A stretch of DNA of 35,180 bases, from contig JANWJD010000059.1 in NCBI GenBank assembly GCA_025449555.1, forward strand, positions 1 through 35,180, in the 5' to 3' direction. This DNA is from Chloroflexota bacterium (GTDB lineage: Bacteria; Chloroflexota; UBA5177). The notes beneath the pieces are model-generated. The model saw nothing but the letters and a program-made list of their open reading frames with translations. It made no database searches and was not told where the DNA came from. Both the position numbers and the translations under genes were made by a program. Every line of letters begins with the position of its first letter. The stretch's first letter is position 1. Below, piece by piece: positions 1 to 35,180 of the stretch.

Positions 1-164
<164 letters not shown>

Positions 165-193
165 TCAGTCACGATATGGGTCACACAGTTCCA

Positions 194-267
194 TGGCTGG
201 GGCGGCAGGATTCGAACCTACGATCGCGGATCCAAAGTCCGCTGCCTTACCGCTTGGCCACGCCCCA
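194..267 (-). tRNA. tRNA-Gln (anticodon TTG), CCA encoded
   Basis: On the minus strand the sequence folds as a full cloverleaf. The 7-bp acceptor stem TGGGGCG/CGCCCCA has the U1-A72 pair typical of glutamine tRNAs. The anticodon stem GCGGA/TCCGC encloses the loop CTTTGGA (anticodon TTG), and the T arm contains GGTTCGAATCC. The discriminator is G and the 3' CCA is encoded (positions 196-194). It is 74 nt including CCA. A strong -35/-10 pair lies just upstream, and glmU follows 62 nt downstream. Confidence 0.96.
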
Positions 268-277
268 CCGACGCTCG

Positions 278-307
278 ATTGTAGGGTCTGCCTGGACAAA
301 CGGTCAA
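278..307 (-). promoter_or_regulatory. Sigma-70-type promoter of tRNA-Gln
   Basis: Read on the minus strand, TTGACC (307-302) and TACAAT (283-278) are separated by 18 nt. The predicted transcription start falls a few bases before the tRNA 5' end at 267, as expected for a tRNA promoter. It may also feed glmU by read-through. Confidence 0.75.
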
Positions 308-416
308 TCTTTACGATGGCGGCGATAGGCGTCGGTACGCAGGTCGATCCCGTCATCGCGGCGTGATTCAGCGGAGAATAGGAGTGCCTCCCCGAGGCCG
401 GGCTGATTGCCGAAGC

Positions 417-436
417 GGATTCGCGGATGCGAATCC
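417..436. repeat. Perfect inverted repeat upstream of sugar ABC locus
   Basis: GGATTCGC (417-424) and GCGAATCC (429-436) are exact reverse complements separated by GGAT. The repeat lies about 250 bp before the substrate-binding-protein gene and is followed by TTGCAAAACATTTACA. It could be an operator for a local regulator or a small hairpin. There is no T-tract, so an intrinsic terminator is unlikely. Confidence 0.5.
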
Positions 437-687
437 TTGCAAAACATTTACATACGTGACCGGCACCGGCTCTGCCGGGGGTATCACCCGGTACACTGGT
501 ACACCGGCTGGTCTCTTCTATCCCGGTCGCCGAGCGGCGCACCCTGCTATCCTGTCCCACTGTGGATACCCGCTATGAATGTTTGCACGGAATCATTGCG
601 TACGAGACCAGGTCGAGGAACAAGCCGCTCGCCGGCAGCGCACCTCTTGTTGGCATGTAAATATCATGGCGCCGGAAGATTGGGCTC

Positions 688-2094
688 ATGATGTTCACGG
701 GTGAGCGAACAATACCGCGTGTGGCTCGTTCTCGGCCCCGTATCTCTGTTCCCGCCCGTATAGTGTCGTGGGCCGTCGCCGCCGGCGTGTTCCTCCTGTC
801 CACGGTTCTTGTCGGATGCTCCAATGGGAGCGGGGCTTCCGCTCACACACTCCAGATCTGGTACAGCACGGATGATCCGGTTGAGCGGATATGGTCGCAG
901 CAGCTTGCTCGCCGGTTCGAGCACCTTCATCCGGGTGTGCACGTCAACCTGCGGGACTACTCCTTTGAAGATCTCAACACCAAACTGCAGCTCGCACTTT
1001 CGGCGGGCGATCCGCCGGACCTCGCCTATGTCACGCCGAGAGGTCCGGGCATTCCCGCGTACATCGGTGCCCACCAGCTCCGCGACCTGTCGGAGCCCGC
1101 GCGCACGCAGCATTGGGCGCAGAAACTGCGACCCGGGCTGCTTGCCGCATACAACGCACCTTTCCGATATTTCGGAGCGGCGCCGGGCAGCATCGTCGCT
1201 GTGCCGACCTCATTGGCAGCAGTCGGCATCCTCTACAATCAGCGCTTGCTCCATCGACTACACCTCAGCGTGCCCCATACTTTCGCTGCTTTCGAAACCG
1301 CACTGGCACGAGCGAAACAGGCAGGTTACACGCCAATCGGCATGGGAAACGCGGATGGCTGGCTCGGCGATGACTGGTACCTCACACTCGTAAACGCCTC
1401 GGTGCCAGGCTCGGTACTGGCGCCAGAGCAGCATCTGAGTAAAGCGTTTAACTTTCAGAGGGCACCGTTTGTAGCAGCCGCCGGCACACTCCAACGCTGG
1501 TCGAATCGTGGCTATTTCACGACGGACTTCGGCGGGATGGATGCACAGGAAGGAATCGATCTCTTTTTTCATGGCAAGACGCTCTTTCAGCTGATCTCGA
1601 GTTCTGAGAATTCTCAGATCGCTCAGGACCAGCAACGGACCGGGCTGCAGATTGGAGTCTTTTCGTTTCCACGTGCTCAGGGCGGTGGCGTTATGCCGTT
1701 GAGCGGCTATCTGGGATGGGTCGTACCGGCTGCCGCCAAGAATCCTACCGAGGCAATTTCCTTCATCGATACGCTGCTCTCACCACAAACTCCACAGCTA
1801 CTCGAACGGCACGGCGTGCTCCCGGCGCATGCATCTCACGCAGGAGAGGGAACCGGCTCGAGTGCCAACGCGACCTGGCAGCAGCAGTACCTCACGGCCC
1901 TGCATACGGCCCATCCCGGCGTCTACCTGGACGCCGCACCTGTCGCTAACCTCAATGCCACCATGGAGGCGAACGTGCAATTGCTCCTTCAGGGCTATGA
2001 AGCACCCGCGTTCCTGGTCAAGAGCCTGCAGGAGGTTTACACGTCGCATGGCAAGCACGGCGGAAGCCCCGCGCGCATCGACGGCGAGTACTGA
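688..2094 (+). CDS. Sugar ABC transporter substrate-binding lipoprotein
   Basis: This is a family 1 extracellular solute-binding protein (SBP_bac_1, CUT1 carbohydrate importers) that should capture oligosaccharides outside the membrane. The N-terminus has a basic region, a hydrophobic segment and the lipobox LVGC with the lipidated Cys at residue 44. The mature protein opens with a strand (TLQIWYSTDD), followed by the family pattern of a long helix and LSAGDPPDLAYVTP. Its length of 468 aa is normal. I chose ATG 688, with GGAAG about 10 nt upstream; ATG 691 is an alternative. The end overlaps the permease gene if that starts at 2048. Its neighbours (permease, anchored protein, secreted GH5) suggest that the ligand is a product of GH5 hydrolysis. 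The substrate cannot be read from sequence. Confidence 0.9.
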   Translation: MMFTGERTIPRVARSRPRISVPARIVSWAVAAGVFLLSTVLVGCSNGSGASAHTLQIWYSTDDPVERIWSQQLARRFEHLHPGVHVNLRDYSFEDLNTKLQLALSAGDPPDLAYVTPRGPGIPAYIGAHQLRDLSEPARTQHWAQKLRPGLLAAYNAPFRYFGAAPGSIVAVPTSLAAVGILYNQRLLHRLHLSVPHTFAAFETALARAKQAGYTPIGMGNADGWLGDDWYLTLVNASVPGSVLAPEQHLSKAFNFQRAPFVAAAGTLQRWSNRGYFTTDFGGMDAQEGIDLFFHGKTLFQLISSSENSQIAQDQQRTGLQIGVFSFPRAQGGGVMPLSGYLGWVVPAAAKNPTEAISFIDTLLSPQTPQLLERHGVLPAHASHAGEGTGSSANATWQQQYLTALHTAHPGVYLDAAPVANLNATMEANVQLLLQGYEAPAFLVKSLQEVYTSHGKHGGSPARIDGEY

Positions 2095-3877
2095 TCTGCG
2101 GGCCGATATCATCCCGTCCTCTCCGCATACAGTGCCGCCCACCCCCCAACCCCGGCGTCGAGCGCTCGACGCCGGCTTCTACCTCACTCCCGCGCTGCTC
2201 GTGTACAGCCTGTTTCTCCTGTGGCCACTCGTGCAGGTGGTCTGGCTTTCGTTTCACCAGTGGAACGGATACGGCCGCCAGATCTGGATTGGCAGTGAGA
2301 ACTTTACGACCTTACTGGCGGATCCGGTTTTCCGCACGACTCTGGGCCATAGCGGGCTGTGGGAACTGAGTGGGGCACTCGTCCCATCCGGATTGGGCCT
2401 CGCGCTGGCACTTGGCCTGCGGCGGGCCCACGTGCGCCACGGGGCGCTGATCGCGCTTTTCGTACCGGCGCTTCTGCCTGCCACGGTGATCGCCGCTCTC
2501 TGGGTCCTGGTATACTCCCCCCTCTCCGGCCTGCTCAACACGGGACTTCGCTGGTCGGGCCTGGGTGCATTGGCATCGGATTGGCTGGGCGATCCACATC
2601 TCGCGCTCGGCGCGCTCTTCGTCGCCTGGCTGTGGTCTGCCATCGGCGTGGGGACCGTCCTCTTCTGGAGCGCTCTGGGAGCGATCGACCAGGAGTATTA
2701 TTTGCTGGCACGGGCCGAGGGAGCAGGTCCGTTCTGGCGCTTCCGCCACGTCACTGTGCCCGGACTGTCTCGCATGGGCGGCGTGGCGTTAGTCGTGAAC
2801 GCGGCGTTGGCGGCGCAAGTGTTCGACCTGGTCTTCGTGACCACGGGTGGTGGACCCGGCTATGCCACCATGCTGCTACCGATCGACACATACGGACGAG
2901 CGTTCGGCGGTTTCACGGGTCAGGGCGCAGCCGCGGCCTGCTTTCAGGTCGCGTTTGGATTCGTCCTGGCGGGGGTCGCCTTGCTGATAAGTCGCACAGG
3001 CGCACCGCTTCAATTGGGTGAGCCGACCTCCGGCGCCGAAGGCCGAGCGCAGGGTCGAATCATGTGGAGCGCCGTGGTGTGGGGTGTGGTCGGCGTGCTT
3101 CTGTTGCCGGAACTCTGGTTGCTGATCGCGGCTGTCGAGCCCGGCCGGGACTTCGCGCTCTCCGGCGGGTGGCAGATCCCGGACCTTCAGTCGTGGACCG
3201 GTGGGAATTTCTCCGCCGCCTGGAATGCCGGTATGGGACAGGCCATGGTAACCAGCCTGCTGCTCGCGCTCGGTGTTCTGGCCGTCACACTCCTACTCTC
3301 CACGCCGGCGGCATTCGCCCTGGCCTATCTGGTTCGCGTGCCCGCCTGGCGCTTCGGCATCCTGGGCGTATTGATTCTTGGTCTGGTACAGCCCATGCCG
3401 GTGTTGATCATCCCGCTCTTCACGCTCTTGCATGATTTCGGCTTGCTCAATACGATCTGGGGCATCGCATTTCCAGAAATCGCGCAGGCGCTTCCCTTCG
3501 GCGTCCTGCTGCTCTGGGCGGCCTTTCGAGCCCAGCCGGTGGAGATCTTGCAGGCCGCGGAAGTCGATGGGGCGTCTCCGTTCCAGCGTCTGCTGCGCGT
3601 GGCGCTCCCGCTAGCGCGACCTACTATCGCCGCGGTTGCCATTTGGGCCTTTGTGTCGTCATGGAATCAGTACCTGCTGCCGACCGTCGTATCGCAGGAT
3701 GGCTCCCTCCAGACCGTTCCTACGCTGCTGGGAACCTTCCTGGGACGGTACAACACCGCGTACGGGCCTCTGGCGGCCGGCTCGGCGCTTGCAATCGTAC
3801 CCACGCTAGCGCTGGTCCTGGCGCTCCGGCTTCCAGCCGGCTTGGGACTGCAACGCGCGTTCAGGGCACCGCGGTGA
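2048..3877 (+). CDS. Fused MalF-MalG-type sugar ABC permease
   Basis: One continuous frame encodes both membrane subunits of a CUT1 sugar importer. The first half (about residues 45-320) is MalF/UgpA-like, with RPLVQVVW-type opening replaced by LLWPLVQVVWLSF and an EAA loop at residues ~216-235 (YYLLARAEGAGPF). The second half begins near Met339 (position 3062) and is MalG/UgpE-like, with an EAA loop from residue 499 (ILQAAEVDGASPF). Each half has about six membrane segments. The ~26-residue linker would be cytoplasmic, which suits the topology of both halves. I chose ATG 2048 because AGGAGG lies 12 nt upstream; GTG 2132 is an alternative start. The internal ATG at 3062 has a weak AGGG before it, so some separate MalG-like product is possible. 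Standard homologues are two ~280-310-aa proteins. No ATPase gene is adjacent. Confidence 0.88.
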   Translation: MASTAEAPRASTASTDLRADIIPSSPHTVPPTPQPRRRALDAGFYLTPALLVYSLFLLWPLVQVVWLSFHQWNGYGRQIWIGSENFTTLLADPVFRTTLGHSGLWELSGALVPSGLGLALALGLRRAHVRHGALIALFVPALLPATVIAALWVLVYSPLSGLLNTGLRWSGLGALASDWLGDPHLALGALFVAWLWSAIGVGTVLFWSALGAIDQEYYLLARAEGAGPFWRFRHVTVPGLSRMGGVALVVNAALAAQVFDLVFVTTGGGPGYATMLLPIDTYGRAFGGFTGQGAAAACFQVAFGFVLAGVALLISRTGAPLQLGEPTSGAEGRAQGRIMWSAVVWGVVGVLLLPELWLLIAAVEPGRDFALSGGWQIPDLQSWTGGNFSAAWNAGMGQAMVTSLLLALGVLAVTLLLSTPAAFALAYLVRVPAWRFGILGVLILGLVQPMPVLIIPLFTLLHDFGLLNTIWGIAFPEIAQALPFGVLLLWAAFRAQPVEILQAAEVDGASPFQRLLRVALPLARPTIAAVAIWAFVSSWNQYLLPTVVSQDGSLQTVPTLLGTFLGRYNTAYGPLAAGSALAIVPTLALVLALRLPAGLGLQRAFRAPR

Positions 3878-4749
3878 AGGGTATCCTGCCGGCACTGTTC
3901 GTGTCCGTCGTTCTGGCAGGCGCCACGCCGATGGTGACGCTGGGAGCTCCACGCGGCGCGGTGCCCCACTACACGCCGACCATCACCGGGGTGGTGTCGG
4001 GATTCCGCCTGGCCGGCCTCGAGCCGGATGGAGATCCACTCGATCAGGTAGTGTTGCAAACCGAACTGTCGCCGTCCGCCGGCCTGCCTCGATTGCATTT
4101 GGTGGTCGATTCGTATCTCGAGAACTTCAAGCCGGATACGACGCCGATCTTACCCGACCTGTTGAACCCCAAACAGACCGCTCAAAATTTGGGCGGCTTT
4201 CTGCAGGGAAAGGTGCTGCTAACCGACGATGCGGGTACTGTCCTGGCACTTGGGAGCTTCCTGGCCGAGGCATTCATCGGGAATTCGTCGAATCACGCGG
4301 TGATGAGGCTGTACGGCTCGGGCCGGGGATACGGAGGCAAAGGCGCGCTGAAAGGGAGCTTCACGTTGCACAAAGATGGAAGTCTGGTGGGAGCACTCCG
4401 GGGAACACTGACCCTTCCTGCCGCTGCGCTTAACCAGATTCGCCGGCGTACCGACCCGCCGGTACACAGGTTCGGATCGGCGTTACTGAAGAGGATTATT
4501 TCCACAGTATCCGTGCAACCGGCTCCCATGATGGGCAGGGCTTCCACCGGCACCAAAGGAGCACCGTTACATACCAGCTTCGGTACACCGACGGCGACCA
4601 AACAGGTGGCACCGCAGCCTGCAAGTGGCACCAGCGGTCGGCACATTTCACCGTGGACGGTCGCTGCGCTCCTGGGGGCTGCCGTGTCATTCATCGCCGC
4701 CGCCATTCTGTGGTGGAAGGGGCGCGCGCAACCGCAGACAGCGGGTTAA
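3874..4749 (+). CDS. Secreted, C-terminally membrane-anchored protein of unknown function
   Basis: I do not recognise the family. The 291-aa product has an N-terminal signal sequence (hydrophobic residues ~4-24, likely cleavage after TLGA). A ~180-residue domain follows, rich in predicted strands, with a glycine-rich stretch GSGRGYGGKGALKGSF and a strand ending ALRGTLTLP. Next come a Ser/Thr/Pro-rich stalk (about 215-258) and a C-terminal transmembrane helix ending WWKGR, so the domain should sit outside the cell. The alternating glycine/strand pattern is reminiscent of dirigent/allene-oxide-cyclase barrels, but that is only an impression. GTG 3874 overlaps the permease stop as GTGA, with AGGG upstream, so translation is probably coupled to the fused permease. 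The context suggests a surface accessory to glycan capture or GH5 action. Confidence 0.75.
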   Translation: MKGILPALFVSVVLAGATPMVTLGAPRGAVPHYTPTITGVVSGFRLAGLEPDGDPLDQVVLQTELSPSAGLPRLHLVVDSYLENFKPDTTPILPDLLNPKQTAQNLGGFLQGKVLLTDDAGTVLALGSFLAEAFIGNSSNHAVMRLYGSGRGYGGKGALKGSFTLHKDGSLVGALRGTLTLPAAALNQIRRRTDPPVHRFGSALLKRIISTVSVQPAPMMGRASTGTKGAPLHTSFGTPTATKQVAPQPASGTSGRHISPWTVAALLGAAVSFIAAAILWWKGRAQPQTAG

Positions 4750-4806
4750 CCGGTCCGGACAGTGTACGATGGCAGGAACCCCACCTCCGATTCCTCGATG
4801 GGGTAA

Positions 4807-7194
4807 ATGTCAGTAGTGCGTTTGTCGATACTTCACTCACTTCGCGCGGTTCTCTCTCGCTGCAGGTTCGCCGTCGCCGTCATGCTTATACTCGCCGTCA
4901 CCATGAGCGCCACGGTGGGTCAGGCTCATCTCATGGTTGCGGCGACCCCGCCGACCGGTCTGCCGCAGCCCCGATCCCTCGCGATTCCACTGCACGTATT
5001 CCCGCGTGGAGCCGCGGTTCACGGCGCTCCTGCCTCGAATGAGCAAGCCGCCACGGCCACCGGCCTGCACACGCTCTCGCTTGCACAGTTGGGGCGCGTC
5101 GAAGGCTACGCCCAAACGGCCCGCTGGAATCTGCCGGCGCAGCAGCGACACGTTTATCCAGCGTCGCTCCAGTACGAGGCCTCGATCTTTGCAACCCCCG
5201 GTGATGCGACGGACGCCACGACCGATGCTCAGGCCTCGCTCTGGGAAACAGGTAAACCGATCCGTGTGACCGGGATCCCCGTCCCGGTGTTCTCGCTCCA
5301 GAGCCGAGGCGGCTTCACGTCAATTGCCGTCGCCTCGACGTCCGGATCCATCGAGTCCGAGTTAGTACTGCGGTACAGTGATCGCGTGACCGGGGCAGTC
5401 GAACAATCGAGTCTGCGGCAGCTTGCACACCTCTGGATCGCCGCGAACGCGGTGGAAGCACGTCTCGCCCTTCCCAGTCCGGCAGCACCACCGACGGTTC
5501 GGCCGACCCCGAACGTATTCCTGGCGCCGAACGGCACCGGGCCGGTCATCAAGAGCCCATCGCTCATGGTGCTCGATCCATCACTCCTCGGCGATGCTTC
5601 AACTCAACTGCATGGCGGGGCCTTTCGGCCGTCCAGTCCGCCGGCAATTGCAGCCAGTTCCCATCCCTCGACGGCCGTGATCTCGCTCGGCTCCCTATCC
5701 CGTTATGTCGAATTAGCCGAGGTAGGGAGTCGAGATGACCTCTACGATTCAGCCTCGTTGTTCACGAGTGCTGCCGAGGCACGCGCCGCCTACGACAACT
5801 TGGTGCGCTCCAATGCGACATTGCGGCTGAGCGCACTTCCTCTCGGAGTCAGCCCCACCAGCCTCCAGCGTCTGACCTCCGCCGATGCGGTTCGTGCCTG
5901 GCAACTGGGGCATGAAACCGTACTGGTCGCCCTGTGGCAAAACGTGGTGATCGTCCTCGCACTTCGTGGCCCGGATCCGGGTTCACTGCCGTCGACGGCC
6001 GATCTGCTCCTTTCCACCGTGCCCTCCTGGCTCCACGCCGCGGGGACGCAGATGGTGGACGCAACCAATACCCCGGTGCACCTCACAGGGTTGAACTGGT
6101 ACGGCGCGGAACAGCAGGATTTTGTGGTGGGCGGCCTCGATTACGAGCCGTATCAAGCAATTCTCTGGACCATCAAACGTGCGGGCTGCAACACCATCCG
6201 TCTCCCATTCTCGGATCAGTTGGTGGAACAGAATCCGGTTGTTACGGCACACGTGGGGGCGAATCCCGAGCTAGCGGGGCTACACGCGCTGGATGTGTTC
6301 GACCGCATCGTGGCCTATGCCGGCGCGATCGGCCTCTCGGTCATCCTGGACAACCATCGCTCCGACGCGGGTTGGAGCTCCGAGGAAAACGGCCTCTGGT
6401 ACACACCCGCCTATCCCGAGAGCGCCTTCGACCGTGATTGGACCACGATGGCACAGCGGTACGCGGGTAACACTGTCGTGATCGCAGCCGACCTCCGAAA
6501 CGAGCCGCATGGCGCCGCACGGTGGGCCAACGGTGATCCCTCGACCGACTGGAAAGCGGCAGCCGAGCGCGCGGGTAATACCGTGCTCGCATCCAATCCA
6601 CAGCTTCTGATCATGGTAGAGGGGGTGCAGTACTCCGGGACAGCGCCCAGCTACTGGTGGGGTGGGAACCTGATGGGTGTGGCAACTGCACCCGTTTCGC
6701 TGCAATTTGCGGATGGTTCGTCGGCCCGAAGTCAGCTCGTGTACTCAACGCACGACTACGGGGTGGACAATTGCAGCACCGGTTGCCCCTGGTTCAATTC
6801 GACCACCAGCTATGCAAGCCTGGCGGCGACCTGGGACCAGTATTGGGGATATATCACGGCGGATGCCTCGCGTCCGTACGCTGCTCCCGTCTGGGTCGGC
6901 GAGTTTGGAACCTGCAATTACAACGTGGGTTGCGTGTCGGATTCGATCCCTGGATCGCAAGGACAGTGGTTTCAAAGTCTCGTCCAATACATCGGCAGTA
7001 AGCACCTGGGCTGGGCGTACTGGTCGGCCAATGCCACGCAATCGACCGGGGGAACTCGCACCTATGGAACGCTGGATTGGTACGGATTCTTCCAGCCGAA
7101 TTGGACGGCCCCGGTCCCGTGGCTCACAGAAGCCCTGCGGACCATTCAGACCGACACCGGTGTGTCCGGACCACCATCGGGAGGGGCCGGATAG
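4807..7194 (+). CDS. Secreted glycoside hydrolase family 5 enzyme with novel N-terminal region
   Basis: This is a 795-aa extracellular glycosidase. The C-terminal domain (about 413-785) is a GH5-type TIM barrel. It opens with HLTGLNWYG, carries a conserved NTIRLPFSD strand and VILDNHRSD, has the acid/base Glu566 in LRNEPHG and the nucleophile Glu699 in VWVGEFGTC. GH5 enzymes are retaining endo-beta-glycanases (cellulase, mannanase and others); the exact substrate is not readable. A signal segment covers residues ~18-45. Residues ~85-410 are not a known carbohydrate-binding module that I recognise. They look like two diverged copies of one alpha/beta unit, split by a Pro-rich linker near 220-245. 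The start lies 57 nt after the upstream gene, with no strong ribosome-binding site. Its place behind a sugar importer suggests that released oligosaccharides are taken up by it. Confidence 0.9.
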   Translation: MSVVRLSILHSLRAVLSRCRFAVAVMLILAVTMSATVGQAHLMVAATPPTGLPQPRSLAIPLHVFPRGAAVHGAPASNEQAATATGLHTLSLAQLGRVEGYAQTARWNLPAQQRHVYPASLQYEASIFATPGDATDATTDAQASLWETGKPIRVTGIPVPVFSLQSRGGFTSIAVASTSGSIESELVLRYSDRVTGAVEQSSLRQLAHLWIAANAVEARLALPSPAAPPTVRPTPNVFLAPNGTGPVIKSPSLMVLDPSLLGDASTQLHGGAFRPSSPPAIAASSHPSTAVISLGSLSRYVELAEVGSRDDLYDSASLFTSAAEARAAYDNLVRSNATLRLSALPLGVSPTSLQRLTSADAVRAWQLGHETVLVALWQNVVIVLALRGPDPGSLPSTADLLLSTVPSWLHAAGTQMVDATNTPVHLTGLNWYGAEQQDFVVGGLDYEPYQAILWTIKRAGCNTIRLPFSDQLVEQNPVVTAHVGANPELAGLHALDVFDRIVAYAGAIGLSVILDNHRSDAGWSSEENGLWYTPAYPESAFDRDWTTMAQRYAGNTVVIAADLRNEPHGAARWANGDPSTDWKAAAERAGNTVLASNPQLLIMVEGVQYSGTAPSYWWGGNLMGVATAPVSLQFADGSSARSQLVYSTHDYGVDNCSTGCPWFNSTTSYASLAATWDQYWGYITADASRPYAAPVWVGEFGTCNYNVGCVSDSIPGSQGQWFQSLVQYIGSKHLGWAYWSANATQSTGGTRTYGTLDWYGFFQPNWTAPVPWLTEALRTIQTDTGVSGPPSGGAG

Positions 7195-7372
7195 CGGGGC
7201 TCGGAGATGCACCGGGCTGGAATCGGCCTGACGCGTCTGCACCGGTTGCTGCACCTCTCTACGTGTTGTTAGCGTGTAGATGCCGCATCGAAGCTCGGAA
7301 CAATCGCATTGGGCTGTCGACTGCGTCATCGTGCGCCCCGCTTGAGTAGGAGAACGTTGAAGGAGAGGGTGA

Positions 7373-8974
7373 TTGGCCGACGCTGCTGCAGTCCCAAACT
7401 CGACCGAGCATAAGCTTCGTCGAGCGGTTGGCCCCTGGGGGTCGTACACCTGGGGCTACGCCGACGTGGGGGCGGATATCTATGTCGCGCTGGGGTTGGT
7501 CATCGCCACGGCGGCGGGGGCGTCAAACATCGCCTTCCTCTTCGCCGGAATCATCTACGCCACGATCGGATTGGCATACACCGAGCTCTCGGCCATGTAC
7601 CCCCTATCCGGCGGCGGCCAGATGTGGGTGACACGCGGACTGGGAGATATCTTCGGCTTCACGGCCGGATGGTCGGTCCTGCTCGCCTTCACGGTCGATA
7701 TCGCGCTTTTCGCCTACATCTCCGTCAGTTATCTCAACCGACTCCTGCCGGGGCCGGTCAATCACCTTCCCTGGATCATTCTCGAAGCAATTGTGCTGGT
7801 CATCTTGCTCTTGATTTTGAACACGATCGGCGTTCGCGAGTCGTCGAAACTCAATGAGATCGCCGGAGCCGTGGACATTCTGGCCGAGAGCACCCTGATC
7901 TTCATCGGTTTCCTGTTTGCCTTCAATCCCGCGTTCTACTGGCACCAGACGTCTGGATTCTTCATGCACTTCGAACCGTCACGACTCTTACTCGGCACAT
8001 CGTTGGCGATCATCTCATTCGTCGGTCTCGAGTCGATCTCACAGGCTGCCCAGGAGACGGAACGCCCCACCACGGTCATCCCCCGTACATCGGTGGCACT
8101 CATTCTCACCATCCTGGCCTACGCCATATCGCTCAGCAACCTTGCCCTGGGAATCCTTCCCTGGCAGAGTTACGATCCAAGCTCGACGGGCGCCAAATTC
8201 TGCGGACACCTGACAGCCAGCGCCTGCAGCGAGCTCCATACGCAGCACGAAAACGCGCCCATGATCTGGTTGGCGCAGCACCTTCCCACGATCGGTCCAT
8301 TTCTCGCGCCGGTTATCGCCGTCCTCGGTACGACCCTCCTGCTCATTTCCTCCAATTCAGGGGTCTACGGCTCGAGCCGGATCGTGTACTCGATGGCCTC
8401 CCATGACCTCATGCCCAAGTTTTTCGAATACATTGAGCCACGCTTTCAGACACCGTTGGTGGCGCTGGTCGTGTTCTGCGCCATCGCCATCTGCGAATTG
8501 ATCGCGGCCGGATTCACGCCCAACGCCCTCCAATCGCTGGCAGAGATGTACGCCTTCAGCGCAGCCGTCAATTACTTGCTGGTCTTTGTGGCTCTGCTGC
8601 GTCTCCGCTTCACCGATACTGAAACACCGCGGACCTTCCGCGTCCCCTGGAACGTGCCCATTCGACGCCCCAGTGGCACCTACGAGGTGACGATCGTGGG
8701 CGTCATCGGCATGCTGCTCCTGTTCGCCGTGCTGATCATGGTCGTCTTGACCAACGAGATCGGCCGGGTCGCGGGACCGCTCTGGGTGATCGCCGGTCTG
8801 ATCTTCTTTTCCATCTACCGTCGCTATCGCGGGCTTCCCATTCTCAAATCGGTCCCCCGCAATTACTCTGTCGAGCAACTAGCAGTGTATCGAGAGTCCG
8901 GTGAAGGCGGACTGGCCGACGAGTATCAAGCCGCGCTGCGACGAAAAGAGCGGATCCAGCGTCCAAAAGAATAA
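7373..8974 (+). CDS. APC-superfamily amino acid permease
   Basis: This is a 533-aa polytopic protein with about 12 membrane helices. It shows the APC-family features: a glycine-rich first helix region (GYADVGADIYVALG), a second segment IGLAYTELSAMYPLSGGGQ, and the conserved SFVGLESISQAAQETERP around the middle. It should import amino acids or related amines by proton or solute coupling; the substrate is unknown. The start codon is TTG at 7373, supported by the purine-rich stretch AGGAGAGGG ending 3 nt before it and by the absence of a good ATG further in. A GTG at 7369 is out of frame. The C-terminus is cytoplasmic, charged and ~50 residues long. It stands alone and ends 10 nt from the convergent MFS gene. 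Confidence 0.88.
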   Translation: MADAAAVPNSTEHKLRRAVGPWGSYTWGYADVGADIYVALGLVIATAAGASNIAFLFAGIIYATIGLAYTELSAMYPLSGGGQMWVTRGLGDIFGFTAGWSVLLAFTVDIALFAYISVSYLNRLLPGPVNHLPWIILEAIVLVILLLILNTIGVRESSKLNEIAGAVDILAESTLIFIGFLFAFNPAFYWHQTSGFFMHFEPSRLLLGTSLAIISFVGLESISQAAQETERPTTVIPRTSVALILTILAYAISLSNLALGILPWQSYDPSSTGAKFCGHLTASACSELHTQHENAPMIWLAQHLPTIGPFLAPVIAVLGTTLLLISSNSGVYGSSRIVYSMASHDLMPKFFEYIEPRFQTPLVALVVFCAIAICELIAAGFTPNALQSLAEMYAFSAAVNYLLVFVALLRLRFTDTETPRTFRVPWNVPIRRPSGTYEVTIVGVIGMLLLFAVLIMVVLTNEIGRVAGPLWVIAGLIFFSIYRRYRGLPILKSVPRNYSVEQLAVYRESGEGGLADEYQAALRRKERIQRPKE

Positions 8975-8984
8975 GTTGGTCACC

Positions 8985-10271
8985 TCAGGCAGGTGCGGCG
9001 ACCACGTGCAGGCCGTACCGATTCTCGGCCTCTTCGACGGCTTGCACCTGTCGATGGGCCGCATCTTCGTCGATCGACAGCAGAATGAATACATCGACCA
9101 CCATCATCGCGGTTAGCATGACAAAGATGCTCCGATACCCAAAGAGGTCGATGAGCACACTGGTGACTCCGACGCTAATCGGCACCGCAACCGAGGAAAA
9201 CGCCGCCTGCAACCCCGGAAAGACCCCCATCTTGCTGCCGGGAACGAGCTGTGACAGGTAGGGATAGGTCAGCGCAGTGGTGGATGAGAAGCCGATACCA
9301 GCCAGGATGGCCACGGGATAGAGCCAGTTATACGAAGGGGCAAAGGTGCCGCCGATGCCGGCACCGATCATCAGGGCCGTGCCTAGCGCGATGAAGGGTC
9401 GGTTGCCATAGCGCGCGCCGAGTCGCCCGAATGGATAAGCGGCGAGTGCGCTCGCCAGAATGATGACGAGATAGATGCGGATGGCATGCGAGTTGTCGAC
9501 GTGCATGACGTGCTTGGTGAAAACCGTGAGGTACGGCAGAATCGCGTTCAAGCCGGTCCAGAGGAAGAAGATGCTTCCCAGGAGCTTGAACGACTCTTTG
9601 AAGGTACGCATCTCTTCGATGTAGACCCGCAGTGGGATCTTGTCCTCGACATGTGCCTGCGCGGTGGCTTGTTTCGGCTCGCGCACGCCGAAAAAGACCA
9701 CTGCATAGGTGGCCAGCAGAAATCCGGCGCACAGATAGAAAATGGGGTCCGGGATATTGTTTTTCTTGATGGAAGCCACGCTGGCGTAGAGCAGGATCGC
9801 CACCTGCCCCACCAGCGCGATCACGGATAGGACAGCATTGAAGATGGACCGCTCGTGCTCGGGCGTGATGTCGATCATGAGTGCCTGGTACGGGTCTCCA
9901 GCGATATTCCAGGTGATCGAAAACAGCACGATCGACACAATGATCAGTGGCAGCGCCCAGTGACTTTCGGTATGGCCCGCCAGGGGAGTCAGAACCAGAA
10001 AGAGCACAGACAGAGGGATACCGAACAGGATGAACGGACGTCGCCTCCCCATCCGTCCATTCGACCGGTCGCTCCAGCGTCCCACGATCGGTTGAATAAC
10101 GACACCTTCCATGGTGCGGGTGTTGGAAAGGTAGCCGATAATGAACGGGTTTCCGGTGAACGCGCTGACGAAGAGGCCCATGATCGCGTTATTGAGGCCG
10201 TTATACACGCCGTTGCCAAACTGGCCGAAGCTGTACCACATCTTCTGTCGAAAGCTGGTCGGTGGTTGCAT
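8985..10271 (-). CDS. MFS transporter, glycoside/sugar-cation symporter-like
   Basis: This is a 428-aa, 12-helix major facilitator. The loop between helices 2 and 3 contains GRWSDRSNGRMGRRRPFI, the motif-A variant seen in the GPH/sucrose-symporter branch (SLC45-like), and helix 5 carries DPYQALMIDITPEHER. It probably moves a sugar or glycoside with protons. AGGAGG precedes two tandem ATGs. The second (10271) has a 5-nt spacing, whereas the first (10274) has only 2 nt, so I prefer 10271. It is divergent from the cyclase gene across a 176-bp gap and convergent with the APC permease. Nothing nearby fixes its substrate. Confidence 0.85.
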   Translation of the reverse strand: MQPPTSFRQKMWYSFGQFGNGVYNGLNNAIMGLFVSAFTGNPFIIGYLSNTRTMEGVVIQPIVGRWSDRSNGRMGRRRPFILFGIPLSVLFLVLTPLAGHTESHWALPLIIVSIVLFSITWNIAGDPYQALMIDITPEHERSIFNAVLSVIALVGQVAILLYASVASIKKNNIPDPIFYLCAGFLLATYAVVFFGVREPKQATAQAHVEDKIPLRVYIEEMRTFKESFKLLGSIFFLWTGLNAILPYLTVFTKHVMHVDNSHAIRIYLVIILASALAAYPFGRLGARYGNRPFIALGTALMIGAGIGGTFAPSYNWLYPVAILAGIGFSSTTALTYPYLSQLVPGSKMGVFPGLQAAFSSVAVPISVGVTSVLIDLFGYRSIFVMLTAMMVVDVFILLSIDEDAAHRQVQAVEEAENRYGLHVVAAPA

Positions 10272-10447
10272 CATCGCCTCCTGAAAGCAAGTCTACGCCC
10301 CTTCAGAAGAGAATGTATCCGCAACTTTACGGGTACATGCCTACGTACTGTGGCCGCTCCGATACCTCTTTTTCTCTCGCTCGCTACTGTACTCTAATGA
10401 GGTACTATCCGCGTGTTGGATGGGCAAACGGGGGAGGATGGAGACGA

Positions 10448-11014
10448 ATGACCGACGCGCTCCCTCCCCTGGACGAGGACAGCGGTCCAGAGCCGGTGAC
10501 GGCGCTCCGGGCGTTTCTCTTCGCGGACATTCGGGGCTACACCCGCTACGCGCTGGAGCACGGGGACGAAGCCGCGGCCGGATTGACTACATTGTTTGAG
10601 ACAGTTGCCGGCAAGGCTATCGAGGTCCGCGGCGGTGAGGTGGTGGAGACCAGGGGCGACCAGATTGTGGCCGCGTTCACATCCGCCCGACTGGCGCTAC
10701 GTGCGGCGGTCGCACTTCAAATCAGATTCGCGCACATGATGGAAGCCAATCCCACCCTGCATCTCCACGCCGGCATCGGCCTGGACGCTGGAGAAGTGGT
10801 CCTGGTGCAGGGAGGTTACCGCGGTCGGGCGCTGAATCTTGCATCTCGTTTGTGCGACCGGGCTCGGGCGGGTGAAGTGCTGGCGAGCGAAGTGGTGGTA
10901 CACCTCGCCGGAAAAATGGACGACCTGGAGTATCTCGAAGGTCCCGAGTATGAGTTCAAGGGCTTTTCGGGCAAGGTTCGAGCTATCCAGGTCGTCGCGC
11001 CCGATTGGGGTTGA
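10448..11014 (+). CDS. Stand-alone class III nucleotidyl cyclase domain
   Basis: This is a 188-aa soluble protein made almost wholly of one adenylate/guanylate cyclase homology domain. The two metal-binding Asp are present: Asp27 in FADIRGYT and Asp71 in RGDQIVAAF. The transition-state Asn/Arg pair is Asn130 and Arg134 in LNLASRLC. The base-selecting positions look changed: the Lys usual in KTxGD is Glu67 (VETRGD), and the Asp usual in DYWGxxVN is Gly (GYRGRALN). It may therefore be active on another nucleotide, or catalytically altered. No sensor, HAMP or membrane segment is fused. I chose ATG 10448, which has GGAGGATGGAG just upstream; the longer frame from 10262 overlaps the MFS gene and lacks support. 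The partner and the signal are unknown. Confidence 0.85.
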   Translation: MTDALPPLDEDSGPEPVTALRAFLFADIRGYTRYALEHGDEAAAGLTTLFETVAGKAIEVRGGEVVETRGDQIVAAFTSARLALRAAVALQIRFAHMMEANPTLHLHAGIGLDAGEVVLVQGGYRGRALNLASRLCDRARAGEVLASEVVVHLAGKMDDLEYLEGPEYEFKGFSGKVRAIQVVAPDWG

Positions 11015-11023
11015 TCGATCTGC

Positions 11024-11260
11024 TCATGCACATTGCTGCAGTAGTGTGTCGAGCCGGCGGTTCTGCTCGTCCGATCGCTCCAGCAGCCGTTCGATGCGTT
11101 CGTACACGTCCTGTCGATACAGCGCCAGGCTGACGATCCGGTACGCCTCGCGTTCGGGGGCGGTGTAGGATGCGTTCCAGGCGGCCCATGCGTCGCCCTG
11201 AAGTGCGGTGACAGCCAAGGTGTTCGATTCCACTCGGGTCGTTGCCTGGGTCCCTTTCAT
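11024..11260 (-). CDS. Small protein of unknown function (78 aa)
   Basis: I do not recognise this protein. It is a 78-residue hydrophilic product starting MKGTQATTRVES. The second half is strongly helical and charged, with a heptad-like stretch VYERIERLLERSDEQNRR that could form a coiled coil. It has no signal peptide or membrane segment. The ATG at 11260 sits 9 nt after AGGAG; another in-frame ATG at 11269 directly abuts the AGGAG and is less likely. The frame extends upstream to a GTG at 11446 without a ribosome-binding site. The gene lies about 220 bp downstream of the histidine kinase gene on the same strand and is convergent with the cyclase gene (9-nt gap). Confidence 0.6.
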   Translation of the reverse strand: MKGTQATTRVESNTLAVTALQGDAWAAWNASYTAPEREAYRIVSLALYRQDVYERIERLLERSDEQNRRLDTLLQQCA

Positions 11261-11479
11261 GGCATTCATCTCCTGGTGATGTGTGGTCGGTGCTTCTTCG
11301 ATGTCCACATCATCGCTCGAAGTTAGCTGTGGCACATCGGAAGGACGACGCACACCGGACTCGTACCTACTGGGGAGCGCAGGCGGGACGAATGTCGTAG
11401 CGCCTCTCATGTCGAATGTCAGACTGTCAGTCGAGACCTTCTCCACCGCGGGTCGTGGATCGGTCTGTGCGGACTGCCG

Positions 11480-13951
11480 TCAGAGCCTGGCATGGCTCGG
11501 CACTGCACCGTTCTCCAGCGGAACCCGAGCAAGAACCCGTGTCCCCCTCCCGGCCTCGCTCTGGAACTCCACGGATCCTCCCAGGCTTGCCGCACGCTCT
11601 TGCATGGAGTGCAAGCCGAGATGACCTGGGAATGACGCGTTGCGGTCAAACCCTCGACCATCATCCTCGATTTCGAGGACTACTTCCTGGTCACTGCACC
11701 ACAACGTGACCTGTGCCCGCTCAGGATCCGCATGTTTGACGGCGTTATGTAATGCCTCTTGCGCGATGCGATAAAGCGCCTCTTTCACCGGCAATGCGAC
11801 GTTCGGCTCATCGCACAGCACCGTTTCTATAGAGAGCTCATGCCGCGCGCTGACCGCGGCCGCTTGCTTTTCTAGAGCGGTCACCAGGCCCTCATTCTCC
11901 AGAGATTCCGGACGTAGCTCAAATATCAGCGCGCGCATTTCTGTCATGCCGGTGCGGGTCAGGTTAAGCACGTAGTCCATGGATTCGATTGCCTGCGCGG
12001 GATCACGCTCCAGTAACGATCGAGCGGTACGCGCCCCCAGGCCTATGCCAAACAGTGCTTGCGATATCGAGTCGTGAAGTTCACGCGCCAGTCGTTGGCG
12101 TTCTTCAAGAATCGCCATCTTTTGCGCCTGTTCGTAGAGCCGCGCATTCTCCATGGCCACAGCGGCCTGGCGTGCAATCGCCATGGCCAGCCTGGCATGC
12201 CGCGACCCGTAGTGCTGCGGCTCGTGGTGGATGCAGCTCAGAGTGCCGACGATCGCTCCCTTCAATATCAACGGCACTGCCAGCCACGATCGGAAGGGCT
12301 GATCCGCTGTGGAATCGGGAATGTCGTTCACGCGACGAAAGGTAGCCGCGGTGGGTGTATCGGCGTGAATGTCATCGATTATCACCGGCTGACCGGCGGC
12401 CAGCACATCCCAGATGGGTAAGGCAGTCTGGACGGCGAAACGAAAAGCCGAGGAGCCTCTCGCCACCGGAGGACCATTGGTTCGCACCAGCTCCAGGTAC
12501 TGTCCGTCAAACTCCATGATGCTGGACCCTTCGTAGTCCACCACCGTCTTGAGTTGATCGAGGATGAGATCGAGCAAGGGTCGCAATTGCAGCGTTGAGG
12601 CCACGGTTTGAGACACGTCGAGCAGCGTTTCAAGCTCGCGGGTGCGCTGCTCGACGCGCTGTTCCAGTAGCTCGTACGCCAGAACTCGCTCGGTGACATC
12701 CCAGGCAACCCCCAAAAAATGGGGCTGGCCTTTGTAGATCAGCGCAGTGGCGCGAGCCTGTAAGTGCAGGGTGCGGCCATCTCGGTGATGATGCACCACA
12801 TGGTCCTCAGAAACGCCTGTGTCCCGAACCGTCTGCATCGTCTCATCCGTCAGAACTTGATTCGGATACGACATCATCTCGTCATAGTCCAGCCCGTACA
12901 TCCGGCAGAAGGCAGGATTTACTTCGACTACGTGACCGGATCGATCGGCGATGAGCAATGCGTCGTTGGTCGACTGGAAGATGGTTCGGTAGAGGGCATC
13001 TTTTTCTCGAACCTGCGCTTCGCCATGTTTTCGCTCCTCTGAGATGGCCCGCGCTTGTGCTTGAGCGGCCAGACGAGCGTTTTCCACCGCCACCGCGGTC
13101 TGATGCGCAATGGTATTCAGGAAGGCGATATCCGCGGTCCCGGGCGGTACCCCCGGCGAGTAATGGCCGGTCAAGATGCCGAGTGGTCGGTCGCCATACA
13201 GCAAGGGGACGGCGACCACCGTGTCCCAGGGGGCCACCCGCAGATAGTCGTAGATCGAAGCGAACTGCGGATTCTGTAAGAGGGTCCGCGGGACGTCATG
13301 GATGATGACGGTGGCGCCTTCATCTATGGCAGCCGCACTCACCGGGGTGGCGCCATCACTCCAGATGACGCGGAGTCGGTCGAGGACGTCATCCGGCATG
13401 CCGTAGATTGCCGACATGCTCGTCTTTCCACTTTCGTCCAGCAGAAAGACAGTGCAGGCATGAATCCCGGTTACCTCCACCAGGGTACGAGCCAGCGCAT
13501 GCAGTGTGCCCTCGATGTTCCCGGCGTAGGCAGCACTCGCCGCGATACGGGCCACAGCATTCGTCTTCCGGACGAGTTGGCGGGTTTCTTCCACCTCCCG
13601 AACCACCGCTACGAGGTGCGCCGCCGCGACAGGTCGCTGCAGCCGGCACTCGAGCGCCTGCTCGAGTCCGTCGTCTTTCCGCAGAATTGACGACCAACCT
13701 GTCTCTTCACCGCCCTGCAGAGAGTCGAGGTGCGCTCGCAACGCGTCTTGTTCCAGCGGCGGGAAAAGTGACGTGAAATCGCCGTTCGAGAGATCGTGCA
13801 CCCCGCTATTGAGCAGCGTACGTGCAACCGCATTTGCATAGACGCACCGGTATTCGCGATTCAGGAGCATCATACCGTCGTTCGACACCTCGGCGAGTGC
13901 CGCCAGATCCGCTACTTCCACGCCGGCATCGGGCGAAACAACAGGAATCAC
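11480..13951 (-). CDS. Cytoplasmic PAS/GAF sensor histidine kinase, NarL family
   Basis: This is an 823-aa sensor kinase that should autophosphorylate on His and pass phosphate to the adjacent response regulator. Domains in order are a PAS (about 13-120), a GAF (130-290), a PAS with PAC (315-430), a second GAF (440-600), a HisKA_3 dimerisation domain with the phospho-acceptor His626 in LARELHDSISQ, and a HATPase_c domain. The last has an N-box (RIAQEALHNAVKHA), a G1 box (DDGRGFD) and a G2 box (GLHSMQERA). There are no transmembrane helices, so it senses an internal cue such as a ligand, gas or redox state through PAS/GAF. The GTG start (13951) overlaps the regulator's stop as GTGA, so the two genes are translationally coupled. 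It is one of the larger members of its class. Confidence 0.93.
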   Translation of the reverse strand: MIPVVSPDAGVEVADLAALAEVSNDGMMLLNREYRCVYANAVARTLLNSGVHDLSNGDFTSLFPPLEQDALRAHLDSLQGGEETGWSSILRKDDGLEQALECRLQRPVAAAHLVAVVREVEETRQLVRKTNAVARIAASAAYAGNIEGTLHALARTLVEVTGIHACTVFLLDESGKTSMSAIYGMPDDVLDRLRVIWSDGATPVSAAAIDEGATVIIHDVPRTLLQNPQFASIYDYLRVAPWDTVVAVPLLYGDRPLGILTGHYSPGVPPGTADIAFLNTIAHQTAVAVENARLAAQAQARAISEERKHGEAQVREKDALYRTIFQSTNDALLIADRSGHVVEVNPAFCRMYGLDYDEMMSYPNQVLTDETMQTVRDTGVSEDHVVHHHRDGRTLHLQARATALIYKGQPHFLGVAWDVTERVLAYELLEQRVEQRTRELETLLDVSQTVASTLQLRPLLDLILDQLKTVVDYEGSSIMEFDGQYLELVRTNGPPVARGSSAFRFAVQTALPIWDVLAAGQPVIIDDIHADTPTAATFRRVNDIPDSTADQPFRSWLAVPLILKGAIVGTLSCIHHEPQHYGSRHARLAMAIARQAAVAMENARLYEQAQKMAILEERQRLARELHDSISQALFGIGLGARTARSLLERDPAQAIESMDYVLNLTRTGMTEMRALIFELRPESLENEGLVTALEKQAAAVSARHELSIETVLCDEPNVALPVKEALYRIAQEALHNAVKHADPERAQVTLWCSDQEVVLEIEDDGRGFDRNASFPGHLGLHSMQERAASLGGSVEFQSEAGRGTRVLARVPLENGAVPSHARL

Positions 13952-14598
13952 GGGGTCCTCCCCATATCAGCCGGTGACACCAGTCCCATGCCTACGGCAT
14001 GGAGAGCAGCCTGTGTCCGGCTTTCCACGCCAAGTTTGGAGAGGATATTGCTGACATGCGTCTTCACCGTTTTGTCGCCGATGTGGAGATCACGCGCAAT
14101 CTGCTTGTTGGCACGACCCCGTGCAATGAGCAAGAGCACTTCGGATTCACGTTCGGTGAGCAACTCGTGACTTTCGGGAACCCGAACCTCCCGCATGAGA
14201 CGAGCCGCCGCCTGCGGAGACAGGTGGACTTCGCCGGCCGCTGCCGCATGAATGGCCCGACACAACTCGGCGGCATCGGCATCCTTTAAGAGGTAGCCGA
14301 TCGCACCGGCACGAATGGCTCCGATGATGGCCGCATCGTCGACCGCGCTGGTCATGGCCACCACTTCGGTCTCGGGTAGTTCGCGCCGAATCTCCGTCGT
14401 GGCCTCGATGCCGTCCATGACCGACATCATAATATCCATTAGCACCACGTCCGGTCTCAGTTCCCTTGCAAGCGCCAGGGCCTGGCTTCCGTCGGCTGCC
14501 TCGCCCACGACCTCCAGCTCGTCATCGAGTGCAAGAAACATACGGAGTCCCTGGCGAACCACCAGGTGGTCGTCAGTGATCAAGACCCGAATGCTCAT
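13948..14598 (-). CDS. NarL/LuxR-type response regulator
   Basis: This is a 216-aa response regulator. The receiver domain (1-120) has the acidic pair Asp9-Asp10, the phospho-acceptor Asp55 in VVLMDIMM, the switch Thr in AMTSA and Lys in YLLKDA. The C-terminal LuxR/GerE helix-turn-helix (about 150-210) shows LTERESEVLLLIARG and KTVKTHVSNILSKLG. ATG 14598 is preceded by GAGAGG at 9 nt; longer frames upstream are spurious. It is the first gene of a two-gene operon with the kinase. It is divergent from the MacB-like ABC genes, which are therefore plausible targets, but this is inferred from position only. Confidence 0.94.
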   Translation of the reverse strand: MSIRVLITDDHLVVRQGLRMFLALDDELEVVGEAADGSQALALARELRPDVVLMDIMMSVMDGIEATTEIRRELPETEVVAMTSAVDDAAIIGAIRAGAIGYLLKDADAAELCRAIHAAAAGEVHLSPQAAARLMREVRVPESHELLTERESEVLLLIARGRANKQIARDLHIGDKTVKTHVSNILSKLGVESRTQAALHAVGMGLVSPADMGRTP

Positions 14599-15051
14599 TG
14601 GGCTGTGCCTCTCTACCGAGACCGCCCTGAGAATGCCTCCCACTCTCAGGAGAGCGCATCGCGGCCCCCACCGTACTACCATCGTACTCCGCTGGTCAAG
14701 ATCGCTCACTTTCGACCAAGAGGCGAACCTGTGCACCCAACAAGCGCGTGACTCCGGGCGGTAGGGGCGGCGGGACACTGCAGCCGGCGCCACGGTCCCG
14801 CCCGACAGCACGGCTTCGCCCCTTGCGGGATGCGGTGCGGGCCTCTCGGGCCATGCGACTCAGGGCGCGCTGCATGAGCGTTACCGTCAGTCCAGACGTC
14901 CTACGACGTCTGTCGCACCCTCTGTCCCCGGGAAGTCGGAAGCCGGTGCCCACCCGTTACCCCATGTGCCGGTCCCGTTTCCACGAGATGATGCCGTCGT
15001 ACTCCACCAGGGGTCCGAGTTCCGACTATCACACAGAAAGAGGCACACCCA
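14599..15051. other. 453-bp divergent intergenic region (TCS / ABC exporter)
   Basis: The region lies between the response regulator (minus) and the ABC ATPase (plus). It contains the 8-bp inverted repeat at 14893-14912. On the minus strand there is a TTGACC (14703-14698), but I could not pair it with a well-spaced -10. A 265-codon plus-strand open frame starting at 14748 runs through it into the ATPase gene in another frame; I treat that as a shadow. Confidence 0.6.
14893..14912. promoter_or_regulatory. Candidate operator: perfect inverted repeat before ABC exporter
   Basis: CAGACGTC (14893-14900) and GACGTCTG (14905-14912) are exact inverted repeats around CTAC. The repeat is 140 bp before the ABC ATPase start and ~295 bp from the response-regulator start. 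A dyad of this size suits a dimeric helix-turn-helix protein, possibly the adjacent LuxR-type regulator. It is not followed by a T-tract. Confidence 0.5.
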
Positions 15052-15810
15052 ATGGCAACGGCTCTGAACATCTACGCAGCAGGCTTCGTGCCCGGTGCGG
15101 CACCAGCGGCCATCGAGGTCCACCAGATTACCAAGGAGTATGGCGAAGGCGACAGCCGCGTCCAGGTCCTCAAAGGGGTGGATCTCACCATCGCCCGGGG
15201 CGAGATGCTCGCCATCATGGGACCATCCGGCTCCGGCAAGAGCACTCTCCTGGGTGCAATCAGCGGGTTGGACACGGTGACCTCCGGTCAGGTCATCATC
15301 AACGGCACCGATATCACCCGGCTTGGGGAGAACGCCCTGGCGAGGGTGCGCAACCGCAACATCGGGTTCGTCTTCCAGACCTTCAACCTGATCAGCACCC
15401 TGACCGCGCAGGAAAACGTCGAGCTTCCGGTCCTGCTCGACCGCAAGTCGTCCTTCAACCCCTCCAAGCGTGCTCAGGAGTTGCTCGACCTGGTCGGGCT
15501 CTCCCACCGCCGCAAGCATCGTCCTGGTCAGATGTCCGGCGGTGAGCAGCAGCGCGTGGCGATTGCCCGCGCCCTGGCTAACGATCCCGAGGTGATCTTC
15601 GGCGACGAGCCGACCGGGAACCTCGATTCCACCAACGGTGAGGCGGTGATGCAGCTTCTTACCGACCTCAAAGAGGAAACGGGCAAGACCCTCGTCCTCG
15701 TCACCCATGACCCGCGGATCGCCGCCCAGTGTGATCGCGCGGTGTACATGCACGACGGTCGGTTCCTGGACGATGCCGACGTGCAGCAGAGCATGAGGAG
15801 CAGTCGATGA
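15052..15810 (+). CDS. MacB/LolD-type ABC transporter ATPase
   Basis: This is a 252-aa nucleotide-binding subunit. It has Walker A GPSGSGKST (57-65), a Q-loop in VFQTFNLIS, the signature MSGGEQQRVAIARAL, Walker B VIFGDEPTGNLDS and an H-loop in LVTHDPR. The QTFNLI and DEPTGNLDS wording is typical of the MacB/LolD/FtsE group, which powers FtsX-type permeases in mechanotransmission or export rather than classic import. AAAGAGG lies upstream of ATG 15052. The stop overlaps the permease start by 4 nt (ATGA), so the two form a complex. The substrate is unknown; the nearby two-component system may control expression. Confidence 0.94.
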   Translation: MATALNIYAAGFVPGAAPAAIEVHQITKEYGEGDSRVQVLKGVDLTIARGEMLAIMGPSGSGKSTLLGAISGLDTVTSGQVIINGTDITRLGENALARVRNRNIGFVFQTFNLISTLTAQENVELPVLLDRKSSFNPSKRAQELLDLVGLSHRRKHRPGQMSGGEQQRVAIARALANDPEVIFGDEPTGNLDSTNGEAVMQLLTDLKEETGKTLVLVTHDPRIAAQCDRAVYMHDGRFLDDADVQQSMRSSR

Positions 15811-18434
15811 GCACGCTTTCTCTCTACCTTCGTTACGCCGTTCGATCCTTTGTTCGGGGTCGCACGCGATCACTCTTCGGCGCCTTCTGCGTGGCCGTGG
15901 GCGTTGCTTCCATTGTGGCCCTCGGTCTCGCCGGTGGCAACTTCAAGTCGGCGGTCACAGCCAACGCCCAGAAGCAGAACCGCGGAGATGTGTCGATCGT
16001 CCCTCCCGCCTCGGGCTTGACGCTGCGACAAATTGGCCTGATCGAGCAGATGAAAGCACGCCGACAGATCACTGACTATACGACCACCATGCGGGATGAC
16101 GCATTGATCCGCGATTCCCGCCGGCAGTCCACGTCCACGGTGGGCAGTATCACGGGCGTCGATCCTCAAAAGTTCCCGTTCTACGACGCCGTGACAGCCG
16201 ATGCGCCCACCGGCGTTCCCCTGACACGGCTCCTCTCTCAACCGGGAGATGCGGTCGTGAGCCATAGCACCTTCGCGACCCTGCACCTGCGTCTGGGTGC
16301 GACGATCCATGTCGACTCTCGCCAGGGATTCACTCACGCCTACACCGTCACAGGCATCGTACCGGATAGTGCGATCGGCACCGGGTTGCAGGCGGCCCTG
16401 TTCGACGACTTCGTCATGGTGGATATCTCTTCGATGAAGGGTTACTTCCACGGACTCGATGTCGGCGCCACGAGCGTCTACCTCAAGACCAGCGACGCGG
16501 CGCACGCCGCCGGCGCCAAGCGCACCCTGACTCACACGCTGGAAGGGCTCAGCACGATCCAGACGGTAGCCGATGTGCAGAAGAGCTCCAACGACTCGGC
16601 GGCTTCCATGAACATCTTCTTCCGGATCTCAGGGTTGGTTGCGGTCATCATCGGTGGGATCGGCATTCTCAATACGATGCTGGTGGCCGCTCGCCGGCGC
16701 ACCAAGGAAATCGCGGTGCTCAAATCGCTCGGTCTGAAGGGCCGGCAGGTGATGGTGGTATTCACCCTCGAGTCACTGGTGCTGGCCACCGGCGGGGTAG
16801 TGGTGGGCGTGGCTCTGGGCATCGCCGCCAGCCTGGCGGTCAATGGAGTGACTGAGAGCATCTCCGCCTACTCGATTCCGTGGAGTCTCCAGGCAGGTCC
16901 AATCATTGCCGGGGCGGCGGTTGGTTTCGCGGCAACTGTCCTGTTCGGGTACTTCCCCATTCTGCGTGCCAGTCAGGCACGACCGGTGAGCGCCCTCCGC
17001 AGCGACAGCCTCGGTCTACCGAGACAGGGGAGAATTCGTACAGGGCTTCTGGTGCTCGGCCTGGCCGGCATCATGGGGTACCTGGCTGTGCTCTACACCG
17101 GGCTGGTCGCCGGCCCGCAGGCACTGTTGTACGGAATCATCGGCGGCATTGGCGCCCTCATCGCGGCCGGTGCGCTGACACAGTTGTTTGTGCTAATCGT
17201 GTGGGCGACGAGCAAGCTTCCCTCCATGGGACGGCTCTCGGCACGCATGGCCTTCCGTAGCATGGGCACCAACAAGCGGCGACTTGGCTCAACCCTGCTC
17301 GCCCTCTCCATCGGCATCCTCTCCATCGGCTCCAGCACCATCCTGGCCCAGAACATCAAGGATTTCGCCGCGCAGTCGATAAATAACACACAACACATAA
17401 ACGTCGCCATCCAGATGAGCCACAGCGCGGCAGCCACCAGTCGGCTTGACGCGGAGCTGCTCCGACTACCTGGCCTGGAGCAACGGAAGTATGGAGCGAT
17501 TGCAGGAGCGAGTGTGCTCGCGAGCGTCGACGGCACACCCACCGCGACCCTCGTCCGGCGGGCGCTGGCACACCACTCCGCAACCACGGACACTCTGCAG
17601 ACGGCAGCGGCAAAGATGCGCGGAATCGAGGGGCGTAATCTGGGGATCTCTCAATACACCCTCACGACCAAGGCGGGCAGAAACCTAGATAAGCGTGATG
17701 TCGGCACCGACCACATGGTCGTGTCAGCCGACGTCGCGACACCACTCGGCATCTCCGTGGGAAGCCGGCTGGTGTTCTCCGAAGGAAACAGCCACGTACC
17801 GTTCACGGTGGTGGGCATTGGGGCCAAGAACAACTTCACCATCTTCGGGGCCAACATCGCGGACCTGCACTATATGCAACGAATGGGTCTGACGACAGCC
17901 ACTCAATCACATGCGACCGTGGTCTACCTGCAGATCAAGGACAGCGCCTTGCAATCCGACATCACGGTCTTGCGGAGGGCCCTTCCCCACGCACTGGTGC
18001 TGGACCTTGGCAAATTCCTGACGATGTTCAACGGCGCCATCGATAAATTGGCACTCTTCCCCCAGATCATTGCGGCGCTTTCCCTCTTCGCCGGGGCTGT
18101 CATCATCGCCAACACGGTGGCGCTGGCCATGCTGGAGCGACGGCGTGAGATCGGCGTGTTGAAGGCAGTAGGCGCCAAGCGACGCACCATCCTTCAGTTC
18201 CTGTTCGTAGAGAACGCCATTGTAGGTTTCATCGGGGCCGGGGTTGGCGTCCTGCTCGCGATGGTGGTCACGGTCGTGGCAGATCAACAGCTCCTCAAGA
18301 TCAGCCCGAGTTTCAGCCTGGTGACGATTGTGCCCTTGATCGTGCTCGGGATGGCACTCTCCGTCGGAGCCGGGGCGCTCACCGCGTTGCCCGCCTCCAG
18401 CGAGAAGCCCATGAACGTGCTGCGGTACGAATAG
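15807..18434 (+). CDS. FtsX/MacB-type ABC permease with two FtsX domains
   Basis: This is an 875-aa membrane protein partnered with the preceding ATPase. Layout: an N-terminal helix (~21-43), a large extracytoplasmic MacB_PCD-like domain (~50-265), a first FtsX core of three helices (~268-398) containing RRRTKEIAVLKSLG, two further helices (~409-473), a second extracytoplasmic domain (~510-735) and a second FtsX core (~745-865) with ERRREIGVLKAVGAKRR. The matching cytoplasmic motifs in each core are the ATPase-coupling sites. This duplicated architecture lets one polypeptide replace the MacB homodimer, as in Gram-positive exporters. It is probably involved in efflux or lipoprotein/peptide handling. 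A strong hairpin 11 nt after the stop closes the operon. Confidence 0.92.
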   Translation: MSTLSLYLRYAVRSFVRGRTRSLFGAFCVAVGVASIVALGLAGGNFKSAVTANAQKQNRGDVSIVPPASGLTLRQIGLIEQMKARRQITDYTTTMRDDALIRDSRRQSTSTVGSITGVDPQKFPFYDAVTADAPTGVPLTRLLSQPGDAVVSHSTFATLHLRLGATIHVDSRQGFTHAYTVTGIVPDSAIGTGLQAALFDDFVMVDISSMKGYFHGLDVGATSVYLKTSDAAHAAGAKRTLTHTLEGLSTIQTVADVQKSSNDSAASMNIFFRISGLVAVIIGGIGILNTMLVAARRRTKEIAVLKSLGLKGRQVMVVFTLESLVLATGGVVVGVALGIAASLAVNGVTESISAYSIPWSLQAGPIIAGAAVGFAATVLFGYFPILRASQARPVSALRSDSLGLPRQGRIRTGLLVLGLAGIMGYLAVLYTGLVAGPQALLYGIIGGIGALIAAGALTQLFVLIVWATSKLPSMGRLSARMAFRSMGTNKRRLGSTLLALSIGILSIGSSTILAQNIKDFAAQSINNTQHINVAIQMSHSAAATSRLDAELLRLPGLEQRKYGAIAGASVLASVDGTPTATLVRRALAHHSATTDTLQTAAAKMRGIEGRNLGISQYTLTTKAGRNLDKRDVGTDHMVVSADVATPLGISVGSRLVFSEGNSHVPFTVVGIGAKNNFTIFGANIADLHYMQRMGLTTATQSHATVVYLQIKDSALQSDITVLRRALPHALVLDLGKFLTMFNGAIDKLALFPQIIAALSLFAGAVIIANTVALAMLERRREIGVLKAVGAKRRTILQFLFVENAIVGFIGAGVGVLLAMVVTVVADQQLLKISPSFSLVTIVPLIVLGMALSVGAGALTALPASSEKPMNVLRYE

Positions 18435-18444
18435 CGCTCCACTA

Positions 18445-18476
18445 CACGGGTCGGTCGCCGTGGCGACCGACCCGTG
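18445..18476 (+). terminator. Hairpin terminator after ABC exporter operon
   Basis: CACGGGTCGGTCGCC and GGCGACCGACCCGTG are perfect 15-bp complements separated by GT, starting 11 nt after the permease stop. The 3' tract (CATGCTTTGG) is poor in T. It may therefore act as a Rho-assisted or mRNA-stabilising hairpin, but its position makes termination the likely role. Confidence 0.75.
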
Positions 18477-18563
18477 CATGCTTTGGAGTTCGTGGGGATC
18501 TTGGTACGATCCGGTCCATTCGTGTCTCTAGCGGCAAAAGTATCTCGTGCCGCACACCCGCCT

Positions 18564-18634
18564 GCTGTGACGGCTGCTGACCCTACATTCGATCACCGAC
18601 GAAGTCGAGTTGCTCACCGCGTAGCCGTCACAGC
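18564..18634. repeat. 12-bp inverted repeat pair upstream of aldolase gene
   Basis: GCTGTGACGGCT (18564-18575) recurs as its exact reverse complement AGCCGTCACAGC (18623-18634), with 47 bp between. The pair lies 80-150 bp before the HpcH/HpaI aldolase start. Two opposed copies of one 12-mer suggest paired regulator sites or a long-stem RNA leader. I see no -35/-10 pair clear enough to place it relative to transcription. Confidence 0.55.
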
Positions 18635-18713
18635 GTACCATGGTGTAGATCAAATCTCGGTCCGAGGTGCGCGCACGCCCCGCCTGCACCCGGGGGCATC
18701 CAGCGGGAGCCGT

Positions 18714-19475
18714 ATGGGGAAACCATCTTTCAAGCAGCGCATTCGATCCGGCTCGCCGGCCCTCGGCACGCTTGTAACCGTCGGCTCCCCGGCTGTGGTA
18801 GAGGCGCTCTCCATGACGGGTCTCGACTGGCTGTTCATCGACCTGGAGCACGGATCCCTCGGCCTCGAGACGGCGGAAGATCTGGTGCGAGCGGTGCGCG
18901 GTGACTGCTACACGCTGGTCCGCATCCCCGAGAACACGCCGATCTGGATTCACAAGGCACTGGACATCGGTTGCGACGGGCTGATCGTGCCGATGGTGTG
19001 CTCTGAAGCCGAGGCACGGCGAGCGGTCGAACACGCGCGGTACCCACCAGTCGGCGTGCGGAGCGTCGGCGTAGCACGGGCGCATGGCTATGGGCTGGAG
19101 TTTGCGGCGTACGTGGCGAACGCGAACGAGCAGCTCACGGTGATCATTCAGATCGAGCACATTATTGCCGTGCGAAGCCTGGCCGGCATCCTGGACGTGA
19201 CTGGGATCGACGCCGTCCTGATCGGGCCGTACGATCTTTCCGGCAGCATGAATGTGTTGGGGCAAGTGAACCATCCTGCCGTGCAGGAAGCCATGACGGC
19301 GATTCGTGCCGCCTGTACGGAACGAGGTATGCCATTTGGCCTCTTCGTGCTCGATCCTGCCAGTGTACCGGCGGCGCTCGCCTCTGGGGTCAGCTTTCTC
19401 GCTGTGGGTACGGAGCTTTCCCTGCTGTTCGGCAGCGTGCAGTCGGTGCTCGACACGGCCCGTACGATTTCATAG
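18714..19475 (+). CDS. HpcH/HpaI family aldolase
   Basis: This is a 253-aa class II pyruvate aldolase of the HpcH/HpaI family (4-hydroxy-2-oxoheptanedioate or 2-keto-3-deoxy-sugar-acid type). Such enzymes split 4-hydroxy-2-oxo acids into pyruvate and an aldehyde, using a divalent metal. Visible family markers are His46 in FIDLEHG, Arg70 in LVRIPE, metal ligands Glu148 (IIQIEH) and Asp174 (IGPYDLSGSM), and the VGVRSVG loop. ATG 18714 is preceded by GGGAG at a suitable distance; the frame upstream to 18474 runs through the terminator and is not used. It stands alone between a terminator and a convergent DinB gene, so its pathway is not shown. The sugar-acid operon at 27558-35029 is a possible functional partner. 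Confidence 0.9.
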   Translation: MGKPSFKQRIRSGSPALGTLVTVGSPAVVEALSMTGLDWLFIDLEHGSLGLETAEDLVRAVRGDCYTLVRIPENTPIWIHKALDIGCDGLIVPMVCSEAEARRAVEHARYPPVGVRSVGVARAHGYGLEFAAYVANANEQLTVIIQIEHIIAVRSLAGILDVTGIDAVLIGPYDLSGSMNVLGQVNHPAVQEAMTAIRAACTERGMPFGLFVLDPASVPAALASGVSFLAVGTELSLLFGSVQSVLDTARTIS

Positions 19476-19490
19476 CAATGTCGTGGCCGA

Positions 19491-19510
19491 GCCGGCGACC
19501 GAGCGCCGGC
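19491..19510. terminator. Hairpin between convergent aldolase and DinB genes
   Basis: GCCGGCG (19491-19497) and CGCCGGC (19504-19510) form a perfect 7-bp stem with a 6-nt loop in the 65-bp convergent gap. A second small dyad CATCGT/ACGATG follows at 19514-19529. They may act together as a bidirectional terminator, but there is no T-run. Confidence 0.45.
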
Positions 19511-19540
19511 CCACATCGTCATTACGATGACGAGGCGGGC

Positions 19541-20050
19541 TCAATCCCCGGTCGCTCCATCGATGGACTGTCGGAGCAAATCGGCGTGACCGTTGTGCCG
19601 CGCGTAGTCCTCGATCATATGGACCACGATCCACCGCACCGAGACCGAGTCCCCCACGCGTTGCCTGGCGGCGAAATCGTCGAGGGACGGAATGCCGGCA
19701 AGTACCTCCCGTGCGATGTCACACTCGCGACGCCAGGTCGCTAATGCCTCGTTCGGATCTGCATCGTCCACATTATCGAAGTCACCATCGCGATCAGCCT
19801 CCGTGTAGTACAGCGGGGGAGCATCCCGTCCCGCGATGGTGCGCTGAAACCAGCTTCGTTCGACTTCCGCCATATGTCGAATCAAGCCTAAAAGGGAAAG
19901 CGTCGACGGCTGAACGGCGCGTCTTCGCAACTGTTCGGCAGAAAGTCCGTCGCATTTGAAAGCCAGCGTACCTCGGTGAAATTCGAGCCATGACTCGAGC
20001 ATGGCTCGCTCCGCGGCACTGAAGGGTGGATTGATGCGAGTGTCAGTCAC
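19541..20050 (-). CDS. DinB/DUF664-family protein
   Basis: This is a 169-aa member of the DinB four-helix-bundle superfamily, DUF664 branch. Relatives are metal-dependent thiol transferases such as mycothiol- or bacillithiol-linked enzymes, although most have no assigned substrate. The candidate metal ligands are visible: His59 in LIRHMAEVERSWF, and His152 and His155 in ARHNGHADLLR. Family members typically begin TDTRINPPFSAAERAMLE, so I chose the GTG at 20050; an ATG at 20104 would add 18 residues with no family support. The gene is monocistronic, divergent from the GntR operon and convergent with the aldolase. Confidence 0.87.
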   Translation of the reverse strand: MTDTRINPPFSAAERAMLESWLEFHRGTLAFKCDGLSAEQLRRRAVQPSTLSLLGLIRHMAEVERSWFQRTIAGRDAPPLYYTEADRDGDFDNVDDADPNEALATWRRECDIAREVLAGIPSLDDFAARQRVGDSVSVRWIVVHMIEDYARHNGHADLLRQSIDGATGD

Positions 20051-20159
20051 GAGCCATGCACCATCCCGGTTTGAATTGGCTCTCCAGTCTATAACCACAT
20101 GCAAGTCCTGTGTCCTTCAGCACGCTCACCCAAACCGTGGATGCACGCCGGAATGGTGG

Positions 20160-20188
20160 TTGACAAAGAGTGTCCCGAGCGATAGACT
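20160..20188 (+). promoter_or_regulatory. Promoter of ytrA-like ABC operon
   Basis: A consensus -35 TTGACA (20160-20165) is followed after 17 nt by TAGACT (20183-20188, 4/6 to TATAAT). Transcription would start near 20195, inside the left arm of the adjacent palindrome. This is the clearest sigma-70-type promoter in the window after the tRNA promoter. Confidence 0.75.
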
Positions 20189-20224
20189 TTATCTATCTTC
20201 CTAGAACTATAGGAGCATAGATAA
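20189..20224. promoter_or_regulatory. 36-bp operator palindrome for YtrA-like repressor
   Basis: The left arm TTATCTATCTTCCTA (20189-20203) and the reverse complement of the right arm, TTATCTATGCTCCTA (20210-20224), match at 13 of 15 positions around a 6-bp centre. The palindrome abuts the -10, covers the predicted +1 and includes the AGGAG ribosome-binding site (20211-20215) of the GntR gene. That placement fits autorepression by the encoded regulator. Confidence 0.75.
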
Positions 20225-20227
20225 GAC

Positions 20228-20620
20228 ATGATTACCTTCCGCCTCGATACTCGCTCGGGCCTTGCCCCCTACCTACAACTGGTGCAGCAGGTAAAACATG
20301 CGCTCCGTCTCGGCATGCTGGAAGTCGGGGACCAGCTCCCGACCATCAAACAGATCGTGGCGGAGCTGGCAATCAATCCCAATACAGTCCTGAAAGCCTA
20401 CCGTGAGTTGGAGCATGAAGGGCTCATCGAGAGCCGGCCCGGTCAGGGCACGTTCGTGCTCAAGACGCTGGCGGGTGCGTCGCTGCAGAGTCAAGCGGGG
20501 CTGCGTCGCTCCCTGCTGCTCTGGCTGCAGGAGGCTCAACAGGCTGGACTGGAGGAGGAGAGTATCCAGGCCCTCTTTCTGGATACTCTCCGTGAGTCCT
20601 TGAGGCGGGGTGTGGCATGA
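20228..20620 (+). CDS. YtrA-subfamily GntR transcriptional regulator
   Basis: This is a 130-aa regulator with an N-terminal winged helix (about 10-75; PYLQLVQQVKHALRLG, GDQLPTIKQIVAELAINPNTVLKAYRELE, GLIESRPGQGTFV) and a short helical C-terminal tail. The tail is too small for a ligand domain, which defines the YtrA group. Such proteins usually repress their own operon of ABC transporter genes and respond to envelope or antibiotic stress. ATG 20228 is 12 nt after AGGAG. The gene overlaps the ATPase start by 4 nt. The palindrome at 20189-20224 is the likely binding site. Confidence 0.93.
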   Translation: MITFRLDTRSGLAPYLQLVQQVKHALRLGMLEVGDQLPTIKQIVAELAINPNTVLKAYRELEHEGLIESRPGQGTFVLKTLAGASLQSQAGLRRSLLLWLQEAQQAGLEEESIQALFLDTLRESLRRGVA

Positions 20621-21525
20621 CCGGTGCGTTAGAGACGATGGGGCTGGGCAAGCAGTACGGCGATCTATGGGCATTACGTGATTGCACCTTGACTGTGCCG
20701 TCGGGCCGGGTCGCCGCGCTGGTCGGCCCGAACGGGGCAGGAAAATCGACCCTGTTGCAGCTTGCCTCCGGCCTGAACTATCCCAGCGCCGGTGTAGTAC
20801 GCGTATTCGGACTGTCTCCCCGGCAAGACCCTGGTCTGGTGCTTCCTCGCATCGGCTTCCTGTCGCAAGATCGTCCCCTGTATCGCGGCTTCACAGTGGC
20901 AGAGATGCTGACGATGGGAAAGAAATTGAATCCTCGTTGGGATGATGCACTGGCCCGTCGACGGCTCCAACACCTTGGAATCCCGCTGAAGCGTAAAGCA
21001 GGCAAGCTCTCTGGAGGTCAACAGTCGCAACTGGCGCTGGTTATGGCACTGGCCAAACGGCCAGAGTTTCTGCTGCTCGATGAGCCGGTGGCAACGTTCG
21101 ATCCGCTGGCACGGCGTGAGTTCTTGAGCATGCTGCTCGAAGCCACAGTGGAGGATGGGCTCACCGTCCTGCTCTCTTCCCACATCATCAACGATCTGGA
21201 ACGCATGTGTGATTACATCATCATTCTTTCAGCCGCCCGCCTGACGCTGGTCGGCGACATTTCAGAGGTGCTCGACCGGCATAAGCTCCTGATCAGCGTA
21301 CGCCGCGACACCGACGGATTGGAGCACCTCCACAACGTCGTGCAGGTGACTCACACCGAGCGACAAACAACCGTGTTGGCGCGAACGAACGGACACATCT
21401 GGGATCCCTCCTGGGAAGTACACGATGTGTCGCTGGAGGATATCGTGCTCGCGTACCTCGGCCAGCCCCAAAGGGATGTTCCCACGGTCACGATGGATCG
21501 TGCGGACGAAGAGGTGTTGCGATGA
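20617..21525 (+). CDS. ABC transporter ATPase (YtrB-like)
   Basis: This is a 302-aa nucleotide-binding protein with Walker A GPNGAGKST (37-45), a signature LSGGQQSQLALVMALA (from ~131), Walker B FLLLDEPVATFDPLARR and an H-loop in LLSSHIIND. The SQ spacing and the ~90-residue C-terminal extension resemble the YtrB/EcsA-like group serving ABC-2-type exporters. It overlaps both neighbours by 4 nt, so it should pair with the next protein. Its activity is likely efflux or drug/envelope protection, as in ytr operons; the cargo is unknown. Confidence 0.93.
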   Translation: MTGALETMGLGKQYGDLWALRDCTLTVPSGRVAALVGPNGAGKSTLLQLASGLNYPSAGVVRVFGLSPRQDPGLVLPRIGFLSQDRPLYRGFTVAEMLTMGKKLNPRWDDALARRRLQHLGIPLKRKAGKLSGGQQSQLALVMALAKRPEFLLLDEPVATFDPLARREFLSMLLEATVEDGLTVLLSSHIINDLERMCDYIIILSAARLTLVGDISEVLDRHKLLISVRRDTDGLEHLHNVVQVTHTERQTTVLARTNGHIWDPSWEVHDVSLEDIVLAYLGQPQRDVPTVTMDRADEEVLR

Positions 21526-22481
21526 TCTGGTTAACCTGGCGCCAACAACGATTGGAGACGCTGATCGGCGCTGCGCTGGCCTTCATGGTGACCGTACTCA
21601 TCATCAGAACTGGATTGGACTTGCGCTCGGCGTACAGCACGCTGCGCATTGGTTCCTGTCTGGGTCAACAACACCTGCAGGATCCAGCCTGCCAGAACGT
21701 CCTCAGCACCTTCCAGGACAAGATTCTGGGCCTCTCGAACCTTTCCACCTCTCTCACTTTTTTACCGCTGCTGGTGGGCGTGCTATTGGCCGCACCCATG
21801 GCACTCGAGATGGAGCAAGGGACGTTTCGCCTTGCCTGGACCCAGAGTGTCACCCGATCCTCGTGGCTGCGCGTACGGCTGACCCTGCTGATCGCTGCCG
21901 CTGCACTGTTCGGGCTGGGAATGGGAGCGCTCCTGACGTGGTGGCGCTGGCCGGCCGATCAAGTTCAGGGACGATTCGTCACCAACGCCTTCGACCTGGA
22001 AGGACCTGTCTTCGCGAGCTACACGCTCTTCGCACTCGCCCTGGGATTGACCGTGGGAGCGATGATACGGCGAACCGTTCCGACCATCGGCCTCACGCTG
22101 GTCACCTTCCTGGGCATACGTTTCGGCATCGAGAGCTGGATCCGTCCGCACTACATCCCGCCGATCCAGACCGCGTGGTTCTCCGGTCCTCCTCCCTTCG
22201 GCACGCTGGATTGGGTGGTCGACAAAGGGTCGACCTGGCGCGATGGGGCCGGCCACAAGCTCTCGTACGCCGATGTGACTGCCCTCTGTCCGGCTCCCAC
22301 GGGAGGAGTAAAGGACACGTATGTCGCGTGTTTGCACAGCCATCGGCTGAGCGAGTTCATCTATTACCATCCAGCCGGGCGTTTCTGGCTGTTCCAGGGC
22401 ATCGAGAGCGCCATCTTCGTCAGTCTCAGTATCGCGTTGCTGGCGGGAGCCGTGCGGTGGATGCGATACCGCGTCACCTGA
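21522..22481 (+). CDS. ABC-2-type membrane subunit of YtrA-linked transporter
   Basis: This is a 319-aa membrane protein with about six helices. It begins MIWLTWRQQRLETLIGAAL and carries the cytoplasmic stretch EMEQGTFRLAWTQSVTRS, typical of ABC-2 permeases found beside YtrB-like ATPases. A large extracytoplasmic segment (~210-285) sits before the last helix and contains two Cys (in ALCPAP and VACLHSH) that could form a disulfide. An N-terminal external loop has two more Cys (GSCLGQQ, DPACQN). It is the last gene of the operon and is convergent with the M24 peptidase gene (38-bp gap). Confidence 0.85.
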   Translation: MIWLTWRQQRLETLIGAALAFMVTVLIIRTGLDLRSAYSTLRIGSCLGQQHLQDPACQNVLSTFQDKILGLSNLSTSLTFLPLLVGVLLAAPMALEMEQGTFRLAWTQSVTRSSWLRVRLTLLIAAAALFGLGMGALLTWWRWPADQVQGRFVTNAFDLEGPVFASYTLFALALGLTVGAMIRRTVPTIGLTLVTFLGIRFGIESWIRPHYIPPIQTAWFSGPPPFGTLDWVVDKGSTWRDGAGHKLSYADVTALCPAPTGGVKDTYVACLHSHRLSEFIYYHPAGRFWLFQGIESAIFVSLSIALLAGAVRWMRYRVT

Positions 22482-22519
22482 GTTCCCCGGATGAACCGGA
22501 GATGGATCAGGTAGACTAC

Positions 22520-23704
22520 TTATCGCTCCAGGGCGATCGGGAACGGCGAGAGTAACTCCACGCCATCCTCGGCGAACGCGACGTTTTGCTCGAGCCGCAT
22601 GCCGCCGTAGCCCTCGGCGTAGAGGCCTGGCTCAACACTGCTCACCATGCCGGCCTGAATGCGCTCCGCGTTCCCCGGCCTGAGCATAGGATGGGGCTCG
22701 TGATAGCGGAAGCCGAGACCGTGGCCGGTGGCGTGGAAAAAGAGATCGGCGAAGCCGTGACGCTCGATCTGAGTGCGGGCCAGAGCATCTACCTCCCCGG
22801 CCGACTTCCCCGCACGCCCGCCCTCCATCACCGCATCCACCGCGGTGACGATCGCGTGATACATCTCGGTCTGCCGCTCGCTGGGCGGCCCGGCCACCAG
22901 CGTGCGCGTGAGATCGGACCAGTAGCCGTCCACGCTCGTGCCCAGTTCAAGTACGCCGAGGTCGCCGGTCTGCACCACCCGGGCGGAGGTGGTGGGATGC
23001 AACGAGTAGGCCAGCGCAGAACCGGGACCGGTCATGAGCTGTGCCCAGGCTCGAACGTGGCCCGCCCCTTCGAAGCCGATGCCACGACTCCTGATCGCGT
23101 CCTCAACTCCAGCGGCAATCTCGGCCTCAGTACGTCCTGCCTCGTACAGCTCGTGGAAAGCCCCCAGCCCAAACGCCGCCACGGCATTCGCACGGCGGAT
23201 TTTATCGAGTTCGTACGGTGTCTTGCAGGTACGCGCTTCGTCGAGCATCGGGACGGCATCCACCAGGTCGGCCTGGGGCGCGGCAGCGCGCATGGTGGCG
23301 CGCGTGGCGGCGCCCGGGAAAAACACGTCGCCCCCGCCATGCCCGGCGGCAACGACTTCAAAATCCTGCTCGATCCCGATCTTGCCTCGCTCAACACCTA
23401 ACGCCGGCAGTACGTCCGCCAGAATGCGTTGCACCGAGTCAAGTGGATCGGGCGTGCCAAGGATGCCGAAGCTATAGAACTGGACATCATCCGCCGCTTC
23501 TTCCGGAACTTCCTGGCGTTCGGTCTCGACCGCGATGAGCACCACCTCGCCCTCCCGTGGGACAACCGCAAAGGCGAAGCTGCTGACCGGCCAGTAACCG
23601 GTGAGGAGGAGAACGTTATCGGGCAGCCGGCACACGAGCGCATCGAGCCCGTGAGCGGCCATGATGTCACGATTGCGCGCGGCGCGCACTGGGTCAAGCG
23701 TCAT
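22520..23704 (-). CDS. M24-family Xaa-Pro peptidase with altered first metal ligand
   Basis: This is a 394-aa pita-bread-fold protein of family M24 (aminopeptidase P/prolidase/creatinase). The creatinase-type N-terminal domain (1-155) precedes the catalytic domain. The dinuclear-metal ligands map to Glu253 (VLELGTSV), Asp264 (GYWSDLTRT), His328 (HATGHGLG), Glu358 (SSVEPGLY) and Glu372 (MRLEQNV). In canonical prolidases the first is Asp, so Glu253 is a substitution; His, Glu and Glu are intact. Activity as a Xaa-Pro dipeptidase is likely but not certain. It starts 13 nt after the stop of the giant XRE regulator and probably shares its mRNA. GAGAGA upstream serves as a weak ribosome-binding site. 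Confidence 0.9.
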   Translation of the reverse strand: MTLDPVRAARNRDIMAAHGLDALVCRLPDNVLLLTGYWPVSSFAFAVVPREGEVVLIAVETERQEVPEEAADDVQFYSFGILGTPDPLDSVQRILADVLPALGVERGKIGIEQDFEVVAAGHGGGDVFFPGAATRATMRAAAPQADLVDAVPMLDEARTCKTPYELDKIRRANAVAAFGLGAFHELYEAGRTEAEIAAGVEDAIRSRGIGFEGAGHVRAWAQLMTGPGSALAYSLHPTTSARVVQTGDLGVLELGTSVDGYWSDLTRTLVAGPPSERQTEMYHAIVTAVDAVMEGGRAGKSAGEVDALARTQIERHGFADLFFHATGHGLGFRYHEPHPMLRPGNAERIQAGMVSSVEPGLYAEGYGGMRLEQNVAFAEDGVELLSPFPIALER

Positions 23705-23717
23705 GGAATGTTCTCTC

Positions 23718-26702
23718 TCATTCCGATCGGGTGGCCGTTACCAGGTCGGCGGGCGGCGTCTCCACCGTCAACGCATGCGTCACCGCCTGCTCCAGGCCCA
23801 TGGCCCGCCCCTTGCTTCGCATCGCTTCGAACCCGGCTTCTCCCAGTGCGGTTTTTGCCGCACCAACATGGGCACGGTACCACCGCTCATTCGCGGGCGG
23901 TACCGGAGAATCCATCATCTCTCGAAGCGCGTCCGCGGCGCCAAACAGCATGGCGGCGCGCTCCATGTGTCCGAGCGCCGCATAGCAGCCCGCGAGGGCC
24001 TCGAACGTCATTGCAAGGATCCAGGGTATGCCATCACTTCCATCGCGCCGGAGCGATTCCGACAACGCCTCACGCGCACGTTGATGGTCCGACTGTTCGA
24101 GTGCGGCGACGCCGATACTCGTCAGAACTTCGGCAATGCCGTGCCTGTCCCCGATCTTCTGCACAAGGTGCAGGCTCTCCTCGAGGAGCAACGTCGCTCG
24201 GTCATACTCACCCTGCATCGACGCCGCGCGTCCCAGGTTGTTGAGCGCGAACGCCTCGTGAAACGGCTTTCTCAGCGCCCGAAACAGTGCGATACTTTCT
24301 TCGGCAAAGCGGACAGTACGCGCAACGTCTCCCCGGTCTCGCGCCACGTCACTCAGACCGATACTTGCTATGGCAGCGCCGTTCGAATCGCTGAACTCGC
24401 GGAATATAGCCAGGCTCTCCTCATACAACTCCACCGCTCGGTCGTAGTCACCCAGCATTCTGGATACCTGGGCAACCCCGCACAGCGCGTGAGCGGCCCA
24501 CCGTTGCTCGCCCTCCGCCAGACTTTGGGAGACGCTTTCTTCCCAGACCTTCTTAGCCAGAGACAGATTCCCGGATTCCTGGAAGATGTACGCCAATCGG
24601 GTGAGACAACCCCGGATATCTGAATTCCAGGGCGATTGGCGAAGCAAGAACAGGCTCTCCTGGAATAACTGGATAGCTCGGCCCGTCTCGCCCGCATAAT
24701 GCGCAACATAGCCGATTTCAGCCAGCACATTTGCCGTTCCTGTCATATCTCCCAACGTCCGGAAGAGGGCGAGACTTTCCTCGGCGAGCGCCTCCACCCG
24801 TTCGACGTTATTTCGCCGGGCTTCTGCCCAAACGAGGTCATAGAGGCACCTGGCCAAGTCGGCCGGACTCGCCGATTGGCGTGCCAGCTCGAGTCTTTCC
24901 TCATACAGTGGCACCGCGAGATCGGTCTCACCCAGAGCGAAATACGACTTCCCTAGCCATCCGAGAGTTTCGATGGTCCCCCCGTCATCTCCGAGCGCGC
25001 GGTACAGCGTCAGGCTCTCTTCGAGCAACTGGATGGATAACCGATGGTCCCAGGCGAAAAAAGTAAAGCGGCCGATAACGCGAAGGGCACGTGCCCGCAG
25101 TGCCGGCGCCGAAGACTCAGTTCCAAGGGCGGCGAGATGATCTTCGAGCAACTTTCGCCCCTCGGTGATACGAGCACTCGCGATCCAGAACCGTTCCAGA
25201 GCCACGGATAAACGCAATCCAACCACGGACTGGCCGCTGTGGGTCGTCCACGCCAGAGCCGCTCTCAAGTTATCAAGATCCTCCTCCAACCGGTTCAGCA
25301 GCGGCAAATGATCCGCCTCCGTCTCCTGACCGTCCAGCTCTTCAGCGACCGTCAGGTAGTACGAGACATGGCGATCCCGGTATGCTTTCGTCTCTCCGCG
25401 CTCGTCCAATTGTTCGGAAGCATAATCGCGGACGATCTCCAGCATGCGAAAACGCGGCTCATCGGCTCCGTCCATCCAGAGCAAGCTCTGCTCTGCCAGC
25501 CGCATCACCAGAGCGAGTAAATCCATCTCTCGGGCGGGGTCGCACACTGCCTCGATTGCTTCGAAACTACAGCCGCCGACAAAGACGGAAAGTCGGGCGA
25601 CCAACGTCCGTTCCGCTTCATCCAGCAGGGAATAACGCCAATCCATGGTGTTGCGAAGCGTCTGCTGCCTGGCCGGTCGATCCTTCGCTCCGCTCGTCAG
25701 CACATGCATTGGGTTGGAGAGGCGCGTGAGCAGAGCTCGAGGCGAGAAGATTCGAACGCGGGCGGCGGCCAACTCCAGAGCAAGGGGCAGGCCGTCCAGG
25801 CGGTAGCAAATATCGGCAATTGCCGCGGCGTTCTCTCTGGTGAGCCGAAAGCCGGGCTCTACCGCCTCGGCACGTTGCACAAAGAGCTGGACCGCGTCGT
25901 AACGGCCCAGGGCATCAATGCTCGACCCATGCTGTGGAGCAGGAACGGGGAGCGGCGAGAGCGGATACTCGTGCTCAGCTGAAAGGTGTAATACTTCTCG
26001 ACTGGTAGCGAGAATTTTCACCGGCGGACAATCGACCAGGAGCGCGGCCACCACGTCCGCGCCGGCCAGCAGATGCTCGAAGTTGTCCAGAACGAGCAGG
26101 CGCCGCTTTCCACGGAGATGCTCGTGCAGGCAGGCGAGGATAGACTGTCCGCTTATTGCCTTGACACCCAGGGAAGTGGCGATCGCGGAGGGAATCGTGA
26201 GGGGATCGATCACGGAGGCGAGAGCCACAAAGAAGACCCCGTCGGGAAAGGTGTCGGATATCTCGCCGGCTACCTGGAGGCCGAGTCGCGTCTTGCCGGT
26301 CCCGCCCGCGCCAGTGAGCGTGAGGAGTTGTACATCATCCCGTTCCAACAGTTGAGAGACATCCCGCACCTCACGCTGCCGGCCGATAAACGGCGTCGGT
26401 TGGATCGGGAGATTTGTGCCTCCACTGGGATGATCTCCGGGCTCCTGCCCCTCTGCCTCGCTCGCTCTCGCCTGGCGCGCAGCGACCGCAAGCTGGGACG
26501 ATGCCTGTTCACCCAGCGCCAGAGCGTGCGCCAACCGCCGGACGGTAAAAGCATGGGGACGGTGATTGACGCCTCGTTCCAGATCGCTGATCGTCCTGAC
26601 GCTGAGCGTCGTTTGCTCGGCCAGCTCCTCCTGTGTTAACCCGGCAGCTGTTCGATACTGCCGAAGCAACACGGCAAACGTTCCCGGCGAAGACTTTGTC
26701 AT
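23718..26702 (-). CDS. XRE-HTH / NB-ARC ATPase / TPR regulator (994 aa)
   Basis: This is a multidomain STAND-type protein. Residues ~8-70 form an XRE/Cro helix-turn-helix (LRQYRTAAGLTQEELAEQ, VRTISDLERG). Residues ~105-360 form an NB-ARC ATPase with P-loop GAGGTGKT (131-138), Walker B RRLLVLDNFEHL and a GLPLALELAA helix. About ten TPR-like repeats (roughly 520-960) follow, each ending in an EESLxLFR-type helix. Such proteins act as ligand-sensing ATP switches that bind DNA once assembled. I place the start at ATG 26702, just before the HTH. ATG 26735 (MDSGDQDD) or GTG 26711 are possible, and the ribosome-binding-site evidence (GGAGG at 2 nt) is poor. It is followed by the M24 gene and is divergent from a 76-aa gene. 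Confidence 0.9.
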   Translation of the reverse strand: MTKSSPGTFAVLLRQYRTAAGLTQEELAEQTTLSVRTISDLERGVNHRPHAFTVRRLAHALALGEQASSQLAVAARQARASEAEGQEPGDHPSGGTNLPIQPTPFIGRQREVRDVSQLLERDDVQLLTLTGAGGTGKTRLGLQVAGEISDTFPDGVFFVALASVIDPLTIPSAIATSLGVKAISGQSILACLHEHLRGKRRLLVLDNFEHLLAGADVVAALLVDCPPVKILATSREVLHLSAEHEYPLSPLPVPAPQHGSSIDALGRYDAVQLFVQRAEAVEPGFRLTRENAAAIADICYRLDGLPLALELAAARVRIFSPRALLTRLSNPMHVLTSGAKDRPARQQTLRNTMDWRYSLLDEAERTLVARLSVFVGGCSFEAIEAVCDPAREMDLLALVMRLAEQSLLWMDGADEPRFRMLEIVRDYASEQLDERGETKAYRDRHVSYYLTVAEELDGQETEADHLPLLNRLEEDLDNLRAALAWTTHSGQSVVGLRLSVALERFWIASARITEGRKLLEDHLAALGTESSAPALRARALRVIGRFTFFAWDHRLSIQLLEESLTLYRALGDDGGTIETLGWLGKSYFALGETDLAVPLYEERLELARQSASPADLARCLYDLVWAEARRNNVERVEALAEESLALFRTLGDMTGTANVLAEIGYVAHYAGETGRAIQLFQESLFLLRQSPWNSDIRGCLTRLAYIFQESGNLSLAKKVWEESVSQSLAEGEQRWAAHALCGVAQVSRMLGDYDRAVELYEESLAIFREFSDSNGAAIASIGLSDVARDRGDVARTVRFAEESIALFRALRKPFHEAFALNNLGRAASMQGEYDRATLLLEESLHLVQKIGDRHGIAEVLTSIGVAALEQSDHQRAREALSESLRRDGSDGIPWILAMTFEALAGCYAALGHMERAAMLFGAADALREMMDSPVPPANERWYRAHVGAAKTALGEAGFEAMRSKGRAMGLEQAVTHALTVETPPADLVTATRSE

Positions 26703-27008
26703 GGCCTCCACATCATCCTGGTCTCCCGAATCCATAAACAACCGTCTCAACCCTGGCGTGCAGTTTACCACCATCAGTGCCAAGGTGCGAGCAAATTCTG
26801 TGGGAAGACTGTGGGTCCACTGCATGGTGCATGCCCGTCCCGTGGGGCACACTGAACACCAGGCAAGCGGTTGAGAGACAAGCTGTGATGGGAGCCCACC
26901 CCCAATCACCCTTCCGGAAAAATCCACCGCTTCGCTGAGTACTCAGACTCATCAAGTGCGCAGGAAAGACGAGCTCAACCCGCCATCGGACGAAATCAGG
27001 AGACGGCC
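26703..27008. other. 306-bp divergent intergenic region
   Basis: The region lies between the XRE regulator (minus) and a small gene (plus). It has a perfect 12-bp palindrome at 26935-26946 and a shorter dyad GCATG/CATGC at 26822-26834. I could not assign -35/-10 elements for either direction. An upstream extension of the XRE frame to 26927 is open but has no domain or ribosome-binding-site support. Confidence 0.55.
26935..26946. promoter_or_regulatory. 12-bp perfect palindrome, candidate operator
   Basis: CTGAGTACTCAG is its own reverse complement. It lies 62 bp before the small gene at 27009 and ~230 bp from the XRE regulator start. It could be a binding site for the XRE protein; no second copy was noticed nearby. 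Confidence 0.45.
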
Positions 27009-27239
27009 ATGACGCCCTACGGATATCACAACAGCGAGATCAATCACAGGAATGGAGACGACCGAAGAAATGCGCGCGAGGCAATTCGTCAGGCAAAACT
27101 GGTGCGGCAGCGCGCGCTCAGCGAGGAAGTCGGAAGCCAACCGAATCGGCACTCCCCACGAATGGGAGCATGGCGCCGCGTCGTGGCGCCGGCGCTCCGA
27201 TTGGCTGCGCTCGTCCGCACTCCCCAGGCTAAGGCATAG
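27009..27239 (+). CDS. Small basic protein of unknown function (76 aa)
   Basis: I do not recognise a family. The 76-aa product starts MTPYGYHNSEINHRNG and continues with a charged helix (DRRNAREAIRQAKLVRQR) and an Arg-rich C-terminus. It has no signal peptide or membrane helix. Support for a real gene is a well-spaced AGGAG (7 nt before ATG 27009) and its divergent placement opposite the XRE regulator. Short proteins beginning with a Tyr/Asn-rich patch and a basic Arg/Ala helix are common as orphan genes in Chloroflexota and Actinobacteriota, which is a weak family impression only. Confidence 0.6.
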   Translation: MTPYGYHNSEINHRNGDDRRNAREAIRQAKLVRQRALSEEVGSQPNRHSPRMGAWRRVVAPALRLAALVRTPQAKA

Positions 27240-27253
27240 GTGCGCTAGCCCGT

Positions 27254-27287
27254 CATGCTTGACACCGGTGCGTACACCCCAAGCATG
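27254..27287. repeat. 8-bp inverted repeat after small gene
   Basis: CATGCTTG (27254-27261) and CAAGCATG (27280-27287) are exact inverted repeats with an 18-bp spacer, starting 15 bp after the small gene's stop. The left arm contains the start of TTGACA (27259-27264). It could be a loose hairpin or an operator; neither role is proven. Confidence 0.45.
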
Positions 27288-27322
27288 AGCCGACACCGAC
27301 GAGGTGGGCACTTCGGCCCCGT

Positions 27323-27601
27323 TTGGAGATCGACCTGAAATCTTCAAAGTTGCTCCATCTCCTGGGAACACTCGCCATCGCGCCCATCTTCGCCATTTCG
27401 TACGCCCTCCACGTTCATGCGGACCCGCCCGGCATCCCCGCCGGGCGGGTTACGCATCGGACAACGGTACCCGCGATCGGCCTGGCGAAGCAGGTCAGCC
27501 CGGTCGGCCTGCAAACCTGGGGCATCCTGAATGAATGGGCCGCTCCGGCCGTACGGGTCAGTAGTTATTCGGCAACATCGAATCGCCGGCATCGACGTTG
27601 A
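27323..27601 (+). CDS. Weak small ORF with signal-like N-terminus (92 aa)
   Basis: A TTG-started frame encodes a 92-aa product with a hydrophobic stretch LHLLGTLAIAPIFAISYAL followed by a short polar tail, as in a small exported protein. Third-base GC is high. Against it: no ribosome-binding site before the TTG, a strong hairpin (27423-27450) inside the frame, and a 44-bp overlap with the convergent SDR gene. I list it only as a possibility. The 318-bp gap 27240-27557 otherwise holds two inverted repeats. Confidence 0.2.
   Translation: MEIDLKSSKLLHLLGTLAIAPIFAISYALHVHADPPGIPAGRVTHRTTVPAIGLAKQVSPVGLQTWGILNEWAAPAVRVSSYSATSNRRHRR
27423..27450. terminator. GC-rich hairpin, probable terminator of the catabolic operon
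   Basis: ACCCGCCCGGC (27423-27433) and GCCGGGCGGGT (27440-27450) form an 11-bp perfect stem with a 6-nt loop, 108 bp beyond the SDR stop on the minus strand. No T-run follows on either strand, so termination may be Rho-assisted or act in both directions. Confidence 0.5.
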
Positions 27602-28337
27602 GCAGGGCTGCGGTTACCTGGGTTGATTCATCGGAGGTGAGATACACCACGGCGAAGGCCGTGTCCTCCGGTGTCTGATGACGGCCCAGCGGCAGGTCGG
27701 CGCCGATGCGGTGCAGTTCCTCCAGGGTCCTGCCCAGACTTGTTTGCAGCGCGATCTCGGTATCGGTGAGCACCCAGCCGGGAATGATGTAGTTCACCCG
27801 GATCCGATCTTTGGCCAGAGCCCCGGCCAGCGTGCGGGTCATGTTCAGCAGACCTCCTTTGGCCGCCGAGTACGCCACGAGGTTCGCTGCCCCCTGGATA
27901 CCGTGAATCGAACCGATATTGACGATACTCCCACCACCGGCCGCGCGCAAATGGGGCGTCGCATACTTGCAGCAGTAGAAGGCGCCGCGCAGGTTCAGAG
28001 CCAACACGCTTTCCCAAAAGTCGGTGGTCGTCTCCTCCAGAGTGCCACGCGGAAAGGCACCCGCATTGTTTACCAGGGCATCAATCCGGCCATAGGTGCG
28101 TACCGTTATCTCCATCAGGGCGGCACACGAATCTTCCTCCCGCACATCCGTCCACACGAAGGTCGATTCACCGCCGGCTCCCTGTATTGCGCCAACTGTG
28201 GCCTTACCGGCATCCTCAAACACGTCGGCGACCACGACCCGGGCGCCCTCACCTGCCGCCATCTCAGCGCAGCCGCGACCGATGCCCTGGGCCGCCCCGG
28301 TGATGACGACGACTTTATTGGCCAGCCGGCCACTCAT
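27558..28337 (-). CDS. SDR-family NAD(P)-dependent oxidoreductase
   Basis: This is a 259-aa classical short-chain dehydrogenase. It has the cofactor loop TGAAQGIG (13-20), NNAG (90-93) and the catalytic Ser143, Tyr156 and Lys160 (YSAAK). An acidic residue after the second strand (VVADVF) favours NAD over NADP. It probably oxidises a sugar or polyol hydroxyl, or reduces a keto sugar, in the pathway served by this operon. ATG 28337 has AGGAA ~9 nt upstream. It is the last gene of the minus-strand operon, 22 nt after the Gfo/Idh/MocA gene. The frame extends to 28571 without support. Confidence 0.92.
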   Translation of the reverse strand: MSGRLANKVVVITGAAQGIGRGCAEMAAGEGARVVVADVFEDAGKATVGAIQGAGGESTFVWTDVREEDSCAALMEITVRTYGRIDALVNNAGAFPRGTLEETTTDFWESVLALNLRGAFYCCKYATPHLRAAGGGSIVNIGSIHGIQGAANLVAYSAAKGGLLNMTRTLAGALAKDRIRVNYIIPGWVLTDTEIALQTSLGRTLEELHRIGADLPLGRHQTPEDTAFAVVYLTSDESTQVTAALLNVDAGDSMLPNNY

Positions 28338-28359
28338 ACGCGGCGTTCCTGTGAGATGT

Positions 28360-29523
28360 TCACTGTGGCACGTCGATCCACCGCTGCGAGCCGGCACTTT
28401 CGAAGATGCAGTCACCCAGCACGTTTTCACGGTGCCCATCGACAAACGTCGGAAAATCCGGTTGGCGGCCGGACGCGTATCCACCGGCACGAATGAAATC
28501 GTAGAAAGAACGTTCGATTGCGGTGTGCGTGTCGGCAAACCCTTCGTCATGGCCGGCCGGATAGCGCGCATAGGGACGGGCCCCGTCGGCCAACAGGGCC
28601 GGATCCTTGATCAGCACCTCGTTTGGCCGGTCGCGGTGTCCGATCCATAGTTCGTTGGGGTGCTCCCCTTCCCACGCCAGGGACCCCTTCGATCCATTCA
28701 CCTCGATCGCGATGCGGTTTTTGCGGCCCGCGGCCACCTGCGAGACCTGCATCGTGCCGCGAGGACCATCTCCAAAGTGCAGCACGACCGTGGCTGCATC
28801 CTCGGTGTCCACAGTCACCGGGATGCGCGGCACATCCGCGGTCGAGAACGCTTCAAGCGGGCGATCCGGCTTCTGTCGCACCGGCAGAAAGGTCGACATC
28901 TCTGCCAGCACCCGGGTGATTCGTTGCCCCGTGATGAACTGCGCCAGATCCATCCAGTGCGAACCGATATCGCCAATCGCCCGCAACTTGCCGCCCGCTC
29001 CGGCCTCGACCCGCCAGTTGTAGTCGGTATCGTAGAGCAACCACTCCTGCCAGTATCCGCCGTGCACCGAGAAAATCGTCCCCAGTTCTCCACGCTCGAT
29101 CAGAGCTTTGGCGTGCCGGACCACCGGATAGAAACGCACGTTCAGCGTCACTCCATTGACCAATCCGGTGCGGGCCGCCAGCTCGACCAGTTGGGCCGAT
29201 TCCGCGCTGGTCATGCCGAGCGGCTTTTCGCACATCACGTGCTTGCCTGCTTCCAGTGCCGCCCTGGCGGCCGGATAGTGATAGACGTTGGGCGAAGAGA
29301 TATCCACTACATCGATCTCGGGGTCGCGGATCAGGTCATGGAAGTCTCCGTACGCCTTGGGGACGAAGAGCTCGCGCGCCCTGGCTTCGGCCGAACTCTG
29401 ACTGCTCCCCGCCAGCGCGGCCACTTCCACGTATCCCAACCGTCGAATGGATTCAATGTGCGCTGGACCAATGAACCCTGCTCCGATGACGCCGACCCGG
29501 ATCGGCAGGTGCACCTCGTTCAT
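28360..29523 (-). CDS. Gfo/Idh/MocA-family oxidoreductase
   Basis: This is a 387-aa NAD(P)-dependent sugar/inositol dehydrogenase-like enzyme. The Rossmann start GVIGAGFIG (11-19), the catalytic-site motif EKPLG (99-103; Lys100) and the family's third motif [13 protein letters not shown] (Asp185, His189) are all present, so it should be active. Members oxidise or epimerise pyranose, inositol or sugar-acid hydroxyls. ATG 29523 overlaps the dehydrogenase stop as ATGA, with GGGAG upstream. The position in a CUT2 transporter operon supports a role in sugar or polyol catabolism; the substrate is unknown. Confidence 0.93.
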
Positions 29524-30563
29524 AACGCTCCCTCTCCCACCGGTTGTAGTACCGTCTTCAAGGCTGAGCGGCGCTCGAACACGTCGAAAGCCTCGCGCCA
29601 CTCGGTGATTGGAAACACCCCGGATACCAGCGGTTCCGCCTGCACTTTACCTGTCGCCAGGAGCTCCAGGGCACGGTTCCAGGCGGATGGAACGGAGGCA
29701 TTGCTCCCGGTCACGGTGAGTTCCCGGTAGCACACTTCATCCAGATTCCATTCCACCGATTTGCCAAAGAGACCAATCTGGGAGTACTGGCCGCCTCGCC
29801 GGACCAACTCGAGCAACATGCGCGCGGCCGGCCCGGCGCCGGAGCACTCATACACGATATCGGCCCCCACACCGTCCGTTAGCTCATCGACGACCGCCCG
29901 ATAGTCGTCCTGCTGCGCGTTCAATACGGCATCCGCGCCCAATTCGAGCGCCATGCGCAGTCGATGCGCATCGGCCTCGGTGCCGATCACCACCGCGCGT
30001 GCACCGGCGGCACGCACGACCTGCAGCGTGAGCAAGCCGATGGCCCCGGGACCGGCGATAACCGCTACATCACCGGGCAGGAGACGCGGCAGCTCCAGTG
30101 CACCGTGTACCACGCAAGCCAGCGGTTCCGTCAGGGCGCCTGCCAGGTAACTCACTCCCTCCGGCAGCACGTGCACATTGCGCTCGGGCACGATCAGATA
30201 CGAGGTGAAACCGCCATTGACGGCAGACCCGATCGACCGTCGATGCGGACAGCGGTTGATCCGCCCGGCGCGGCAGAAGCGGCAGACACCACAGGTGGAA
30301 AAGTAGGTCTCCGTCGTGACGCGATCCCCGAGGCGAACACCCTCGACCCCGTCTCCCACCTCGACCACCTCACCCGACACCTCGTGGCCCAATACGACGG
30401 GGGGAAACGACGTGAATTCATCGTGCAAGATGTGGAGATCGGTGCCGCAGATTCCCGCGGCGCGCACCGCGATCAATACCTGCCCGGCTGCCGGCCGCGG
30501 CTCTGGAATATCTCGCACCTCGACGTTGCCGTCACCCGGCGCGAACTTCATCACAGCTTTCAT
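29520..30563 (-). CDS. Zinc-dependent medium-chain alcohol/sugar-alcohol dehydrogenase
   Basis: This is a 347-aa MDR-family enzyme resembling sorbitol/threonine dehydrogenases. Catalytic zinc ligands are Cys39 and His60 (GHE motif, with Glu61), and Glu146 is near the active site. The four structural-zinc cysteines are Cys91, Cys94, Cys97 and Cys105. The NAD-binding loop is GPGAIG (171-176). It likely oxidises a polyol or sugar alcohol to a keto form. Its ATG is 1 nt after the isomerase stop, and its own stop overlaps the next gene. Confidence 0.93.
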
Positions 30564-30564
30564 G

Positions 30565-31482
30565 TCAGCTCATGTATTGACGCAGGAAGCCCGCCGCCTG
30601 GCGCAAGGCACGCTTGCGATCGCGCAGACTGCCTTCATACGGGCGATCTTCCGCCTCGATACAGACCGGACCCGTATACCCGACATCGGTCAGGGCGGCA
30701 AAGAACGCTCCCCACCGCACATCCCCCAGGCCGGGCAGCTTGGGCGTGTGATAGTCAAGCGGAACGGCCAGGATCCCGACTTCATCCAGCTTGAGGCGAT
30801 CGAGTCGGGCATCCTTGGCGTGGACGTGATGCAGGCGCGAGGCGAACTCCGCGATGGGGGCAACCTCGTCCATCTGCTGCCAGATGAGATGAGAGGGATC
30901 GTAGTTGAGACCAAAGTGCGGATCGGGAATCTCGGCGAACATGCGGCGCCACACCGCCGGACTGATCGCCAGATTCTTGCCGCCGGGCCACTCATCCTGG
31001 GAGAAAAACATGGGGCAGTTTTCGATACCCAGGTTGATATCGCGCTCCGCGGCATAGCGCACCAATGGTGGCCACACTTCCTGGAACAGCGGCCAGTTCG
31101 CGTCGATCGACTTCCACTGATCTCGCCCCACGAAGGTGTTGACAGTCGAGAGACCAAGCAGGACCGCCGCGTCCATCAGCCGCCGCAGATGCTCCAGGTA
31201 CACGGCGCGCTCAGCGGCATCCGGCGTCAGTGGGTTCGGGTAGTAGCCGAGCGCTGAGATTCGGACTCCGGTGGTTGCGCAGCGCTCATTGATAGCTCGG
31301 GCCTCCGCTTGGCCCAGACTCGCCACATCGATATGGGTTGTGCCCGCGTACCGGCGCGCGTCGCCACTCCCGGTCGGCCAGGACATGACCTCGACACACT
31401 CGAACCCTTCCTCGGCGGCAAAGTCGAGGACCTCATCAAAGGAAAGATCTTCCAGAATCGCGCTGACAAAACCAAGTTGCAT
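30565..31482 (-). CDS. TIM-barrel sugar (phosphate) isomerase/epimerase
   Basis: This is a 305-aa protein of the xylose-isomerase-like TIM-barrel superfamily (COG1082 type; relatives IolE, IolI and tagatose epimerase). Likely metal ligands are Glu154 (GIENCP), Asp195 (NYDPSH, with His198), His221 (HVHAKDA) and Glu276 (IEAEDR). This E-D-H-E set is typical of active members. It probably interconverts keto sugars or dehydrates a keto-inositol. It lies 39 nt downstream of the second permease gene and directly before the dehydrogenase gene. Confidence 0.92.
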
Positions 31483-31521
31483 GCTTTCACCTCGATGAGA
31501 CGACTGGAGCCGTGGCTCGAA

Positions 31522-32526
31522 TTAGGTGTTACCGGCCAACCGGGCATAGGCCCAGGCCAGCAAGAGAATCAACAAGCCATAGAGCATCTGGCGCACTGCC
31601 TCGGTGGCATTGATGACGGTCAGGAATGCGTCCAGCACAGTAAGAATCAACGCGCCGAAGATGGTTCCGGCGTAGCCGCCACTTCCACCAAAGACGGACG
31701 TCCCGCCAATTACCGCTGCCGCCACGGTCAGCAGGAGATAGCTGGAGGCGAGCTGCAAATCGACCGCATTATTGTTTCCTCCCAGGATCATGCCGGCAAC
31801 CGCGCTCAGTCCTCCCGAAATGACGTAGGTGACGATCAAGACCTGCCAGGAGCGCACTCCCGCCAGGCGACACGCCACGGGGTTATCTCCGATCGCAATG
31901 ATGGCGCGCCCCAACCCGCTGTACTTGAGTCCCAGGATGAGGATGACGGAGAGCGGCAGCCACACCAGGAGCACGTCGAGCGGGATGTATCGGAAGACGG
32001 TACGAGTGCCCAACTCGTACATGACCTGCGGAACGACCGGGGCGCCATTGGTCTCGGCCTGGCTGTAGACGATCAACATACCGCCGAGGATGGCGCCGAT
32101 GCCAAGGGTCATGATGAGCGGCTGGACCCCAAAGACACCGACACCGATGCCGTTGACGAGGCCGGCCACTAACCCAACGGCCAGGCCGATCAGGATGGCC
32201 GCGAAAGCGCCATGCACGTTGTTCTGAGCCATCAAATACGCGGCGGCGGAGGCGACACTCGCTACGGACAGATCCACCCCAGCGGTGAGGAGCACGAGCG
32301 TCTGGCCACCGGCCATGATTCCCAGGATAGCCGCCACTTGCACGGTCGACGACACGGAGTGAAGGGAGCGGTACCCGGGGCTGATGATAGACAGGATGAC
32401 AAAGAGTATGACGAGGATGGCAGCCAGAGCATAGAGTGGTTGATCCGAGAGGCGCCGTTGGAACTCGGCGATGCGGCCTGGCCCTGCCTCGACCGTGGGA
32501 GACGATGCGGGCGCGGTTGCACTCAT
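31522..32526 (-). CDS. RbsC-like sugar ABC permease (second copy)
   Basis: This is a 334-aa BPD_transp_2 permease with about 8-10 helices. It has the CUT2 hallmarks GGQTLVLLTAGVDLSVAS, the GLVNGIGVG and FGVQPLIMTLG segment, a cytoplasmic coupling loop IGDNPVACRLAGV, and GGTSVFGGSGGYAGT. It should form a heterodimeric channel with the preceding, different permease. ATG 32526 overlaps that gene's stop as ATGA. Confidence 0.93.
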   Translation of the reverse strand: MSATAPASSPTVEAGPGRIAEFQRRLSDQPLYALAAILVILFVILSIISPGYRSLHSVSSTVQVAAILGIMAGGQTLVLLTAGVDLSVASVASAAAYLMAQNNVHGAFAAILIGLAVGLVAGLVNGIGVGVFGVQPLIMTLGIGAILGGMLIVYSQAETNGAPVVPQVMYELGTRTVFRYIPLDVLLVWLPLSVILILGLKYSGLGRAIIAIGDNPVACRLAGVRSWQVLIVTYVISGGLSAVAGMILGGNNNAVDLQLASSYLLLTVAAAVIGGTSVFGGSGGYAGTIFGALILTVLDAFLTVINATEAVRQMLYGLLILLLAWAYARLAGNT

Positions 32527-33524
32527 TTGCGCCTCCTGAGGGCGAGGACCCCGGCAAAGAGCACGACCAGTACGACGATTGCTCCCTGGATAACCGTGGC
32601 ATAGTTGGGATCGACTCGCAGGAATCCCAGAATGGCCCGGATGATATTCAGGACAAAAGCAGCCGCGATCGGTCCCAGCAGGCCACCGCGCCCCCCAGCC
32701 AGACTCACGCCGCCCAGAACCACACAGGCCACGCTGTTGAGGGTGAAGCTGGATGCGCTATTCGGATCGCCCTGGCTGGTTTCTGCCAGCAATGCGATCC
32801 CGGCCATGCCGACGAAGAGCCCTCCCAGCGCATAGGCCGCGATGCGGGTACGAGCGACATTGACCCCGCTCAGAAACGCTGCCATACGATCACTTCCCAG
32901 CGCATAAACCGAGAGGCCGAGTCGGGAGCGATACCAGGGTAGCCACACGACCAGCACGATGCAAGCCAAAACGAAGACCCCCTCGGGCAACCAGCCCCAC
33001 AGTTCTCCGTTCACGAGATTGGCGAAATCGAAAGGGATTCCTCCGCCGGGCGTGGGGAGGACATACAACGCCAACCCGTACCACACGAAGCTGGTGGCCA
33101 GTGTGACGATGATATCCGGTACGCGCGAAATGGTGATGACAAATCCGGTTAAGGCGCCCAGCGCCGCCGTTCCCAGAATGATGACAATCGAATCAAATGT
33201 TGCCTGTTTGGCGTCGGCGTTGACCATCCAGCGCGCGGCTACCACGTTTACCAGCGCCATCATGGTCCCTATGGAAAGGTCGATTCCTCCCACCAGCACG
33301 ACGGAGGCCTGCGCCATGGCCGCCAGAGCCAGCGGCAGGGTCTCGATCACTAGAGTTTGGATATCGAAGGCATTGAGACCGGGATGGACGAGCTTTTCGA
33401 TCACGAAGAGGACGATCAAGATGGCATAAATCGACAGGCCCCACGCGTTGCGGCGCACAAAGCGGCGACGCACTGCGATTGAGATAAAGGGCGTGGCCGA
33501 TGGGGTTGCGCTGATCGAACTCAC
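32523..33524 (-). CDS. RbsC-like sugar ABC permease (first copy)
   Basis: This is a 333-aa CUT2 permease. The family pattern is clear: QASVVLVGGIDLSIGTMMAL, a coupling loop ALGSDRMAAFLSGV, and VVLGGVSLAGGRGG. It differs markedly from the second permease, so the two probably form a hetero-pair, as in YtfT/YjfF-type systems, rather than a homodimer. The GTG start at 33524 overlaps the ATPase stop as GTGA; the longer frame to 33644 lies inside the ATPase gene. The substrate is a sugar or polyol of unknown identity. Confidence 0.92.
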   Translation of the reverse strand: MSSISATPSATPFISIAVRRRFVRRNAWGLSIYAILIVLFVIEKLVHPGLNAFDIQTLVIETLPLALAAMAQASVVLVGGIDLSIGTMMALVNVVAARWMVNADAKQATFDSIVIILGTAALGALTGFVITISRVPDIIVTLATSFVWYGLALYVLPTPGGGIPFDFANLVNGELWGWLPEGVFVLACIVLVVWLPWYRSRLGLSVYALGSDRMAAFLSGVNVARTRIAAYALGGLFVGMAGIALLAETSQGDPNSASSFTLNSVACVVLGGVSLAGGRGGLLGPIAAAFVLNIIRAILGFLRVDPNYATVIQGAIVVLVVLFAGVLALRRRK

Positions 33525-35029
33525 GCCACGACCTCTTCCGATATCAGGCCGTGAGCGGCGTGCAGCAGTGCTGCCTCGTCTGCCTCGGAGGCGGGCAGCT
33601 CCGCTACGATCTTGCCCTCGTACAGCACGAGGACGCGGTCGCACACCAACTGAATTTCGGACAACTCGCTGGTGAAAAAGAGGATCCCCACGCCATCAGC
33701 GGCGAGTTGACGCAGCAGTGTATGAATCTGGCGCTTGGTGCCCACATCGATGCCGCGCGTCGGATCGAACAGCAGCAGAACCTGAAAGCCGGTCGCCAGC
33801 CACCGGGCGATCGTGACCTTCTGCTGATTGCCGCCGCTCAGTCGTCGCACTTGCCGCTGCGCCCGGGTATCCACCTGCAAGCGTTTGATGGCATCTCCCA
33901 CGCGGCGGGCTTCCGCCCGAATATTGATCGGCCCCCACTGCAGCACGCGGTTGTAGAGCGGCAACGCAATATTTTCCCGCACCGACCGCTGCGGCAGTAG
34001 CGCTTGCACCCGGTCAGCCGGCACCAGCACCATTCCCGCTTGAATTGCATCATACGGCGTGCGCGGAGCAAGCGTTCGCCCGGCAACCTTCATCGAGCCT
34101 GCATCGGCCTTGCGGCGACCGGAGAGCGCTTCAAAGAGTTCATCCTGGCCCTGGCCCTCCAATGCAGCCACGCCGACGATCTCTCCCGGATGAACCACAA
34201 ACGACAGGCCGTTGACTTCTGCACCGACCCGTATGTCATCTACCTGCAGGAGCGGAATGGTGTCCTGCGTACCGGTGCGAAGGTGATCCGTCGCGACCTC
34301 GACCCCGGATCGTCCTTCCGGCTGCTCCGGGACCGCCCTGGCAGCCGGCCCCAACATGAGATCGACCATTGGTCCTTCACCACTCTCCGCGGGGATCAAG
34401 GTACCGACATCGCGTCCATCGCGTAGCACGGTCGCACGGTCGCAAATGGCCCGCACTTCCTTGAGACGGTGCGAAATGAAGAGCACGGAACGCCCACGAT
34501 CGCGCCATTGGCGCATCACCAGAAAGACGCGTTCTGCCAGGTCGGACGGGAGAGCCGCCGTAATCTCATCCAGCATGAGGAGCTGCGGGTCCCGGGCAAG
34601 CGCGCGCGCCAGGTCCAGCATACGCAACATGGGCAACGGCAAATCGCCCACGATCTCTCCGAAATCGATATTGTCAAGATCCATCGTGGACAGCCACTGA
34701 TGCACGGCCGGCGCACCGACTCTGGTGAGGCGCAGGTTTTCGGCGATGGTCAGATCCGGCAGCAGCGCTGGATCTTGAAACACGGCGGCGATGCCCGCTG
34801 CCTGCGCCGCCGCCGGCGAGTGAAAGCGAACTTCCTTCCCGTCGAGCGCGATCGTTCCAGAGTCCGGGTGGATGACCCCGGTTAACATTTTCACCATGGT
34901 GCTCTTGCCGGCGCCGTTCGCGCCGAGCAGAGCATGAATTTCGCCTGCTTCCACCGTCAGGTTGGCCGAGCGCAGGGCGACTACCGCGCCGTATCGTTTG
35001 GCAAGATCGCGCACGGTGAGAAGACTCAT
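33521..35029 (-). CDS. RbsA-like double-domain sugar ABC ATPase
   Basis: This is a 502-aa tandem nucleotide-binding protein that powers the two RbsC-like permeases. The first domain has Walker A GANGAGKST (36-44) and Walker B LLMLDEITAALP, but its signature is weak (LPLPMLRMLDLARAL instead of LSGGQ). The second has the degenerate Walker A normal for this family (ALEGQGQDEL), a good signature RLSGGNQQKVTIARW and an altered Walker B: VLLLFDPTRGIDVG, where the usual D-E is Phe421-Asp422. ATG 35029 follows GAGGGA at ~11 nt; a longer frame to 35110 runs through homopolymers and is rejected. It is the first visible gene of the operon, and the substrate-binding protein is expected to the right. Confidence 0.92.
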   Translation of the reverse strand: MSLLTVRDLAKRYGAVVALRSANLTVEAGEIHALLGANGAGKSTMVKMLTGVIHPDSGTIALDGKEVRFHSPAAAQAAGIAAVFQDPALLPDLTIAENLRLTRVGAPAVHQWLSTMDLDNIDFGEIVGDLPLPMLRMLDLARALARDPQLLMLDEITAALPSDLAERVFLVMRQWRDRGRSVLFISHRLKEVRAICDRATVLRDGRDVGTLIPAESGEGPMVDLMLGPAARAVPEQPEGRSGVEVATDHLRTGTQDTIPLLQVDDIRVGAEVNGLSFVVHPGEIVGVAALEGQGQDELFEALSGRRKADAGSMKVAGRTLAPRTPYDAIQAGMVLVPADRVQALLPQRSVRENIALPLYNRVLQWGPINIRAEARRVGDAIKRLQVDTRAQRQVRRLSGGNQQKVTIARWLATGFQVLLLFDPTRGIDVGTKRQIHTLLRQLAADGVGILFFTSELSEIQLVCDRVLVLYEGKIVAELPASEADEAALLHAAHGLISEEVVA

Positions 35030-35062
35030 GCGATCAATGTTCCCTCTGTGTCCAGAGACCGT

Positions 35063-35180
35063 GCGGTGGGGGGGCCCCGGCGGCCCCCCCCCCCCCTGAA
35101 GCGAGCGCAATAACCCGTGCCGGCGAAGAGCCGCGGGGGGGGGGGGTCGGGCGCGCGGCGGGGGGGGCTACAGTGGTGGG
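35063..35180. other. Homopolymer-rich contig end, low-trust sequence
   Basis: Runs of G or C crowd the last 120 bases: G7 at 35068-35074, C13 at 35084-35096, G12 at 35135-35146 and G8 at 35160-35167. Base composition is unlike the rest of the window. This looks like sequencing or assembly noise at a contig end rather than a biological element. Confidence 0.7.

Follow-up and report, generated by a model that had tools for sequence, protein, structure and literature searches.

The stretch of DNA analysed here (the window, 35,180 nucleotides of a Chloroflexota genome) contains a long open reading frame that seems to hold both membrane subunits of a sugar importer, and the question is whether the MalF- and MalG-type halves of a CUT1 channel have genuinely been fused into one protein and how such a protein would work. 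The frame runs without interruption from 2048 to 3877 on the + strand and encodes 609 aa, in which Pfam finds PF00528 (BPD_transp_1) twice, at 68.1 bits against a curated cut-off of 26.4; a search of the genome itself likewise placed both stretches in a single open frame. Its features are as follows.

2031 to 2035, + strand: likely ribosome-binding site (GGAGG), 12 nt 5' of the ATG at 2048, inside the end of the binding-protein gene
2048 to 3877, + strand: fused permease of CUT1 type, a single 609-aa chain with two BPD_transp_1 domains (open reading frame, Pfam, relatives, AlphaFold2 model)
2156 to 2995, + strand: first half, MalF/UgpA/SugA-type, residues ~37-316, six helices (NCBIfam UgpA model, PDB SugA 7cad_A, Foldseek)
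2690 to 2767, + strand: EAA-loop region of the first half, residues ~215-240, coupling helix 215-223 (alignment, AlphaFold2 model)
2996 to 3046, + strand: linker, residues ~317-333, ~17 aa, without predicted structure (pLDDT ~53-77), cytoplasmic by topology
3047 to 3865, + strand: second half, MalG/UgpE/SugB-type, residues ~334-606, six helices (NCBIfam GlcU/UgpE models, PDB SugB 8ja7_B, Foldseek)
3062 to 3064, + strand: internal ATG (Met339), a candidate second start in the original prediction; not conserved
3539 to 3622, + strand: EAA-loop region of the second half, residues ~498-525, coupling helix 498-506 (alignment, AlphaFold2 model)

A Kyte-Doolittle scan of the permease gave 12 hydrophobic peaks, six in each half (residues 49-314 and 342-593), and the two EAA helices of the predicted model confirm the original reading of one uninterrupted frame with EAA loops near residues 216 and 499 and about 12 helices. 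The split had been placed near Met339, and the domain boundary lies at ~317-333; because there are six helices per half, topology puts the linker on the side of the EAA loops, supporting the cytoplasmic position proposed for it. The second EAA loop fits the consensus well and the first only partially (LLARAEGAG versus the CUT1 consensus YEAAxIDGA). Third-position GC amounts to 0.76 in the first half and 0.77 in the second. Among NCBIfam models the first half scored best with UgpA/GlcT/MalF and the second with GlcU/UgpE/MalG, but every score lay far under its equivalog cut-off, so the permease cannot be given a named subfamily. A search of the PDB matched the first half to SugA and the second to SugB of the mycobacterial LpqY-SugABC trehalose importer. 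Scans for promoters and terminators yielded no signal beyond that of shuffled sequence.

The comparison within the order covered six genomes from two families, namely the window genome (G000) and G001-G005, five of them in family f1 and G005 in a second family, f2. With BPD_transp_1 above its cut-off and an EAA helix in each half, the protein qualifies as a type I ABC importer permease. It also has the MalF-like and MalG-like half-channels that define CUT1 systems, and their cognate sugar-binding protein is present as an SBP_bac_1 lipoprotein directly 5' in all six genomes; two separate permease proteins, a usual though not strictly defining CUT1 trait, are absent, the permease being a single chain in six of six. 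We are highly confident that the transmembrane core of a CUT1-like type I ABC importer is encoded by this gene as a single chain, built from a MalF/SugA-type half, a cytoplasmic linker and a MalG/SugB-type half, a reading whose computed support is one frame, two domains, two EAA helices, an order-wide fusion and a confident single-chain fold; the fused chain is known here from genes and a predicted model.

The genes that surround the permease form a conserved unit of sugar-binding lipoprotein, fused permease, ORF3 and, in one family, a GH5 endoglucanase.

688 to 2094, + strand: sugar-binding lipoprotein, SBP_bac_1, 468 aa, lipobox LVGC (Pfam PF01547, E 6.7e-29), partner of the permease
3874 to 4749, + strand: ORF3, secreted protein with a C-terminal membrane helix, whose GTG start overlaps the permease stop (GTGA); no match in Pfam or NCBIfam
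4807 to 7194, + strand: secreted GH5 endoglucanase, E1/Cel5-like (PF00150, E 1.2e-41; PDB endocellulase E1, E 1.5e-73)

The permease ATG at 2048 overlaps the binding-protein gene by 47 bp, a layout shared with the G002 orthologue, and an orthologue of the binding protein (51-65% identity) lies directly 5' of the fused permease in each of G001-G005. In the working that we propose, helices 1-6 would take the MalF/SugA role and the last six the MalG/SugB role, joined by the short flexible cytoplasmic linker, and one subunit of a homodimeric MalK-type ATPase would dock on each EAA loop. The upstream lipoprotein would deliver an oligosaccharide, probably freed by the adjacent endoglucanase, and transport would follow the usual alternating-access cycle; we expect no departure from the standard mechanism, only the packaging being unusual.

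Both the substrate and the ATPase assigned to the permease are putative, being drawn from gene neighbourhood and family. It is quite possible that the cargo is not a plant-type oligosaccharide (but, for example, a glycerophosphodiester or a disaccharide) and that the endoglucanase is there by coincidence, a reading that would change the cargo and nothing else. The best family models, GlcU/UgpA/UgpE, lean that way, the binding protein is just distantly related to oligosaccharide binders, and in G005 the endoglucanase is not next to the unit, so that the cello-oligosaccharide idea rests on one family. Against this, the endoglucanase follows the operon in every family f1 locus that reaches that far, and the PDB entries nearest to the binding protein are xylo- and chito-oligosaccharide binding proteins. 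An oligosaccharide cargo is the reading that we retain, tentatively.

Several other features of these loci were recorded. Each of the five family f1 genomes has a tRNA-Gln(ttg) gene 5' of the transport unit (window 194-267, - strand; L031:6675-6748, L032:12-85, L033:6512-6585 and L034:11498-11571), and the amino acid permease that lies downstream (window 7373-8974, + strand) is conserved at this place in G003 as well (L031:14496-16121). Farther along the window, positions 23718-26927 (- strand) encode a 1069-aa regulator with HTH, NB-ARC-like ATPase and TPR parts, of the large AfsR/MalT-like kind, and positions 30565-35110 (- strand) hold the cluster of a CUT2-type importer. It comprises an RbsA-like double ATPase, a xylose-isomerase-like protein and two BPD_transp_2 permeases, which are separate genes whose ends overlap; dehydrogenases come next.

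The permease operon contains no ATPase gene, and the motor is thus probably a stand-alone MalK homologue encoded elsewhere in the genome.

G000:C157 about 19242 to 20360, - strand: stand-alone MalK-type ATPase, candidate shared motor
L156:7243 to 8361: stand-alone MalK-type ATPase

The protein in G000 (372 aa, with ABC_tran, OB_MalK and TOBE_2) lies away from permease genes, and its counterpart in G005 is likewise stand-alone, with no permease genes beside it. It is also a candidate motor for the many sugar importers of this genome that lack an ATPase. By analogy, it probably serves the fused permease and would most likely be shared among importers in the manner of MsmX in Bacillus. That MsmX is an ATPase common to several sugar importers is established (PMC7658222).

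The original prediction had also left room for a separate MalG-like product, made from an internal ATG with a weak AGGG upstream and coexisting with the fused form. Both the ATG, at 3062, and the AGGG exist in the window genome, but the product itself finds no support: in none of the other five relatives is there an ATG at the position of Met339; across residues 314-345 three of them lack any start codon, and the remaining two contain just an isolated GTG or TTG, at another place in that stretch. Since Met339 occurs in the window genome only, a conserved second product is unlikely, and we regard the coexistence of both forms as very improbable. The single fused chain that we favour may still be processed after translation.

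The predicted structure bears on whether this chain would be sufficient by itself. AlphaFold2 was given an alignment of 32 relatives, fused and split, in which the stop codons of the split relatives were read through, which helps to define how the domains pair. The resulting single-chain model is confident (pLDDT 88.5, pTM 0.87); its EAA helices span 215-223 and 498-506, and the linker, at ~317-333, is poorly ordered. Searched with Foldseek, the halves matched SugA, SugB, MalF and MalG chains (LpqY-SugABC, MalFG), and the whole chain matched the single-chain FbpB of a Thermus ferric importer (TMq 0.60 over 565 columns). Some single-domain permeases pair with themselves, but that two copies of the fused protein pair up, or that it works with a further partner permease, and not as a self-sufficient pair of half-channels, is scarcely credible, given that its halves differ in type, MalF-like then MalG-like, and that the model matches both the SugAB/MalFG half-channels and FbpB as a whole.

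Is the fused frame itself real? The permease is in one frame, with no stop at the junction, in all six genomes of the order. The relatives, which represent five other genera, are 52, 49, 48, 57 and 41% identical to the window permease (by search), with similar identity in both halves and lower identity in most linkers, whose length differs by several residues. Five of the six genes are full length, and that of G002 runs off its contig after residue ~388, past the junction. The possibility that two normal genes only look fused because an assembly or base-calling error deleted the stop or frameshift between them is practically negligible, for although the window genome is a draft (293 contigs, 84% complete) and split relatives frequently differ by a single in-frame stop, the same fused frame recurs, seen independently in five other genomes (five genera, two families) at 41-57% identity, with diverged linkers and no stop. 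The fusion is thus genuine and conserved in one uncultured Chloroflexota order, as the original prediction had held; the search that it called for, for a fused form conserved in a clade with the same neighbours, was positive across the order, and the worry that homologues might always be split at this point is answered by the five fused relatives.

Beyond the order the picture changes. The sole genome available from another order of the same class (G006) had no permease orthologue, and in a scan of 400 genomes of the phylum, in which the three best candidates per genome were scored, all full-length matches listed outside the order have a stop at the junction. A single-protein search of a collection of genome contigs gave no match, and an alignment search of the same collection recovered two long-linker fusions besides CUT1 pairs of the ordinary sort, none of them from this order. 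These long-linker permeases form a second fused CUT1 family, found in G029, an Anaerolineae MAG and a Verrucomicrobia MAG.

L140:5857 to 7845: long-linker fused CUT1 permease
L149:2012 to 3967: long-linker fused CUT1 permease
L038:369 to 2339: long-linker fused CUT1 permease
L173 to L184: further long-linker fused CUT1 permeases

They share the order of the halves and the single frame with the window permease, but fall in a separate clade and have linkers ~75 aa longer, which carry hydrophobic or amphipathic stretches. With a long-linker query, fused relatives appeared at E < 1e-150 in 19 of the 400 Chloroflexota genomes, and more at lower similarity. While it holds that CUT1 importers normally use two permeases, the rarity that this had implied was overstated, as both this second family and the single-chain FbpB show. 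Other candidate fusions among long open frames proved on inspection to be separate genes (G023, G006, G014, G034, G042, G027, G021, G053, G054, G046, G019, G051, G029:C17 and G005:C30), and only G029:C585 (L038) was truly fused. Fused permeases are also known among ThiP- and PhnU2-type importers. Our literature search, in which subscription journals were thinly covered, returned no account of a fused MalF-MalG-type permease.

The two fused groups lie in separate clades of the trees, and well-supported branches force two changes. A single origin of all fused forms appeared in 0 of 200 bootstrap trees, yet it withstands the AU tests (p 0.113 and 0.065), which leaves two origins favoured, not proven; the long-linker family is, from its sequences, probably a separate fusion. 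In many split relatives the permease genes are in the same frame, with the second start within a few codons of the stop; losing one stop would suffice to yield a linker much like the present one, and the fusion probably arose in this way, from two adjacent in-frame genes, in an ancestor of the order. Fusion would guarantee equal amounts and pairing of the halves, although two adjacent coupled genes nearly do so anyway.

Set against known systems, each half matches one subunit of LpqY-SugABC (PDB 7cad, 8ja7) in order, sequence and fold, but SugA and SugB are two separate proteins, whereas the window permease is one chain. LpqY-SugABC also has its own ATPase, SugC, which the window operon lacks, and differs in its binding protein and probably in its substrate. 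MalF and MalG of E. coli MalFGK2 have the same transmembrane-domain fold and EAA coupling helices, again as two chains, and MalF possesses an additional region at its N-terminus and a large loop in the periplasm, both absent from the window permease. FbpB of the ferric-ion importer FbpBC (PDB 9j4r) is, like the window permease, one chain with two type I half-channels and is the best full-length structural match, but is only 16% identical and not sugar-type. More generally, FbpB/ThiP/PhnU2-type permeases belong to iron, phosphonate and thiamine importers; the window permease shares their two half-channels in one chain, and the PhnU2 NCBIfam model matches both its halves weakly, but its closest sequences are sugar permeases and not iron or thiamine permeases. 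Given that fused channels of this general kind exist elsewhere, we regard the present one as a modest variation and not as a new machine.

The remaining member of the unit is less familiar. In all five complete loci, the permease stop and the ORF3 start have four bases in common, which read GTGA in G005 and the window and ATGA in G001, G003 and G004; the N-terminus of ORF3 resembles a signal peptide. Among the 400 genomes of the phylum ORF3 is restricted to this order, save for one weak match in G083 that is not beside permease genes, and it was not found in genomes with long-linker fused permeases. An AlphaFold2 model of low confidence (pLDDT 56.6) has eight strands and a weak resemblance to the AbyU/PyrI4 and allene oxide cyclase barrels, just a lead; a PDB search gave nothing at E <= 0.001. 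It is conceivable, if rather unlikely, that the permease and ORF3, an extracytoplasmic, possibly barrel-like protein with a membrane helix and coupled translation, make up a new kind of sugar importer, in which ORF3 would act as a dedicated accessory bound to the membrane, capturing oligosaccharides or passing them on alongside the binding protein.

The permease offers a natural single-chain channel of a sugar importer, in which each half could be mutated or labelled separately within a fixed 1:1 pair, and such fusions probably arose at least twice within one phylum and then persisted. The most novel part of the unit is the co-conserved ORF3. Order-specific and invariably coupled to the permease, it stands as a concrete candidate for an importer accessory that has gone unrecognised, and is the feature worth following.
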